Both the position numbers and the translations under genes were made by a program. A stretch of DNA of 64,000 bases, taken from NCBI GenBank assembly GCA_938092005.1, contig CALKOU010000002.1:124001-188000 (forward strand), written 5' to 3'. Below are positions 1-64,000 of the stretch, one piece after another. Source of the stretch: an uncultured Flavobacteriaceae bacterium. GTDB taxonomy: Bacteria; Bacteroidota; Bacteroidia; Flavobacteriales; Flavobacteriaceae. Under the pieces are notes generated by a model. The model did not search any database. It was not told where the DNA came from and worked only from the letters and a program-made list of their open reading frames with translations. Positions within the stretch are counted from its first letter, which is position 1, and each line of letters starts with the position of its first letter.

Positions 1-76
1 GCCCAAATACATCAACAGCAAAAAAAGTGCATAGCAGCACTAAAAACCCTAATTTTTTATTGGTTTTGCTTCCCAT
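1..76 (-). CDS. sprA: 5' end of secreted protein gene, probably gliding/T9SS protein SprA (partial)
   Basis: Only the first 25 codons lie in the window; the gene runs off the left edge. The start ATG (74-76, reverse) directly follows the ruvA stop. The peptide begins MGSKTNKK and continues with a hydrophobic stretch (GFLVLLCTFFAVDVFG), which is a signal peptide. No domain is visible. The identification as SprA rests on gene order: in Flavobacteriaceae the gene after ruvA is commonly sprA, the very large outer-membrane pore of the type IX secretion system. That is inference from synteny; any other exported protein would fit the visible residues. Confidence 0.5.
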   Translation of the reverse strand, partial: MGSKTNKKLGFLVLLCTFFAVDVFG

Positions 77-658
77 TTATAACTTGTTCAGTGCATTTTT
101 AATCAACCTGTCCACTGGCATGTCGGGTTCCACTTGCAACAGTCCGTCGACTATCTTTTGTGTTTGTTTTACAGGATAACCCAATACACTCAATGCAGAT
201 AACGCTTCATCACGCTGGGTATTGTTTGAAGTCAATGCAATTTCTTCATCACCCACTAAACCTGTTACTTTATCTCTTAAATCAACAATTACACGTTGTG
301 CTGTTTTAGCACCAATTCCTTTCACGGCTTGAATAGCAGCAACGTTATCGGTTTGTATGGCCTGTACCACTTCCTGTGGATTCATGGAAGACAAAACGGT
401 TCTTGCCGTGTTGGCGCCAATGCCACTTACACTTAACAACAAACGGAATACACTTCGCTCCACCTGATCCATAAAACCATAGAGCGTATGCGCATCTTCA
501 CGCACCTGCAGGTGTGTATGGATTCGTATTTGCTCATCTTCGGGGAGTTGGCCATACGTATTTAGCGAAATATGCACTTCATAGCCTACCCCGCTACAAT
601 CCACAACTATCGTTGTGGGGGTCTTGCTAACAAGTCTTCCTCTTAGTTGTGTTATCAT
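77..658 (-). CDS. ruvA: Holliday junction branch migration protein RuvA
   Basis: 193 residues, the usual RuvA length. RuvA binds the four-way DNA junction as a tetramer and loads the RuvB motor during recombinational repair. Visible are the N-terminal OB-fold (residues 1-65, starting MITQLRGRLV), the two helix-hairpin-helix motifs VSGIGANTARTV (about 77-88) and VKGIGAKTAQRV (about 112-123), and the C-terminal RuvB-contacting domain from about 147. The start overlaps the maeB stop by 4 bp (ATGA), so the two are translationally coupled. RuvB is encoded two genes upstream in the same run of minus-strand genes. Identification is secure. Confidence 0.97.
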   Translation of the reverse strand: MITQLRGRLVSKTPTTIVVDCSGVGYEVHISLNTYGQLPEDEQIRIHTHLQVREDAHTLYGFMDQVERSVFRLLLSVSGIGANTARTVLSSMNPQEVVQAIQTDNVAAIQAVKGIGAKTAQRVIVDLRDKVTGLVGDEEIALTSNNTQRDEALSALSVLGYPVKQTQKIVDGLLQVEPDMPVDRLIKNALNKL

Positions 659-2925
659 GTTTTTTTGTTTTGTGCGTCAACAGCTGCCACAGCTGTCATG
701 TGAACAATTTCATCAACGCTAGCCCCTAATTGTAAAATATGTACTGCATGTTTTAATCCCATCATAATGGGCCCAATAGACAACGCTTGATCCATTTCTT
801 TAATAAGTTTGTAGGCAATATTTGCTGCGTTCAAATCGGGAAACAACAACGTATTTACCTGCTTACCCGCAATTTTTGAAAATGGGAATTTATCTGTTAG
901 CATGGTTTTGTTGAGGGCAAAGTCTGCTTGAATAGGACCATCTACATCAATATCTGGCGTATAGCGATGCAATAACGAAACGGCTTGATTCACTCGCTGA
1001 GCGTCTTCGTTTTTAGAAGATCCAAAGTTGGAATACGATAGCATGGCTACTTTGGGTTGTATACCAAATAGGGTTGCCGTATGCGCCGTCATTTGTGCAA
1101 TTTTTGCTAAGTCTTTTGCGCTTGGATCAATATTAATCGAAGTGTCTGCCAAAAATAGCGGCCCGCGATTGGTAATCATAAGGTTGGTGGTTGCCACACG
1201 ATTTACACCATCAGCTCGATCAATAACATGTAGCACAGGTTTTAACACGTTAGGGTAACTGCGGCTATAACCCGAAATCATGGCGTCGGCATCTCCTTCA
1301 CGCACCATCATAGCAGCAAAATAATTACGCTCTCTCATCCGACTTTCCGCATCGTATAGCGTGACACCTTTGCGTTGGCGCAATTGCCAATAGGTTTTTG
1401 CGTAAGCTTCGCGCTGTTCTTTTACAGCTTCTTTTTTTGGGTCAATGATCGGGATATCTGCTTCAAACTCTAAGGCTCGCATGAGCTCGGTAATCCGTTC
1501 TTTGTTCCCCAACAGAATAGGGTGTGCAATTCCCTCTTCATACACCAATTGTGCTGCTTTTAACACATCCAATTCATCCCCTTCGGCATAGACAACACGT
1601 TGCAGTTTTCGCTTGGCTTGACTAGAAATAAGACGCACTAATTTTTTGTCAGAGCCTGTTCGCTGGTGTAATTCCTCTTGGTATTTTGCCCAGTCCGTAA
1701 TCGGAGCTTGCGCAACACCGCTTTCCATAGCCGCTTTAGCAACCGCCATGGGTATGGTGGCAATAAGGCGCGGATCAAAAGGTTTAGGAATGATGTAATC
1801 ATTACCAAAGGCAAGTTTGGTAGTGCCGTAAGCGATGTTCACTTGCTCGGGAACGGTTTCCTTTGCTAAATCCGCTAAGGCATGCACCGCAGCCATTTTC
1901 ATGGCTTCGTTGATTTTGGTTGCTCTAACATCTAATGCCCCTCGGAAAATAAACGGAAATCCAAGTACGTTATTAACTTGATTGGGGAAATCGGATCTTC
2001 CCGTAGCCATAATAACGTCATCTCTTGTGGCAACTGCAAGACTATAGTCAATCTCAGGATCAGGATTTGCCATAGCAAAAACAATGGGCTTTTCGGCCAT
2101 TGCTTGTAACATTTCGGTAGTCATGATATTGGCTTTTGAAAGGCCAATAAACACATCGGCGTCTTGCAACGCTTCCTCTAAGGTGTGTACATCATGCTTG
2201 GTTGCAAACTCTTGTTTTTGTGGTGTTAGTTGTTCTCGGTCTGCTCGTATGATTCCTTTGCTATCGGTCATCATCATGTTTTGCGGCAATACGCCCAATG
2301 CCCGGTAGAGACGTGCACAAGAAATAGCGGCCGCTCCAGCACCACTAATGACCATTTTGATAGATGCCATGTCTTTATTGGCAAGCTCAACAGCGTTCAA
2401 CAAAGCAGCACCAGAAATGATAGCCGTCCCGTGTTGATCGTCGTGCATCACGGGAATATTAAGTTCCGCTACCAAGCGTCGCTCAATTTCAAAAGCCTCA
2501 GGGGCCTTAATATCTTCAAGGTTAATACCTCCAAAAGTTGGGGCAATATTTTTTACGGTTTCAACAAATGCATCTACATCTTTTGTGTCCACTTCAATGT
2601 CAAACACATCAATTCCAGCAAAGATTTTGAACAGCAATCCCTTACCTTCCATCACGGGTTTTGATGCTTCGGGTCCAATGTCTCCCAATCCCAAAACGGC
2701 AGTACCGTTAGAAATCACGGCAACCAAATTGGCTTTATTGGTGTATCGATAAACGTTTTCGGGTGTTTTTTCAATCTCCAAACAGGGTGCTGCTACACCT
2801 GGAGAATAGGCTAATGATAGGTCTCGTTGACTGGTGTAAGGTTTACTTGGGATTACTTCAAGCTTCCCCGGTTTTGGCTTTGCGTGATATACAAGTGCCT
2901 CGCGCCGTTTGCTTTCTTTGCTCAT
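655..2925 (-). CDS. maeB: NADP-dependent malic enzyme with phosphotransacetylase-like C-terminal domain (MaeB type)
   Basis: 756 residues. Oxidatively decarboxylates malate to pyruvate and produces NADPH. The N-terminal part (to about residue 420) is the malic enzyme: the tyrosine region LAYSPGVAAPC, the metal-binding stretch HDDQHGTAI, the nucleotide-binding loop SGAGAAAISCARL, and ANPDPEI. The C-terminal 325 residues resemble phosphate acetyltransferase (VVYAEGDELDVLKAAQ onwards, ADAMISG, then the closing LGASVDEIVHMTAVAA). In MaeB-type enzymes this part serves acetyl-CoA regulation and oligomerisation and is not a proven catalyst. It sits between ruvA and queG on the same strand with 34 bp upstream, as in many Flavobacteriaceae. 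Confidence 0.96.
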   Translation of the reverse strand: MSKESKRREALVYHAKPKPGKLEVIPSKPYTSQRDLSLAYSPGVAAPCLEIEKTPENVYRYTNKANLVAVISNGTAVLGLGDIGPEASKPVMEGKGLLFKIFAGIDVFDIEVDTKDVDAFVETVKNIAPTFGGINLEDIKAPEAFEIERRLVAELNIPVMHDDQHGTAIISGAALLNAVELANKDMASIKMVISGAGAAAISCARLYRALGVLPQNMMMTDSKGIIRADREQLTPQKQEFATKHDVHTLEEALQDADVFIGLSKANIMTTEMLQAMAEKPIVFAMANPDPEIDYSLAVATRDDVIMATGRSDFPNQVNNVLGFPFIFRGALDVRATKINEAMKMAAVHALADLAKETVPEQVNIAYGTTKLAFGNDYIIPKPFDPRLIATIPMAVAKAAMESGVAQAPITDWAKYQEELHQRTGSDKKLVRLISSQAKRKLQRVVYAEGDELDVLKAAQLVYEEGIAHPILLGNKERITELMRALEFEADIPIIDPKKEAVKEQREAYAKTYWQLRQRKGVTLYDAESRMRERNYFAAMMVREGDADAMISGYSRSYPNVLKPVLHVIDRADGVNRVATTNLMITNRGPLFLADTSINIDPSAKDLAKIAQMTAHTATLFGIQPKVAMLSYSNFGSSKNEDAQRVNQAVSLLHRYTPDIDVDGPIQADFALNKTMLTDKFPFSKIAGKQVNTLLFPDLNAANIAYKLIKEMDQALSIGPIMMGLKHAVHILQLGASVDEIVHMTAVAAVDAQNKKT

Positions 2926-2959
2926 AGGGTTTAAAAAAAGTGAAGGTATTGAATTATTG

Positions 2960-3883
2960 CTATTTTAAAAAAGCTAAATTACGTTTTAATCCCTCAAATC
3001 CTGTACGCTGAACAGCACTTGCTTCAAACAATCGATTAAAGACCTCCTCCGTGATATCTTCCCAATCATTTTTTGTCATGCTCATAAGTTCGGGTTTGGG
3101 TAAAAAATCAGGTTCGCTATGTGGTTGTGAAAACCGATTCCAGGGACAAACTTCTTGGCAAATATCACAGCCAAACGCCCAATTATCAAATTGTCCTTTT
3201 ACTTCTGCTGGAATCGCATCTTTAAGCTCAATGGTAAAATACGAAATACACTTGCTAGCGTCCATTTGGTAAGGAGCCACAAAAGCGTTGGTTGGGCAGG
3301 CATCTAAGCAAGCCGTGCAACTACCACAATGATCTGTTACCGCTGTGTCGTACTCAAGTTCTAAGTCTATAATGATTTCCGCAATAAAAAAATAAGATCC
3401 GTTTTGCTTGCGAATGAGGTTGGTGTTTTTACCTACCCAACCTAAGCCACTTTTAGCCGCCCATGCTTTTTCAAGTACGGGAGCAGAATCAACAAACACA
3501 CGTCCTTCCACCGCGCCAATTTTGGTTTGGATTTCGTGCATAAACGCAAAGAGTTTGTCTTTCACCACACGGTGGTAATCTTTACCGTAAGCATAGCGTG
3601 CCACCTTAGGAGCATTTTCATCCGTTGGTAACGAATTGGGAAAGTAATTGAACAACAAGGAAACCACACTTTTTGATCCCGGCACCAATTTACGTGGGTC
3701 CAAACGCTTATCAAAGTTGCGCGCCATATACCCCATTTCTCCATGGTAGTTTTGTGTGAGCCATTGCTCCAATCTTGGCGCTTCTTCTTCTAAAAAATCG
3801 GCTTTTGAAATGCCACAAGCCATAAAGCCCAAGTCTTGGGCTATTTGTTTGACAATCGCAGCATGCTGTGCTGCACCACTCAA
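2960..3883 (-). CDS. queG: Epoxyqueuosine reductase QueG
   Basis: 307 residues. Catalyses the last step of queuosine synthesis in tRNA, the cobalamin-dependent reduction of epoxyqueuosine. The two [4Fe-4S] motifs are complete: [12 protein letters not shown] (about 186-197) and CDICQEVCP (about 239-247), followed by PWNRF. The catalytic-domain signature [22 protein letters not shown] lies at about 131-152, with its aspartate intact. The start ATG overlaps the ruvB stop by 4 bp, so QueG is translated coupled to RuvB. It is shorter than the HEAT-repeat-containing QueG proteins, but this length is common in Bacteroidota. Confidence 0.96.
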
Positions 3884-4902
3884 AATAATCCTTTTTGGGA
3901 ATTTGGCATGGACTTGCCCAAATGGCGGTATGCCTTTTCGGTAACCTCTCTTCCACGAGGTGTACGCATAATAAACCCCTCTTGAATCAGAAAAGGCTCG
4001 TACACTTCTTCGATGGTTTCACCATTTTCAGAAACGGCTGTTGCAAGTGTGGTAATCCCCACTGGGCCGCCCTTAAATTTGTCTATCAGGGTTGTCAAGA
4101 TTTTGTTGTCCATTTCGTCCAATCCATTTGCATCAACATTTAGTGCTTTTAACCCAATTTGGGTAATGTCAATATTGATGGTACCATCTCCTTTGATTTG
4201 CGCAAAATCACGAATACGGCGCAACAGAGCGTTGGCAATACGAGGTGTTCCGCGACTCCTACTGGCAATTTCAATAGCAGCCTTATCGTGAATGGGAATG
4301 TTTAAAATTTCTGCGCTTCGCGTTACAATACCTGCCAATATTTCTGTTGAATAATATTCCAAACGGCTGTTGATGCCAAAACGAGCACGCATGGGTGCCG
4401 TTAGCAATCCCGATCTAGTGGTGGCTCCCACCAGCGTAAAAGGGCTTAATTCTATTTGAACGGAACGTGCATTTGGCCCCGTTTCGATCATGATGTCAAT
4501 GCGGTAGTCTTCCATTGCAGAGTATAAATACTCCTCCACAATAGGGCTAAGTCTGTGAATTTCATCAATAAACAAAACGTCTCGTGGCTGGAGGTTCGTA
4601 AGCAAGCCTGCTAAATCACCCGGCTTGTCAAGTACCGGCCCTGACGTGAGTTTAAGGTTTACGCCCAGCTCATGTGCAAGTATGTGGGCAAGTGTGGTTT
4701 TTCCAAGTCCCGGTGGGCCGTGCAACAGCGTATGATCAAGGGCTTCTTCCCGTTGATTGGCTGCCGCAACAAAAATTTCCAAATTTTCGAGCACTTGCGG
4801 CTGACCGCTAAAGTCATCAAACGAAAGTGGACGTAAAGCACGATCAATATCATGCTCCTCATGACTTAAGTGTTCTCCAGTGGGATCGAGGTTTTCATTC
4901 AT
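3880..4902 (-). CDS. ruvB: Holliday junction branch migration ATPase RuvB
   Basis: 340 residues. Hexameric AAA+ motor that drives branch migration with RuvA. Walker A is GPPGLGKTT (about 62-70), Walker B DEIHRL (about 113-118), sensor 1 GATTRSG, and the arginine-finger region MRARFG. The C-terminal winged helix follows ([10 protein letters not shown] to [18 protein letters not shown]). The start MNENLDP matches the usual start of flavobacterial RuvB proteins as I know them. A good promoter (see 4908-4941) places the transcript start at or within a few bases of this ATG, so the message may be nearly leaderless. Followed by queG with a 4-bp overlap. Confidence 0.97.
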
Positions 4903-4907
4903 CCACC

Positions 4908-4941
4908 CAAAGATACGGAAAAGAAAAAGCTCTTACACAAA
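4908..4941 (-). promoter_or_regulatory. Candidate promoter of ruvB-queG-maeB-ruvA
   Basis: Reading the minus strand: TTTG (4941-4938), 22 bp spacer, TATCTTTG (4915-4908). This matches the Bacteroidota -33/-7 consensus TTTG...TAnnTTTG, with a spacer at the long end of the range. The predicted transcript start falls at about 4901-4904, essentially on the ruvB ATG. The -33 box lies inside the 3' end of the fnr remnant. Confidence 0.5.
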
Positions 4942-5216
4942 TGCATTATTTGCACGATAGCCTTCCACCAAGAGATGTAATGCTTGCTCGTTGCTTAGGT
5001 AAATGGCTTTTTTGTGGGTTCTTACCCAGCCGTTACGTTCAAAACGTTTTAGGGTACGGATCATGGACTCGGTTGCGGTACCAATAAAATTGGCCATTTC
5101 TGCACGTTTCATGTAAATGTTTAAGGCACCATCGGGTTGCGTACCGAACTCATCTTTAATATACAGCAGTAACGAAGCCAAGCGTTCCCCAACTTGATGC
5201 TGTCCCATGGTTACGA
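4933..5216 (-). pseudogene. Truncated Crp/Fnr-family regulator: only the C-terminal DNA-binding domain remains
   Basis: About 95 residues with the pattern of the Crp/Fnr winged helix-turn-helix: a helix RLASLLLYIKDEFG, then RAEMANFIGTATESMIRTL as the HTH, and RNGWV in the wing. The roughly 130-residue cyclic-nucleotide/effector-binding domain and the dimer helix that should precede it are missing. At about 5205-5216 the sequence changes abruptly into the coding sequence of a SafE-like protein on the opposite strand. With no effector domain and no own promoter visible, it is most likely a dead stump. A short free-standing HTH protein starting at an internal ATG is possible but less likely. See the finding on the deletion scar. 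Confidence 0.7.
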
Positions 5217-5591
5217 TGCGGATTGGTGTACACTGCATTAGCGGCAAGCACTGCCTTTTTTGATCCTATCAAAGGGGCGCTATTTATGTGTTTTTTTGGA
5301 CTTGGAACATTGCCAGCTATGGGAATCGTATATCTATTGCCAACATCCATAATGCTTCCCAAAAAGAAACTTCTTCGCTTTGCATTGCCCCTAACAACAG
5401 CATTGGTCGGAATATTACTTATCCTTAGGGGTTTGGCTATTGGTGTGCCTTTATTGTCGCCTGCAAGTCAGCAATTAAACGTAATGCCACACAGCAGCCA
5501 ATACAATTGTGTTAAGACAATTGAATTACATCAAGGTGTAAAAAAAATCCCGTTGCTGGAGTTGCAACGGGATGAAATTCTAGTGTTGTAG
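5217..5591 (+). pseudogene. Truncated SafE/UreH-like transmembrane protein: C-terminal part only
   Basis: The open frame reads CGLVYTALAAS at its left end. That corresponds to the internal LPCGLVY motif of sulfite exporter TauE/SafE (UreH-like) proteins, here with L and R before the C. It continues through KGALFMCFFGLGTLPAMG and two more hydrophobic segments (ALPLTTALVGILLILRGLAIGV). The N-terminal half, including the start and first membrane segments, is absent; the sequence to the left is the fnr stump. The frame runs through the coxA terminator hairpin and stops inside the 3' end of coxA on the other strand, so the natural C-terminus has probably also decayed. In Flavobacteriaceae this gene is typically the last of the cbb3-oxidase (cco) cluster. 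Confidence 0.7.
5540..5572 (-). terminator. Intrinsic terminator of the act-cox operon
   Basis: A perfect 9-bp stem (5548-5556 with 5564-5572, TCCCGTTGC/GCAACGGGA) with a 7-nt loop. Read on the minus strand it is followed by eight T residues (5547-5540). It begins 8 bp after the coxA stop, which is the right place and direction to end the operon. Confidence 0.85.
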
Positions 5592-7343
5592 TTCTTCTTC
5601 GCCTTCGGCTAGTGGAACGTTTTGTGGGATAAAATCCTCATCGTGTCCTGGCTTGGAGTAATCATACGCCCAACGGTGTACGTGAGGAATTTCCTTTGGC
5701 CAGTTCCCGTGGATATGTTCTACTGGTGTTGTCCATTCTAAGGTGTTGGATTTCCAAGGATTCTGTACTGCTTTTTTGCCGTAGAAAATACTACTAATAA
5801 AATTGTACAAGAACACCAATTGTGCTGCACCTGCAATTAGTGCAAAAATGGTAATGACAACGTTAATGTTTGCAAGGTCGTCGAAATATGGAAATGCCGT
5901 GTTAGAGTAATAACGTCTTGGTAATCCTGCCATTCCAATAAAGTGCATCGGGAAAAAGACTCCGTACGCACAAACAGCCGTTACCCAAAAGTGAACATAT
6001 CCTAGGTTTTTGTTCATCATACGACCAAACATTTTTGGGAACCAATGATAAACACCTGCAAATAATCCATAGAGTGCCGATATACCCATTACCAAGTGGA
6101 AGTGTGCCACTACAAAATAGGTGTCGTGTACGTTAATGTCTAGTGTACTATCCCCAAGAATAATTCCGGTTAAACCTCCGGTAATAAATGTTGAAACCAA
6201 ACCAATGGAAAACAACATTCCAGGATTTAATTGGAGATTACCTTTCCACAGTGTGGTGATATAATTAAATGCTTTTACCGCTGAAGGGATCGCAATCAAT
6301 AGCGTTGTAAACGTAAATACAGAACCTAAGAATGGATTCATTCCTGAAATAAACATGTGGTGCCCCCAAACAATGGTTGAAAGGAACGCAATAGCTAGAA
6401 TAGAAGCCACCATAGCACGATATCCAAAAATGGGTTTACGTGCATTTGTAGCCAATACTTCGGAAGTAATTCCTAGTGCTGGTAACAGTACAATATATAC
6501 TTCAGGGTGCCCTAAGAACCAAAACAAATGTTCATATAAAACGGGCGAACCACCTTGGTAGTGTAAAACTTCACCTTGAATGAAAATATCGGACAAAAAG
6601 AATGATGTTCCAAAACTTCTATCCATGATCAACAACAAAGCTGCAGATAATAAAACAGGAAACGAAACCACACCAATGATAGCCGTTACAAAGAACGCCC
6701 AAATGGTCAATGGTAAACGTGTCATGGACATTCCTTTCGTACGCAAGTTGATTACCGTAACAATATAGTTTAGTGATCCCAATAATGAAGACGCAATAAA
6801 GATGGCCATAGATACCAACCAAAGCGTCATTCCAAGACCAGAACCAGGTTGTGCTTGTGGCAAGGCGCTAAGCGGAGGGTATATGGTCCAACCCGCAGCA
6901 GCCGGCCCCGATTCTACGAAAAGGGAAGCAATCATGATAACTGATGATAGGAAAAATAACCAATAGGATATCATGTTTAAAAGACCCGATGCCATATCAC
7001 GTGCACCAATCTGCAATGGAATAAGGAGGTTACTAAACGTACCGCTCAGTCCAGCGGTTAATACAAAGAACACCATTAACGTACCGTGTATGGTTACCAA
7101 TGCCAAATAGACATTTGGATCCATCACCCCTTCAGGTGCCCATTTTCCTAAGAACGTTTCAAAAACCCAGAATGATTTTTCTGGCCAAGCCAATTGAAGG
7201 CGGAACAACAAGGACATAGCAATACCAATGATACCCATTATCAACCCTGTTATCAGGTATTGTTTGGCAATCATCTTATGGTCTTGACTAAAGATGTACT
7301 TGGTAATAAATGTTTCTTTATGATGTGCGTGATCTGCTCCCAT
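5580..7343 (-). CDS. coxA: Cytochrome c oxidase subunit I (aa3-type)
   Basis: 587 residues from the ATG at 7343 (MGADHAHH), 10 nt after the coxB stop. An in-frame TTG at 7376 would overlap coxB by 23 bp and is less likely. This is the catalytic haem-copper subunit in the inner membrane that reduces oxygen. Seen: about 12 membrane segments; the CuB/haem ligands in WFLGHPEVYI, WGHHMFISG and HDTYFVVAHFHLVMG. The HPEVY tyrosine, which crosslinks to a CuB histidine, is present. The C-terminal tail is soluble. It is the last gene of the act-cox operon; no subunit III gene follows. Confidence 0.96.
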   Translation of the reverse strand: MGADHAHHKETFITKYIFSQDHKMIAKQYLITGLIMGIIGIAMSLLFRLQLAWPEKSFWVFETFLGKWAPEGVMDPNVYLALVTIHGTLMVFFVLTAGLSGTFSNLLIPLQIGARDMASGLLNMISYWLFFLSSVIMIASLFVESGPAAAGWTIYPPLSALPQAQPGSGLGMTLWLVSMAIFIASSLLGSLNYIVTVINLRTKGMSMTRLPLTIWAFFVTAIIGVVSFPVLLSAALLLIMDRSFGTSFFLSDIFIQGEVLHYQGGSPVLYEHLFWFLGHPEVYIVLLPALGITSEVLATNARKPIFGYRAMVASILAIAFLSTIVWGHHMFISGMNPFLGSVFTFTTLLIAIPSAVKAFNYITTLWKGNLQLNPGMLFSIGLVSTFITGGLTGIILGDSTLDINVHDTYFVVAHFHLVMGISALYGLFAGVYHWFPKMFGRMMNKNLGYVHFWVTAVCAYGVFFPMHFIGMAGLPRRYYSNTAFPYFDDLANINVVITIFALIAGAAQLVFLYNFISSIFYGKKAVQNPWKSNTLEWTTPVEHIHGNWPKEIPHVHRWAYDYSKPGHDEDFIPQNVPLAEGEEELQH

Positions 7344-7353
7344 AGCTATCTTT

Positions 7354-8427
7354 TTACTGTTGGATGGTTTGGGCAAAGGTAGTTTGCTGTGCCAACCAAT
7401 TGTTAAAATCTTTTTCTTCTTCTACCACAATTTTCATTTGCATGTTGTAGTGTGATGCACCACAAATTTTGTTGCAAAGTAACAAATAATCAAACTGATA
7501 CGCATCCAAGCCTTCTTCCCCTTTGGCCATTAATGCTTGGGTGTTATCATATCTAATTTTATTAATCTTAGCCACTTTAGCGGCCATTTCTGGTGTTTGT
7601 CGCATCTCCTCTGTAGTCATGGTAGGGGTAAATGCAAATTCGGTAATCATTCCAGGAACGCAATTCATTTGTGCTCTAAAGTGTGGCATGTATGCAGAAT
7701 GCAATACATCTTGCGAACGCATTTTAAAAATTACTTCACGTCCTTTTGGCAAGTGTAATTCTTGGACGATTACGTCATCTAATCCATTGGGGTCAGAGGA
7801 GTCAATACCAACCAGATTTCGCCCCTCATAATCTTGTAAAAAGCGAACGTTAGCATCTCCTAAAACACCATCTTCACCGGCGTAGCGCGCCTTCCAGTTA
7901 AATTGTTGTGCATAAAGCTCAACAACTAACGCCTCGTCGTTATCTTCAATATTCATAATTGAAGTCCACGTGAAAAGACCATACATGATTAAACCAGCTA
8001 GGGTAATTACAGGGATAATAGTCCAAATAAATTCGAGTTTATCGTTGTCCGCATAGAACAATGCTTTTTGCTCTTTACGACCGCGGTATTTCCATGAGAA
8101 ATAGTGCAACAACGCTTGCGTAATGGTTTGAACAAAAAAGATAAGCGCAAACGAAATCCACATCAAACGGTCAATGTCTTGACCATGTTCTGAAGCTGAT
8201 TCGGGTAGCAAAACATCTCCCCAAGCCCAAAAAGAATAAATGGTGATTAAATATATAAACACCAAAAAGGCGAACATCAATTGACCATTCCAGTTGTTGT
8301 CTTTATCGTTGGCAACTTGAGAATCGTCTTTGGTTTTGTTGAATTGAGAAAGCTCAAAAATCTTGGTGATTTGCCAAATGGCAACCCCCACTAAAACCAA
8401 AATCACAAAAAGAATAGCTGTAGTCAT
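7354..8427 (-). CDS. coxB: Cytochrome c oxidase subunit II
   Basis: 357 residues. Carries the CuA centre that receives electrons from cytochrome c. Three hydrophobic segments are visible (residues 1-20, about 48-70 and about 90-112), then another before the periplasmic cupredoxin domain, which begins at EALVVELYAQQFNWKARY. CuA ligands are seen in HSAYMPHF and in CNKICGASHYNM (two Cys, His, Met). The glutamate usual in the CuA loop is lysine here (CNKIC), as I know from other Bacteroidota. It is longer than proteobacterial CoxB because of an N-terminal membrane segment and a 40-residue insertion. Encoded between actF and coxA. Confidence 0.95.
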   Translation of the reverse strand: MTTAILFVILVLVGVAIWQITKIFELSQFNKTKDDSQVANDKDNNWNGQLMFAFLVFIYLITIYSFWAWGDVLLPESASEHGQDIDRLMWISFALIFFVQTITQALLHYFSWKYRGRKEQKALFYADNDKLEFIWTIIPVITLAGLIMYGLFTWTSIMNIEDNDEALVVELYAQQFNWKARYAGEDGVLGDANVRFLQDYEGRNLVGIDSSDPNGLDDVIVQELHLPKGREVIFKMRSQDVLHSAYMPHFRAQMNCVPGMITEFAFTPTMTTEEMRQTPEMAAKVAKINKIRYDNTQALMAKGEEGLDAYQFDYLLLCNKICGASHYNMQMKIVVEEEKDFNNWLAQQTTFAQTIQQ

Positions 8428-8442
8428 TTATCTGTTTCCTAA

Positions 8443-9828
8443 TTAATACACAAATTTTTCACTCTCTCCAACATATGGATCGCCACTTGCTTCTAGAGGA
8501 GCCTTACTTATGGCGCGGAACACCACATAAATAAAGAGCCCTGCAAAGAAAAGGAATCCACCCAATTCAGGCCATCCAATAAACCATTGGTCACCAACAG
8601 TAGCTGGCATAACCATATTGAAAATATCAATATAGTGGCCAATAACAATCATGATTCCTGCCATGACAATAATCCAATTAGAACGCTTGTAATCACTACT
8701 CATTAAAATAAGTAATGGGAAAACAAAGTTCAACACAACCATACCAAAGAAAGGTAAGTTGTAATCATCAATTCGAGTAAGGAAATACGTTACTTCTTCT
8801 GGAATGTTTGAATACCAAATAAGCATAAATTGAGAAAACCATAAGTACGTCCAGAAAACGCTAAGCCCAAACATAAATTTTGCTAAGTCGTGTAAGTGAT
8901 TGTGGTTTACTTTTGGCAAATAGCCTTTTGATTTAAGATAAATTGTGACCAGTGCAATTACCGTAACAGCTGTTACCAACATACTTGCTAAAACATACCA
9001 ACCAAATAGCGTACTAAACCAGTGTGGGTCTAATGACATAATCCAATCCCAAGACATCATAGACTCGGTAACAAAAAAGAATACCAAGAACGCAGCAGAC
9101 ATGCGGAAATTCTTTTTGTAGTTTCGGATATCCCCAGTTGCTGCACTGTCTTGTGCAAGTGAAAATCTTCGTGAAAAATAACGATAAAGGTTCCAGCCAA
9201 TAAGGTAGATTGCTGCACGAAGCATAAAGAAGGGAACATTGAGGTAACCTACTTTTCCTTGAATGATTTCATCATGGGCTACGGTATCTGCATCCATCCA
9301 AACAAATAGGTGATTAGCGTGCAGTCCTGTCAAGACTAGGAACACATAAATGATGATAGATCCAGGAACCAAATAAGCCGTTATTCCTTCCATGACACGG
9401 TAAAGCAAAATGGGCCAACCCGCTTGCGCAGCGCGCTGAATAGCGTAAAATGCCAAGGTGCCTAATGCTATCATAAAAAAGAAAAAGGCAGCCACATACA
9501 AAGCAGCCCAAGGTTTGTTTTGTAATTGGTGAAGCAAGTGTTCACCATGTGCATCTCCATGATCGTCTCCATGTGATGCATCAGCATGCGCGTCATGAGA
9601 ACTGTCATGAGAAGCATCAGCGTGCTCTCCTGCATGTGTATCGCTATCCGCTGCTCCGTGTGCGTCGGCAGCATGACTGTCGCCATGACCACCGTGAGCA
9701 TCTGCAACCATAGCCTGTGCTTCAGCTACAGTATCAGGAGTGCTCAAAAAGCCGATGGTTAACCCAATAAGACCTAGTCCCATTAGCACATAGGCGGTAA
9801 TTTTCAGTCGTTGTGTAAAGGTATACAT
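8443..9828 (-). CDS. actF: Alternative complex III membrane subunit ActF
   Basis: 461 residues from the ATG at 9828 (6 nt after the actE stop); a TTG two codons upstream is the alternative. ActF is one of the two multi-spanning membrane subunits of the quinol:cytochrome c oxidoreductase that replaces cytochrome bc1 in Bacteroidota. About ten hydrophobic segments are visible, e.g. YVLMGLGLIGLTIGFL near the N-terminus. Between the first and second segments lies an insertion of about 60 residues very rich in His, Asp and Ala (encoded at about 9527-9700). Position between actE and coxB supports the assignment. Confidence 0.9.
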   Translation of the reverse strand: MYTFTQRLKITAYVLMGLGLIGLTIGFLSTPDTVAEAQAMVADAHGGHGDSHAADAHGAADSDTHAGEHADASHDSSHDAHADASHGDDHGDAHGEHLLHQLQNKPWAALYVAAFFFFMIALGTLAFYAIQRAAQAGWPILLYRVMEGITAYLVPGSIIIYVFLVLTGLHANHLFVWMDADTVAHDEIIQGKVGYLNVPFFMLRAAIYLIGWNLYRYFSRRFSLAQDSAATGDIRNYKKNFRMSAAFLVFFFVTESMMSWDWIMSLDPHWFSTLFGWYVLASMLVTAVTVIALVTIYLKSKGYLPKVNHNHLHDLAKFMFGLSVFWTYLWFSQFMLIWYSNIPEEVTYFLTRIDDYNLPFFGMVVLNFVFPLLILMSSDYKRSNWIIVMAGIMIVIGHYIDIFNMVMPATVGDQWFIGWPELGGFLFFAGLFIYVVFRAISKAPLEASGDPYVGESEKFVY

Positions 9829-9834
9829 GGCCAA

Positions 9835-10380
9835 TTATTTTGTCAATTCGTTACGTAAATACATTACATGTTGGGCAATCTGCCAGCGTTCGGTAGCATT
9901 CACCTGTCCTGCGTGTGAGCCCATGGCGTTTTTACCATACATCAATACATGATAAATACTTCCTTCCGTAATATCTCTGTCGGCATAACTAGGTATACCC
10001 AAAAACTTTTCACGTTTCATTAAGATGCCTTGACCATCGCCTTTTGAACCGTGACATACAGCACAATAAACTCCGTATAATTCTTTTCCCTCAGCACGGT
10101 GCTCATCGGTTAATGCTAGGGGAGATTTTAGGTCAGCTTTAGCTGATTCGTAACCATCGTTTGTGTCTGAGTAATCATAGGGTGCCCATCCACGAGCAAC
10201 AGAACCTTCAGCAGGAAGTTGTGCTTCTATTCCATTATTGAAAGCTGTAGACTCAGCATAGGTTTCATAACCAACAGACTCATACATATTGGGGAAATAT
10301 TGGTAATTCGGTTTAGACGAATCAAAACAAGACACCAATAAGAGAGAACTTAAAACGGCAAGGATACTTACTTTTTTCAT
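9835..10380 (-). CDS. actE: Alternative complex III monohaem cytochrome c lipoprotein ActE
   Basis: 181 residues. N-terminal lipoprotein signal peptide ending LLLVSC (Cys18 lipidated). One haem-binding motif CAVCH at about 105-109, with candidate axial methionine in LMYGKNAMGSHAG. Passes electrons within the Act complex on the periplasmic face. The start overlaps the actD stop by 4 bp (ATGA). Size, lipobox and position fit ActE of Flavobacteriia. Confidence 0.92.
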   Translation of the reverse strand: MKKVSILAVLSSLLLVSCFDSSKPNYQYFPNMYESVGYETYAESTAFNNGIEAQLPAEGSVARGWAPYDYSDTNDGYESAKADLKSPLALTDEHRAEGKELYGVYCAVCHGSKGDGQGILMKREKFLGIPSYADRDITEGSIYHVLMYGKNAMGSHAGQVNATERWQIAQHVMYLRNELTK

Positions 10381-10907
10381 GCGTCTTGATTTTCGTGAAT
10401 ACTAACATCTATAGCTCCTGAATTTTTCAGAAGACTAACTAATTTTTTCTCGTCTCCGCTAATGGCTACTTGCATCAAAAACTTATCATCAGTAGTTTCT
10501 GGCATTGGGTTTTCAGCTTTTTTGAACGGCCATAAACGACTGCGCAAATAAAAAGTAATAACCATCAAGTGTGCCGCAAAAAACACAGTCATCTCAAAAA
10601 TAACAGGGACAAAAGCGGGTAAGTTTTCCAAAAATGAAAAGCTAGGCTTACCACCAATATTTTGTGGCCAGTCTGCAATCATGATATAATTAATCATGGT
10701 AATGGCAACTATAAAGCCCAAAACACCATACATAAAGGCCATTATGGCAATACGCGTACCAGCTAATCCCATGGCATGGTCAAGACCGTGAACCGGAAAA
10801 GGGGTAAAGACTTCCTCAATGTGATAATCGGCTTTTTTTACGTCTTTAACCGCGTGCAAAAGCGTATCATCATCGTCATAAACGGCATGTACTAATTTAC
10901 TACTCAT
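10377..10907 (-). CDS. actD: Alternative complex III subunit ActD (DUF3341)
   Basis: 176 residues, typical DUF3341 length. Starts with an ACT-like soluble part (AVYDDDDTLLHAVKDVKKADYHIEEVFTPFPVHGLD), followed by two membrane segments (about 55-75 and about 98-118). It has no cofactor motif. In the Act complex it sits at the membrane beside ActC/ActF. Overlaps actC by 8 bp and actE by 4 bp, so it is tightly coupled in the operon. Confidence 0.92.
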   Translation of the reverse strand: MSSKLVHAVYDDDDTLLHAVKDVKKADYHIEEVFTPFPVHGLDHAMGLAGTRIAIMAFMYGVLGFIVAITMINYIMIADWPQNIGGKPSFSFLENLPAFVPVIFEMTVFFAAHLMVITFYLRSRLWPFKKAENPMPETTDDKFLMQVAISGDEKKLVSLLKNSGAIDVSIHENQDA

Positions 10908-12285
10908 GGCTATGGTTGTTTTTGTATTTGTCTCCTGACGATTTCAAAATAGATTTTACCTCTGCTTGTGCAATCACAGGGAAAGTTCGTGCATAAAGCA
11001 AGAACAACACAAAGAAGAATCCGATTGTTCCAATGAAAATACCAATGTCTACAAACGTTGGCGAGAACATGGTCCAAGATGATGGTAAATAATCTCGATG
11101 CAAAGAAGTAACGATAATTACAAATCGCTCAAACCACATTCCAATGTTTACCACTATGGAAATGATGAACGAGAACATAATACTTGTTCGTAATTTCTTT
11201 GACCACATCAATTGAGGTGAAAAAACGTTACAAGTCATCATCGCCCAGTATGCCCACCAGTAAGGTCCAGTAGCACGATTCAAGAAAGCGTACTGTTCGT
11301 ATTCAACTCCTGAATACCAAGCAATAAACAGTTCCGTAATATAAGCCACACCAACAATAGAACCTGTGATCATAATCACAATATTCATCAATTCAATGTG
11401 TTGTAGCGTGATGTAATTTTCAAGTCTTGAGACCTTACGCATGATAATAAGAAGCGTGTTTACCATGGCAAATCCAGAGAAAATCGCTCCTGCAACAAAA
11501 TAGGGAGGGAAAATGGTGGTGTGCCATCCTGGGATTACCGAAGTAGCAAAGTCAAAAGATACAATGGTGTGTACCGACAATACCAAAGGTGTTGCCAAAC
11601 CTGCTAATACCAATGAAACCTCTTCAAAACGCTGCCAGTCTTTAGCGCGTCCACTCCAACCAAAACTTAACAATCCGTAAATTTTCTTTTGGAATGGTTT
11701 AACTGCGCGATCGCGTATCATAGCAAAGTCAGGTAATAAACCTGTCCACCAGAATACAAGCGATACAGATAGATACGTTGAGATTGCAAAAACGTCCCAA
11801 AGTAAAGGCGAGTTGAAATTTACCCAAAGTGATCCAAACTGGTTTGGAATAGGTAATACCCAATATGCCAACCACGGACGCCCCATGTGAATGATAGGAA
11901 ACAATCCTGCTTGGATAACCGAGAAAATCGTCATGGCTTCCGCAGAGCGGTTAATGGCCATACGCCACTTTTGACGGAACAATAATAGCACGGCAGAAAT
12001 CAGCGTTCCAGCGTGGCCAATACCTACCCACCAAACGAAATTGGTGATATCCCAAGCCCATCCAATGGTTTTGTTGAGTCCCCAAACACCAATTCCTGTT
12101 GAAACGGTGTAAACGATACATCCCAATCCCCAAAGAAATGCAGTTAATGCAATTCCAAAAGCAATAAACCATTGCTTGTTGGGTGGGTTTTCAACGGGTG
12201 CAGCAATATCAACCGTTACGTCGTGGTACGATTTATTCCCTGTTACTAAGGGCTTTCTAATGGGTGCTTCGTAGTGACTTGCCAT
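10900..12285 (-). CDS. actC: Alternative complex III quinol-binding membrane subunit ActC (NrfD family)
   Basis: 461 residues with about ten membrane helices (e.g. WFIAFGIALTAFLWGLGCIVY near residue 40, VGIGHAGTLISAVLLLF). It belongs to the NrfD/PsrC-like family, the quinol-oxidising membrane subunit; the conserved WWVGIGHAGTLIS stretch holds the histidine associated with the quinol site. It pairs with the iron-sulfur protein ActB encoded just upstream (10 bp gap). Confidence 0.93.
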   Translation of the reverse strand: MASHYEAPIRKPLVTGNKSYHDVTVDIAAPVENPPNKQWFIAFGIALTAFLWGLGCIVYTVSTGIGVWGLNKTIGWAWDITNFVWWVGIGHAGTLISAVLLLFRQKWRMAINRSAEAMTIFSVIQAGLFPIIHMGRPWLAYWVLPIPNQFGSLWVNFNSPLLWDVFAISTYLSVSLVFWWTGLLPDFAMIRDRAVKPFQKKIYGLLSFGWSGRAKDWQRFEEVSLVLAGLATPLVLSVHTIVSFDFATSVIPGWHTTIFPPYFVAGAIFSGFAMVNTLLIIMRKVSRLENYITLQHIELMNIVIMITGSIVGVAYITELFIAWYSGVEYEQYAFLNRATGPYWWAYWAMMTCNVFSPQLMWSKKLRTSIMFSFIISIVVNIGMWFERFVIIVTSLHRDYLPSSWTMFSPTFVDIGIFIGTIGFFFVLFLLYARTFPVIAQAEVKSILKSSGDKYKNNHSHE

Positions 12286-12295
12286 AAATCGATCC

Positions 12296-15200
12296 TTAAG
12301 TGTTTCTTACTTTAACTTGATACATCACATTTGGTTTTGTACCAATGCTTTCTAACAAGTGATACATACGCTTGTCTTCTTTTAGGTGAGCTACCTTGCT
12401 CTCTTTGTCGTTAATATCGCCAAAAGCTAAAGCCCCTGTACCACATGCATTTGAGCATGCCGTTTGGAATTCACCATCTTTTATTTCGCGTCCTTCCAGC
12501 TTGGCATCCAAAATTGTTTTTTGTGTCATCTGGATACATAGAGAACATTTTTCCATGACACCACGTGAACGCACAACAACATCTGGGTTTAATACCATGC
12601 GGCCTAGATCGTCATTCATGTGATAATCAAACTCGTCGTTTTTGTTGTACAAGAACCAGTTGAAACGACGTACTTTATAAGGACAGTTGTTTGCACAGTA
12701 TCGCGTACCTACACAGCGGTTATACGCCATGTGATTTTGACCTTGACGCCCATGTGAACTCGCTGCAACAGGACATACCGTTTCACAAGGTGCATGATTA
12801 CAGTGCTGACACATCACGGGTTGGAAGGTTACTTGTGGATTAGCAGACGGATCTTCCATTCCATTAAACGTTGAAAGTGAATCGCCTAACCCACTGATAT
12901 TTTCAACTGTTTCTAAATCGCCTTTAAAAGTCTCTTCAGCTGAGTAGTAGCGGTCAATACGCAACCAGTGCATATCACGAGATTTACGAATCTCTTGTTT
13001 CCCTACTACAGGAACATTATTCTCAGCATGACAAGCTATTACACAAGCGCCACAGCCTGTACATGCGTTTAAGTCAATCGATAAATTAAAGTGATGTCCA
13101 ATTGAACGATCAAACGTTTGCCACATATCCGCGTCGGGGGAAGTAACATCTATCTCCTCATGATCACGTGATACTTGTGTCATGGGGTTCCAGTATTTGG
13201 CATCCTTGGTGTTGAATATCTCTAAGGAAGTTTCACGAACAATTTCGCCTCTTCCCATCAACGTATTTTGCAACTGCGTACATGCAAATTCATGCATATC
13301 AGCAGTAGCCGTAACGGTTACATTTTGAACCGTGTTAAAGTTCTGATACAACGGGTAAGCGTTGGTACCCACTTGCATTTCAGACTTCACACCAGCGGTT
13401 TTTCCGTATCCAAGTGCAAGTCCAACAGTTCCAACAGCTTGACCTGGCTGAATTAGCACCGGGGCTTTAACTGTTGTGTTGTTGAGTGTGATTTCTGCAA
13501 TGTTACCGTCTAAGGCACCATCAGACTGGTTCATGTTTTTGAGTCCAAGAGCTTCAGCATCAGCTTTGGAAACTGTCAAGTAGTTATCCCACGTTACACG
13601 TGAAATAGGGTCTGGGAACTCTTGTAGCCAAGGGTTGTTGGCTTGCTGTCCGTCACCAATTCCTGTTTTGGTGTAAAGGTGTAATTCCAACCCTGCTTTT
13701 GATTTCGCACGAACTAGGCGCTGCATCAATGCATCGACATTATCACGATATTGTAAACGATTGGCTTTGCCCGAAACAAAGAACCCATCGTGAAGTGCTT
13801 CATTAAAGGAAGCGCCCCCTAATATGTTTGAACTCCAATAAGTTTTGATGGCATCCGAATAGGTTTCTGAACGGTCAGTGAAACCAAGCAGTACATCTTG
13901 AAATTGTTTGGTGTCAAAGAGCGGTCTAATGGTAGGCTGCATGAGTGCATAGTGCCCTGTTTTCATTTCCACGTCTCCCCAAGACTCTAAATAATGAGGT
14001 GTCGGTGCCACCCATTGACAATGCACAGCTGTTTCATCATTTTTCATGGAAAAGCTCAACGATAATGTTGCCTTTTTTAAACCAGCAATAAATGCATCAG
14101 CGTTAGGAAGCGTATATGCAGGGTTAACACCCGCCATAATAACGCCTTTAATTTTACCTCCATTAAGATCATTAACGACTTGGTCTATTTGACTTGCGTC
14201 ACCATGACGAAGCGAAGAATTACGTTGTGGGTCTATAACACTTGAACCTAATAATTTGTTAATGGCTAAGGCTGCACGCTGGGCGTCTTCATTTTGAAGG
14301 CCAGTAACAACAATGGCACCTTTGCCTGCTGCTTTAAGTTCTGTAGCTAGAGCAGCAACTTTTTCCTTTAATCCTTTAGAAAGCGATGTTGGGTATGATT
14401 TGTTGGTCAATGCTCCATAAAGTGCGGCTAGCACAAACTGCTGTTCTGTAGCAGTAGATGGCACACGTTGATCAGCACTGGCACCCGACAATGTCATGTT
14501 GGATTCAAACTGATAGTGTTTGGACATTTTAGCTTTACCCTTTTTGCCTTTAGGCACACGTGTTTTGGCATAGTCTGCGCCAAAACCACCACCTTGCCAA
14601 TCGCCTAAAATATCAGCCCCAACAGAAACAATACACGTAGCCTTACTGAAATCATAGCTAGGTAGCGCGCGCTTGCCATACGCTTTTTCAAAGGCATTAA
14701 GCGCTGCGGTTTCCGAAACGGCATCGTACACATGGTGGGTAACGTTTGGATACTTTGCTTGGAAATCTTTGATGATTTTGTTTGTAGTTGGACTTGCTAA
14801 AGAAGGGGTTATTAGCACCACTTCTTCGTTTTTATCAGCAAGTTCAGCTAACTGCTTACCCACATTGGCTTCAAGTGTTTCCCAACTTACATCAATGCCA
14901 GATTGTGCAGGACCTTGCACCCGCATGCTGTCATACAACGACAACACAGATGCTTGTACACGTGCGTTTGCTACATTGTTAACAGGAGCATCGGGGTTGT
15001 TTTCAACCTTAATAGGTCGCCCTTCGCGTGTTTTGATGAGAATACTCGCAACATCAAAACCATCGATTAGTGTTGTGGCGTAATAGTTTGCTACTCCTGG
15101 AATAATTTGTTCTGGCTGAACAACGTAAGGAATAGATGTGTTGATAGGCCCTTCACATGCTGCTAGCGTTGCTGCAGCTGTACTAAAGCCCATGTATTTT

Positions 15201-15361
15201 AAAAAGTCTCGACGTGAAGTATCGCTTTCTGGCAATTCAGAATTCCCCAAGACGTCCTCAGGAAGCTTTTGAGCAAACTCTTTTTGAGTCAAATCTTCTA
15301 CCCAAGCAGCATTCTCGTTTAATTCTACTTCGCTTTTCCAGTATTTCTTTTGATTGGACAT
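12296..15361 (-). CDS. actB: Alternative complex III iron-sulfur/molybdopterin-like subunit ActB
   Basis: 1021 residues. A twin-arginine signal (SRRDFLKYMGFS, about 49-60) follows a 48-residue N-terminal extension, with AAC giving a lipobox-like cysteine. Residues about 80-730 resemble the molybdopterin oxidoreductase fold; in ActB this part holds no cofactor. The C-terminal part is a four-cluster ferredoxin domain with visible motifs CTGCGACVIACHAENN, CQHCNHAPCETVCP, CVGTRYCANNCPYKVRRFN and CSLCIQM...CSNACGTG. It carries electrons from the quinol site in ActC towards the haems of ActA and ActE. Located between actA and actC. Confidence 0.95.
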   Translation of the reverse strand: MSNQKKYWKSEVELNENAAWVEDLTQKEFAQKLPEDVLGNSELPESDTSRRDFLKYMGFSTAAATLAACEGPINTSIPYVVQPEQIIPGVANYYATTLIDGFDVASILIKTREGRPIKVENNPDAPVNNVANARVQASVLSLYDSMRVQGPAQSGIDVSWETLEANVGKQLAELADKNEEVVLITPSLASPTTNKIIKDFQAKYPNVTHHVYDAVSETAALNAFEKAYGKRALPSYDFSKATCIVSVGADILGDWQGGGFGADYAKTRVPKGKKGKAKMSKHYQFESNMTLSGASADQRVPSTATEQQFVLAALYGALTNKSYPTSLSKGLKEKVAALATELKAAGKGAIVVTGLQNEDAQRAALAINKLLGSSVIDPQRNSSLRHGDASQIDQVVNDLNGGKIKGVIMAGVNPAYTLPNADAFIAGLKKATLSLSFSMKNDETAVHCQWVAPTPHYLESWGDVEMKTGHYALMQPTIRPLFDTKQFQDVLLGFTDRSETYSDAIKTYWSSNILGGASFNEALHDGFFVSGKANRLQYRDNVDALMQRLVRAKSKAGLELHLYTKTGIGDGQQANNPWLQEFPDPISRVTWDNYLTVSKADAEALGLKNMNQSDGALDGNIAEITLNNTTVKAPVLIQPGQAVGTVGLALGYGKTAGVKSEMQVGTNAYPLYQNFNTVQNVTVTATADMHEFACTQLQNTLMGRGEIVRETSLEIFNTKDAKYWNPMTQVSRDHEEIDVTSPDADMWQTFDRSIGHHFNLSIDLNACTGCGACVIACHAENNVPVVGKQEIRKSRDMHWLRIDRYYSAEETFKGDLETVENISGLGDSLSTFNGMEDPSANPQVTFQPVMCQHCNHAPCETVCPVAASSHGRQGQNHMAYNRCVGTRYCANNCPYKVRRFNWFLYNKNDEFDYHMNDDLGRMVLNPDVVVRSRGVMEKCSLCIQMTQKTILDAKLEGREIKDGEFQTACSNACGTGALAFGDINDKESKVAHLKEDKRMYHLLESIGTKPNVMYQVKVRNT

Positions 15362-15371
15362 ATGCTAATTC

Positions 15372-16637
15372 TTAATAGTGACACTTTCCACACTCCAATC
15401 CACCCATTTGGGCAGCGGTTAGTTTATCTACTCCGTACTTTTTAGACAACTCTTCGTGAATTTTGGTGTAATACCCGTTGTCTTTTACGTTAACGTTTGT
15501 TTCACGGTGACAGTTGATACACCACCCCATTGTAAGCGAAGAGTGCTGATACATGATTTCCATTTCCTCAACAGGTCCGTGACATTTCTGACACGCAACG
15601 CCTGCCACAGAAACGTGCTGTGCGTGATTGAAATACACAAAATCGGGAAGATTGTGAATACGCACCCACTTTACAGGTTGTGTTTCACCCGTGTAGCTTT
15701 GTGTTTGTTCGTCCCAACCAACAGCTTTGTAAAGCTTTTTGATTTCGTTCGTGTAAAATTCTTTTGTATATCCTTTTTCTAAATCCTCTTCACCGTTATA
15801 CTCTGCAATATTCATATGACAGTTCATACATACATTAAGGGAGGGAATTCCCGAATGCTTCGATACTCTAGCGGAAGAATGACAATATTTGCATTCAATT
15901 TGGTTATCACCAGCGTGTATTTTATGGGAGTAATGAATCGGCTGAATAGGCATATACCCTTGATCAATCCCTACTTGCATCAAATAGCTGTAACCGACAT
16001 AAGCGCTTGAGAGTAGTAAAAACACCACCGTAACAAACACTAAAAATGGATTTTGCGCGTAAGCTTTCCAAAGGGGTGTGCGTTTCTCTTTTTCTTTCTT
16101 AACCGTGTCTATGCCGTTGGCGGTAGCAATTTTATGAAGTGTTTTGTTGACCAAAAACAACATGACAACTAGTGCGGCTAAAACGAGTAATAAAATTACA
16201 AGGATTAAATCGTTTGAGAATCCTCCATCCGACTGCGCAGTACCCGTTGCTTGCGCTACAGGAACAGCAGGAGCAGGGGGAGTATAATCCGTGTAAGCTA
16301 GAATGTTATCAATGTCCTCGTTTGAAAGTTGAGGAAATGACGTCATCACAGAACCATTATATTCTTCATAAATGGCTACTGCTTGCGCATCACCAGATTT
16401 AACCATGGCTGTTGAATTCTTAATCCAGCTATATAGCCATTCTTTGTCATATTTAGCACTTACGCCCGCTAAGGCAGGACCTACAGCGCGCTTATTTAGC
16501 TTATGACAAGCAGCACAATTAGCATTGAATAGCGATTTACCTTTTTGAATATCAGGCTCTTGAGCATTAACAACAAAGCTGAAACAGAGTGTTAGAAGCA
16601 GTAATGGAAGGTGAGCTAATAAGCTGTCCTTATACAT
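15372..16637 (-). CDS. actA: Alternative complex III multihaem cytochrome c subunit ActA, with fused monohaem domain
   Basis: 421 residues. Signal peptide (about 1-25, cut near VNAQ). A monohaem cytochrome c domain carries CAACH at about 41-45 and TSFPQLSNEDI near its end. Then two membrane segments (about 140-165 and 197-217) and a pentahaem part with CKYCH, CMNCH, CQKCH, CINCH and CGKCH, so six haems in all. The fusion of a monohaem domain in front of the pentahaem ActA is known in Bacteroidota. First gene of the act-cox operon; a -7 box lies at 16683-16690. Confidence 0.93.
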   Translation of the reverse strand: MYKDSLLAHLPLLLLTLCFSFVVNAQEPDIQKGKSLFNANCAACHKLNKRAVGPALAGVSAKYDKEWLYSWIKNSTAMVKSGDAQAVAIYEEYNGSVMTSFPQLSNEDIDNILAYTDYTPPAPAVPVAQATGTAQSDGGFSNDLILVILLLVLAALVVMLFLVNKTLHKIATANGIDTVKKEKEKRTPLWKAYAQNPFLVFVTVVFLLLSSAYVGYSYLMQVGIDQGYMPIQPIHYSHKIHAGDNQIECKYCHSSARVSKHSGIPSLNVCMNCHMNIAEYNGEEDLEKGYTKEFYTNEIKKLYKAVGWDEQTQSYTGETQPVKWVRIHNLPDFVYFNHAQHVSVAGVACQKCHGPVEEMEIMYQHSSLTMGWCINCHRETNVNVKDNGYYTKIHEELSKKYGVDKLTAAQMGGLECGKCHY

Positions 16638-16862
16638 ATGAGGTTAGTTGTTGGTTAAATTTACACCTTGCAAATCTGAGTACAAAATTACAACACAGAC
16701 CTCATTTTAAAAACTACATCTTCATCAAAGTTATAATTTATAATTTGTCTAAATAACATGTTAAAATATTGGTTTTGTGCAATTTAGTTAAAATCTGTTT
16801 CATGTTATTTTAACAAACTTTAATTTAAATAATGGTGTATTTTTGCTTCATATAAAAATCAC
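16638..16862. promoter_or_regulatory. Divergent promoter region between actA and the SPOR gene
   Basis: AT-rich 225-bp spacer. On the minus strand TAATTTTG (16690-16683) is a full match to the -7 consensus TAnnTTTG, with a T-run about 18 bp upstream in place of a clean TTTG; it would drive actA. On the plus strand TATTTTTG (16838-16845) is a full -7 match 17 bp before the SPOR gene ATG, with only a weak -33. No operator-like repeat was seen. Confidence 0.45.
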
Positions 16863-17234
16863 ATGAGCCTACGAATAACTCGTTTTCTTTTTTGTATCCT
16901 TCTATACAGTAGCGCTTTAATAGCTCAAGAAGCGCAAGTTCAAATACACGCGCCAGAAAAGTTAGACACCTTATTGCAAAAAAAAATAACTCTTGATCGT
17001 GAGAGTGCTGCAAAGAAACAATTTACCATTCAAGTTTATTACGGTGTTTTTGAAGCAACTACTGCCGAACTGGAACGTTTCCAAACGCTATTTCCAGAAA
17101 TAACGGCACAACTAATCTTTGAGACACCTAATTACAAAATACGTGCAGGAAGCTTCGTAACAGAACGGGAAGCACTCGCTGTACTCACAAGAGTTAAGCG
17201 AAAATTCCGCTCGGCATTTGTGCTTAAACCGTAA
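16863..17234 (+). CDS. SPOR domain-containing exported protein
   Basis: 123 residues. Signal peptide at 1-21 (ITRFLFCILLYSSALIAQE). From about residue 50 (KQFTIQVYYGVFEATTAELERFQ) to the end (YKIRAGSFVTEREALAVLTRVKRKFRSAFVL) it has the pattern of a SPOR domain, which binds septal peptidoglycan stripped of stem peptides. It therefore probably acts in the periplasm at or near the division site. Convergent with infB, 2 bp between the stops. Small exported SPOR proteins are common next to infB in Flavobacteriaceae. Confidence 0.85.
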   Translation: MSLRITRFLFCILLYSSALIAQEAQVQIHAPEKLDTLLQKKITLDRESAAKKQFTIQVYYGVFEATTAELERFQTLFPEITAQLIFETPNYKIRAGSFVTEREALAVLTRVKRKFRSAFVLKP

Positions 17235-17236
17235 GG

Positions 17237-19960
17237 TTATTTAAGTTTTTTCTTAATAGCAATTTCTTGGTAGCCTTCAACAATATCGCCTTCTTTGATA
17301 TCGTTAAACCCTTTGACTTGTAGTCCACAATCATAGCCTTTGGTAACTTCTTTAGCATCATCTTTGAAACGCTTGAGAGACTCCAAGGTTCCCGTGTGGA
17401 TCACAACACCTTCGCGGATAACACGAACGCCAGAGTTTCGAACAATTTTACCGTCTGTTACCATACAACCTGCAATGGTACCAACTTTGGAAATTTTAAA
17501 GGTTTCTCGAATTTCAGCGTTCCCCGTAATTTCTTCTTTAAATTCTGGAGAAAGCATCCCTTCCATGGCGTCTTTAAGATCATTAATCGCGTCATAGATA
17601 ATGGAATAACTTCGCACATCAATCTCTTCTTTTTCTGCCAATTGGCGTGCTGTTCCTACAGGACGAACGTTAAAACCAATAACAATGGCGTCAGAGGCTG
17701 AGGCCAATAGCACATCAGACTCCGTAATAGCACCTACGCCTTTGTGGATAATATTAACCTGAATTTCTTCAGTGGATAGTTTTTGGAACGAATCGGTTAG
17801 AGCCTCCACAGAACCATCCACGTCACCTTTAAGGATAATGTTTAATTCTTTAAAGTCACCCAATGCAATACGTCGTCCAATTTCGTCAAGCGTAATGTGG
17901 CGTTGCGTACGAACCGATTGTTCACGCACCAATTGCGTACGTTTGGCAGCAATTTGCTTAGCTTCACGTTCGTCAGCATATACATTAAAGCGGTCACCTG
18001 CTTGAGGTGCGCCATCAAGACCAAGAATTGATACAGGCGTAGATGGGCCAGCTTCTGTTAACTCACGACCATGTTCATCTTGCATTGCTTTTATTTTACC
18101 GCTGTGGCGTCCTGCTAAAAGGTAATCACCAATTTTGAGCGTACCCGCCTGAACCAAAATGGTTGATACATAGCCACGTCCCTTATCTAAAAATGCCTCC
18201 ACAACTGTTCCTTGTGCGGCTTTGTTTGGGTTTGCTTTTAATTCCAACAATTCTGCCTCTAACAATACTTTTTCAAGAAGTTCTTCGACGCCTTGTCCTG
18301 TTTTTGCAGAAATATCATGTGATTGGATTTTACCACCCCAATCTTCAACCAACAAATTCATGCCAGCGAGGCTTTCCTTAATTTTATCGGGGTTAGCCGT
18401 TGGTAAATCCATTTTGTTAATGGCAAATACGATAGGCACAGAAGCTGCTTGTGCGTGACTAATGGCTTCTTTTGTTTGCGGTTTAATATCGTCATCTGCA
18501 GCAACTACAATAATCACTAAGTCGGTAACTTGTGTTCCTCTTGCTCGCATGGCTGTAAACGCCTCGTGACCTGGCGTATCAAGAAATGCGATATTTTGTC
18601 CGCTTTTAACTTTTACGCTATAGGCACCAATGTGTTGTGTAATACCACCAGATTCTCCTTCGATAACATTTGCGTTTCGAACATAATCTAAAAACGATGT
18701 TTTACCGTGGTCAACGTGTCCCATTACAGTAACGATTGGTGCACGGGGTTTTAAATCTTCGGGCTTATCTTGAACCTCTTCAACCGCTTCTTCAATATCA
18801 GCAGTAATAAACTCAACTTCGAAGCCAAATTCCTCTGCTACCACAGATAGTGTTTCCGCGTCTAAACGTTGGTTCATGGTTACCATAATACCAAGCGACA
18901 TACAAGCTGAAATAATTTGCGTGGAGCTAATATCCATCATGGTAGCAACCTCTCCAACGGTAACAAACTCGGTGACCTTTAAGACCTTACTTGCTGCTTC
19001 TTGCTGCGCTTCTTCTTCGGCTGATTTTAATCGGTGAGAATCTCTTTTTTCACGACGATACTTAGCCCCTTTTGACTTGCTTGTTTTCCCTTGAAGCTTT
19101 TCTAGGGTTTCGCGAATTTGCTTTTGGATTTCTTCTTCTGTAGGTTCTTCTTTTGTTACTGCTGGTCGTTGTTGTTTTTGACCGCGATTATTAGGCCTAC
19201 GATTACCTGGTCCTGTATCTTTAGTGATGCGTTTTCTACGGCGTTTATTGCCATCGCTATCTGCAGATTTTTTAGGCTCTGGTTTTTTAAATTTTGATAG
19301 ATCAATTTTTTCACCTGCTGATTTAAGACCGCTTAGTTTTTTGTATTGCGTCTCAATCTTGCCAGGGTTAGTAGCTGAAGGTGCTGCGCTTGGCTTGGCT
19401 GGCTCAACAACTTCTGTAGGAGCAGGCGTTGCTGCCTCTTTTTTAACTTCGGCTTGAGGAGTTTCTACTTGAGTAGCTTCGGCTTGAGGAGCTTCTTTTT
19501 TCGGTACTTCCGTTTTTGGTGCTTCTTTCTTAGGTTCCTCTTTTTTAGGTGTATCTTTTTTAGGCGCTGCTTCTTTTGGAGCTTCCTTTTTAACCTTAGG
19601 CTTTGGATCTAAGTCAATTTTACCAACGGTTTTCAAACCACTAAGGTTTGCCTGCGCTTTAACAACAGTAACAGGTTTTGAAGGTGCAACTACAGGTGCT
19701 TCTGTTTCCTTTTGAGCCTGTTCACGAATGGCTTCTTTTTCTTTACGCTTTTCTTCAAATACTTCGTGAGAAGCTTCTTTTTTAGAACGATCGGTTTGAA
19801 ACGCATCCAAAAGAAGTTCATACTCCTGTTGCGAAATTTTTGCTGTAGGTCGTGCCTCTACCTGATGTCCTTTGTCGGACAGGTGTTCCACCGCACGATC
19901 CAACGAAATGTTTAGTTCGCGGAGTACTTTATTTATTCGAATTGTTTTTAAATCTGCCAT
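17237..19960 (-). CDS. infB: Translation initiation factor IF-2
   Basis: 907 residues. GTPase that places initiator tRNA on the ribosome. The N-terminal 320 residues are a low-complexity Lys/Glu/Pro/Ala linker; then come the IF2-N domain, the G domain with GHVDHGKT (about 415), DTPGHEAF and NKMD, and domains II to IV to the C-terminus. The start [19 protein letters not shown] is the standard N-terminal motif of Bacteroidota IF-2. Third gene of the rimP-nusA-infB operon, 39 bp after nusA. Confidence 0.97.
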
Positions 19961-19999
19961 ATACTTTTTTGCGCAATCAAAAATAAAAAATTGCCTTGG

Positions 20000-21235
20000 T
20001 TATTCGTTTGAGAATTCCGCACTTAATATTCTGCGTATGTCCATAATGGTTTCTTCTTCCAAATCGGTACGCTTTATTAAGTCCTCTACATCCTCTTCTA
20101 GAACACTTTTTGCTGTGTCTAGCCCTACTTTCTTAAACTCTTCAATAACCCAAGCTTCGATCTCATCTGAGAATTCTGTCAGCTCAACGTCTTCTTCCAT
20201 ACCTTCACGGTAGACGTCAATTTCATAACCGGTTAGTTGGCCTGCTAGACGAATGTTAAAACCGCCACGTCCAATAGCTTTAGAGACCTCACTTGGATCC
20301 ATCATTACCTCAACACGTTTGGTATCCTCGTTTATTTTAACAGAAGTTACTTTCGCTGGACTCAACGCCCGAGTGATTAAAAGTTGGGTGTTGTTGGTGA
20401 AATTGATAACATCAATATTTTCGTTCCCTAACTCACGAACAATTCCATGAATTCGAGAGCCTTTCATTCCCACACATGCTCCAACCGGATCAATACGATC
20501 GTCATAGGAGTCAACAGCTACTTTAGCCTTTTCTCCTGGAATACGCACAGCTTTTTTGATGGTAATAAGACCATCAAAAACTTCTGGTATTTCTTGTTCA
20601 AACAACTTTTCTAAAAACTTAGGTGCTGTTCTAGACATGATAATGCTGGGCTTTGAACCTTTAAGCTCAACACTTTCAATAATACCTCGAACATTGTCGC
20701 CCTTTCTATAAAAATCAGATGGAATTTGCTTGTCTTTTGGCAAGATAATTTCGTTTCCTTCATCGTCTAACAAAATCACCACGCGATTACGAATGTGATG
20801 CACTTCTGCCGTATAAATCTCTCCAACAAGATCAATAAACTGTTTGTAGATGATGGTGTTGTCGTGCTCGTGAATACGTGCCACCAAATTTTGACGTAAC
20901 GTCAATACAGATCGTCGTCCTAGATCGGCCAATTTAACTTCTTCAGAAACGTCTTCACCTACTTCAAAGTCGGGTTCAATTTTACGTGCTTCGGTAAGCT
21001 CAATTTCTTCGTTTGGATCTTCGACCTCTCCGTCTTCCACAACAACACGGTTGCGCCAAATTTCTAAATCCCCTTTGTCTGGGTTAATAATAATATCAAA
21101 GTTGTCATCGGTTCCGTATTTCTTTTTTAAGGTATTGCGAAATACTTCTTCAAGAATTGACATTAGGGTTACTCGGTCGATGAATTTTTCGTCTTTAAAC
21201 TCCGAAAACGACTCTATAAGGGCGAGATTTTCCAT
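20000..21235 (-). CDS. nusA: Transcription elongation/termination factor NusA
   Basis: 411 residues from the ATG at 21235 (MENLALIESFSEFKD), 1 bp after the rimP stop; a longer frame starting inside rimP is rejected. NusA modulates pausing, intrinsic termination and antitermination. Order: N-terminal RNA-polymerase-binding domain (1-about 125), S1 domain, and KH domains with CVGMKGSRIHGIVRELGNENIDV and AIGRGGFNIRLA. The C-terminal part is short, without the paired acidic repeats of enterobacterial NusA, as usual in this phylum. Confidence 0.96.
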   Translation of the reverse strand: MENLALIESFSEFKDEKFIDRVTLMSILEEVFRNTLKKKYGTDDNFDIIINPDKGDLEIWRNRVVVEDGEVEDPNEEIELTEARKIEPDFEVGEDVSEEVKLADLGRRSVLTLRQNLVARIHEHDNTIIYKQFIDLVGEIYTAEVHHIRNRVVILLDDEGNEIILPKDKQIPSDFYRKGDNVRGIIESVELKGSKPSIIMSRTAPKFLEKLFEQEIPEVFDGLITIKKAVRIPGEKAKVAVDSYDDRIDPVGACVGMKGSRIHGIVRELGNENIDVINFTNNTQLLITRALSPAKVTSVKINEDTKRVEVMMDPSEVSKAIGRGGFNIRLAGQLTGYEIDVYREGMEEDVELTEFSDEIEAWVIEEFKKVGLDTAKSVLEEDVEDLIKRTDLEEETIMDIRRILSAEFSNE

Positions 21236-21236
21236 A

Positions 21237-21710
21237 TTACTTGTTAAATTGAATTTGAACTGTTGCTTTTTTAATTTCGGTATAAGATACTTTAGCATCT
21301 TTGGTTACCGTATGTTTTCCTTTGCCAACGGGTTTAGGTTCACGTGCCTTCCATTGCAACGCAATACTTTGGTCGTCAATAGCCGTTAGCGTGCCTTTTA
21401 ATTCTTCGTCGCTGTTGGTGATGATTTTCAAAATACGCCCTACATGCTTTTTGTACTGGCGCGGAATGGTGAGTGGAGCTGCTGCTCCAGCAGAACCTAC
21501 CTCAAGCGAAAAATCGTGTTCTTCCCGGTCTAAATTATGTTCAATATGGCGACTTACTTGCATGCATTGCTCTAAGGTAACACCAGTGTCACCATCGAGG
21601 ACTACACGAATGTGCGAAGCAGCATCGATGTGCATGTCCACCAAAAACAAAGTGGGCTGCGCCGCTAATGCTTCGCTAAGTAAATCCTGTACCTGTTTAT
21701 TAAACTCCAT
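21237..21710 (-). CDS. rimP: Ribosome maturation factor RimP
   Basis: 157 residues. Needed for 30S subunit maturation. The N-terminal alpha/beta domain (VDMHIDAASHIRVVLDGDTGVTLEQC, then SRHIEHNLD and SLEVGSAGA) and the C-terminal SH3-like part (GRILKIITNSDEELKGTLTAIDDQSIAL) are evident. First gene of rimP-nusA-infB. A -7 box TATATTTG on the minus strand at 21767-21760 gives a transcript start about 45 bp upstream of the ATG. Confidence 0.95.
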   Translation of the reverse strand: MEFNKQVQDLLSEALAAQPTLFLVDMHIDAASHIRVVLDGDTGVTLEQCMQVSRHIEHNLDREEHDFSLEVGSAGAAAPLTIPRQYKKHVGRILKIITNSDEELKGTLTAIDDQSIALQWKAREPKPVGKGKHTVTKDAKVSYTEIKKATVQIQFNK

Positions 21711-21759
21711 AAAATAAAAAAGAGGACTATGTCCCCCTACCTCTTCCCGTTAAACGGTG

Positions 21760-21767
21760 CAAATATA
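21760..21767 (-). promoter_or_regulatory. Candidate -7 box of rimP-nusA-infB
   Basis: TATATTTG on the minus strand fully matches TAnnTTTG. No TTG/TTTG was found at the expected -33 distance, which lies in the 51-bp leader repeat of the toxin-antitoxin module. Divergent with that module. Confidence 0.4.
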
Positions 21768-21775
21768 GGAATAAT

Positions 21776-21826
21776 ATTGGATTTTGTATATTTACAGGTA
21801 AATCTTACTAAGATGACTACAATTAC
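21776..21826 (+). repeat. 51-bp direct repeat, copy 1 (leader of toxin-antitoxin module 1)
   Basis: Identical over 51 bp to 22299-22349. It contains TATATTTA (21787-21794; seven of eight positions of the -7 consensus), the 5' leader, the antitoxin ATG (21813) and its first codons MTTIT. Confidence 0.9.
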
Positions 21827-22022
21827 TATCAATGACGACTCGCTAAAAGAAAACTTAAGTAAAAAGCCGTACGATAACTACAAGGATTTGATGGAAGACC
21901 TTGCCGAACTACACGGTTATGCTATTCTTTGGGAAGCCGACGAAAAGAAATTGTCCAAACATGTTCTGAAGTCTTTGAAAGCATACGAAAACGATGCAAG
22001 CCCCAAGCTGCACAACCTGTAA
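21813..22022 (+). CDS. Small putative antitoxin of a RelE/ParE-like module (copy 1)
   Basis: 69 residues from MTTITINDDSLKEN, the ATG inside the shared leader repeat. The protein is acidic with alternating charge (YKDLMEDLAELHGYAILWEADEKK) and has no recognisable DNA-binding domain. It is called an antitoxin because of position: the next frame (22026) starts 3 bp after its stop and encodes a small RelE/ParE-like toxin, and the same arrangement recurs 523 bp downstream. The frame is intact although its toxin is broken. Confidence 0.6.
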   Translation: MTTITINDDSLKENLSKKPYDNYKDLMEDLAELHGYAILWEADEKKLSKHVLKSLKAYENDASPKLHNL

Positions 22023-22025
22023 TAC

Positions 22026-22255
22026 ATGGATGTTTTTGAGTATGATACGGTGGTAACTTATTTGAAAAGTCGCCACATCTTAAAGGAATACAAAAAAGCT
22101 ATATAATAGAAGGACATTATCAGCAAGTTCAACTAAAAAAACGACATCCTTATTCCAGTGGTATTTGGTATTTTAGAATTACGCGAAAATATCGTGCCTA
22201 TGCCAAAAAAGAACAAAACAGACTTGTTGTTTTTGAAATCTCTGACCATCAATAA
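22026..22255 (+). pseudogene. RelE/ParE-like toxin with a one-base frameshift (copy 1)
   Basis: The frame begins at ATG 22026 (MDVFEYDTVVTYLKSRHILKEYKK) and stops at 22104-22106. The homologous sequence continues at once in another frame: SYIIEGHYQQVQLKKRHP, then IWYFRITRKYRAYAKKEQ and VVFEISDHQ, stop 22253-22255. The break lies at a run of six A (22092-22097); a seventh A would restore a single frame of about 77 residues. The pattern (central YRAYA, C-terminal VFEI) is that of small RelE/ParE/HigB-fold toxins of Bacteroidota. It is either a real null mutation or a homopolymer sequencing error. Confidence 0.65.
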
Positions 22256-22298
22256 GCATTTTTATCTTTTATCGTATGTGCGGTATTTATGGGATAAC

Positions 22299-22349
22299 AT
22301 TGGATTTTGTATATTTACAGGTAAATCTTACTAAGATGACTACAATTAC
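22299..22349 (+). repeat. 51-bp direct repeat, copy 2 (leader of toxin-antitoxin module 2)
   Basis: Perfect second copy of 21776-21826, 523 bp downstream; it contains the -7-like TATATTTA (22310-22317) and the second antitoxin start (22336). Outside this block the two modules have diverged strongly. Confidence 0.9.
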
Positions 22350-22527
22350 AATAAAAGAGGGTAACCCCCTACCGCAAAAAGAATTTAAAAACTGGGAAGA
22401 GTTACGAGGTCTGCTTAACTTTAAAGCTATCCAGTTTAAAGAAACACAAGAATCTGCCCCAATGCCACAAGAGCTAAAAGACAAGCCCTTAGCTAATTTT
22501 AACTACTTGACAGATAAAGGTCTATGA
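22336..22527 (+). CDS. Small putative antitoxin, diverged duplicate (copy 2)
   Basis: 63 residues, beginning MTTITIKEGNPLPQKEFKNW. Only the first residues and the leader are shared with copy 1; the rest (WEELRGLLNFKAIQFKETQE, then LKDKPLANFNYLTDKGL) resembles antitoxins only by size and position. It is followed directly by toxin remnant 2, whose reading frame overlaps its 3' end, as in coupled toxin-antitoxin pairs. Confidence 0.5.
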   Translation: MTTITIKEGNPLPQKEFKNWEELRGLLNFKAIQFKETQESAPMPQELKDKPLANFNYLTDKGL

Positions 22528-22720
22528 AACAGACGAGGTAGTCCGTTATTTACGAAAGCGAAACATCATTTAACCTTACCTCAAAGCAAAATCCTACTTC
22601 GAAGCAGGGCATCCGCAAGCCATACATCTAAAATTGCTAAAGCTCAAACGATATAAAGAAAGTGTTATGAAAAATCTAAATTTAGATAAAAGAATTTTTT
22701 ACAAATCATCGTATTTGTAA
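22514..22720 (+). pseudogene. Decayed RelE/ParE-like toxin (copy 2): lost start, in-frame stop, lost C-terminus
   Basis: One continuous frame aligns by eye with toxin 1: KVYETDEVVRYLRKRNII, stop TAA at 22571-22573, then PYLKAKSYFEAGHPQAIHLK. Three lesions are seen. The codon at the expected start is ATA (22514-22516) where ATG is expected; a Lys position has become TAA; and after IHLKLLKLK the similarity ends and the frame closes at 22720 without the YRAYA/VFEI core. It is clearly dead. Confidence 0.65.
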
Positions 22721-22795
22721 CAACCCATTTAGTTTTTAGAAATTTTTTTAATTGAGATGATTTGAAGTCAGTAATAACTGCTACAATTGGGTAAA

Positions 22796-22826
22796 TAAAA
22801 ACCCCCACTCAAGTATGAATGGGGGC
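22796..22826 (-). terminator. Terminator of tRNA-Gln
   Basis: On the minus strand a 10-bp stem CCCCCATTCA/TGAGTGGGGG (one G-T wobble) with a 4-nt loop is followed by TTTTTATTT. It lies 5 bp beyond the tRNA 3' end. Confidence 0.8.
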
Positions 22827-22830
22827 TTTG

Positions 22831-22903
22831 TTGGCCTACTAGGGCTCGAACCTAGACTCTTCTGAACCAAAATCAGACGTGTTGCCAGTTACACCATAGG
22901 CCA
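22831..22903 (-). tRNA. tRNA-Gln (anticodon UUG)
   Basis: 73-nt cloverleaf on the minus strand. Acceptor TGGCCTA pairs with TAGGCCA; D arm GGTGTAACTGGC; anticodon stem TCTGA/TCAGA with loop TTTTGGT (anticodon TTG); T arm CTAGGTTCGAGCCCTAG. CCA is not encoded. Sequence and anticodon identify glutamine. Confidence 0.96.
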
Positions 22904-23078
22904 CTATATCAAGCTTCGTTTAAAGGTCAAAAAACATCATCGTACAAAAACAATATAACGTTAAATGCAGTGTCAAACGGTTGGCAAAAATAACACAAAG
23001 TTTTTGTTGCGCCAATAGTTTCAAAAATCTTATGCGAAGTTTTAGTAGATATTGTAATTTAGTGCCTTTAGAAATCCT

Positions 23079-26000
23079 ATGAACTACGCCAAAGGAAACA
23101 CCCTAACAGGGTGGTTTGTGTTTTGTGTTGCATTTGTCACCTACTACCTAACTGTTGAACCCACAGCAAGCTATTGGGATTGCAGTGAATATATCGCTAC
23201 TTCAGCTAAATTACAGGTTGGACACCCGCCTGGAGCACCTCTTTTTCAAATGATGGGTGCGTTTTTCTCATCCTTTGCGAGCGGACCCGAAAACATTGCT
23301 TTCTGGGTCAATATGATGTCTGTAATGGCTAGTGCGTTTACTATTTTATTTATGTTTTGGTCGCTAACGCGCATCATCACAAAATTTGTTCTAAAAAACG
23401 AAAATCCAACAGGATCTTCCTTGTTTTTGGTGCTGGGAGCTGCCGTTGTAGGTGTGTTGAGCTACACATTTTCAGATAGTTTTTGGTTTAATGCCGTTGA
23501 AGCTGAGGTGTATGCCATGGCCATGCTGATTACCTCTGCCATGTTTTGGTTGGGATTGCGCTGGGAAGCAGAAATGCTCACCCCACGTGGCGATCGCTGG
23601 TTGGTGCTTATTGCCTTTCTCATTGGGCTTTCATTTGGCGTACACTTTATGGGGCTACTTACCGTACCTGCTATTGGAATGCTGTATTATTTCAAAAACT
23701 ACAGCTTCACCTGGAAATCGTTTGTAATCGCAAATATCGTCTCGGTAGCTGTTTTATTATTTGTTTTTAAGCTATTACTCCCGTTAACATTGTCCTACTT
23801 TGGCAATGCCGAAGTGTTTTTTGTCAATTCGTTTGGATTGCCTTTTAACTCAGGGACTGTTATCGCAGGGCTATCTATTCTTGTGCTTTTTGTATGGGCC
23901 ATCCGCAAAACACAGCAAAAAAAATGGGTTCAGCTCAACACAGGGCTGTGGTGTATTGGGTTTATTCTAATCGGATTTTCGTCTTGGATTATGTTGCCCA
24001 TACGCGCCAATGCCAATACCGTTATCAACGAAAATGCTCCCACCGACGCCCGTGCCTTATTGGCCTATTACAACTTGGAACAATATCCCGAAACGCATTT
24101 GTTCTATGGTCCCATGTACACCGACATGTATGCAGGGCAAGATTCCGATGACCCGTATAAAAACGATAAACCTAAATACGAAAAAGACCTCAAAAAAGGG
24201 CGCTATGTAGTTGTGAACAATTGGAAAGATGCGCGCATCAATGCCAATAGCAAACACACGGGAATCTTACCTCGTATGTGGAGTTCCGGCAATGCCATAA
24301 ACTACATCACCTATTTTGGTGCACCTGATTTTGATATTAAACCCGAATATCGAAATCAAGAGCAACTTATTGATTTGATCAACGACTTTATTGGGAAGGT
24401 CAACAATCAAGAGGTTGACGCACAAGGGTATCATGAATTTTTACAACGCTTTGGATCCTATATTGATATTGAAAAACCTTCATTACTAGACAACATCACA
24501 TACATTTTCAATTTCCAAATTAACTACATGTACTTCCGTTACTTTATGTGGAATTTTGCTGGGAAACAAAACGACGAGCAGGGAAAACTTGATGTATTTA
24601 ATGGAAATTGGATTAGCGGTATTTCTTGGCTAGACAGCCAGCGCCTTGGACCCCAAAAAAATCTCTACCAAGACGCTAAAAACAACAAAGGTCGTAATAC
24701 CTATTATATGTTGCCCTTGTTTTTAGGATTACTTGGCGCCTTGTTTTTGTATCAACAAGACAAAAAACGGTTTTGGGTGCTTTTGGTGTTTTTCCTCTTC
24801 ACAGGCTTAGCACTTAAAGTATATCTCAACGAGCGCGTATTCGAACCGCGAGAACGAGACTATGCTCTCGTAGGGTCTTTCTATGTGTTTGCCATGTGTA
24901 TAGGTATTGGCGTTGTAGCACTTGCTGATAGTCTTAAAAAAGTGGTGTCTGCTAAAGTGGCAGCACCTCTAGCTGTAGGGGTATGCCTACTGGCTGTTCC
25001 AGTGCTTATGGGTTCTCAAAACTGGGATGACCATGACCGCTCGAACCGATACACAGCACAATCAACAGCAAAAGCCTATCTGGATTCCATTGAAGAAGAC
25101 AAAGACGCCATGATTTTTACCATTGGCGATAACGACACTTTTGCCATTTGGTATGCGCAAGAAATTGAAGGGTATCGCACCGATGTGCGCAGCATCAACA
25201 CCCAACTGCTGGCTACCGACTGGTATATTGATCAGTTGAAGCGTAAAACCTACCAAAGCAATCCAATTCCATCACAACTCTCCCACAAGCAATATGCCTA
25301 TGGAACGCGAGACTATGTGAAATTTGAAGCCGTCAACGACAGTGTGCGCTGGGACTTAGCTGATTTTATGACTTGGGTGGCGAGCGATCACCCTCGTACG
25401 CGATACAGACATTTGCTACAACAATATGAAGTTGATCTTGACAGAGTACCGCAAGGAACACAAGAAATGGTGTACTACCCCACCAACAAAATAAGAGTGC
25501 CTGTCAACAAAGAAAATGTGCTTAAAAGTGGTATTGTTAACGCCGAAGATGCCGATTTAATTGTGGACTATATTGACATTGATTTACCCACATCGGGTTT
25601 GTATAAAAACCGTTTGATGATGCTGGATATTTTGTACAACAACGATTGGAAGCGTCCTATATATTTTACAGGCGGAAGCTATGATGATCAGGAATATATA
25701 TGGATGAAAGAGTACTTACAACTCGACGGATTAGTGTATAAGCTTGTTCCTATCAAAACGCCTGAGAACCCTATTAACCCATACCAAATGGGGCGTATTG
25801 ACAGTAAAAAAATGGTGGATATCATCAAAAAATGGGATTGGGGAAATGCCAATAGTCCGGATATCTACCACGATCCCGAAACACGAAAAAACAGCATTTC
25901 GTTCCGTAGCAATTTAACGCGACTAGCTGAGCAGCTCACTAAAGAAAACAAATCCGAAGAGGCTATTAAGGTTTTAGACCTAGTTATGGAAAAAATGCCA

Positions 26001-26600
26001 CTTGAATATTTTGGATATTACAGTCTTGTAACCCCTGTTGTGGCTGCTTATTATCAAGCAGGAGCACAAGAAAAAGCAGGAGATTTGGCGCAAAAAATTG
26101 CTGATAAATACCAAGACAAACTCAAGTATTACAAGTCACTAGGAACGGGAAACATAAGTGGCTATGAAGAGGTTATCATCACGGATGTGGAGCGTTACAG
26201 AGCAGTCGTGGAAGCAGCTGTCGCGGCACAACATACCGAAGTTGCGCAAGCGTTAATTCAAGATTTTATTGAAAGTTCTCGGTCTTTTGCGCCTTTGTAC
26301 TCGGCCTATGATTATTACACACCCATGAAACCTTATGTCCGCGTATTGTTTGATGCTGAAATGGAGGAATCTGGGCGTTTGTTGTTTGATGCGATTGCAC
26401 AAGTTTATCAAAACAGACTCACGTTATTTAGTCAAATTCCAACAGAAGAATTACAATACTACAAAGAAAGTATTGCGATTGAAATTACGGGATATCAAGA
26501 TATACTAGAAACCTATCAAGCGGTTGAGCCTGATTTAGACCGTGTAGCAACAGCGAATAAAGCTTTCAAAAAAGCAATTACTCCTTATCAGCAGGATTAG
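23079..26600 (+). CDS. DUF2723 integral membrane protein, GT-C glycosyltransferase-like (TMEM260 family)
   Basis: 1173 residues. The N-terminal signature PTASYWDCSEYIATSAKLQ then GHPPGAPLFQ (about 28-57) is the DUF2723 hallmark, with the acidic residues of a GT-C active-site loop. About 11 hydrophobic segments cover residues 10-300 and 550-640; the C-terminal 530 residues are soluble and end in helical, TPR-like repeats. DUF2723 is related to eukaryotic TMEM260, an O-mannosyltransferase, so a lipid-linked-sugar transferase acting on exported proteins is plausible. That function is inferred for the bacterial member. The stop overlaps that of the convergent thioredoxin-like gene by 3 bp. Confidence 0.88.
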   Translation: MNYAKGNTLTGWFVFCVAFVTYYLTVEPTASYWDCSEYIATSAKLQVGHPPGAPLFQMMGAFFSSFASGPENIAFWVNMMSVMASAFTILFMFWSLTRIITKFVLKNENPTGSSLFLVLGAAVVGVLSYTFSDSFWFNAVEAEVYAMAMLITSAMFWLGLRWEAEMLTPRGDRWLVLIAFLIGLSFGVHFMGLLTVPAIGMLYYFKNYSFTWKSFVIANIVSVAVLLFVFKLLLPLTLSYFGNAEVFFVNSFGLPFNSGTVIAGLSILVLFVWAIRKTQQKKWVQLNTGLWCIGFILIGFSSWIMLPIRANANTVINENAPTDARALLAYYNLEQYPETHLFYGPMYTDMYAGQDSDDPYKNDKPKYEKDLKKGRYVVVNNWKDARINANSKHTGILPRMWSSGNAINYITYFGAPDFDIKPEYRNQEQLIDLINDFIGKVNNQEVDAQGYHEFLQRFGSYIDIEKPSLLDNITYIFNFQINYMYFRYFMWNFAGKQNDEQGKLDVFNGNWISGISWLDSQRLGPQKNLYQDAKNNKGRNTYYMLPLFLGLLGALFLYQQDKKRFWVLLVFFLFTGLALKVYLNERVFEPRERDYALVGSFYVFAMCIGIGVVALADSLKKVVSAKVAAPLAVGVCLLAVPVLMGSQNWDDHDRSNRYTAQSTAKAYLDSIEEDKDAMIFTIGDNDTFAIWYAQEIEGYRTDVRSINTQLLATDWYIDQLKRKTYQSNPIPSQLSHKQYAYGTRDYVKFEAVNDSVRWDLADFMTWVASDHPRTRYRHLLQQYEVDLDRVPQGTQEMVYYPTNKIRVPVNKENVLKSGIVNAEDADLIVDYIDIDLPTSGLYKNRLMMLDILYNNDWKRPIYFTGGSYDDQEYIWMKEYLQLDGLVYKLVPIKTPENPINPYQMGRIDSKKMVDIIKKWDWGNANSPDIYHDPETRKNSISFRSNLTRLAEQLTKENKSEEAIKVLDLVMEKMPLEYFGYYSLVTPVVAAYYQAGAQEKAGDLAQKIADKYQDKLKYYKSLGTGNISGYEEVIITDVERYRAVVEAAVAAQHTEVAQALIQDFIESSRSFAPLYSAYDYYTPMKPYVRVLFDAEMEESGRLLFDAIAQVYQNRLTLFSQIPTEELQYYKESIAIEITGYQDILETYQAVEPDLDRVATANKAFKKAITPYQQD

Positions 26601-26893
26601 ATAAAATCTTTCATTAAGCCGATCAACGTGTTGGCGTCTTGTTCGCCACTTTGGCGCCATACCATTTCACCTGCCTTATAAATCATAAGCGCTGGCAATC
26701 CTTTTACACGTAATGCTTCAGCTAACTTGGGGTTTTTATCCACATCTATCTTTACTACCTTCCCGTTGTCGCCCAGAGCTGCAGCCACATCACGTAATAC
26801 CGCATGCATTTGCACAGAAGGGTCGTTCCAATCTGTATAAAAACTTAACAGAATGGGAATGTTAGCATCAATTAGTTCTCCAAACTTGGACAT
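26597..26893 (-). CDS. Thioredoxin-fold protein lacking the CxxC active site
   Basis: 98 residues from the ATG at 26893 (MSKFGELIDANIPILLSFYTDW). The fold is plain: FYTDWNDPSVQM, then VVKIDVDKNPKLAEALRVKGLPALMIYKAGE with the cis-proline (LPAL). But the active-site CGPC is replaced by DPSV, and the whole protein from this start has no cysteine, so it cannot do disulfide exchange. Such cysteine-free thioredoxins recur in Flavobacteriaceae; their role is not known to me. A -7 box TATTTTTG (minus, 26919-26912) lies 18 bp upstream. Confidence 0.85.
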   Translation of the reverse strand: MSKFGELIDANIPILLSFYTDWNDPSVQMHAVLRDVAAALGDNGKVVKIDVDKNPKLAEALRVKGLPALMIYKAGEMVWRQSGEQDANTLIGLMKDFI

Positions 26894-26911
26894 GATGTTT
26901 GTTTTATGGGT

Positions 26912-26919
26912 CAAAAATA
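26912..26919 (-). promoter_or_regulatory. Candidate -7 box of the thioredoxin-like gene
   Basis: TATTTTTG on the minus strand fits TAnnTTTG; a TTG lies 16 bp further upstream. The leader would be only about 10-14 nt. Confidence 0.4.
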
Positions 26920-27034
26920 CATTTTTTCCACAACTCAACGAATAAAGCAGCTATTGACACCCGCATATTGTTGAAAATTCCTTACCACGTTTCCCTTTAT
27001 TGTTGCTATTTTTAACACAGCTTTAAAACCCACT

Positions 27035-29836
27035 ATGTCCAAAAACCGCTTGTTCCTTCTAGATGCTTATGCGCTGATTTTTCGTGGCTATTATGCATTT
27101 ATCAAAAATCCAAGAATCAACTCTAAAGGCATGGACACCAGTGCCATTTTGGGCTTTACTAACTCCCTTTTTGATGTCATCAAAAGAGAACGCCCCGATC
27201 ATTTGGCAGTTGCATTTGACAAAGGAGGCTCCCAATTCAGAAACGACCTTTTTACAGACTACAAAGCCAACCGATCTGAAACACCTGAAGCCATAAAAAT
27301 TGCGGTGCCCTATATTCAAACCCTACTTAAAGCGCTGCATATTCCCATTATTGAACTGGAAGGATATGAAGCCGATGACATTATTGGCACCCTAGCCAAA
27401 CAAGCCGAAAAAGAAAATTTTGAAGTTTTTATGGTAACCCCTGACAAAGACTTTGCACAGTTGGTTTCTGAAAACATATTCATGTATCGCCCCGCGCGCA
27501 TGGGCAATGGCATCGAAATTTGGGGTATACCCGAAGTACAAGAAAAATTTGAAATCAAACACCCCGATCAAGTCATTGATTATTTGGGCATGATGGGCGA
27601 TGCGGTGGATAACATCCCCGGCCTTCCAGGCGTTGGCGACAAAACAGCTAAAAAATTTCTAGCACAATATGGAAGTATGGAAGCCCTATTGGAACACACC
27701 CATGAGCTAAAGGGTAAAATGAAAGAAAAAATTGAAGCCAACAAAGAACTTGGATTGTTATCTAAGAAGTTGGCACGTATTTTATTGGATGTTCCTGTGC
27801 AGTTTGATGCCGATGACTACAAGCTATCAGATCCGGATGTGCCTGCCGTGAGTGAATTGTTTCAAGAACTTGAGTTCAGACGCTTAAGCGAAACCTTTAT
27901 CAAGGTCTTTAAGCCAACGGAAGAAACCGTCATTGAGGCAAAACCTCAGGAAAAAGCAGCCCCCGTTGCGTTTGATTTGTTTAATCAGCCCGGAGGTGGA
28001 CAAAACGATACGATTTCATCATTCAAATCACTCGATGATACTCCGCATCACTACCAGTGTGTTCAAACAAAACTGGAACGGAAATTACTCGTTCAAACCA
28101 TGCTCGCGCAAAAAAGCGTGTGTTTTGATACCGAAACCACAGGGTTAGACGCCATTAGCGCATCGCTAGTGGGCATTGCCTTTTGTTGGCAAGCGCACAC
28201 GGGTTATTATGTGCCCGTTCCTGAAGATCAAAACGAGCGTGAAGCCATACTTGCTTCGTTGTTGCCTTTTTTTGAAAATGAAGCCATTGAAAAGGTGGGG
28301 CAAAACCTAAAGTATGACATTAAAATTATGCAACAGCATGGCGTAACGGTCAAAGGACCGCTGTTTGATACCATGCTAGCACACTATATCATCAATCCCG
28401 ACATGCGGCATAATATGGACGTACTGGCCGAAACCTATCTTGCATATCGCCCAAAACCCATTACGGATTTGATTGGCAAAAAAGGGAAAAATCAAGGATC
28501 CATGCGTCACGTTCCGCTAGATCAGCAAACCGAATATGCAGCAGAAGATGCCGACATTACCTGGCAACTTAAAGAGCATTTTGAACAGGAGCTTGGTAAA
28601 AACGAACAACGCTCATTGTTGGACAAGGTTGAACTTCCTTTGATACGGGTCTTAGCAGCCATGGAACTGGCAGGGATTAGCGTAGACGTACCCTATTTAA
28701 ACACCATGTCCAAAACGTTACAAGACGAAGCAACAGCATTAGAACAACGCATTTTTGAGCAAGCAGGCGAGACCTTTAATTTGGCATCTCCCAAACAATT
28801 GGGGCCTGTGCTATTTGACAAGCTAAAATTGGTAGACAAACCCAAAAAAACCAAAACGGGACAATACTCCACCGCTGAAGATGTGCTTTCAACCCTGGCT
28901 AAAGAACACCCCATTGTAGCTGATATTTTGGAATGGCGCAGCGTTCAAAAACTCAACAACACTTATGTATCGGCATTGCCCGAAGACGTGAATACAACCA
29001 CAAAACGCATCCACACGGTTTACAATCAAGCGGTTGCTGCCACTGGCCGACTAAGCAGTAACCATCCAAACTTGCAAAATATTCCCATTCGTACACCCAG
29101 AGGGCAGCAGGTGCGAAAAGCCTTTGTGGCCAAAGACGATGCGCACGTGCTTATGGCGGCGGATTACTCTCAAATTGAACTGCGCATCATCGCTTCATTG
29201 AGTGAAGACCCAAGCATGTTGGCGGCTTTTAACAACAACGAAGATATACACGCAGCCACAGCAGCAAAAGTATTTCATGTGCCCCTTTCTGAAGTGACAC
29301 GAGAACAACGAAGTCAAGCCAAAACCGTCAATTTTGGTATTATTTATGGCGTGTCGGCCTTTGGGCTTAGCAATCAAACCACGCTCAATCGCAAAGAAGC
29401 AAAAGCCCTTATTGATGCGTACTATGAAAGCTACCCCAAACTAAAGGCATATATGAGTGAGCAAGTGGATTTTGCCCGAGAGCATGGCTATGTGGCCACC
29501 GTTTTGGGCAGACGCCGTTATTTAAAAGACATCAATTCTCGAAACGCCATAGTACGTGGTGCTGCCGAACGCAACGCCATCAATGCGCCCATTCAAGGAA
29601 GTGCTGCCGATATCATCAAGCTAGCCATGCTGACTATATATGACAAAATGCAAGAGCAACACTTTAAGGCACAAATGCTCCTGCAAGTGCATGACGAACT
29701 GGTGTTTGAGTGTCCAAAATCGGAACTGGATGCCCTAACACAGCTTGTAAAAACCGAAATGGAAGCCGCCTATTCCCTTCAAGTTCCACTTACCGTTGAC
29801 ATCGGGATCGGGCAGAACTGGCTGGAAGCGCATTGA
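27035..29836 (+). CDS. polA: DNA polymerase I
   Basis: 933 residues. N-terminal 5' nuclease (1-about 290: FLLDAYALIFRGYYAF, EADDIIGTLA, GDAVDNIPGLPGVGDKTA). The 3'-5' exonuclease domain has motif FDTETTGLD (about 366), NLKYD and YAAEDADIT, so proofreading residues appear intact. Polymerase domain: motif A DYSQIELR (about 710), motif B region RSQAKTVNFGIIYG, motif C QVHDELVFE (about 890). It fills gaps in repair and removes Okazaki primers. In Flavobacteriaceae polA is often directly upstream of rplM; here two extra genes lie between. Confidence 0.97.
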   Translation: MSKNRLFLLDAYALIFRGYYAFIKNPRINSKGMDTSAILGFTNSLFDVIKRERPDHLAVAFDKGGSQFRNDLFTDYKANRSETPEAIKIAVPYIQTLLKALHIPIIELEGYEADDIIGTLAKQAEKENFEVFMVTPDKDFAQLVSENIFMYRPARMGNGIEIWGIPEVQEKFEIKHPDQVIDYLGMMGDAVDNIPGLPGVGDKTAKKFLAQYGSMEALLEHTHELKGKMKEKIEANKELGLLSKKLARILLDVPVQFDADDYKLSDPDVPAVSELFQELEFRRLSETFIKVFKPTEETVIEAKPQEKAAPVAFDLFNQPGGGQNDTISSFKSLDDTPHHYQCVQTKLERKLLVQTMLAQKSVCFDTETTGLDAISASLVGIAFCWQAHTGYYVPVPEDQNEREAILASLLPFFENEAIEKVGQNLKYDIKIMQQHGVTVKGPLFDTMLAHYIINPDMRHNMDVLAETYLAYRPKPITDLIGKKGKNQGSMRHVPLDQQTEYAAEDADITWQLKEHFEQELGKNEQRSLLDKVELPLIRVLAAMELAGISVDVPYLNTMSKTLQDEATALEQRIFEQAGETFNLASPKQLGPVLFDKLKLVDKPKKTKTGQYSTAEDVLSTLAKEHPIVADILEWRSVQKLNNTYVSALPEDVNTTTKRIHTVYNQAVAATGRLSSNHPNLQNIPIRTPRGQQVRKAFVAKDDAHVLMAADYSQIELRIIASLSEDPSMLAAFNNNEDIHAATAAKVFHVPLSEVTREQRSQAKTVNFGIIYGVSAFGLSNQTTLNRKEAKALIDAYYESYPKLKAYMSEQVDFAREHGYVATVLGRRRYLKDINSRNAIVRGAAERNAINAPIQGSAADIIKLAMLTIYDKMQEQHFKAQMLLQVHDELVFECPKSELDALTQLVKTEMEAAYSLQVPLTVDIGIGQNWLEAH

Positions 29837-29911
29837 TTTTAAAGTTTTTGACTTGATTTTTGGGTTATCCTTTGTAACTTGGAAAATCAATGTGCACCAA
29901 ATTTTAAAATC

Positions 29912-30499
29912 ATGAAACAATATTTAATACTGGTTGTTTTAGTGGCTTCAGCAAATAGTTTTGCTCAAGATAAATGGAAAACTTCGGTTGAACTCGATTT
30001 TGGTTTTCCAAGTGATTGGGAATATGAGTACAAATCTGCACCTCATGAATATACACATGTAGATTTAGAGGACTCTGGGTTTGTATTAAATTCTTTTGGG
30101 GTTCAAGGGTATCATGGATATTTTATTTTTGAAAACCTGAGCATAGGGCCGGTAGGCGGATATAATTACCAATCTGTGCAAAAGCTTTCCATGTTGCGCT
30201 TGGGTGCTCGATTTCAGCTACATTTTACTGGCAGAGATAATGCGTTTACTTATTTACAATTCTCAAATAATTTTTCTCTGAACTATGAACGGTTTAAAGC
30301 TGGGACACACATAAGATATGGTTTGGCATTCCCTCTCAAAAAAACAGATACAATCATAATTTCATTAAATCTGTTTGGAGAACTTTCTCAATATTATATG
30401 AATGGTAGTAAGCCCCTCCTTGAATACGTTGGTAATGAAACTCCAGTAGTACTTAGAGAAAAACCCCATGTGGGTGTCAGTTTAGGAGTTACATTCTAG
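29912..30499 (+). CDS. Predicted outer-membrane beta-barrel protein of unknown function
   Basis: 195 residues from the ATG at 29912 (MKQYLILVVLVASANSFAQ, a signal peptide cut after FAQ). The rest shows short alternating strands ending in aromatic residues (e.g. GYFIFENLSIGPVGGYNY, RLGARFQLHFTG, HVGVSLGVTF), which suggests an 8-stranded porin-like barrel. The C-terminal phenylalanine is typical of outer-membrane proteins. It lies in an AT-rich stretch between polA and rplM. I do not recognise a family. Confidence 0.65.
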   Translation: MKQYLILVVLVASANSFAQDKWKTSVELDFGFPSDWEYEYKSAPHEYTHVDLEDSGFVLNSFGVQGYHGYFIFENLSIGPVGGYNYQSVQKLSMLRLGARFQLHFTGRDNAFTYLQFSNNFSLNYERFKAGTHIRYGLAFPLKKTDTIIISLNLFGELSQYYMNGSKPLLEYVGNETPVVLREKPHVGVSLGVTF

Positions 30500-30577
30500 C
30501 TACTGCTAAACGAGTCAGTTGTATTAATTATGTTTTGTAAACATTAACAAGTGCCACATATTATCTTTTCTGTCCCA

Positions 30578-30604
30578 AAAACAAATCTAAAAATAGCGTT
30601 TGCA
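30578..30604 (+). repeat. 27-bp direct repeat, copy 1
   Basis: Identical over 27 bp to 33359-33385 (starting AAAACAAATCTAAAAATAGC and ending GTTTGCA). The second copy carries the -33 box of the rplM promoter; this one lies 2781 bp upstream with no ribosomal gene behind it. Confidence 0.9.
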
Positions 30605-30636
30605 ATGTTAAAATCAAATAGATTGATTTTAACATT
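30604..30636. repeat. Perfect 14-bp inverted repeat next to the 880-residue protein's promoter
   Basis: AATGTTAAAATCAA (30604-30617), 5-nt centre, TTGATTTTAACATT (30623-30636). It ends 7 bp before the -33 box at 30643. Stem and flanks are AT-only or nearly so; on the plus strand it is followed by TTAATTTTT. It could be a regulator-binding site or a weak terminator shielding the downstream gene. Confidence 0.7.
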
Positions 30637-30642
30637 TTAATT

Positions 30643-30673
30643 TTTGTAGTAGAAGCTCCATTACATATATTTG
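30643..30673 (+). promoter_or_regulatory. Promoter of the T9SS cargo gene
   Basis: TTTG (30643-30646), 19-bp spacer, TATATTTG (30666-30673): a complete match to the Bacteroidota promoter consensus. The start of transcription should be near 30679, about 17 nt before the ATG. Confidence 0.75.
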
Positions 30674-30695
30674 AAATTCCTCAAATTTTTTATTT

Positions 30696-33338
30696 ATGAA
30701 ATCTACGCTTCTTCAATCACATATATCTTTATTTCTTTTATTATCAAGTTTTTGCATCGGGCAAACATTTACTAAAATAGGTTCAACTGCTTCGAACACT
30801 TACAGTATAAACATGAAGTTTGCAGTTGAATCTTATGACAACACTTTATATAAACTCACGACTACTATAAAAAATACTGGTGACAACGACATCGAAATGA
30901 ATAAAGGCGTTTTTCGATATAATTCAGATATTAATCATTTTGCATTGTTTAATTACGTCCCAGGAAATTTAAGCTATCCTGACGATCAGAGTTTGCTTAT
31001 TTCGATTGTTGATGATGAAGGCAAATATATTCACTCTGTAACACACGTGTTCCCATCTGGCAGTTGGGTAAACAGTAAATTAAAAAAGAATGATTCTTTT
31101 ACCATCGTAGCACATGTTAAAGCCTACACAACTTCTTTAAATGAATTAGCAAATAGTATGGAATTCTTTGTTGACGGAAATGTACCTCCTTTGTTTAATG
31201 ATATAAAAATATATCTATCAGGAAATGATCATCATGAAACCCAAATCTATTATAGAGCACAAGGCAGTAGCGCTGCGAAAAACATAACCATTAGTGAAAA
31301 TGATATGGTAGCCATGCGTATTGGAAAAGCATATAACGTATGGTCTGAAAATTTTGTTGAAGGGACGTATCGGTACATAAGTGAAAGCACACTAGCTAGC
31401 CCATCAACTATCGTGTCAAACAGTGGTGCAAGTCTAACGTTGAGTTTCAATAAAGAGCGTGTTGAAACAGCCTTATATACAATCAATGTTAGTGGGCTCC
31501 CAAATGAAGCTTCTGTTCCAGCCACGCTGACAAGTACATCAGGGGAAGTAAAGTATGATTTAATTATTTCCAACGGAGAAAATCGGGTTCTACAAGTGTT
31601 ACTATCCAATTATTTGTTAAAAATTGAAAATGTTACAGACTTAGAGGCAGAGGAAGTTTACACTCCAAGCCACGCTCCAATGGTTAGTGTTTCGAGTAAT
31701 GGGTCAAACAGTATTAACGTTACTTTTTCAGCTACATCTATTTATCCATTTTCAGTCAAAGGTTATCCAAATTATTTAAGTCACGGTACTGTAACTAGCG
31801 CCTCTGCATCTATTGATTCAAACTTTGAAGACACTAAAATAGATGTCATTTTTAAATATTCTGGTAATGATGGTGCTGGCGATAGAGGTAAAATAGCGCC
31901 TACTTACGCAACCCAAAATACAATAGAACAAAGCCGACGACTAGAAGCTGAAATGAATAGAAATGTAATGCCATTAATGATTCATTACACAGCTAACGCA
32001 TCAGGCGGCGGAAGTAAAGAAGCAATAAAAGATTTAGAAGGAGACAATTTGTATTTTCACTATAGAAGTCTGATTGAAGAAATCAACGTGATGCTTAACT
32101 TTAAAGACGATGAACACCCTTATCCCGCTTCTCTAATCGTAAGTCCAGATTTACTTGGTGCTATTCAACAAGATGTAATAAACGGGCATGATGAAGGAAT
32201 ACTGACTAAGCATTTTGATGTAAATGCAAAAATTAAATTAGCCTTTGAGGATGCTAATATTGACGTATCCAATTTGCCAACATTTGAGAACAACTTTAAA
32301 GGGTATTTACAATCAATAAACTACACCATAACCTATGTTGGAGCGTGTAGCATTCCATTTGGTTATCAACAGAACGTATGGTCTGCAGGTTCTGCTTTAT
32401 GGGTTTTTAATGATGCTAATGAAGCTAGTGATCCTCAAACTATTGGGAATAAAGTTGCTGCTTTTATGAATGACCTTGGCGTATATAAAGGAGATTGGAA
32501 GCCTGACTTTGTTGCCTTTGATCGATATGAACGTGACTGTTTTGGACCCGACGGACGCTTGTTTTATGCTTGGACACCACAACACTGGAATAAATATTTA
32601 GATTATTGCAAGGTAATTGCGGCTGGTATTGGAAATCCACCTGTCATGTTGTGGCAAATTCCTGGAGGACACGTTCCTACTGATTCTGAAACTCTTGTTA
32701 ATTTTGATCCAACTCGATTTTCTTCGGTAGCGCCACAATACTTGCTTGGCGATAGCTCTTTGAATGCAGGCGCAGCAAACGCAGTAGATGTGGTAAAAAA
32801 CATCTCTTTAAATGGAGGAAGTCATTATGGTTCATCATCAACAGTTAGCGAACTTCTGATGAAGGACACACATGATTGGACTACAAATCAGCTCAAGCGA
32901 TTGGCTGAAATGAATGTATTTAATATTTGTTGGGGTGGTGGTTCGACTTTAGGCACTGTTCCTATTGGAACAAATGGAGACGATGATGGCTGGTTGGCTA
33001 ATAAGCTTGATGAATACTACCACGACGTTTATTTCAATACCAATAAAGATTTTGGCTATGCTGTGAGTGTGGCCTGTGGGCAAACACTTGGTTCAACAAC
33101 GGATAATCCATACACAATTGTATATCCAAACCCAACAACAGAAGCAATAAATTTCAGTAGTTCTGTTAATGTTCAGAAGTTAATTTTGTACGATGCAAAG
33201 GGACGTGTTTGTCATCAAGTTGAGGGTCAAAATATTGTGCGTTTTTCTCTAAAAGGATTGAGAGCAGGATTGTATTTTGCTAAAATTCATCTTGACAACA
33301 ACAAAGAAGTAACTATTAAGATAGTTAAAATCAATTAA
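30696..33338 (+). CDS. Large exported protein with type A T9SS sorting domain; possible glycoside-hydrolase-like barrel
   Basis: 880 residues. Signal peptide MKSTLLQSHISLFLLLSSFC, cut near IGQ. Residues about 25-165 form a beta-rich module (SMEFFVDGNVPP). About 175-400 are further Ig-like or binding modules. From about 400 to 770 there is an alpha/beta domain with MPLMIHYTANASGGG, FVAFDRYERDCFGPDG, MLWQIPGGHVPT and FNICWGGG, which looks like a TIM barrel of a carbohydrate-active enzyme. The last 75 residues (YPNPTTEAINFSS to the end VTIKIVKIN) are a type A sorting domain for the type IX secretion system. Enzyme family and substrate are not recognised. It has its own strong promoter and is bracketed by 27-bp direct repeats. 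Confidence 0.75.
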   Translation: MKSTLLQSHISLFLLLSSFCIGQTFTKIGSTASNTYSINMKFAVESYDNTLYKLTTTIKNTGDNDIEMNKGVFRYNSDINHFALFNYVPGNLSYPDDQSLLISIVDDEGKYIHSVTHVFPSGSWVNSKLKKNDSFTIVAHVKAYTTSLNELANSMEFFVDGNVPPLFNDIKIYLSGNDHHETQIYYRAQGSSAAKNITISENDMVAMRIGKAYNVWSENFVEGTYRYISESTLASPSTIVSNSGASLTLSFNKERVETALYTINVSGLPNEASVPATLTSTSGEVKYDLIISNGENRVLQVLLSNYLLKIENVTDLEAEEVYTPSHAPMVSVSSNGSNSINVTFSATSIYPFSVKGYPNYLSHGTVTSASASIDSNFEDTKIDVIFKYSGNDGAGDRGKIAPTYATQNTIEQSRRLEAEMNRNVMPLMIHYTANASGGGSKEAIKDLEGDNLYFHYRSLIEEINVMLNFKDDEHPYPASLIVSPDLLGAIQQDVINGHDEGILTKHFDVNAKIKLAFEDANIDVSNLPTFENNFKGYLQSINYTITYVGACSIPFGYQQNVWSAGSALWVFNDANEASDPQTIGNKVAAFMNDLGVYKGDWKPDFVAFDRYERDCFGPDGRLFYAWTPQHWNKYLDYCKVIAAGIGNPPVMLWQIPGGHVPTDSETLVNFDPTRFSSVAPQYLLGDSSLNAGAANAVDVVKNISLNGGSHYGSSSTVSELLMKDTHDWTTNQLKRLAEMNVFNICWGGGSTLGTVPIGTNGDDDGWLANKLDEYYHDVYFNTNKDFGYAVSVACGQTLGSTTDNPYTIVYPNPTTEAINFSSSVNVQKLILYDAKGRVCHQVEGQNIVRFSLKGLRAGLYFAKIHLDNNKEVTIKIVKIN

Positions 33339-33358
33339 CAAAGGCAATGGATTGCTTT

Positions 33359-33385
33359 AAAACAAATCTAAAAATAGCGTTTGCA
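33359..33385 (+). repeat. 27-bp direct repeat, copy 2 (contains the rplM -33 box)
   Basis: Perfect copy of 30578-30604. It starts 20 bp after the stop of the T9SS cargo gene and ends 2 bp past the rplM -33 element TTTG (33380-33383). Confidence 0.9.
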
Positions 33386-33410
33386 TTATTGGGGATAGTT
33401 TGTACATTTG
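33380..33410 (+). promoter_or_regulatory. Promoter of rplM-rpsI
   Basis: TTTG (33380-33383), 19-bp spacer, TACATTTG (33403-33410): full match to the phylum consensus. Transcript start about 33416, giving a leader of about 50 nt. Confidence 0.8.
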
Positions 33411-33467
33411 CAGCCCGCCAAACAGAGGTACATTTCTGTACGGCGATAACGAGCAAAAACGTATATA
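33411..33467 (+). other. rplM 5' leader with small hairpin
   Basis: The predicted untranslated leader contains a hairpin GTACA-TTTC-TGTAC (33428-33441). Ribosomal-protein leaders often bind their own product. Whether this one does cannot be told from one sequence. Confidence 0.35.
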
Positions 33468-33923
33468 GTGGACTCATTAAGTTATAAAACCGTATCCATC
33501 AACAAGCAAAACGCTGATAAACAGTGGGTTGTAGTTGATGCCGCCGACCAAATTCTAGGTCGCTTTTCTTCAAAAGTAGCCAAGCTATTGCGTGGCAAAT
33601 ACAAGCCAAGCTTTACGCCTCACGTAGACTGTGGCGACAATGTCATTGTAATCAATGCTGAAAAAATTAAACTAACAGGCAATAAGTGGACCGAAAAAAC
33701 CTATATCCGACACACCGGATATCCAGGTGGTCAACGATCCCTTACCGCTACCGAAGTATTTGAAAAAGACCCAACACGTGTTGTTGAAAAAGCCGTAAAG
33801 GGTATGCTTCCAAAAAACAAATTAGGTGCTGAGTTGTTCCGAAACCTTTATGTTATTGAAGGTGCCGAGCACAATCACGGTGGACAACAGCCTAAAGAAC
33901 TAAACATCAACGATTTAAATTAA
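33468..33923 (+). CDS. rplM: 50S ribosomal protein L13
   Basis: 151 residues starting at a GTG (MDSLSYKTVSINKQNADKQW), the N-terminus usual in Flavobacteriia. L13 core: WVVVDAADQILGRFSSKVA, HVDCGDNVIVINAEKIKLTG, GMLPKNKLG. Part of the 50S subunit assembly core. Followed after 1 bp by rpsI, the universal L13-S9 pair. Confidence 0.97.
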   Translation: MDSLSYKTVSINKQNADKQWVVVDAADQILGRFSSKVAKLLRGKYKPSFTPHVDCGDNVIVINAEKIKLTGNKWTEKTYIRHTGYPGGQRSLTATEVFEKDPTRVVEKAVKGMLPKNKLGAELFRNLYVIEGAEHNHGGQQPKELNINDLN

Positions 33924-33924
33924 T

Positions 33925-34311
33925 ATGGAAACCATCCACAAAATTGGTCGTCGCAAAACAGCCATTGCACGTGTATACCTATCTGAAGGAAAAGGTGAAA
34001 TCACGGTAAACAAAAAACCATTGGACGTTTATTTTGCGCCAGCAACATTACAATATAAAGTAAACCAGCCTTTCGCATTAACAGAAACAACTGGACAGTA
34101 TAATCTATCTGCATCTGTTGTAGGTGGAGGACCAAACGGACAAGCTGAGGCGGTACGTCTTGCGATTTCAAGAGCATTATGTGCCATTGACGAAGAGCAC
34201 CGTTTGGCGTTAAAGCCAGAAGGACTACTTACGCGTGACCCACGTATGGTGGAGCGTAAGAAATTTGGTCAGAAAAAGGCACGAAAAAAATTCCAATTCT
34301 CGAAACGTTAA
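33925..34311 (+). CDS. rpsI: 30S ribosomal protein S9
   Basis: 128 residues. METIHKIGRRKTAIARVYL at the start and the basic C-terminal tail RKKFGQKKARKKFQFSKR, whose final SKR reaches the P-site tRNA. Standard length. Cotranscribed with rplM. Confidence 0.97.
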   Translation: METIHKIGRRKTAIARVYLSEGKGEITVNKKPLDVYFAPATLQYKVNQPFALTETTGQYNLSASVVGGGPNGQAEAVRLAISRALCAIDEEHRLALKPEGLLTRDPRMVERKKFGQKKARKKFQFSKR

Positions 34312-34449
34312 CCTTACCGTTGCGCTTGCGCAACATCAAGTTCATTTAAATACCATTAATTTGTTGCCATTAGTTTAGCATCTAAATGCTCAAGGCCGAG
34401 ACATCGCCACTTAAGTATTGCTAATCAGGGAACGTAAACTATTACAACA
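34312..34449 (+). other. rpsI-rpsB spacer with hairpin; possible rpsB leader
   Basis: 138 bp. A perfect 7-bp hairpin GTTGCGC-TT-GCGCAAC (34319-34334) lies just after the rpsI stop but has no T-run, so it is at best a weak terminator. The rest (34335-34449) shows no full promoter match. It may be a processed leader of rpsB-tsf. Confidence 0.35.
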
Positions 34450-35397
34450 ATGTCTAAAATAGAAGTCAAAGACCTACTCGATGCCGGTGTGCATTTTGGT
34501 CACCTTACCCGCAAATGGAACCCTAACATGGCCCCATATATCTATATGGAGCGCAACGGGATCCACATCATCAACCTTTACAAATCGGTTGCTAAAATCG
34601 AAGAAGCTAACGAAGCACTCAAGAAAATTGCTGCTTCGGGTCGTAAAATTTTGTTTGTTGCTACAAAAAAGCAAGCAAAAGATATCGTTTCTCAAAAAGT
34701 TGCAAACGTAAACATGCCATACATTACCGAGCGCTGGCCTGGGGGTATGCTTACCAACTTTGTTACCATCCGCAAGGCGGTTAAAAAGATGGCAGCCATT
34801 GATAAAATGAAAGCTGATGGCACATTCAATACCCTTTCTAAAAAGGAAAAATTACAAGTAGACCGTTTGCGTGCCAAACTAGAAAAGAACTTAGGTTCTA
34901 TTTCAGATATGACACGTTTGCCTGGTGCATTGTTTATTGTGGATATCCGTCGCGAGCACATTGCCGTTAAGGAAGCACAAAAACTAAACATTCCCATCTT
35001 TGCAATGGTGGATACCAACGCTGACCCACGTGATGTGGATTACGTGATTCCTGCGAATGATGATGCATCAAAATCAATTGAAAAAATCATGACATTGGTG
35101 ACAGCTGCTGTTGCTGAGGGAATGCAAGAACGTCAAAAAGAAAAATCAGACGCTGATGCTGCTGCATCGGAAGGTGAGGTTGTTGCACCAACTGCTGAAG
35201 AAGTTGTAGCAGAAGCTGTTACAGAAGCTCCAGCTGCGGAAGCTGCTCCTGTTGCTGAGGAAACTCCAACTGAAGAAGCTGCTGTTGTTGAAGCGGAAAA
35301 ACCTGCCGATACTGAGCCTGCTGAAACGGCAACTGAGCCTGTCGAAACGGCAACTGAGCCTGTCGAAGTTGACGAAAAAACCAAAGAAGAAAAATAA
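34450..35397 (+). CDS. rpsB: 30S ribosomal protein S2, with long acidic C-terminal tail
   Basis: 315 residues; the S2 core ends near residue 225. Core signatures: DLLDAGVHFGHLTRKWNPNM, ERWPGGMLTNF, PGALFIVDIRREHIAVKEA, and FAMVDTNADPRDVDYVIPAN. The last 85 residues are an Ala/Glu/Thr/Val-rich acidic tail. Its end is encoded by three tandem 21-bp units (about 35311-35370) giving ATEPVET repeats. Such extended S2 tails are known in Bacteroidota. rpsB-tsf is the standard pair; tsf starts 10 bp downstream. Confidence 0.96.
   Translation: MSKIEVKDLLDAGVHFGHLTRKWNPNMAPYIYMERNGIHIINLYKSVAKIEEANEALKKIAASGRKILFVATKKQAKDIVSQKVANVNMPYITERWPGGMLTNFVTIRKAVKKMAAIDKMKADGTFNTLSKKEKLQVDRLRAKLEKNLGSISDMTRLPGALFIVDIRREHIAVKEAQKLNIPIFAMVDTNADPRDVDYVIPANDDASKSIEKIMTLVTAAVAEGMQERQKEKSDADAAASEGEVVAPTAEEVVAEAVTEAPAAEAAPVAEETPTEEAAVVEAEKPADTEPAETATEPVETATEPVEVDEKTKEEK
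35311..35370 (+). repeat. Three tandem 21-bp units within the rpsB tail
   Basis: ACTGAGCCTG(CT/TC)GAA recurs at 35311, 35332 and 35353 with a 21-bp period. The core ACTGAGCCTGTCGAA (reverse TTCGACAGGCTCAGT) equals a palindromic-type repeat often dispersed in bacterial, including flavobacterial, intergenic DNA, here in coding sequence. Confidence 0.8.
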
Positions 35398-35407
35398 AGA
35401 AAACATT

Positions 35408-36235
35408 ATGTCAAAAATTACTGCTGCTGAAGTAAACAAACTGCGCAAATCTACGGGTGCAGGTATGATGGACTGTAAAAAAGCGCTTGTAGAAGCGGGT
35501 GGCGATTTTGAAGCCGCTATTGAATTGCTTCGTAAAAAAGGACAAAAAGTGGCTGCAAACCGCGCCGATAGAGATTCATCTGAAGGGGCTGTCATTGCAC
35601 GTGTAAACGATGATGCATCTGTTGGTGTTGTGGTTTCGGTAAACTGTGAAACGGACTTTGTTGCAAAAAATGACAGTTATGTAGCACTTGCCAACAAACT
35701 TGCTGATATTGCATTAGCACACGATTCTAAAGAAGCTTTTTTAGCGGCTCCTTTTGAGGGTAGTATTTCGGTTGCTGATAAGCTTACCGAACAAACAGGT
35801 GTTATTGGTGAGAAAATCGAAATTGGTGGATTTGAACGTTTGGAAGCTCCTTTTATAGGTTCATACATCCACGCAGGAAACAAAATTGCAACGCTAGTAA
35901 GCCTTTCAGCTTCTGTTGAAGGTGCTGCTGAAGCGGCTAAAAACGTAGCCATGCAAGCTGCAGCCATGAACCCTATCGCATTAAACGAAGAAGGAGTTGA
36001 TGCTGCTGTAATCGAAAAAGAAATTGAGATTGCCAAAGACCAATTGCGTCAAGAAGGTAAACCCGAAGCCATGCTTGATAATATTGCTAAAGGAAAAATC
36101 AAGCGTTTCTTTAAAGACAACACACTTGTACATCAAGCGTTTATTAAAGATAGCAAACAAAGTGTTTCTGCCTATGTAAAGTCGGTACATGCCGACCTTA
36201 ACGTTACTGGATTTAAGCGTTTGGCACTGGGCTAA
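35408..36235 (+). CDS. tsf: Translation elongation factor Ts
   Basis: 275 residues from ATG 35408; a longer in-frame extension reading back into rpsB is an artefact. Starts MSKITAAEVNKLRKSTGAGM then MDCKKAL, the UBA-like N-terminal module, followed by VNCETDFVAKND in the core. It exchanges nucleotide on EF-Tu. Followed by an intrinsic terminator. Confidence 0.97.
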   Translation: MSKITAAEVNKLRKSTGAGMMDCKKALVEAGGDFEAAIELLRKKGQKVAANRADRDSSEGAVIARVNDDASVGVVVSVNCETDFVAKNDSYVALANKLADIALAHDSKEAFLAAPFEGSISVADKLTEQTGVIGEKIEIGGFERLEAPFIGSYIHAGNKIATLVSLSASVEGAAEAAKNVAMQAAAMNPIALNEEGVDAAVIEKEIEIAKDQLRQEGKPEAMLDNIAKGKIKRFFKDNTLVHQAFIKDSKQSVSAYVKSVHADLNVTGFKRLALG

Positions 36236-36261
36236 GTCTTAATTCCGTATTAAACTTTTCA

Positions 36262-36293
36262 TAAAGACCTCCATTTGGGGGTCTTTTTTTTTA
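36262..36293 (+). terminator. Terminator after rpsB-tsf
   Basis: AAGACCTCC, short loop, GGGGGTCTT (one wobble pair) followed by a run of T (about 36282-36291). About 30 bp after the tsf stop. Confidence 0.9.
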
Positions 36294-36322
36294 TCTTGCT
36301 GCTATCCAAATCCAAATGCTTG

Positions 36323-37750
36323 ATGAAAAAGCTTCTTTACCTTATATGTTTCTTTAGTGTTGCAACCGCTTTTGCGCAACACATTATCGTCTTGGACAGC
36401 CTAACCCAAGAGCCCATACCTTTTGTTCATGTTTATGACGGTAACAAAGGCGTTATCGCAAGTGGTACAGGTGCGTTTTATTGGGGAAAAACCAAAGCTG
36501 TAGATTCCATAACATTATCTTGTATGGGGTATGCCCTCAAAAAAATAGGTGCTGACCAGCTTAAAGACAGCCTCTATTTAATGCCAAAAACAGTGCAGCT
36601 AAGTGCGGTGGTTGTATCCAACAGAACCCTAACGGCAGAAGAAATTATGGAGCGTGTGCGCAAGAATACCGCCCAAAATATGGACTTTGGTCTTTCTGCC
36701 AGTGAGGTGTATGTAGTTAAAAAAGATGTTGATGTAGTCCAAAAAATGACAATTGAAATCAAGAAATCTACCATAAAAGAACTCGACCAATCTTTTGTAG
36801 ATGAAATCTTGGAAAAAATTCCTGAGCGCGATAGCAGTACCCATTACATCAAAAGTAAATGGCTGCGGGACAACGGTAGCATAAAAGATCACAAATTGCA
36901 GGTAACGCAATCGGCGAACTTACAAGATTCCCTTTCAGAAAGCACCTATAACTCCATGCAAGAAACCATTCAAGACATTCTGAATAAAAGAGTAAAAAAA
37001 GACTCTTATTTTAAGGTAAAATCAGGGCCGCTAATTTCTGTAAAAGCAGACAATAACATCGGGCAAGAAGTGGATTCAATAGTACAAGACAGTAACAACA
37101 TAACGCCGGCAAAATATGCGGATATACAGCTCGGTAGGCTAAAACGATTGGTCAACACCATCCTTTTTAACGAGAAAAACTGGGCGCTGCCCTTTTTAGG
37201 TAAACCCAACAAATACGACTTGACAAATGAGGGGATTGTCTACGACCAACGAGTGCCTACCTATAAATTGCGTTTTTCATCTAAAAAGAAGAAAGATTAT
37301 AGCGGATACCTACTTGTTGACATAGAAGATTTTGGCGTGCATAAAATAACGTACCACAACAACAAACACGCATCAAGGATAAAGTTATTCGGGTTATTTT
37401 TTCAAAAACAGCTTAACGATAGAACCTATGTCTTTGTCAAAAATCAATTGGGAAAATACACCTTGTATCAAATAAAAGAAGAAGAAAACACAAAACTAGG
37501 ACTTAAAAGACCGTTTAAAGTCATTGAAAAAAACAAAGTAGTAAAAGGGCGTAACAGGCAAAATGTACTGTCTATGGACGTTAATTACAGCGGTGAAACC
37601 ATCAGCAAAAAAACCATCTACTTTAATTCATTTCGTTCCATTTCCAAAACAGAGTTTGATGCGTTTAAGGCTATGCATACCGTTACGCCAACCAATTATT
37701 ATTCCCTGGAATCCATTCGTAAGATTATGCCTGGGCTTCCCTCAGAATAA
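36323..37750 (+). CDS. Exported carboxypeptidase-regulatory-like domain protein
   Basis: 475 residues from ATG 36323 (MKKLLYLICFFSVATAFAQ, signal peptide). Residues 20-100 form a CarboxypepD_reg-like domain (VLDSLTQEPIPFVHVYDG, then ITLSCMGYALKKI and VQLSAVVVSNR), as found at the N-terminus of TonB-dependent receptors. No TonB plug or barrel signature follows. The rest is charged, strand-rich sequence (YDQRVPTYKLRFSSKKKKDY, GYLLVDIEDFGVHKITYHN), probably periplasmic or outer-membrane attached. Function unknown; it lies alone between tsf and pyrH. Confidence 0.75.
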   Translation: MKKLLYLICFFSVATAFAQHIIVLDSLTQEPIPFVHVYDGNKGVIASGTGAFYWGKTKAVDSITLSCMGYALKKIGADQLKDSLYLMPKTVQLSAVVVSNRTLTAEEIMERVRKNTAQNMDFGLSASEVYVVKKDVDVVQKMTIEIKKSTIKELDQSFVDEILEKIPERDSSTHYIKSKWLRDNGSIKDHKLQVTQSANLQDSLSESTYNSMQETIQDILNKRVKKDSYFKVKSGPLISVKADNNIGQEVDSIVQDSNNITPAKYADIQLGRLKRLVNTILFNEKNWALPFLGKPNKYDLTNEGIVYDQRVPTYKLRFSSKKKKDYSGYLLVDIEDFGVHKITYHNNKHASRIKLFGLFFQKQLNDRTYVFVKNQLGKYTLYQIKEEENTKLGLKRPFKVIEKNKVVKGRNRQNVLSMDVNYSGETISKKTIYFNSFRSISKTEFDAFKAMHTVTPTNYYSLESIRKIMPGLPSE

Positions 37751-37834
37751 GAACATATTTAGCTTTTAAAACGTGATTGAACAACTTTCGTTTGCATACT
37801 GCCATAGATGGCTACAACTAAACCCCGAACTTCT

Positions 37835-37842
37835 TATATTTG
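37835..37842 (+). promoter_or_regulatory. Candidate -7 box of pyrH-frr
   Basis: TATATTTG, full match to TAnnTTTG, 15 bp before the pyrH ATG. No clear -33 TTTG at the usual distance. Confidence 0.45.
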
Positions 37843-37856
37843 CATAAACATACTCC

Positions 37857-38564
37857 ATGGCATATAAACGGATTCTTTTAAAACTAAGCGGCGAAGCACT
37901 TATGGGCGAACGTACTCACGGTATTGACCCCAAGCGTCTTAGCGAATATGCACAAGACATCAAGGAAATTGTAGGCATGGGAGTAGAAGTTGCTGTTGTT
38001 ATTGGGGGTGGAAACATCTTTAGGGGGGTTGCTGCAGCCTCAAATGGCATGGATCGCGTGCAAGGTGACTATATGGGTATGTTGGCAACCTGTATCAACG
38101 GCATGGCACTCCAAAGTGCCCTTGAAGATGCGGAAGTGCCCACCCGACTACAAACTGCCATTAAAATTGAAGCTGTTGCTGAACCGTATATCAAACGTCG
38201 CGCGGTGCGCCACCTTCAAAAAGGGCGTGTTGTGATTTTTGGTGCAGGAACAGGAAATCCGTTTTTTACAACAGACTCAGCAGCTGTGTTGCGTGCCATT
38301 GAGGTAGGTGCAGATGTAATTTTGAAAGGAACACGCGTAGACGGTATTTATTCCGCTGACCCTGAAAAGGATAAAACCGCAGAAAAATTTGAACATATTT
38401 CCTTTAAGGATGTATTAAGCAAAGGGCTAAAAGTCATGGACTCAACGGCCTTTACGCTCAGTCAAGAAAACGAACTGCCCATCATCGTTTTTGACATGAA
38501 CAAACCTGGAAACCTTAAAAAGGTAGTGAAGGGCGAATCTATTGGAACACTGGTAAACTTATAA
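37857..38564 (+). CDS. pyrH: UMP kinase
   Basis: 235 residues. Phosphorylates UMP to UDP in pyrimidine synthesis. Amino-acid-kinase fold with KLSGEALMG (8-16), [11 protein letters not shown] (44-54), the UMP-binding [17 protein letters not shown], and [15 protein letters not shown]. Followed after 3 bp by frr; tsf-pyrH-frr order is conserved widely, here with one gene inserted. Confidence 0.97.
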
Positions 38565-38567
38565 ATT

Positions 38568-39119
38568 ATGGAAGAAATATCCTTTGTTATTGACACCGCA
38601 AAAGAGGCCATGGATAAGGCCTTAGACCACTTAGACAAATCTTTTGTGAACATACGAGCTGGCAAGGCAAACCCAGTCATGTTATCTACCGTAAAAGTAG
38701 ACTATTACGGGTCGCAAACGCCGCTTAGCCAAGTTGCCAATGTCAACACCCCCGACGCGCAAACACTTTCGGTTCAGCCATGGGAAAAAAACTTAATTCC
38801 AGAAATTGAAAAAGCCATTATGGTTGCTAACCTGGGTTTTAACCCCATGAACAATGGTGAATCCATTATAATTAGTATTCCTCCATTAACAGAAGAGCGT
38901 CGTCGTGAGTTGGTGAAGCAAGCCAAAGCAGAAGGCGAGCACGCAAAAGTGGGTATTCGCAATGCCCGTAAAGACGCTAACAACGAATTAAAAAAGTTGG
39001 ATATTTCCGAAGACGAGCTGAAAAACGCTGAAGTTGATATTCAAGAAATAACCGATACCTATATTGCCTCGATAGACACAAAATATCAGGCAAAAGAAAA
39101 AGAAATCATGACTGTGTAA
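38568..39119 (+). CDS. frr: Ribosome recycling factor
   Basis: 183 residues, standard length. Splits the post-termination ribosome with EF-G. Signatures: MDKALDHLDKSFVNIRAGKA, PVMLSTVKVDYYGSQTPL, and the C-terminal helix region with TEERRRELVKQAKAEGEHAK then VGIRNARKDANNELKK. Directly downstream of pyrH. Confidence 0.97.
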   Translation: MEEISFVIDTAKEAMDKALDHLDKSFVNIRAGKANPVMLSTVKVDYYGSQTPLSQVANVNTPDAQTLSVQPWEKNLIPEIEKAIMVANLGFNPMNNGESIIISIPPLTEERRRELVKQAKAEGEHAKVGIRNARKDANNELKKLDISEDELKNAEVDIQEITDTYIASIDTKYQAKEKEIMTV

Positions 39120-39143
39120 ACAGCTCGTGGACATTATATTGCT

Positions 39144-41528
39144 ATGATAAAATGGATCAACACACGCTTTTGGGAAAGCGTGGCGCGGCTTATCCTCCGC
39201 AACCGTATTGTTTTTTTGTTGGCCATCCTAGCCACAACTTTCTTTTTGTCTACACAATGGGGCAACATCCGTTTTAGTTTTACGGAAGCAAACCTATTGC
39301 CCGACGACCATCCCTTTAACACCTTTTATGAGACCTTTTTAGATCGCTTTGGCGAAGAAGGAAACATGATTGTTATTGCCGTTGAAGACGACGCCTTTTT
39401 TAGCCCAGATAAATTGGCTGCTTGGGCAGCATTAGGAGATAGTTTGGCCCTGTCGTCAAGTGTTGAAAATGTGGTCGATATCAGTAGACTAACACAACTC
39501 AAACGCAACAAAAGGGAAAAAACATTTGAAGTAGCGCCTATTCCCTACCAACAACCCAAAACAAAGGAAGACGCCGCCGCTTTAAAGCAATGGCTCTACA
39601 AACAACAACCCCTCTACAACGGTTTATTATTCAACCAAGAAACAAATGTTATTCAAACCGCCATTTACCTACACCCCGAAGTAGTCAACAGCGGCGCACG
39701 CCAGCAATTTGTTGATGAAAATTTAGCTGAAAAAGTCAATGCCTTTGAAGCAAATACGGGGCTTGATATTCGGGTTTCCGGGATGCCCTATATCCGTACG
39801 ATTAATGCTAAAATGATCCTTGACGAAATAGGCTTATTCGTTGTTATGGCAACTTTGGTAACAACGCTTATTTTCTTCTTTTTCTTTCGTTCCTATCGCG
39901 CTACGTTTATTTCTATGTCTATTGTGGTCATTGGAGTGATGTGGGCATTTGGGATCATCGGTTTATTGGGCTACGAAATTACCGTACTCACGGCGCTTAT
40001 CCCGCCCATTATTATTGTGATTGGGGTGCCCAACTGCATTTTTCTGATCAATAAATACCAAAACGAAATCAAAAAACACGGCAATCAAGCCCGTTCACTA
40101 CAGCGTGTTATTTCCAAAATTGGAAATGCTACACTGATGACTAACATGACAACCGCTTGTGGGTTTGCCACCTTTACGCTTACAAATAGCAGCTTGTTAC
40201 GAGAGTTTGGCATTGTAGCCTCGATTAACATCATGTTAATTTTCTTACTATCGCTGCTACTCATTCCCATCATTTACAGCTTTATGGCGTTGCCTAAAAA
40301 AAAGCATTTAGAACACCTCAACAGGCAATGGATGTCTGGTTTTGTGAAATGGATGGAAAACATGGTAAAGCACCGCAGGGTTTCGGTTTACTTTATCTCC
40401 GTTTTTGCACTCATGCTAAGTATTGTTGGGATTTATGAAGTTCGGTTGTCAGGAACCATTATTGACGACATGCCCAAAAAAGCTGCTTTCTATCAAGACA
40501 TTCGTTTTTTTGAAACCCATTTTAAGGGGGTGATGCCCATTGAAATCATGATTGACACCAAACGAAAAAATGGTGCCACACGCCTCAGCACCCTCAATCG
40601 TATGCATCGGTTGGAAAACGATTTGCGAGAAATTCCAGAACTTTCCAATCCTGTGTCGGCAGTAGCTGTAGCAAAGTATCTAAAGCAGTCGTTTTATAAC
40701 GGTAGCCCGAAATATTTTCAGCTACCAACAAATCAAGAAAATAATTTTATTAGAGCGCATGCCAAAAACCTAAGCGGAGAAGCCAATTTTCTAACCCGAC
40801 TGATAGACTCAACCGGACAGTATGCCCGAATGACAGTGATGCTGCAAGACGTTACTACCGAACGCATGGAGGACATTGAAAAGCTTATTGAAAAAAGCAT
40901 TGACAAGTATTTTGCGCCAGAGCAGTTTGAAGTTTCCATGACAGGAAAGGCGCTAGGCTACCTTAAGGGAACACGTTTTTTGGTGCGTAATTTGGTGGTT
41001 TCGTTAGGGCTGGCAATCCTGCTCATTGCGTTGTTTATGGCCTATATGTTCCGATCCTTCCGCATGATTCTTATTTCATTACTGCCCAATGTAATTCCGC
41101 TTATTCTCACTGCTGGGATGATGGGCTTTTTAGGTATTGCAATCAAGCCATCAACCATTTTGGTGTTTAGTGTAGCTTTTGGAATTTCGGTTGATGACAC
41201 CATTCACTTCTTAGTAAAGTACCGTCAAGAGTTGCAAGCAACAAAATGGAACATTAAAAAATCGGTTTACGCAGCCCTACGGGAAACAGGCGTGAGTATG
41301 TTCTATACCTCTATTGTATTATTTTTTGGCTTTTCGGTCTTTATGATTTCTAGCTATGGAGGAACCGTTGCCCTTGGGGGACTGGTTTCGGCAACCTTAC
41401 TTTTTGCCATGTTAGCAAACTTAATTTTACTGCCGGCACTATTGCTTTCGCTCGAAAAGCAAATAGCAAATGATAAGATTTTAAAAGAGCCTAAATTTCA
41501 AATTTTGCCCGAGAACGAAGCAGAATAA
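39144..41528 (+). CDS. RND/MMPL-family exporter
   Basis: 794 residues. Two repeats, each with one membrane helix, a large periplasmic loop and about five helices: first helix about 20-38, helices about 225-370, second half first helix about 408, helices about 620-770. The sterol-sensing/MMPL-like region FGISVDDTIHFLVKYRQEL (near 690) carries the paired aspartates of proton-driven RND pumps. The first half has a degenerate form (IGVPNCIFLINKYQNEI). Substrate unknown; hydrophobic or lipid-like molecules are usual for this branch. It lies 24 bp after frr. Confidence 0.85.
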   Translation: MIKWINTRFWESVARLILRNRIVFLLAILATTFFLSTQWGNIRFSFTEANLLPDDHPFNTFYETFLDRFGEEGNMIVIAVEDDAFFSPDKLAAWAALGDSLALSSSVENVVDISRLTQLKRNKREKTFEVAPIPYQQPKTKEDAAALKQWLYKQQPLYNGLLFNQETNVIQTAIYLHPEVVNSGARQQFVDENLAEKVNAFEANTGLDIRVSGMPYIRTINAKMILDEIGLFVVMATLVTTLIFFFFFRSYRATFISMSIVVIGVMWAFGIIGLLGYEITVLTALIPPIIIVIGVPNCIFLINKYQNEIKKHGNQARSLQRVISKIGNATLMTNMTTACGFATFTLTNSSLLREFGIVASINIMLIFLLSLLLIPIIYSFMALPKKKHLEHLNRQWMSGFVKWMENMVKHRRVSVYFISVFALMLSIVGIYEVRLSGTIIDDMPKKAAFYQDIRFFETHFKGVMPIEIMIDTKRKNGATRLSTLNRMHRLENDLREIPELSNPVSAVAVAKYLKQSFYNGSPKYFQLPTNQENNFIRAHAKNLSGEANFLTRLIDSTGQYARMTVMLQDVTTERMEDIEKLIEKSIDKYFAPEQFEVSMTGKALGYLKGTRFLVRNLVVSLGLAILLIALFMAYMFRSFRMILISLLPNVIPLILTAGMMGFLGIAIKPSTILVFSVAFGISVDDTIHFLVKYRQELQATKWNIKKSVYAALRETGVSMFYTSIVLFFGFSVFMISSYGGTVALGGLVSATLLFAMLANLILLPALLLSLEKQIANDKILKEPKFQILPENEAE

Positions 41529-41534
41529 TTGCGC

Positions 41535-41542
41535 TATATTTG
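41535..41542 (+). promoter_or_regulatory. Candidate -7 box of asnS
   Basis: TATATTTG, full match, 23 bp before the asnS ATG and just after the exporter stop; no good -33 partner. Confidence 0.4.
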
Positions 41543-41565
41543 TTGTTGATTTTTAACTCATATCT

Positions 41566-42966
41566 ATGGATATCCGTCAGCTTTTTTCGGGAGAACAGCT
41601 CAATCAAACCGTAAGTGTTAGTGGTTGGGTACGCACCTTTCGCGCCAATCGGTTTATTGCCTTAAACGATGGCTCTTGTTTAGCCAATTTACAGTGTGTT
41701 GTTGATTTTGAACAAACACCAGAAGCGGTTCTTGCAGAAATCAATACGGGAGCAGCTCTTGAAATAACAGGCACACTAGTTGAAAGCCAAGGCAAAGGGC
41801 AAAGCGTTGAAATACAAGTAGACACCATTAGGGTTCTTGGCACTTCTGACCCAGATGAATACCCCATACAACCTAAAAAACACTCATTAGAGTTCTTGCG
41901 TGAAAAAGCACATTTACGTGTACGCACCAACACCTTTGCTGCCGTAATGCGTGTTCGTGCTGCCTTATCTTTTGCCGTACACCAATACTTTACAGAGAAC
42001 GGTTTTTATCAGGTACATACCCCTATCATCACAGGAAGTGATGCGGAGGGTGCTGGTGAAATGTTTCGAGTAACAACACTAAATCCAGAAGAAAAAAACG
42101 ATGAACCCGACTTTTTTGGCAAAGAAACCAACCTTACGGTGTCGGGACAGTTAGAGGCTGAAACTTACGCCATGGGACTTGGAAAAGTCTACACGTTTGG
42201 ACCTACGTTTCGTGCCGAAAACTCCAATACGTCACGCCATTTGGCTGAGTTTTGGATGATTGAACCCGAGGTGGCTTTTAATGATTTGGATGACAACATG
42301 GATTTAGCAGAGGATTTTATCAAGTCGGTGTTGGCGTATGTATTAGAACACTGCAAGGAAGACCTAGGCTTTTTGGATCAACGCTTTGCGCAAGAGGAAG
42401 CAAAGAAACCACAATTGGAACGCAGTCCAATGGGGCTTTTGGAGCGCTTACAGTTTGTGACCCAAAACGAATTTAAGAGAGTCTCCTACACAGAGGCTAT
42501 TGAAATCTTGCGAAACTCCAAGCCAAACAAAAAGAAAAAATTCAAATACCTTGTCGATGGTTGGGGTATTGACTTACAAAGCGAACACGAACGCTATTTG
42601 GTAGAAAAACACTTTACGAGTCCTGTTATTTTGTTTGATTATCCAGCAGAAATAAAAGCCTTTTATATGCGGATGAACGACGACGGCAAAACCGTTCGTG
42701 CCATGGATGTGTTGTTTCCGGGCGTTGGTGAAATGGTGGGGGGCTCGCAACGTGAAGAACGTCTAGACAAGCTCCAAGAGCGTATGAAAGCTATGGATAT
42801 AGACGAAGAAGAATTGTGGTGGTATACCGATTTACGTCGTTTTGGCTCAGCCGTTCATGCTGGTTTTGGGCTTGGTTTTGAGCGTTTGGTCCTCTACACC
42901 ACTGGAATGGGTAACATTCGCGATGTAATTCCATATCCTAGAACACCACAAAACGCATCGTTTTAG
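41566..42966 (+). CDS. asnS: Asparaginyl-tRNA synthetase
   Basis: 466 residues. N-terminal OB-fold anticodon-binding domain ([20 protein letters not shown]), then the class II catalytic core: motif 1 region [21 protein letters not shown], motif 2 [20 protein letters not shown], motif 3 [14 protein letters not shown]. The residues [20 protein letters not shown] are typical of AsnRS rather than AspRS. It charges tRNA-Asn directly. Confidence 0.96.
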
Positions 42967-43013
42967 GCAGTATGCGAGGGTTTTTTGTACCTTTAAATAC
43001 CCAAACATAATAC

Positions 43014-44462
43014 ATGCTTAAACAACATCTTCAATTCAAGCTTTCACAAAAGCTTTCGCCACAGCAAATTCAGCTCATGAAGTTGATTCAGTTGCCCATA
43101 CAATCGTTTGAGCAACAAATCCTTAGAGAGATTGAAGAAAATCCAGCCTTAGCCTCCGGTAAAGAAAACGATGAGCGCCAAGATGAATTTGACACCTCGG
43201 AGGAAGATCGCGGTGAGGTAATCGAAACCGATGATATTGATATTGATGCTTATTTAAGCGACGACGAAATTCCAGAATACCGTTTACGAAGCCAGAACTA
43301 CAGCGCAGACGATGAAGACAAACATGTACCCTATGCGGCAGGCGTTAGTTTTCACCAGCAGTTGATGGCACAACTGGACACCTTTACCTTTAGTGAACAA
43401 GAATACCGCATTGCTGCTTTTTTGGTGGGAAGCATAGACACCAGTGGCTATATTAGGCGCGAACTGCTGGATATTGTTGACGACTTGGCATTTACGGAAA
43501 ACGTATACACCAACAAAGAGGAAGTCCAAAACGTATTAACTTACGTGCAACAGTTAGACCCAGCGGGTGTGGGGGCACTAGATTTACAAGACTGCCTGCT
43601 AATTCAGCTTAAACGAAAAACAAAAAGCACTGCCGTTGACCATGCTATACTACTCGTTAGAGATTTGTTTGATGCCTTTAGCAAAAAGCATTACAGCAAA
43701 ATAAAACAACGCCTAAACATAGACGATGAAGCCTTAAAAGCAGCCATGACTGAAGTTGAAAAATTAAACCCAAAACCAGGGGCTGCCTTTGGTGGAAATA
43801 CCAAAATCAACGCTCAGATTGTACCCGACTTTAGCATACAGCTTATGGATGGGCAACTCAACCTAATGCTCAATGGACGAAACGCGCCAGAGTTACATGT
43901 TTCTGCCGAATATCGGAACATGCTTTCGGGCTATAAAGAAGCCAAACAAAAAAACAAAGAGCAACAAAAAGCGGTGCAGTTTATCAAACAAAAACTCGAT
44001 GCGGCGCGTTGGTTTATTGATGCCATAAAGCAACGCCAGCATACCCTTCACGAAACCATGAGAACCATCATGGATTTTCAAGAAGCCTATTTCCTTACTG
44101 GAGACGAACAAAAGCTAAAGCCCATGATCCTTAAAGATATTGCTGATCGCATTGGTATGGATATTTCTACCGTGTCTCGTGTTGCCAACAGCAAATATGT
44201 AGACACACCCTACGGCACTAAATTGGTGAAATGGTTTTTCTCAGAAGGGATTACCAACGCTGCTGGTGAGGAAATCTCAACAATTGAAGTGAAAAAAGTG
44301 CTCGCTGACGTTATTGATGCAGAAGATAAATCCAGCCCACTAACAGACGAACAGCTTATGAAAATCATGAACGAAAAAGGCTATCCCATAGCCCGCCGTA
44401 CCGTTGCCAAATACCGTGAAATGATTGGTGCTCCTGTAGCGCGATTGCGAAAAGAATTATGA
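43014..44462 (+). CDS. rpoN: RNA polymerase sigma-54 factor
   Basis: 482 residues. Region I glutamine/leucine-rich start (LKQHLQFKLSQKLSPQQIQL, MKLIQLPIQSFEQQIL), an acidic region II (about 40-85), the core-binding domain, the HTH (TVSRVANSKYVDTPYGTKLV) and the RpoN box ARRTVAKYRE near the C-terminus, all intact. It needs an AAA+ activator; none is encoded in the window. Confidence 0.97.
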   Translation: MLKQHLQFKLSQKLSPQQIQLMKLIQLPIQSFEQQILREIEENPALASGKENDERQDEFDTSEEDRGEVIETDDIDIDAYLSDDEIPEYRLRSQNYSADDEDKHVPYAAGVSFHQQLMAQLDTFTFSEQEYRIAAFLVGSIDTSGYIRRELLDIVDDLAFTENVYTNKEEVQNVLTYVQQLDPAGVGALDLQDCLLIQLKRKTKSTAVDHAILLVRDLFDAFSKKHYSKIKQRLNIDDEALKAAMTEVEKLNPKPGAAFGGNTKINAQIVPDFSIQLMDGQLNLMLNGRNAPELHVSAEYRNMLSGYKEAKQKNKEQQKAVQFIKQKLDAARWFIDAIKQRQHTLHETMRTIMDFQEAYFLTGDEQKLKPMILKDIADRIGMDISTVSRVANSKYVDTPYGTKLVKWFFSEGITNAAGEEISTIEVKKVLADVIDAEDKSSPLTDEQLMKIMNEKGYPIARRTVAKYREMIGAPVARLRKEL

Positions 44463-44540
44463 TTTATTTCTTCGACGCTCCATCAAACTAACGAATGGAA
44501 AACCTATGCCAAGCATAAAAAAGCAACCCACTGCTAGCAT
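44457..44540 (-). CDS. Possible 27-residue membrane peptide
   Basis: A short frame (MLAVGCFFMLGIGFPFVSL followed by MERRRNKS) in the gap between the convergent rpoN and DUF4270 genes; its stop overlaps the rpoN stop. One hydrophobic helix plus a basic tail is the usual form of small membrane peptides, but length alone gives little support. No ribosome-binding or promoter signal was seen. Confidence 0.25.
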   Translation of the reverse strand: MLAVGCFFMLGIGFPFVSLMERRRNKS

Positions 44541-44569
44541 TTGCCTGCAACTATGAGCTGCTTCTCTCT

Positions 44570-46291
44570 TTATTGATTGGTCTCGGTATAGAAAATCTCC
44601 AGCTGTAATTTTAAGTCAGCCAGATCAAGGTTTGAAGGGTTTGGCCCCACAAAAACAGCCGACTTAGGTGCGGCAACGGTACCGGTAGGTACACTTCCAA
44701 TTTCTGTGTTCTGAACAGCTGCCATGGGAACCAAGGTTTGGTTTGGCAATACGTTTGTTAATGCTACTTGAAGGGGTACGTTCGCAGCATCATTATTGAT
44801 AATGTTTTGGAGATGATCCGTTATTCTAACTTTATAATACTGTCTATCGTTGTCTTCATCTTCAAGTAAGAATCCGCCATACAAAAGCTTTGCTAGGGTA
44901 TTACTCGCTGTAGCATCTTGTGAAAAGTCAACAAGTGGCTCCGATGTGTTCGCATTGTAAACATACAAACGCTCTGGAAGTGACAGGTCATAAGCGCGTA
45001 CGGCTTCCTTATCTACATAGAAGGTAAGGTTTGCTTCGTTCAGTAGCCAAGACTTGCCTTTAATAGCTTCTAACGTCTCGTTGTCTTCAAACAACTTTAG
45101 GGTAGCCACGCTACCCAACCCACCGCTTAAGGCAAGTTGCTCAGGCGCTGATGCTGTTACAATGCTGTTCAATGCAGCGTCGGCAGTAGTAGTTTTTGTG
45201 AGGGTATTGAATCGAATAGCACCTGCTGTGCTTATTAAAAACTCAGCCGCAACATCTTCAATTTCGACAGGAGTCGTATCCGCTTTTTTTCCTTTATACG
45301 TGTAGGCCATTCGAATGGCCATATTGTTGACGTCCAAGAGCATAAGCAGTGGACTACTAAAGTTACTTGTTTCAATAGAAATAGCGCGGAAATAATCGCG
45401 CCAATCGCTCACACTAGAAAATGCCGTTGCACCTTCCTTATCTAAAATAAGTCGCTGAAAGGCTTCTTTACTAAGCGGCACACGCAGTCTGGGAGACAGG
45501 TTAGCAGCATCATCTCTAACAATCTCGTTGAAGTCAAGTGTTATGTTCTGATTTGCTAGTAATTCTTCTTTATAGGTAGCAATAGGAAAATCTGTAGTAT
45601 AGGCTTGCCCTTGTTCAAAATTTTGATTGGGATCCAACTGACGCAAAAAATAATTAAGTTTATTTACCTCAACATCAAATGAAGCACTGCGATCTCCAAA
45701 GAGCGAATCAATCTCATAAAGCATCCTGTCAGGATTCGGATGTACCGTTTCTGGATCTTCTCCATCTAAGATACCGTCACCATCTGTATCGGGATTTGTT
45801 GGGTCGGTACCATTATTTCGTTCAATACTATCACTTGCGCCATCGCCATCCGAATCACTATTCGGATCGGTATCGTCAATGTCATATACATCAATCAAGC
45901 CATCACCGTCAGCATCTGTCTGGTTGGTAAAAAAAGGGATTTCAAGCCATACATCTGTGACCGTTTCCTGCTCATCAAAACTATCGTCTATTTCTCCTTG
46001 AGCAGACAGGGCTCCAAAATTTGGAGATAGAGCACTCAAGCTTAGTTGTGAAACAATAGCGGCAGACGTATTCCCGTATAATCTATCTTGACGCTCACCC
46101 AACTGCACTACAGGAGTGTTATTGGTTTGAACAACATCTAACAACGTTTGGCTTACGCCAACAGGGTAATACACCCTTTTTCCAACATAGGAATTTGGTG
46201 GAAGGACTTCAGCACCAACATCGTTAAATTTTTTGTCACAGGAAGCTATAAATAGCATAATTGTGAAGAGTAGGATACATTTTTTTATCAT
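44570..46291 (-). CDS. DUF4270 lipoprotein with inserted calcium-binding (thrombospondin type 3-like) repeats
   Basis: 573 residues. Lipoprotein signal MIKKCILLFTIMLFIASC (Cys18). The start after the lipobox (KKFNDVGAEVLPPNSYVG) and the remaining strand-rich body fit DUF4270 proteins of Bacteroidota. Between about 120 and 185 lie Asp-rich repeats (DADGDGLIDVYDIDDTDPNS, DSDGDGASDSIE, DTDGDGILDGEDPE) with the DxDxDGxxD pattern of calcium-binding type 3 repeats. It is encoded 7 bp after the starch-synthase-like gene on the same strand, a pairing I know from other Flavobacteriaceae. Function unknown. Confidence 0.85.
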   Translation of the reverse strand: MIKKCILLFTIMLFIASCDKKFNDVGAEVLPPNSYVGKRVYYPVGVSQTLLDVVQTNNTPVVQLGERQDRLYGNTSAAIVSQLSLSALSPNFGALSAQGEIDDSFDEQETVTDVWLEIPFFTNQTDADGDGLIDVYDIDDTDPNSDSDGDGASDSIERNNGTDPTNPDTDGDGILDGEDPETVHPNPDRMLYEIDSLFGDRSASFDVEVNKLNYFLRQLDPNQNFEQGQAYTTDFPIATYKEELLANQNITLDFNEIVRDDAANLSPRLRVPLSKEAFQRLILDKEGATAFSSVSDWRDYFRAISIETSNFSSPLLMLLDVNNMAIRMAYTYKGKKADTTPVEIEDVAAEFLISTAGAIRFNTLTKTTTADAALNSIVTASAPEQLALSGGLGSVATLKLFEDNETLEAIKGKSWLLNEANLTFYVDKEAVRAYDLSLPERLYVYNANTSEPLVDFSQDATASNTLAKLLYGGFLLEDEDNDRQYYKVRITDHLQNIINNDAANVPLQVALTNVLPNQTLVPMAAVQNTEIGSVPTGTVAAPKSAVFVGPNPSNLDLADLKLQLEIFYTETNQ

Positions 46292-46298
46292 GGTGTGA

Positions 46299-47102
46299 TT
46301 AAAAATCAGTCTGGTAAAAGGTTTCGTGGGCAGTTAATACATCGGATTCGTTGCTAAGCTCCAAGATGGGTTTCGCACTCGCTTTTACGCTTTTCTTAAC
46401 CGCAGCACTTACAGCATCACTAGCAAGAATAATACCATCCGAATGTTGGGCAGCGTTCGCAAACATATTGTCAAGCGTTGCGTCTTTTAACCCTTCAATG
46501 TGCTCGGTAGGAATGCCATCAAAAGCAATTTTTGAATGCAAATCGCCACTAAGTTTATCAGCAAACGGGGGTGCATATAAAGATGTTACAACTTTAGTAT
46601 TGGCCAGTAAGGGTTCATCTTTGTAATAGTACTTACAATACAACGGAACCAATGAAGCAATCCAGCCTTGTGCATGAATAATATCGGGTGACCAATTTAA
46701 TTTTTTTACGGTTTCAATAACCCCTTTGGCAAAGAAAATAGCTCGTTCATCATTGTCGGGGTACAAAGCACCACCTTCTTCAGAATGTAATGCACGTCCC
46801 TTAAAATAATCGTCGTTGTCTATGAAATATACCTGCATACGTTCCTTTGGAATAGATGCAACCTTTATGATCAACGGCATATCAATATCATTTATGACAA
46901 GGTTCATTCCAGAAAGACGAATTACTTCGTGTAACTGATGACGACGCTCATTGATAAGTCCGTACTTAGGGATAAAAATACGTGTATGACCGCCACGATC
47001 ATTTACCATTTTTGGAACTTCGAATCCTAAGTTAGCTAATTCACTATGTGGCAAATACGGAACGACTTCTGATGATATGTATAATATCTTTTTGTCTTTC
47101 AT
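46299..47102 (-). CDS. Glycogen/starch synthase family protein, N-terminal (GT5) domain only
   Basis: 267 residues. Resembles the N-terminal half of glycogen synthase: KILYISSEVVPYLPHSELAN, then GFEVPKMVNDRGGHTRIFIPKYG, DNDERAIFFAKGVIETV, WSPDIIHAQGWIASLVPL. The usual KxGGL ADP-glucose motif is replaced (PHSELANLG), and the whole C-terminal Rossmann domain with the nucleotide-sugar site is absent. The gene ends cleanly and this length is known in Flavobacteriaceae, so it is a family form and not a local truncation. Normal glycogen synthase activity seems unlikely. It diverges from panC, with a -7 box at 47134-47141. Confidence 0.85.
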   Translation of the reverse strand: MKDKKILYISSEVVPYLPHSELANLGFEVPKMVNDRGGHTRIFIPKYGLINERRHQLHEVIRLSGMNLVINDIDMPLIIKVASIPKERMQVYFIDNDDYFKGRALHSEEGGALYPDNDERAIFFAKGVIETVKKLNWSPDIIHAQGWIASLVPLYCKYYYKDEPLLANTKVVTSLYAPPFADKLSGDLHSKIAFDGIPTEHIEGLKDATLDNMFANAAQHSDGIILASDAVSAAVKKSVKASAKPILELSNESDVLTAHETFYQTDF

Positions 47103-47133
47103 GTGAACGTAAGTCGTTTTATGAGTTAAATCA

Positions 47134-47141
47134 CAAAATTA
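47134..47141 (-). promoter_or_regulatory. Candidate -7 box of the starch-synthase-like/DUF4270 pair
   Basis: TAATTTTG on the minus strand, full match to TAnnTTTG, 31 bp before the ATG; -33 is poor (TTG 24 bp upstream). Confidence 0.35.
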
Positions 47142-47187
47142 CTAAAATTTAACCGACTTTTGTGCCAATTCGTTAGGATATACCGAT

Positions 47188-48024
47188 ATGCCACTATACC
47201 ACACGTTAAAAGCATTACATGCTGCTCGAGAAACCTATACAGGTAACGCACTTGGTGTTGTTCCTACTATGGGTGCATTGCATAAAGGGCATTTAGCACT
47301 CATCGCACAAGCACATCGTGAGAGTGAACATGTTTGGGTTACCATTTTTGTGAACCCAACACAGTTTGACAAACAAGATGATCTAGAAAAATATCCCGTA
47401 AGCTTACAGGACGATGTAGCTTCCATATACGAAATTGACCCTAACATTAATATTTTTGCACCTGCTGCTAACGAGATGTATCCCGAAGGTTTAACTGCAC
47501 AAAACTACCCTTTAGACGGGCTAGATACTGTCATGGAAGGTGCCGACAGGCCAGGACATTTTAATGGTGTTATCACCATTGTTTCTAAACTTTTTAATGC
47601 ACTAAAACCCAATCGGGCTTATTTTGGCGAAAAAGACTTTCAACAATTGCAAGTCATTCGGAATTGGGCAAAAAAATACCGCATTGAAACAGCAATTATC
47701 GGTTGCCCCATTGTACGTGAAGCAAACGGTCTTGCCATGAGCTCAAGAAATGAACTCCTTTCAAAAGAAGCGCGATCAAATGCTGGTTTTATTTATCAAG
47801 TGCTGTCCGATTGTGCTGCAAATGCAACTTCACTGTCAGCAATAGAATCAAAAATCAATACCGCATTTGCCAAACAACCTAATGTTACCTTGCACTACGC
47901 CCTTTGTGTTAACGAAAAAACACTGCAAGAGGTATCGGAACTCGATAACAAACAAAACAAACGTCTCTTTGTTGCAGCGTCTGTTGAAGGTGTGCGCCTA
48001 ATAGATAATATCGCATTAAAATAA
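47188..48024 (+). CDS. panC: Pantothenate synthetase
   Basis: 278 residues. Joins pantoate and beta-alanine with [17 protein letters not shown] (HIGH-type motif), [49 protein letters not shown] and [10 protein letters not shown] (KMSKS-type) are all present. First gene of panC-panD, which together make pantothenate from aspartate and pantoate. Confidence 0.97.
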
Positions 48025-48037
48025 GTACCTTTGCCAC

Positions 48038-48388
48038 ATGCAAATTGAGATTTTAAAATCTAAGATTCACCGAGTAACCGTAACAGGTGCCGAACTCGAT
48101 TATATCGGGAGCATTACCATTGATCGTACGCTTATGGATGCCGCCAATATTATTGCGGGTGAAAAAGTACAAATAGTAAACGTCAATAACGGGGAGCGTC
48201 TGGAAACCTACGTTATTGAGGGAGCTGCCAACTCTGGTGAAATTACTCTCAACGGCCCTGCAGCTAGAAAGGTTCAAAAAGGAGATATCATCATCATAAT
48301 TAGCTACGCAGCCATGCCGTTTGATGATGCAAAATCATTCAAACCAACGCTTATTTTCCCTAATACAACGACCAATTTGTTAGACTAA
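48038..48388 (+). CDS. panD: Aspartate 1-decarboxylase
   Basis: 116 residues. Makes beta-alanine from aspartate. The self-cleavage site is GSITID (about 26-31), where the serine becomes the pyruvoyl group; [14 protein letters not shown] precedes it and ALNGPAARK-like sequence ([14 protein letters not shown]) follows. 13 bp after panC, so coexpressed. Confidence 0.97.
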
Positions 48389-48392
48389 ATCC

Positions 48393-49352
48393 ATGTCTGC
48401 ATTTCTCAAACTGCTCAAAAAAATAGCCCCGTTAGCGCTGGGGGTGTACCTTATTTATTTTTCGTTTGCAAATACCTCTACTGACGATCGGGAACAAATT
48501 TTTGACGCTATCAAACAAGCTGATTTAAGATTTGTTTTATTATCGCTGTTATTTGGTGCTTTGAGTCATTTATCTCGTGCATACCGATGGCATTATTTAC
48601 TAGGTCCACTTGGGTATCAGCCTAGCTTTATGATGCGAACCTTGACCGTTATGATTTCCTACTTTGCTAATCTCGGCATTCCTAGATCTGGTGAGGTGTT
48701 GCGGGCAACAGCCTTGGCAAGCTACGCCAAAGTGCCTTTTGAAAAGGGCTTTGGCACCATCGTAACAGAGCGCGTTGTAGACCTTATCATGCTTTTTTCA
48801 TTTATTGGTGTTGGATTTGTGTTGCAACGTGATATCCTTTTCTCAATTATCGGTGAACCTTCATTTCATGTGCAACATCTGATCATTGCGCTGGTATTAA
48901 TTGGTTTGTTTGTGCTTATCATCAAACAACTCAAACACTCCCAAAAAGCATGGGCACTAAAAGCAATGGCTTTTTTTAATGGCCTTTGGTCTGGGATGCT
49001 TTCCATACGCACCATGAAACACAAGTGGGCATTTATTGCGCACACCTTGTTTATTTGGGCCATGTATTTGGCCATGTTTTGGGTGGTGACTTTTGCGTTG
49101 CCTCAAACTAGCAACCTGTCCTTATCTGCAATTCTTCCTGCTTTTATTGCAGGCGGATTTGCCATGTCGGCCACCAATGGTGGCATAGGTCTGTATCCAC
49201 TGGCTGTGGCGGCAGTGCTTGAAGCCTTTGCTATACCTTACCCACAAGCGTTGGCATTTGGCTGGGTGATGTGGACGGGGCAAACCCTTATGGTTGTGGT
49301 GTTTGGTAGCTTATCTTTTTTGATGCTACCCATTATGTCCAAAAAATATTAA
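48393..49352 (+). CDS. UPF0104/lysylphosphatidylglycerol-synthase-type membrane protein
   Basis: 319 residues, about eight membrane helices. Family features: FGALSHLSRAYRWHYLL (about 50-66), YFANLGIPRSGEVLRA (87-102), ATNGGIGLYPLAVA (about 262-275). This is the membrane (flippase-like) module without the soluble aminoacyl-transferase domain, so lysyl-lipid synthesis is unlikely. 4 bp after panD in an operon with radA. Confidence 0.85.
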   Translation: MSAFLKLLKKIAPLALGVYLIYFSFANTSTDDREQIFDAIKQADLRFVLLSLLFGALSHLSRAYRWHYLLGPLGYQPSFMMRTLTVMISYFANLGIPRSGEVLRATALASYAKVPFEKGFGTIVTERVVDLIMLFSFIGVGFVLQRDILFSIIGEPSFHVQHLIIALVLIGLFVLIIKQLKHSQKAWALKAMAFFNGLWSGMLSIRTMKHKWAFIAHTLFIWAMYLAMFWVVTFALPQTSNLSLSAILPAFIAGGFAMSATNGGIGLYPLAVAAVLEAFAIPYPQALAFGWVMWTGQTLMVVVFGSLSFLMLPIMSKKY

Positions 49353-49365
49353 TTAGCTTCGCCCT

Positions 49366-50715
49366 ATGGCAAAAGTCAAAAAAGCTTTTTTTTGTACCCA
49401 TTGTGGCACACAACACGCCCAATGGCAAGGGCAATGTAGTTCGTGTAAGTCGTGGAATACCCTTCATGAGGAAGTATTGGAACAACCCAAGACAACAGCT
49501 TGGCAGTCTGAACAATCGGCGCCTGTTAAGGCTAGGCCTGTACGCATTCAAGACGTAGCTGTTGACACCCTTAAACGTATGTCGTCTGGTGATCATGAAC
49601 TTGATCGTGTACTCGGTGGTGGTATTGTTCCTGGTGCGATGGTGCTTGTGGGAGGCGAACCGGGAATTGGGAAGTCAACCTTATTGTTACAAGTAGCCAT
49701 GTCGGTTGCTGGAAAAGTGGTCTATGTTTCGGGAGAAGAAAGCGAACAACAAATCAAACTGCGAAGTGCACGCGTAACCCAAGAGTCTAGCGATTGTTAT
49801 CTGCTAACCGAAACGCACACACAAGCACTGCTGCATCATTTAGGAACGCTTAAACCCGCGCTTGTGATCATTGACTCGATTCAAACGCTTCATTCCGATG
49901 TAGTGGACAGCACCGCAGGAAGCGTATCGCAAATTCGTGCTTGTACCGCCGAGTTGATCCAATATGCTAAAAACACCCAAACCCCTATCTTCTTAGTGGG
50001 ACATATTACCAAAGACGGAGCCATTGCTGGTCCAAAAATTTTAGAACACATGGTAGACACCGTGCTTCACTTTGAAGGGGATCGCAATCATGTTTATCGC
50101 ATTTTACGAGCACACAAAAACCGCTTTGGGACTACTGCCGAACTGGGGATTTATACCATGGCACAAGAGGGGTTATTAGGCGTTTCTAATCCTAGTGCTT
50201 TGCTTATATCTTCGGAGAGTGCAGGGCTTAGCGGACACGCCATAGGCGCAACCGTTGAAGGTATACGCCCCATGCTCATTGAAGTACAAGCCTTGGTTAG
50301 CTCTGCCGTTTATGGCACGCCCCAGCGCAGCAGTACTGGCTTTGACAACAAACGGTTGAATATGCTGTTGGCGGTATTGGAAAAACGCGCTGGCTTTCAG
50401 CTAGGCGCAAAAGATGTTTTCTTAAACCTTGCTGGTGGTATCCGCTTAGACGACCCCGGATTAGATTTGTCAGTAATGGTTGCCATTCTATCAAGTAGTT
50501 TAGACGTTGCCATTCCAAAAGGCTACACCTTTGCTGCTGAGGTAGGGCTCTCAGGCGAGTTGCGCAATGTCCCCAAAATGGAACAGCGTATGCAAGAGGC
50601 TGCCAAGCTCGGCTTTGAGCGAATGGTTGTTGCACAAGCCGTAAAAACCGTCCCAAAAGGACTGGAAGTCATTCGAATGGCTACCATTCAAGACTTGGTG
50701 GCGCATTTGTTTTAA
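49366..50715 (+). CDS. radA: DNA repair protein RadA
   Basis: 449 residues. Zinc finger (CTHCGTQHAQWQGQCSSCKS, 10-29), Walker A GEPGIGKSTL (about 93), the RadA-specific KNRFG motif (about 250), and a C-terminal Lon-protease-like domain (LNLAGGIRLDDPGLDLSVMV). RecA-like branch-migration helicase in recombination. The stop overlaps the convergent aldo/keto reductase stop by 4 bp. Confidence 0.96.
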   Translation: MAKVKKAFFCTHCGTQHAQWQGQCSSCKSWNTLHEEVLEQPKTTAWQSEQSAPVKARPVRIQDVAVDTLKRMSSGDHELDRVLGGGIVPGAMVLVGGEPGIGKSTLLLQVAMSVAGKVVYVSGEESEQQIKLRSARVTQESSDCYLLTETHTQALLHHLGTLKPALVIIDSIQTLHSDVVDSTAGSVSQIRACTAELIQYAKNTQTPIFLVGHITKDGAIAGPKILEHMVDTVLHFEGDRNHVYRILRAHKNRFGTTAELGIYTMAQEGLLGVSNPSALLISSESAGLSGHAIGATVEGIRPMLIEVQALVSSAVYGTPQRSSTGFDNKRLNMLLAVLEKRAGFQLGAKDVFLNLAGGIRLDDPGLDLSVMVAILSSSLDVAIPKGYTFAAEVGLSGELRNVPKMEQRMQEAAKLGFERMVVAQAVKTVPKGLEVIRMATIQDLVAHLF

Positions 50716-51749
50716 GGCGCAGGGTTGGGCATACGGTCATGCACCGCATTAATTTCATCTAAAATTTCTTGTGAAAGTGTGATTTCAGCAGATCCAATAT
50801 TCTCTTTAAGCTGTGGCATGGTGGTCGCGCCAATGATATTGGAAGTCATAAAAGGTCGGTCGGTAACAAACGCCAACGATAGTTGTGCCAACGTCATGTT
50901 GTGCTTCTCGGCAATAGCAGCATAGGCATCCGTAGCTGCAAGTGATTGTTCGCTGTTGTAACGTGCCATTCTGGGGAATAATTTTAGTCGGCTTTTGTCT
51001 GGAAGTTGTCCGTTACGGTATTTCCCCGACAGAATCCCAAACGCCATAGGTGAATATGCTAACAACCCCAATTGCTCTCGATGCGAAACCTCTGCATTTC
51101 CCACTTCAAAGGTTCGATTAAGTAATGAATACGGGTTTTGAATCGTTTTCATTCGGGGTAGATTTTTGTGTTCAGAAAGCGCTAAATACTTCATAGCACC
51201 CCAGGGGGTTTCGTTAGACAACCCAATATGTCTAATTTTTCCTTCTTTAATAAACCCTTCAAGAGTTTCTAAAATTTGCTGGAAATCGTTTTCCCATTTT
51301 TCATTTGGATCTGGCGTATAGTCACGCTTCCCAAAAAAATTAGCATTGCGCTGCGGCCAATGCAATTGATACAAATCAATATAATCGGTCTTTAAACGTT
51401 TTAAACTACCCTCTAATGCTTCGCGGATGCTTTCTGGTGTAAAGCCTGAAGTACGAATATGGGCAGTGTACGATCCGGGGCCCGCAATTTTGGTTGCCAA
51501 CACCACCTTGTCTCGGTTATGGGTCTGTGCAAACCAATCGCCCATAATGCGCTCCGTATCCGCATAAGTATCCGCATTTGCAGGTACTGGATAAAGCTCT
51601 GCTGTATCAAAAAAATTAACGCCTTGGTCTAAGGCATAGTCCATTTGTTCAAATCCCTCTTGTGGGGTGTTTTGGTTGCCCCATGTCATGGTGCCCAGGC
51701 AAATTTTACTTACCCGAATATCGGTGTGTGGGATGGTCGTGTATTTCAT
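50712..51749 (-). CDS. Aldo/keto reductase (Tas/YajO-like)
   Basis: 345 residues. NADPH-dependent TIM barrel. Catalytic Asp/Tyr in FFDTAELYP, Lys in VVLATKIAG, His in YIDLYQLHWP; the C-terminal binding region with PFMTSNIIGATTMPQLKENI. Length and the LGTMTWG start fit the Tas/protein-tyrosine auxotrophy-type branch. Physiological substrate unknown. Second gene after xth, 6 bp gap. Confidence 0.92.
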   Translation of the reverse strand: MKYTTIPHTDIRVSKICLGTMTWGNQNTPQEGFEQMDYALDQGVNFFDTAELYPVPANADTYADTERIMGDWFAQTHNRDKVVLATKIAGPGSYTAHIRTSGFTPESIREALEGSLKRLKTDYIDLYQLHWPQRNANFFGKRDYTPDPNEKWENDFQQILETLEGFIKEGKIRHIGLSNETPWGAMKYLALSEHKNLPRMKTIQNPYSLLNRTFEVGNAEVSHREQLGLLAYSPMAFGILSGKYRNGQLPDKSRLKLFPRMARYNSEQSLAATDAYAAIAEKHNMTLAQLSLAFVTDRPFMTSNIIGATTMPQLKENIGSAEITLSQEILDEINAVHDRMPNPAP

Positions 51750-51755
51750 TAATCT

Positions 51756-52520
51756 TTATAAATCTAATGTTACGCCAACAGGACAGTGGTCAGAATGGAC
51801 AGCTTTGGGGAGAATAAAGGCACGTTTGATGCGGTCTTTGAGCTGCTCGCTTACCATGGCGTAATCAATACGCCAGCCTTTGTTGTTAGCACGAGCATTG
51901 GCGCGGTAACTCCACCAACTGTATTGGTGAGGTTCGTTGTTTAGCTGCCGAAATGAATCCACAAAACCGCTTTGAATAAAACCGTCAAGCCAAGCACGTT
52001 CCTCGGGTAAAAAGCCCGAAACCTTAGCGTTGCGCACCGGGTCGTGAATGTCTATGGCTTGATGACAAATATTATAATCCCCACAGATAACTAGGTTGGG
52101 GATTTCATTTTTAAGCGCATTTATATACGCTTGAAAATCGTCCATATACGTAAACTTATAGTTCAAACGATTAGGGTTGGTGCCTGAGGGTAAGTACAAG
52201 CTCATCACAGAAACGTTTTCAAAGTCTACACGCAGATTGCGCCCTTCAAAATCCATGTAGTCAATGCCTGTGCCATATTCAATGTGCTTGGGTTTTTGTT
52301 TGCACAAAACCGCCACAGAACTGTAGCCTTTTTTTTGTGCTGAAAACCAATAGTGATAGGGGTATCCTGCTTGTTCAAAAACTGTTACGTCGAGTTGTTC
52401 GGGACGTGCCTTGGTTTCTTGTAAGCATAACACGTCAGGAGCTGCGGCTTGCAGCCAGTCTAAAAAGCCTTTGTTTAGGGCTGCGCGTATGCCGTTCACA
52501 TTATAGGAGATGATATTCAC
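51756..52520 (-). CDS. xth: Exodeoxyribonuclease III
   Basis: 254 residues from a GTG at 52520 (MNIISYNVNGIRAAL); an upstream longer frame overlaps the opposite gene's promoter and is rejected. Abasic endonuclease/3' exonuclease in base-excision repair. Active-site motifs: NVNG, LQETK, LVICGDYNICH, WRIDYAMVS and VHSDHCPV. Shares a minus-strand unit with the aldo/keto reductase. Confidence 0.95.
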   Translation of the reverse strand: MNIISYNVNGIRAALNKGFLDWLQAAAPDVLCLQETKARPEQLDVTVFEQAGYPYHYWFSAQKKGYSSVAVLCKQKPKHIEYGTGIDYMDFEGRNLRVDFENVSVMSLYLPSGTNPNRLNYKFTYMDDFQAYINALKNEIPNLVICGDYNICHQAIDIHDPVRNAKVSGFLPEERAWLDGFIQSGFVDSFRQLNNEPHQYSWWSYRANARANNKGWRIDYAMVSEQLKDRIKRAFILPKAVHSDHCPVGVTLDL

Positions 52521-52557
52521 AAATGCTAAAGTACAAACAAATCGCGCAAAATTTAGG

Positions 52558-52565
52558 TATATTTG
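52558..52565 (+). promoter_or_regulatory. Candidate -7 box of the DUF3575 gene
   Basis: TATATTTG, full match, 22 bp before the ATG at 52588; no good -33 TTTG. Confidence 0.4.
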
Positions 52566-52587
52566 TGTTGAACTCAATCTTAAAATC

Positions 52588-53163
52588 ATGAAAAAACCGC
52601 TTTATTATGTCCTATTCCTTATCGGCTGCTTTGGGGCTTACGCCCAACAAGACGATGATGGTATTACTAAAGTTGAAATTGTTAAAGATTCATCTGATGA
52701 ATATGCGGATGCATTTGGAAGCCATGAAATCAGGCTTAATGCCCTTGATTTAGTCCTTTATCCTACTGTTCATTTGTATTATGAGCGTGTTCTAGATCAA
52801 TCCAATGGTTATGGCATTTCTGCTCTAGCTAATTTTGGGGACAACGAAAATACTTATCAAAATTTTGCGCTAACCCCTTATTATCGTTTCTATTTTTTAA
52901 ATCGTAAAGACTTTGGTGCCAGTGGCTTATTTGTAGAGGTGTTTAGCTCTTTTGTGTCTGCTAACTTTCATAAATTCAAATCCAGCTCCCCAAACAAAGA
53001 TGTATTTCAGTTTTCTATGGGGATTGCACTTGGGAAAAAGTGGGTAAACCGCAATGGATTTTCGTTTGAAGCCTTTGTAGGTTTCGGTCGCTATTTAAAC
53101 AAAATTGACAACGGAGCCGATGGTCATGGCCGGGTTGGTCTTGCCATTGGAAAGCGATTCTAA
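52588..53163 (+). CDS. DUF3575-like outer-membrane protein
   Basis: 191 residues from ATG 52588 (MKKPLYYVLFLIGCFGAYAQQ, signal peptide). After a polar linker, HEIRLNALDLVLYPTVHLYYERVLD opens a set of alternating strands typical of DUF3575 barrels. It ends GRVGLAIGKRF, with terminal Phe as in outer-membrane proteins. Function unknown. Convergent with glyS, the stops overlapping by 4 bp. Confidence 0.8.
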   Translation: MKKPLYYVLFLIGCFGAYAQQDDDGITKVEIVKDSSDEYADAFGSHEIRLNALDLVLYPTVHLYYERVLDQSNGYGISALANFGDNENTYQNFALTPYYRFYFLNRKDFGASGLFVEVFSSFVSANFHKFKSSSPNKDVFQFSMGIALGKKWVNRNGFSFEAFVGFGRYLNKIDNGADGHGRVGLAIGKRF

Positions 53164-54698
53164 AGTTGTCCTAGCCAATTTTGAAATGATACTGCTTTGC
53201 TTATTTTAGCTTTTGCCTCGGTCATGGTCAAACGTTCTTGTGCCATGGTATCGCGATAGCGAATGGTAACCGTTTGGTCTTCCACCGTTTGATGATCAAC
53301 CGTAATGCAAAACGGGGTTCCCAGCGCATCTTGACGTCTGTAACGACGACCAACTGCATCTTTTTCGTCATAAGCAACCGTCATGTCCCATTTAAGTTCT
53401 TCGGTCAATGTCTTGGCTATAGCAGGAAGCCCATCTTTTTTGACCAAAGGCAATACCGCTACTTTGGTAGGTGCCACCACAGCAGGCAAACGCAATACGG
53501 TACGAGAAGAACCGTCCTCTAAGGACTCCTCTTGCAGCGCATGAGAAAACACAGCTAAGAATAAACGATCTAAGCCAATAGAAGTTTCCAACACATAAGG
53601 CACATAGTTTTCTTGTCGCTCTGGATCAAAATATTGCAGTTTTTTTCCTGAAAATTCCTCGTGGCTGCTCAAGTCAAAATCGGTGCGGGAATGAATGCCC
53701 TCCAACTCTTTAAATCCAAATGGAAATTTAAATTCAATGTCACAAGCGGCATCGGCGTAGTGTGCTAACTTTTCGTGGTCGTGAAAGCGGTAATTGTCCT
53801 CCCCCAAACCAAGTGAATGGTGCCACTTAAGGCGGGTTTCCTTCCAATGTGCATACCATTCTTTTTGGGTTCCTGGCGGAATAAAGAATTGCATTTCCAT
53901 TTGCTCAAATTCACGCATTCGAAAAATAAACTGACGTGCTACAATCTCATTGCGAAACGCCTTGCCCGTTTGGGCAATCCCAAAGGGAAGCTTCATCCGC
54001 CCTGTTTTTTGAACGTTTAAAAAGTTTACAAAAATTCCTTGTGCTGTTTCTGGTCGCAGATAGAGCTCTGTTGCGCTTTCAGCAGAAGCACCCAATTTGG
54101 TGCCAAACATCAAGTTAAATTGCTTGACCTCGGTCCAGTTTTTACTGCCCGAAACAGGACAAACAATTTCCAATTCTTCAATGAGTGACTTTACGTCTGC
54201 CAAATCTTCATTTTCCAACGATTTCCCCAAACGCTTTAAAATAGCATCCCCTTTTTCTTTGTAGCCCAGCACTCGTGGGTTTGTAGCTAAAAACTGTTCT
54301 TTGTCAAAAGCATCGCCAAAACGCTTAGCCGCTTTTTTGACCTCTTTTTCAATTTTTGTTTCCAGTTTACCCACATAATCCTCAACCAACACATCGGCGC
54401 GATAGCGTTTTTTAGAATCTTTATTGTCTATTAGTGGATCATTAAAGGCATCTACGTGTCCAGAAGCTTTCCATGTGGTTGGATGCATTAAAATAGCCGC
54501 ATCTAAGCCTACTATATTTTCATTGAGCTGCACCATGGCTTTCCACCAATAGTCTCGCAGGTTTTTTTTGAGGGCAACGCCTTGTTGTCCGTAGTCGTAT
54601 ACGGCACTTAAACCGTCGTAGATTTCACTGGATTGAAAAACAAACCCATACTCTTTGGCATGGGAAAGTACTTTTTTGAAGAGTTCTTGGTTTGCCAT
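53160..54698 (-). CDS. glyS: Glycyl-tRNA synthetase (single-chain class II type)
   Basis: 512 residues. The alpha2-type GlyRS: FVFQSSEIYDGLSAVYDYG at the start, the family insert CPVSGSKNWTEVKQFNLMF, LRPETAQGIFVNFLNV, RNEIVARQFIFRMREFEQME (motif 2), SIGLDRLFLAVFSHA (motif 3), and an anticodon-binding domain from about 405. The insert has one Cys only, so no zinc site is apparent. A -7 box TATTTTTG (minus, 54710-54703) precedes the ATG by 5 bp, so the leader must be very short. Confidence 0.95.
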   Translation of the reverse strand: MANQELFKKVLSHAKEYGFVFQSSEIYDGLSAVYDYGQQGVALKKNLRDYWWKAMVQLNENIVGLDAAILMHPTTWKASGHVDAFNDPLIDNKDSKKRYRADVLVEDYVGKLETKIEKEVKKAAKRFGDAFDKEQFLATNPRVLGYKEKGDAILKRLGKSLENEDLADVKSLIEELEIVCPVSGSKNWTEVKQFNLMFGTKLGASAESATELYLRPETAQGIFVNFLNVQKTGRMKLPFGIAQTGKAFRNEIVARQFIFRMREFEQMEMQFFIPPGTQKEWYAHWKETRLKWHHSLGLGEDNYRFHDHEKLAHYADAACDIEFKFPFGFKELEGIHSRTDFDLSSHEEFSGKKLQYFDPERQENYVPYVLETSIGLDRLFLAVFSHALQEESLEDGSSRTVLRLPAVVAPTKVAVLPLVKKDGLPAIAKTLTEELKWDMTVAYDEKDAVGRRYRRQDALGTPFCITVDHQTVEDQTVTIRYRDTMAQERLTMTEAKAKISKAVSFQNWLGQL

Positions 54699-54759
54699 GA
54701 GGCAAAAATAGGATAAGTTTTACTAATTTAACCCTTACCAAAATCAGAATCTTAAACCC

Positions 54760-55446
54760 ATGCTTGACGATTTACTTGCTGTATGGTTTCCAAAGTGCTG
54801 TTGGGGATGCAAGGCTGCATTGCCAAAAAAGCAGCAGTGGCTGTGTGTACGCTGTCAAGCACAGCTTCCAAAAACCTATTTTGAATGTGAAGAAAACAAC
54901 CAGCTTAACGCATTGTTGCGGCAATACCTACCCTTAGAAAGTGCCTATGCTCCCTTTTATTTTAAACAGAAAACGCCCATTCAAGACCTGCTACATGCAC
55001 TAAAGTATCAAGGCAAACCCAATATTGGTGTTTGGATGGCACAACAATGTTTCGCACGATTACCTAAAAAGCACCCCATGTTCTTTTGCGATGCTGTTGT
55101 TCCAGTTCCTTTACATCCAAAACGAGAACGCAAGCGCGGTTATAATCAGGTGGAGCGCTTTGGGCAATACTGGGCAAAACAACTTGGAGTACCCTACTTG
55201 AAGCAGGTGTTGCTACGAGAAGAACAAACCAAAACACTTGTTCACATGACGCGAAAAGAGCGCTGGGAAGAAGTCAAAAATGCCTTTAGCATACATCACA
55301 CAAAAGAGTACAATCACTTACTTCTCGTTGATGATGTGATTACAACTGGAGCAACACTAACGGCATGTGGAAATGCATTGCTTCAAGGCGTCACACAAAA
55401 AATTTCAATTCTGGGTATGGCCTATGCACAAAACATCCTTCCGTAA
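54760..55446 (+). CDS. ComF-family phosphoribosyltransferase-like protein
   Basis: 228 residues. N-terminal zinc-finger-like CCWGCKAALPKKQQWLCVRC (14-33), then DAVVPVPLHPKRERKRGYNQ and the PRPP loop LLVDDVITTGATLTACG (about 188-204). ComF proteins act in DNA uptake in naturally competent bacteria; the exact role in Bacteroidota is not settled. Single gene diverging from glyS. Confidence 0.92.
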   Translation: MLDDLLAVWFPKCCWGCKAALPKKQQWLCVRCQAQLPKTYFECEENNQLNALLRQYLPLESAYAPFYFKQKTPIQDLLHALKYQGKPNIGVWMAQQCFARLPKKHPMFFCDAVVPVPLHPKRERKRGYNQVERFGQYWAKQLGVPYLKQVLLREEQTKTLVHMTRKERWEEVKNAFSIHHTKEYNHLLLVDDVITTGATLTACGNALLQGVTQKISILGMAYAQNILP

Positions 55447-55473
55447 GCGAGAAAATAGTCGTTATTTTGTAGC

Positions 55474-57069
55474 ATGCTAAAACGGCTCTTTTTAATATTC
55501 CTTATTTGTGCTGTGTTTGTTCAGTGTGCGCGTCGTGGTTCACCAACGGGTGGCCCAAAAGACGAAACCCCACCTGAAGTTCTTCGGGCGGAACCCAGTC
55601 AAAAAACAACGGCTTTTAAAGAAGATAAGGTCCGTATTTATTTTGATGAATATATCAAGTTAAACAAGCTTCGAGAACAGTTGGTAATCTCACCTCCACT
55701 CGACCAAAGTGCATATATCATTTCGCCACAAAGCGTAGCCGCTAAGTACATCGAAATTGAGTTTCTGGATACACTTGCACCCAACACCACCTACACATTT
55801 AATTTTGGCGAAAGTATTGTGGATAATAACGAAGGCAATCCGCTCTCCTTCTTTTCGTATGTATTCTCCACAGGAGAAACCATTGATTCGCTACAACTAC
55901 GCGGAAGTATTTCAGACGCAATCGCCAGGACAGCTGAATCTTTTGTGTCGGTCATGCTTTATGCCGTGGACAGCATCAATAACGACTCTGTTATTTTTAA
56001 AAACAAGCCGCTTTATTACACCAATACGCTTGACAGTCTAACCGATTTTACCTTGCCCAACCTAAAGGCAGGAAATTATGTGTTGGCAGCACTTAAAGAT
56101 GTGTCTAAAAACTATGTTTTTGATCCATCAGTAGATAAAATCGATGCGCCCCACACTATTATTACACTGCCAAATGACAGCCTTTTTAACTTGTCTTTAT
56201 TTCAAGAAGAGCCTTCTTTTGCCTTTGGCAGGGCTTATCAAGCTGGAAAGAATAGGATTGGATTTGGCTACACGGGGAATTCGGATATTGAAATCATATT
56301 GGACACAGAGGTGTCAGATAGCTTTACTTCTGTTGTTACACATGATCAAAAGACCGATACCTTATATTATTGGTTCAACGGAATAGAGACTGATTCCCTA
56401 TTGTTTACACTCCGCCACGACACCTTAACTAAAGCCTATTCGTACCGTACCCGTAAAGCAACCGCCGATTCGCTAACCATAACATTTGATCCTAAAGGAA
56501 CCTTACAGCTTGCAGATACATTCAAAATTAGAACCAACACGCCCATTAGACGTTTTTTTCAGGATTCCATTTCGCTGCTGGATAAAGACTCTTTAGCCGT
56601 ACCCTTTACGATTGTGCAAAAAAATAAACATGAACTCGTCATGCAGTTTGATGTTTTTCCAAGTGAAAAATATGATGTGACATTTTTACCCGGTGCTATT
56701 ACCGACTTTTTTGGTGTAACAAACGATACACTTGCTGCTAAACTTGCTACTAAAAGCCGTGTAGATTATGGGAACCTTTCGTTGCGTTTAGCAAATGTAC
56801 CTTCCTTTCCTATTTTTATTGACATCATAGACCAAAAAGAAGAAGTTGTCCGCTCCATGTATGTGACTGAGTTTAGAGGCACTTATCGGTTTGCGTATTT
56901 GTTACCCAACAAATACTACGTCCGTGTTCGCATTGATGAAAATGGCAATGGCAAATGGGACACAGGTAACTATCTCAACAAGCAAAAACCCGAAGCCGTA
57001 TATCATTTCCCAACGCTACTAGATGTACGCGCAAATTGGGAATTGCAAGAGCAATTTATTTTAGAATAA
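55474..57069 (+). CDS. Lipoprotein with N-terminal Big_5-type Ig-like domain
   Basis: 531 residues. Lipoprotein signal ending FVQC (Cys18), then ARRGSPTGGPKDETPPEV, the well-conserved opening of this Bacteroidota family. The Ig-like Big_5 domain follows (KVRIYFDEYIKLNKLREQLV to YTFNFGESIVDNNEGN). The rest consists of beta-rich segments; near the end DENGNGKWDTGNYL resembles a metal-binding loop. Probably surface or outer-membrane anchored; function unknown. 27 bp after comF; the 3' end overlaps the convergent omega-amidase gene by 14 bp. Confidence 0.85.
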   Translation: MLKRLFLIFLICAVFVQCARRGSPTGGPKDETPPEVLRAEPSQKTTAFKEDKVRIYFDEYIKLNKLREQLVISPPLDQSAYIISPQSVAAKYIEIEFLDTLAPNTTYTFNFGESIVDNNEGNPLSFFSYVFSTGETIDSLQLRGSISDAIARTAESFVSVMLYAVDSINNDSVIFKNKPLYYTNTLDSLTDFTLPNLKAGNYVLAALKDVSKNYVFDPSVDKIDAPHTIITLPNDSLFNLSLFQEEPSFAFGRAYQAGKNRIGFGYTGNSDIEIILDTEVSDSFTSVVTHDQKTDTLYYWFNGIETDSLLFTLRHDTLTKAYSYRTRKATADSLTITFDPKGTLQLADTFKIRTNTPIRRFFQDSISLLDKDSLAVPFTIVQKNKHELVMQFDVFPSEKYDVTFLPGAITDFFGVTNDTLAAKLATKSRVDYGNLSLRLANVPSFPIFIDIIDQKEEVVRSMYVTEFRGTYRFAYLLPNKYYVRVRIDENGNGKWDTGNYLNKQKPEAVYHFPTLLDVRANWELQEQFILE

Positions 57070-57829
57070 AGGCATCTCGATCATCCAAAAAAGGAAGTTT
57101 TTCACGAACCGCATGCAATGCCTTCAGGTCTAGTGTTGCGGCTCCAGAAGTTGTTTTTTCACCCATGTAAAGAAGCGCATCTCCAAGTGCATTATACGCA
57201 GCCGACGCGCCTGGATAAGACAGGTGATAAGCATCCTTACCAATACGATTTACACCCACACAATAGGCCATGTTTTCAATAGCTCTTGCGCGCAACAGCG
57301 CATTCCATGCTTGGATACGTGTGGCTGGCCAATTGGCAACGCAAAGCAGCACATCATACTGATTGGTGTTGCGTGCAAATACCGGAAAGCGTAAATCATA
57401 ACACACCAACGGACGTATGCGAAAGCCCGCATATTCAATTAAAATAGATGCTTTTCCAGCACGATAAACCCGTGGCTCTCCTGAGGGGGTATACGGATGT
57501 GCTTTGTCATAAAAGTCTACGTTTCCGTTAGGGTGCACAAATAAAAATCGGTTGTAATAATGTGTTCCTTCTTTAATGGCAAGACTCCCGCAAATGGCGG
57601 TATTATGGGTTGTTGCCATGGTTTTCATCCATTGAAGGGAAACGCCGTCCATAGGTTCAGCTACTTTGTTAGGCGTCATAGTAAAGCCTGTAGCCCACAT
57701 TTCGGGCAATACCACTAGGTTGGTTTCCGAAGCTAAGGCATCTATTTGTGCCGCTAATGCTTGTTGATTAGCAACGGGATCATGCCAAATGATATCGTGT
57801 TGAAGAACAGCAAGGTGGAGAAAATTCAT
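57056..57829 (-). CDS. Nitrilase-family omega-amidase (YafV/NIT2-like)
   Basis: 257 residues. Catalytic triad visible: Glu in VVLPEMWATGF, Lys in FYDKAHPYTP, Cys in RPLVCYDLRFPVFARN. This pattern fits the omega-amidase branch, which hydrolyses alpha-ketoglutaramate and alpha-ketosuccinamate in metabolite repair. Alone on the minus strand between the Big_5 and VOC genes. Confidence 0.9.
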   Translation of the reverse strand: MNFLHLAVLQHDIIWHDPVANQQALAAQIDALASETNLVVLPEMWATGFTMTPNKVAEPMDGVSLQWMKTMATTHNTAICGSLAIKEGTHYYNRFLFVHPNGNVDFYDKAHPYTPSGEPRVYRAGKASILIEYAGFRIRPLVCYDLRFPVFARNTNQYDVLLCVANWPATRIQAWNALLRARAIENMAYCVGVNRIGKDAYHLSYPGASAAYNALGDALLYMGEKTTSGAATLDLKALHAVREKLPFLDDRDAFILK

Positions 57830-57851
57830 GTTTTGAAGTTAGTATTTTTTG

Positions 57852-57859
57852 TAGATTTG
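57852..57859 (+). promoter_or_regulatory. Candidate -7 box of the VOC gene
   Basis: TAGATTTG, full match to TAnnTTTG, with a TTTTG 16 bp upstream (57831-57835), somewhat short spacing. ATG 24 bp downstream. Confidence 0.45.
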
Positions 57860-57882
57860 AAGGAACCCTAAATTTAACTTTT

Positions 57883-58308
57883 ATGAAAACCCTAAGTATT
57901 TACCTCAATTTTGACGGCACCTGCAAAGAAGCATTTGAACACTATGCCAACGTTTTTAATACAAAAATTGAAGCCATGACCTATGCAGAGGCACCAGCCA
58001 ATTCAGGAATGTCAGACGTAGGTAAGGCGCACCAAGACCGAATGATGCATTGTTCCCTTCCCATTAACGATACTGTAGCAATTATGGGAAGTGATGTGGC
58101 AGGCGATCATTGTCAGCAACATAAGCCTGGAAACAATTATTCCATCTCATTAGATGTAGAAAACAAAAAAGAGGCAGACAGAGTATTTGCTGGATTATCA
58201 AATGGCGGACAAGCCATTATGCCCCCGTCAGAAACTTTTTGGAACTGCTATTGGGGTATGTGCGCTGATAAATTTGGTGTACAGTGGATGATTAGTGCAC
58301 CGCTTTAA
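57883..58308 (+). CDS. VOC-superfamily (PhnB-like) protein
   Basis: 141 residues. Glyoxalase/bleomycin-resistance fold of the PhnB type: [40 protein letters not shown], and the C-terminal [20 protein letters not shown]. Reaction unknown; PhnB-like proteins are mostly uncharacterised. Convergent with sdhB (4-bp overlap of the stops). Confidence 0.88.
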
Positions 58309-59051
58309 CCTTTCACATTCGCTGAAAGAAACTCACGATTCATACGTGCGATATTTTCTAACGAAATTCCTTTAGGACACTCCACTTCACAAGCACCGGT
58401 ATTGGTACAGTTTCCAAAGCCTTCTTCATCCATTTGCTTGACCATATTAAGCACACGGTCGGTAGCTTCCACTTGTCCTTGTGGCAATAGTGCATATTGC
58501 GATACTTTGGCAGAAACAAACAACATGGCTGAAGCGTTCTTACACGTTGCTACACAAGCACCACAACCAATACAAGTTGCCGCATCAAAAGCCTTATCTG
58601 CATCTGCTTTTTCAATAGGAATAGCATTGGCATCTTGTGTGTTTCCAGAAGTGTTTACCGAAATAAAACCACCCGCATGTTGTATGCGATCAAATGCAGT
58701 ACGGTCAACAACCAAGTCTTTAATAACCGGGAAAGGTTTTGCTCTAAAAGGTTCAATATGGATGGTGTCGCCGTCTTTAAACTTGCGCATGTGAAGTTGA
58801 CAGGTCGTAACAAGTCGGTCAGGGCCATGTGCTTCACCGTTGATGAACATGGAGCATGAACCACAAATCCCTTCACGGCAGTCGTGGTCAAAGGCTACAG
58901 GTTCAATCCCCTGTTCCATAAGTTGCTCATTGAGCACATCCATCATTTCTAAAAACGACATGTCGGGTGAAACACCGTCTAGAGAATAGGTCTGCATACT
59001 TCCTTTTGCGGTAGCGTTTTCTTGACGCCAAATTTTTAATGTCAGTTTCAT
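58305..59051 (-). CDS. sdhB: Succinate dehydrogenase/fumarate reductase iron-sulfur subunit
   Basis: 248 residues from ATG 59051 ([13 protein letters not shown]); an upstream in-frame alternative start is unlikely. Cluster ligands: [2Fe-2S] [19 protein letters not shown] with later TTCQLH, [4Fe-4S] [15 protein letters not shown], and [16 protein letters not shown] for the [3Fe-4S]. Transfers electrons from SdhA to menaquinone at SdhC. Last gene of sdhCAB. Confidence 0.96.
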
Positions 59052-59111
59052 AATTAAGTTTATTAGCCCTGAGGGAATAGGCAATAGTTATTTTTTATTG
59101 CTTACTACTCA

Positions 59112-61115
59112 CTACTTATATGATCGTGTTTTTAGTTCTATATTTTCGTACTTCAAGGCTTCTTTGTGAAGCTTTGCGTCGCTTGGTTCTCCTTTGTATT
59201 CCCATGCTGAAACAAAGGTGAAGTTTTTGTCATCTCTAAGGGCCTCACCTTCTGGTGATTGTGATTCCTCTCTAAAATGTCCTCCACAGGACTCTGTGCG
59301 TTCAAGTGCATCTTTAGCAAACAATTCGCCCAATTCTAAAAAGTCCGCAACACGTAGTGCTTTGGCCAATGGCTCGTTAAACGAGTCTGCTGTTCCAGGA
59401 ACAAACACATCCTTGTAAAACTCCTCTCGCAATGCTTTTACCTCCGCCATAGCTTCTTTTAAGCCTTTTTCGTTACGGGACATTCCACATTTATTCCAAA
59501 TGATTTTACCAAGTTTCCGATGGAAGTAATCAACGGTTTTGGTTCCCTTATTGGTAAGAAAAGCATCTATTTGGGTACGTACAGATTGCTCAGCTGCCTC
59601 AAATTCTGGTGTGTCTGTAGAAATAGGCCCTGTACGAATGTCATCGGCCAGATAGTCTCCAATCGTATAGGGTAATACAAAATACCCATCGGCCAGTCCT
59701 TGCATCAACGCAGAGGCTCCTAATCGGTTGGCACCGTGATCTGAGAAATTCGCTTCACCAATAGCAAAACATCCTGGTACAGTTGTCATAAGGTTGTAAT
59801 CTACCCATACGCCGCCCATGGTGTAATGTACCGCAGGGTAAATCATCATCGGGGTTTCATAAGGGTTTTGATCTACAATTTTTTCGTACATCTGAAACAA
59901 GTTCCCGTATTTAGCTTTGATAATTGCTTTACCCAATTTTTGTACGAGTGTAGTATCGTTTTCGTCTAAGCCTTTAACGTGTGCTTCCTCTTTGCCGTAA
60001 CGCTCAATGGCAGCAGCAAAGTCTAAGTAAACCGCTTCACCTGTCTTATTCACACCATAGCCTTCGTCACAACGTTCTTTGGCAGCACGTGAAGCAACAT
60101 CTCGAGGCACTAAGTTTCCAAAGGCCGGATAACGACGCTCTAGGTAGTAATCTCTGTCTTCCTCTGCCAATTCGGTAGGCTTTAGTTTGCCCTCACGAAT
60201 GGCGGCGGCATCTTCTTTTTTCTTAGGAACCCAAATGCGTCCGTCGTTACGCAACGATTCTGACATTAGGGTTAGCTTAGACTGATGATCGCCAGAAACA
60301 GGAATACATGTGGGGTGTATTTGTGTAAAACACGGATTCGCAAAATAGGCGCCTTGTTTGTGAATTTTCCAAGATGCTGTTACGTTGCTTCCCATAGCGT
60401 TGGTTGACAAGAAAAACAAGTTGCCATATCCACCAGAAGCTACAACAACTGCATGTGCTGCATGGCGTTCAATTTCGCCCGTTACCAAGTTACGTGTAAT
60501 AATTCCACGCGCTTTTCCGTCCACTTTTACTAGGTCAAGCATTTCGTGACGGCTGTACATTTTGATTTTTCCACGGCCAATTTGACGATTCATCGCAGAG
60601 TATGCACCCAACAACAACTGCTGACCCGTTTGTCCTTTGGCGTAAAATGTTCTAGAAACCAACACCCCACCAAAAGATCGGTTGTCTAATAAACCCCCAT
60701 AATCTCTGGCAAAAGGAACCCCTTGTGCCACACATTGATCGATGATGTTGGTAGAAACCTCAGCCAAACGGTGCACATTGGCTTCTCTAGAGCGGTAATC
60801 TCCACCCTTTACAGTATCATAAAAAAGACGATGAATGGAGTCACCGTCCCCTTGGTAGTTTTTAGCAGCGTTAATACCACCCTGAGCCGCAATGGAGTGC
60901 GCACGACGAGGCGAATCTTGAAAACAAAACGCTTTTACGTTATAACCTAGTTCGGCAAGAGAAGCAGCAGCTGAGCCGCCCGCAAGACCTGTTCCAACAA
61001 CAATCACGTCAATAAGACGCTTGTTTGCAGGACTAACTAAATTGATATTGTTTTTGTGGTTGGTCCACTTTTCGGCTATTGGGCCTTCGGGAATTTTAGC
61101 ATCAAGTTTGGCCAT
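59112..61115 (-). CDS. sdhA: Succinate dehydrogenase/fumarate reductase flavoprotein subunit
   Basis: 667 residues. FAD-binding [20 protein letters not shown] (about 41-60), the flavinylation histidine in [15 protein letters not shown], and active-site regions HPTCIP and [21 protein letters not shown]. The length and the SdhC type suggest the B-type enzyme used with menaquinone. 1 bp after sdhC and 60 bp before sdhB. Confidence 0.96.
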
Positions 61116-61116
61116 G

Positions 61117-61776
61117 TTAATGATTTAAAAAGTGAAAGATTGCAATAAACGCAAAGCCTAATGGAATACCGATAGCGTATAATTTGCCAAGCGACTTAAA
61201 CGTTGGCGTGTATTTGTTGTTAACGCCCATAGATTGAAATGAAGATGCAAATCCGTGCGAAAGATGTAATGACAAAAAGAAAAACGAAATAACGTAAATA
61301 ACAACACGTGTAAGGTCTTCAAATTTATGCACCAATTCTTCGTGGTAGCGATTTGGATCTTCGGGCAACACCTCAATGTATTTGTAATTGATTTCTGGCA
61401 CCCAAAAATCATAAAAATGCAAGCCTAAAAAGGCCAGTATCGTTGCTCCAGAAATAAGCATGTTACGCGACACCCAAGGCGCATTAGCACTTCCTTTATA
61501 AACAGCATAACGAGTACCGCGAGCTTTGCGGTTTTGGATATCAAGTACAAATCCCATCACAAAATGGAATATGACGCCTCCAATAAGCACCGGCTGTAGT
61601 GCAAACTGCACTAGGGCATTTGTTCCCATAAAATGGGAAAACTGGTTAAAAATCGTAGCGCTAAACACCGAAGTAATGTTGATTACAAAGTGTTGTAGTA
61701 AGAAAACCATCAAAAAGATGCCCGACAGCGCCATGGCTACTTTTCGAAGTATGGTGGATGACAAGAGTGAACTCAT
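61117..61776 (-). CDS. sdhC: Succinate dehydrogenase cytochrome b subunit (single fused B-type)
   Basis: 219 residues from ATG 61776 ([20 protein letters not shown]). Five membrane helices; candidate haem-ligand histidines in [22 protein letters not shown] and LHLSHGFAS, as expected for the two-haem B-type anchor with no separate SdhD. First gene of sdhCAB, behind a good promoter. Confidence 0.94.
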
Positions 61777-61799
61777 GTGTATTGGCATTAGTTGCACTG

Positions 61800-61831
61800 C
61801 AAAATTAGGTGCTGAACAACTGATAACCAAA
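61800..61831 (-). promoter_or_regulatory. Promoter of sdhCAB
   Basis: On the minus strand TTTG (61831-61828), 20-bp spacer, TAATTTTG (61807-61800): full match to the phylum consensus. Transcript start about 61794, 18 nt before the sdhC ATG; this also supports the ATG at 61776 over upstream starts. Confidence 0.75.
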
Positions 61832-61859
61832 GGATTTGAGCTATTTAGTATAATTCTAA

Positions 61860-61905
61860 TATACTTGTGATTTTTTGTTTAAATATATGCTTAAAAACAA
61901 GTATA
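61860..61905. repeat. 9-bp inverted repeat between sdhC and the BNR gene
   Basis: TATACTTGT (61860-61868) and ACAAGTATA (61897-61905) with a 28-bp AT-rich centre. It lies just beyond the BNR stop and upstream of the sdh promoter, so it may be a weak bidirectional structure or a binding site. Confidence 0.35.
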
Positions 61906-61919
61906 AACGTGAAACAAAA

Positions 61920-64000
61920 CTACTCCAATGTCAGGGTAGTTTGTGGCACGTCGTTCCAAAGTAGTGTATACGTGCCTTTGGGCAAATAAACACGACCATC
62001 GTCAGCAGGATTAAGGGAGGTTTTGTGTTTGCGACTAAATGCTTTAACAGCACCAGCATCCAACACAAACGAATATGGAATTTCCTGAAGCCCTTTTGCT
62101 AAACGAACAGCTTGTTCAAACACTACCACCTTTTTTTCCGACTCCAAAGACCAAACACCATCGGTTGGTTCTTGCGCAAAAAATGTCCATGCAAAGGAAG
62201 GCGTAAACGCATCATACCACACGCGGCTTTTGCTTCCCCAACGCCTATTGTGTTGCTGTGCCTTTGGCTGTATCACTGCAAATGCTTTGCTTGAAAGCTT
62301 AGGTAACTGTTGAATGGCATCTAGTGCCACCATATAAATGGAACGCCCATGTGTGCCTACCAACAAATGATTTTCCTCGGCCTGAATAAACAAATCATGA
62401 ACGGCTACACGAGGTATGTTTGCATCAAAAAGCTGCCAACTGGCGCCTTTATCAATGCTTACAAAGAGTCCGTTGTCTGTGCCTATGTAAAGGATATTTT
62501 CGTCGGTAACATCTTCACGAATAACATTTACAGGCGCATTGGGAAGGTTTGCACGAATAGATTGTCAGGTTTCCCCCATATCATCCGAGACATAAGCATA
62601 GGGCATAAAATCATCCCAACGGTAGCCGTTTAAGGTGGCATAAATACGATTGGGGTAATGTTTTGAAAATTGAAGTCTACTTACCCATAGATTTTGCGGC
62701 AAGTCGTTGCTGATGCATGTCCAAGTAGCACCACTATCCTGCGATACATGAATACGCCCGTCGTCAGAGCCTACCACAAGCGTTCCGAAGGTATCGTGTG
62801 ATTCGTCTAGGGTCGTTAGCGTACCATAGGGCACATTTCCTGTTTTGGGTCCATTTGTAAGATCATCTGAAATCGTTTCCCAATCATCTCCTTTATTAAG
62901 CGAACGATGGAGCCTATTACTCCCTAAATAAAGAATATCATTATTGTGCGGTGATAGTAAAATGGGCGTTTGCCAGTTGAATCGAAAGGGTGCCTCCCCC
63001 AATTGGTGTTTAGGTTGAATGTGGCTGCGTTTACCACTCTTGCGATCAATGCGAAAATAATTCCCAAACTGATAGCCTGTATACACCAAGTTGGGATTGC
63101 GTTTGTCTACTTGTATTTGCATACCATCGCCACCCATAATGCCTGTCCAAGCGTTATGACCGCTTTGATGCCAACCCACACTTTCTGTTGTGGTATGAAC
63201 AGCTTCCCAAACGCCATTATCTTGCAAACCGCCATAGACGTGATAAGGTTTTTGCATATCTGCATAGATGGTGTAAAACTGACCTACGGGGGGTTGATTG
63301 GCTTTAATCCAGTTTTCACCTCCGTCATAGGAAATGTTTACCCCACCGTCGTTTCCATTAACAAGATGTTTGGGGTTTTGTGGGTTGATCCACAAGGCGT
63401 GATGATCGACGTGAACATTAGGTGCATCTAGGGTCTTAAACTGTTCTCCTCCATCAGTAGATTCTAAAATGGGTACTCCGTAAATATAAATGTGATTTTT
63501 GTCGATTGGCGATACGTGAACCATTCCAAAATAGTAGCCATAGCTGTAATAAATGTCGTCCAAAAAGCCTGCGTGTGTTTTACGCCACGTTGTGCCGCCA
63601 TCATCACTTCTAAACACTTGTGCACCCACCACGGGGGTATCAAACAAATCGGCATTTGCATTGCTAAGAAATAATGCAATATCCGCCGGCTTGAGTTTTC
63701 CATTGCGCACTTCTTCACGAATTCGATCTGCTGTGTATGCTTTAGGGAAACTATTGTCTTTTAAAAATGCTGCTAGTACGTTTTTGTCAATCGCCATAAA
63801 GGCTTCTAGGGAAATTCCTTCAAAATCTTGCTTTCGAAGCTTGGTTGCGGTTTGTTCGTTTGCCGGCCTTCGATCTTGATTGTCCACTATGGCATAAACG
63901 GTATTAACATCAAATGCAGCTACACCAATGCGCCCTACTCCTGTTCCTTGTGGAAATCCGCTGTTTGGCGTACTAATACGAGTCCATGTTGCGCCTGCAT
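61920..64000 (-). pseudogene. BNR/VPS10-repeat exported protein, interrupted by one TGA stop; 5' end outside the window
   Basis: One frame runs from the right edge of the window to the TAG at 61920, broken only by TGA at 62567-62565. Repeats of the SxDGGxTW type are plain: RSDDGGTTWRKT, ESTDGGEQFK, SYDGGENWIKA, SLNKGDDWETI, SQDSGATWTCI. The break falls in SDDMGET-stop-QSI, where the family has Trp, so TGG has become TGA. After the stop the frame continues with normal coding (NLPNAPVNVIRED, YIGTDNGLFVSIDKGASWQL) and a C-terminal region. These large proteins are annotated as glycosyl-hydrolase-like or sortilin-like exported proteins; function unproven. It is a recent pseudogene or a base error. 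Confidence 0.75.

Follow-up and report, generated by a model that had tools for sequence, protein, structure and literature searches.

A 2.75-kb one-gene segment between two copies of a 27-bp half of the rplM promoter in an uncultured Flavobacteriaceae bacterium

Comparison with related genomes indicates that a 2.75-kb segment carrying one gene was inserted into the promoter region of rplM in the lineage of this uncultured Flavobacteriaceae bacterium. The segment sits just past a -33 box, between two copies of a 27-bp promoter half that relatives have once, with a complete rplM promoter on its right and a half promoter without a -7 box left behind on its left. Our best explanation, which we hold with moderate confidence, is an illegitimate or short-homology insertion of foreign DNA with a duplicated and rebuilt rplM promoter. 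The insertion is a clean example of an already known kind of gene gain. As a single-gene acquisition it is unusually clean: one genus contains filled, partly filled, and empty sites, and a case can be made for which way the change ran. The scar also hints at how the insertion could be tolerated, as the essential rplM promoter is complete again.

The repeat and the promoters around it

The window is the whole stretch of DNA that was analyzed (64 kb). The features around the segment are as follows.

27035-29836, plus strand: polA, the left core neighbor
29912-30499, plus strand: outer-membrane-like gene (the name comes only from a Pfam match below threshold), an earlier or separate addition
30578-30604, plus strand: repeat copy 1, the stranded upstream half of an rplM promoter
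30604-30636, no strand assigned: 14-bp perfect inverted repeat with a 5-nt loop (RNA fold -12.6 kcal/mol, z -3.6)
30644-30673, plus strand: cargo promoter-like site TTG-N19-TATATTTG, consensus-like
30696-33338, plus strand: cargo gene (880 aa, T9SS-tagged), the sole large ORF between the copies
31749-33050, plus strand: core domain of an STM0019-like family, residues 352-785
33120-33323, plus strand: T9SS type A C-terminal sorting domain, residues 809-876
33341-33358, plus strand: small hairpin 3' of the cargo stop (-5.0 kcal/mol, z -2.3; 5 of 200 shuffles fold equally well)
33359-33385, plus strand: repeat copy 2, which supplies the intact rplM promoter with its upstream part and -33 box
33403-33410, plus strand: rplM -7 box TACATTTG, identical in 13 of 13 relatives
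33468-33923, plus strand: rplM (ribosomal protein L13), GTG start as listed

An earlier note, made from the letters of this DNA alone, had reported a perfect 27-bp repeat, and the match is exact at both sites (30578-30604 and 33359-33385, spacing 2781); extended beyond 27 bp, the copies agree at 30 of 32 positions. This is the second longest exact direct repeat within the window, after a 51-mer at 21776/22299, and the longest exact repeat in simulated windows (order-2 Markov, n = 20) was 15-19 bp. The last 26 bases of the 27-mer had 0 copies in viral_contigs. When up to three mismatches were allowed, the own genome contained only the two flanking copies (reversed control pattern, 0), and the exact 27-mer occurred 0 times in genome_contigs, a set that may leave out the own genome and very near ones. 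These two results led us to reject a dispersed repeat.

The rplM promoter consists of TTG at 33381-33383, N19, and TACATTTG at 33403-33410; the consensus given in the excerpted text of PMC6847099 is TTTG/TANNTTTG. Copy 2 thus holds the rplM -33 box, whereas copy 1, with TTTG at 30599-30602, has no -7 box at rplM-type spacing, which bears out its description in the earlier note as a detached half promoter. The cargo gene had also been credited with a promoter of its own, and a matching site was found (TTG at 30644-30646, N19, TATATTTG at 30666-30673). The rplM and cargo sites are two of only three plus-strand TTG-N19-TANNTTTG sites in the 64 kb. A sigma-70-type scan of 30480-30720 gave 2 promoter-like sites, compared with 1.8 in shuffles.

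Copy 1 could in principle still function in upstream control of the cargo gene, the repeat then being selected co-regulation and not a scar. The genus conserves the block as a promoter element, and 39 bp separate its end from the cargo -33 box, but copy 1 is out of rplM spacing, a hairpin-forming palindrome lies between, and a young event accounts for the identity of the copies. We regard this role for copy 1 as extremely unlikely.

The hairpin at 30604-30636 may act as a terminator separating the outer-membrane-like gene from the cargo gene, or else as an operator. A search for terminator-like sites in 30480-30720 returned 0 under a GC-demanding rule, which left this hairpin unscored. It was found once, in 1 of the 17 genus genomes (its own), and this single occurrence led us to reject it as a mobile end or dispersed element. 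The hairpin at 33341-33358, the final base of which lies directly before copy 2, is weakly terminator-like by its predicted fold. No Rfam match (E <= 1) for a ribosomal leader at rplM was obtained in 29800-34400.

Empty and filled sites in the genus

The comparison set comprised 16 genus relatives (17 genomes with the own one; one genome per species), and the polA-rplM interval was readable in 13. A single copy of the block was present in all 13, with 20-26 of 27 bases identical and in the same place before rplM, and the cargo gene was found at this interval in none of them (0/13). A cargo search over all 16 relatives returned tail matches only. polA directly adjoins rplM in 11 of the 13 relatives, and the gene neighbors are conserved. 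This empty-site comparison was decisive for the proposal in the earlier note that the segment is inserted, and it came out in favor: no relative carried the gene without the repeat, nor does the 27-mer occur as a dispersed element.

Homology to the relatives covers copy 2 and its right flank: the first nine bases past copy 2 are the same in 8 of 13, and the next 21 are the same in 13 of 13. rplM, its leader, and the downstream genes are each closest in nucleotide identity to the closest relative, G014, which makes up the sister clade together with G013 and G002; no patch from a distant relative was seen in these segments right of copy 2. The polA gene is 75-82% identical in nucleotides to those of the genus, the nearest relative reaching 81.7% over the 1488 bases compared. 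Because the two copies are identical though the polA gene of the nearest relative is only 81.7% identical, the insertion event is probably young.

The same data bear on the reverse history, in which cargo and repeat are ancestral and the relatives lost the gene through precise deletion between the repeats. Such a deletion yields exactly the single-copy state, the outer-membrane-like gene is also patchy, and deletions of this sort account for some of the variability of loci flanked by repeats according to PMC2884548, as excerpted. Against it, several independent losses are needed on a nine-genome tree, the stranded copy stayed identical while polA of the genus diverged to 75-82%, and the cargo is of a different type from the Flavobacteriaceae homologues found. 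We give a history of repeated loss very little weight.

The left side of the interval adds a point to the earlier note, namely a second non-core gene, the outer-membrane-like gene, between polA and copy 1. Among the 17 genus genomes, it occurs only here and in G009, in the same place and with 75% amino acid identity, and its GC content (35.4%) is the lowest of the 46 window ORFs. The order in G009 is polA, outer-membrane-like gene, single 27-mer, rplM, which is the state expected prior to cargo insertion; the cargo was thus probably inserted into an interval that already held another extra gene. The distance from the stop of this gene to the block is 79 bases in G009 and 78 here. The few bases that precede copy 1 (tccca) look like those preceding the block in G009 and G004, and beyond the 27-mer the left junction offers only ATGTT, compared with ATATT of some relatives. 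When the spacer up to copy 1 was compared with that of G009, 76 of 5000 shuffles scored as well with the last ten bases included and 1604 of 5000 without them, so that apart from these ten bases the spacers are not alike, and just a few bases indicate what lay left of copy 1 in the ancestor.

The own genome, the only one with the insert, is an incomplete assembly (83.6% complete, 19 contigs). Short-word assemblers make mistakes at sequences such as a shared 27-mer, and a separate molecule containing it might have been threaded into the chromosome by the assembler. Weighing against this are the 218-kb contig with conserved gene order on both sides and the fact that either topology should leave both junctions in the reads, as reads of at least 100 bases span 27 bp. 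An assembly artifact is, in our estimate, extremely improbable.

Possible routes of insertion

In the explanation that we favor, foreign DNA would have been joined by illegitimate or short-homology recombination, and the insertion itself would have made the duplication, of 27 bp now and perhaps up to 32 originally. Two routes can be envisaged: homology-facilitated illegitimate recombination, and integration of a circle by single crossover within about 30 bp of shared sequence. An insertion at this point would survive only with the essential rplM promoter rebuilt, and the duplication may be seen because only such insertions survive. As a consequence, recombination between the copies would excise the cargo exactly and return the site to its ancestral form. 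This genome also encodes a ComEC family protein, which we count in favor of this explanation.

Other observations speak against this explanation. A staggered-cut target duplication or a trans-acting recombinase leaves the same picture, and 27 bp is short for RecA pairing; in the excerpted text of PMC2884548, repeats of <30 bp are below the reported threshold. Homology-facilitated illegitimate recombination is itself predicted to give deletions and not duplications (PMC3240628, as excerpted). In the excerpted text of the same report, foreign DNA becomes joined through short or one-sided homology, and a circular molecule that enters by single crossover leaves a stretch of the target duplicated, as here; the duplications in that system were 109-950 bp, in contrast to the 27-32 bp here.

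The segment also has several properties of small variable segments flanked by repeats: it is absent from the relatives (cargo in 0 of 13), its repeats match at 27 of 27 positions, it occurs in a single place, and it carries no transposase or integrase. In the excerpted text of PMC2884548, repeats of at least 5 bp border 10-18% of such segments, 66-94% of those repeats measure <30 bp, and illegitimate recombination is favored. The segments described there share with ours an extra stretch among conserved neighbors, the lack of a mobile-element gene, and direct repeats mostly <30 bp, and are attributed in that excerpt to illegitimate recombination and inter-repeat events. They differ in that repeats of at least 5 bp were considered within species, whereas our comparison is between species of a genus and our 27-bp repeat makes up half of an essential ribosomal promoter. 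The earlier note had called the mechanism unclear and 27 bp too long for most transposon target sites; the duplication is less puzzling given that flanking direct repeats are documented for small variable segments (PMC2884548, as excerpted). Our literature searches on target duplications, single crossovers, and promoter duplication found no close parallel, and we make no claim of an unpublished pattern.

We surveyed nine intervals with 14 filled cases (7 of 10 flagged gene intervals plus 2 unflagged), in which some smaller length differences may not be simple insertions. The flagged intervals dropped before the count were 21237-23079 (tandem small genes), 34450-35252 (low-complexity ends), and 58305-59112. 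Boundary repeats of at least 20 bp were found in 2 of the 14 cases and were missing from 12, a point against the favored explanation. In its favor, an 877-bp insert in G001 likewise has a boundary repeat, though of a different length (43 exact bases; 88.9% over 90), and leaves the end of the neighboring gene complete.

Insertion sequences mostly duplicate between a few and about 14 bp of their target. A direct repeat at the target together with an empty site would fit transposition with an unusually long target-site duplication and a transposase since lost. However, 27 bp is far beyond the usual duplications of insertion sequences, no transposase is present among the ORFs of the segment (in agreement with the earlier note), no inverted repeats of at least 14 nt, the minimum length searched, pair its two ends, and the segment occurs nowhere else in the genome. 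Transposition seems very unlikely.

Integrase-mediated islands integrate precisely, with flanking repeats and a rebuilt target, and are in these respects like this segment. An example is the Riemerella island (PMC6764341, as excerpted); the segment described here differs from such islands in having no integrase, one gene only, and a repeat not found elsewhere. If it were a site-specific cassette, the 27-mers would be attL and attR, attB would lie in the rplM promoter, and a tyrosine recombinase would act in trans. The exact flanking repeats, the complete target, and the attB-like empty sites in the relatives fit such elements, as does the G001 insert, likewise a small segment with repeats. Three tyrosine-recombinase domains are encoded in the genome on contigs C1, C14, and C5 (the window is on C2), the C5 domain in a 354-aa frame having a far lower score than the other two (frames of about 300 aa). 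Nonetheless, no integrase is found among the ORFs of the segment, the genome has no third 27-mer or near copy, and the repeat of the G001 insert differs in length and sequence. The other extra genes at the site, in G009 and G002, have one block each, which argues against use of a shared att core. We consider a cassette of this kind possible but unlikely.

We also considered the rplM promoter as a landing pad for a 2781-bp circular cassette with one 27-bp half that enters and leaves precisely through a host recombinase or RecA, an idea that we judge very improbable. If it were true, a cross-phylum secreted enzyme could be gained or lost without breaking the ribosomal operon, integrase-free inserts with a duplicated, neighbor-rebuilding target would be a general route of gene flow in the genus, and the G001 insert would be a second example.

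The cargo protein

The view that the gene between the repeats encodes a T9SS cargo was upheld, as the sorting domain of its 880-aa product exceeds both curated cut-offs (38.1 bits against 27; 41.8 against 23). The N-terminus is hydrophobic by eye in translation, and the protein is probably exported by T9SS. The only other ORF of at least 80 aa between the copies is a 119-aa frame antisense to the cargo gene with no Pfam match. The GC content of the cargo gene (36.4%) is the second lowest among the 46 window ORFs. Its codon usage does not stand out in the window (rank 13 of 46), which counts against the favored explanation.

The core is 35-41% identical to the Salmonella STM0019, Vibrio, and Serratia proteins, a level that indicates its type and not the donor source, and 20-23% identical to four Flavobacteriaceae homologues. 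In one FastTree run, it clustered with the Vibrio, Salmonella, and Serratia proteins apart from the Flavobacteriaceae homologues (support 1.00). Alignment and tree thus identify a core of the proteobacterial STM0019-like type fused to a T9SS sorting domain of the Bacteroidetes, which illustrates one way in which the range of T9SS cargo proteins may expand. A back-translated peptide scan confirmed no full-cargo homologues in genome_contigs or viral_contigs, and profile A1 found no cargo homologue in viral_contigs. Single-sequence genome searches returned the own cargo gene only, a weak null since profiles later matched more: profile searches gave 1 more cargo homologue of 395, then 3 more of 397.

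The protein may act on a polysaccharide. Its core has no Pfam family match and shows a weak profile likeness to GH6 cellobiohydrolases. Only the Vibrio core gave a Pfam GH6 match (18.2 bits, below the cut-off of 27; E 0.0023), the full-length Vibrio, Serratia, and Salmonella proteins had none up to E 0.1, and no GH6 family match exceeded the curated cut-off. GH6 chains in the PDB matched a five-row profile at E 0.0013-0.0019 and a four-row profile at E 0.42, on different parts (58-151 and 247-292, respectively). These signals are weak and inconsistent between searches, and GH6 was rejected as an identification and kept as a lead only. The core alignment has invariant D258 and D263, and a single-sequence AlphaFold model of the core had a pLDDT of 29.5, too low for use.

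STM0019-like proteins have in common a core of about 430 residues, an invariant Asp, and a Trp-Gln-Ile-Pro motif, and are the 35-41% identical group noted above. At its C-terminus the window protein has a T9SS sorting domain, whereas the Vibrio protein has a PKD match and a sub-threshold CBM5/12 match. The Salmonella member adjoins a frame noted as chitinase-like, and the Serratia member is plasmid-borne and annotated as a chitinase.

The 27-bp repeat pair and the rplM promoter

Two exact copies of a 27-mer are spaced 2781 bases apart in the window, and the match extends to 30 of 32 bases. The longest exact direct repeat in simulated windows (n = 20) was only 15–19 bp, so we dismissed chance as the origin of the pair. 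Even with up to three mismatches allowed, the 27-mer occurred in just these two copies in the assembly of this genome (1.62 Mb, 19 contigs, estimated completeness 83.6%). A single gene encoding 880 amino acids lies between them, and its type IX sorting domain scored above both curated cut-offs. An exact repeat pair around one T9SS cargo gene, as described in the earlier note, is thus real and longer than the simulated repeats. The features of the region are as follows.

29912-30499, outer-membrane-like gene between polA and copy 1
30578-30604, copy 1 of the 27-mer
30644-30646 and 30666-30673, TTG and TATATTTG, promoter-like site of the cargo gene
30696-33338, plus strand, cargo gene (body or core, residues 352-785)
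33359-33385, copy 2 of the 27-mer

The 27-mer makes up the upstream half of the promoter of rplM. Matches to rplM were found in 14 of the 17 genomes of the genus, this one among them, leaving 13 relatives for comparison. All 13 carry one counterpart of the 27-mer (the block), with 20–26 of 27 bases identical and followed at a constant distance by an identical -7 box, TACATTTG. With a 19-base spacer counted from copy 2, the rplM promoter agrees with the flavobacterial consensus given as TTTG / TANNTTTG in PMC6847099. There is no -7 box at this spacing after copy 1; only copy 2 is followed by one, which bears out the earlier description of copy 1 as a detached half promoter and of copy 2 as part of the rplM promoter. 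The claim that the cargo has its own consensus promoter also held, in that its promoter-like site has a spacer equal to that of rplM. Plus-strand sites of this TTG/-7 form number three in the 64 kb, the third being inside the outer-membrane-like gene. An AT-rich perfect 14-bp palindrome (30604-30636) starts on the final base of copy 1 and was absent from the other genomes of the genus (17 genomes searched); it may act as a terminator or operator, or may have arisen as a by-product when the DNA was joined.

Insertion into the polA-rplM interval

In 11 of the 13 relatives, polA adjoins rplM directly, with the aligned gene ends 118–123 bases apart in the six relatives measured. The G002 interval is longer by approximately 560 bases, which include a small frame that by eye looks lipoprotein-like, and it has a single block. 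The G009 interval holds one block and the outer-membrane-like gene (75% amino acid identity to that of the window; present in these 2 of 17 genomes only) but no cargo. The distance from the stop codon of this gene to the block is 79 bases in G009 and 78 in the window, and the likeness of these spacers is confined to the vicinity of the block (76 of 5000 shuffles as good, rising to 1604 of 5000 with the last ten bases removed). The earlier note had proposed looking for an empty site with a single 27-mer; with one block in every relative and the cargo in none, its insertion reading was right.

To the right of copy 2, nine bases are identical in 8 of the 13 relatives and the next 21, including the -7 box, in all 13, which places copy 2 in its ancestral context on the right. 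The bases immediately left of copy 1 (tccca) are similar to those that precede the block in G009 and G004, which more weakly suggests that copy 1 is in the ancestral left context. On these contexts, the cargo segment went in between the rplM -33 and -7 boxes, with about 27–32 bases probably doubled in the event. Copy 1 is followed by ATGTT, similar to the ATATT behind the block in G014, G010, and G001, so the duplication may at first have been slightly longer. The case is clean and instructive, yet events of this kind are already known.

In a tree built from 37 shared genes of nine genomes, this genome grouped with G014, G013, and G002, whereas G009 fell with G008; no other genome of the tree has the cargo. 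The polA of the nearest relative is 81.7% identical in nucleotides (1488 bases compared), yet the two 27-mer copies are identical, and by a rough estimate 27 identical bases would be retained approximately 6% of the time at 10% neutral divergence; the insertion is therefore probably younger than the split from the nearest relative. The outer-membrane-like gene is patchily distributed over the tree. Over the first 100 bases after polA, G002 (locus L025) and G009 (locus L031) are clearly related (0 of 2000 shuffles scored as well), and the window and G009 are probably related there (21 of 2000). These related bases indicate that the interval was altered more than once. The relatedness in G002 and G009, where the next frames differ, hints at an older shared insert.

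Affinities of the cargo body

Among 46 longer ORFs of the window chosen by a simple script (mean GC 42.0%, sd 2.5%), GC was lowest in the outer-membrane-like gene (35.4%) and next lowest in the cargo (36.4%); their codon-usage scores were ordinary (ranks 10 and 13 of 46). Searches for the cargo in 59 other genomes (16 of the genus) matched the sorting domain only. With the body alone, tblastn found six records in the plasmid collection (three Salmonella, Vibrio, Serratia, and Cupriavidus) and two in the phage collection, both Salmonella; the matches included a frame noted as STM0019, adjoining a chitinase-like frame. A four-row profile found one further family member in 395 phylum genomes, and a five-row profile found three additional ones in 397 family genomes. 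Over 374 alignment columns, the core shares 35.0–40.9% identity with the proteins of Serratia, Vibrio, and Salmonella but 20.1–22.5% with four Flavobacteriaceae proteins, which form a separate clade (split support 1.00, one FastTree run). By these comparisons, a body of proteobacterial type is joined to a Bacteroidetes-type tail; the pattern fits direct transfer from a proteobacterium as well as a route by way of some unsampled lineage of Bacteroidetes.

The leads on function are weak. The five-row profile matched GH6 cellobiohydrolase chains (E 0.0013–0.0019), the four-row profile matched a different GH6 chain on another part of the profile (E 0.42), and the isolated Vibrio core matched Pfam GH6 under the cut-off (E 0.0023), a match missing in the full-length protein. 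The Vibrio protein has a sub-threshold CBM5/12 match, and the Serratia protein is annotated as a chitinase.

Recurrence and origin of repeat-bounded inserts

We compared syntenic segments from nine genomes, 481,596 bases in all, and tested 14 filled cases in nine intervals. A direct repeat of at least 20 bp was found in two cases, the 27-mer insert and an 877-bp insert in G001 (C9, 46156-47072 on the joined reverse strand), which lies between convergent core genes and holds two small frames. The other 12 had no repeat of this length, one having a 14-mer inside the insert. In PMC2884548, repeats are reported to flank 10–18% of small variable segments, with 66–94% of repeats under 30 bp; as these are counted from 5 bp, the figure is not directly comparable with ours and the rate for at least 20 bp must be lower, so 2 of 14 may be comparatively high. 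The G001 boundary is a duplicated end of the neighboring gene (43 exact bases; 88.9% over 90). Its complete-gene copy is 91.3% identical (over 126) to the allele of the sister G010 and the stranded copy 83.3% (over 90), an uneven divergence that hints at a donor allele.

The differing repeat lengths at the two loci, the lack of a transposase or integrase in the 27-mer-flanked segment and of a third 27-mer, and the complete neighboring gene or promoter at either locus speak for joining of the DNA by illegitimate or short-homology recombination, with selection filtering the outcome. Duplications of 109–950 bp after single crossovers with a circular molecule are described in PMC3240628; such scars do arise, though longer than the approximately 27–32 bp at rplM. 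A ComEC family protein is encoded here and in 11 other of the 17 genus genomes, making uptake of free DNA by this lineage conceivable. Three tyrosine recombinase domains encoded in the genome, one of them within a 354-aa frame, speak against this reading. A recombinase acting in trans is a less likely origin of the insertion: the segment has no integrase, the 27-mer has no third copy, and the G001 repeat differs in length.

Across 484 kb of this genome, the remaining spaced exact repeats of at least 20 bp comprised one pair of 51-mers, one pair of 44-mers, and two clusters with the look of repetitive or tandem genes. One stretch (contig C2, 192335-197752) has several direct repeats of 20–28 bp in approximately 5 kb, perhaps in repetitive protein genes. 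The 44-bp exact, longer imperfect repeat (contig C1, 54469-54512 and 55102-55145; 14469 and 15102 of locus L090) flanks one small lipoprotein-like gene; with its hairpin-like sequence and preceding C run it resembles by eye, in contrast to the 27-mer, a dispersed palindromic element. The 51-bp repeat (21776-21826 and 22299-22349, within 21729-22600 of the window) includes a stretch that looks like a promoter and the point where two small frames begin; by eye, the first frame pair resembles a toxin-antitoxin pair and the second a decayed relative.
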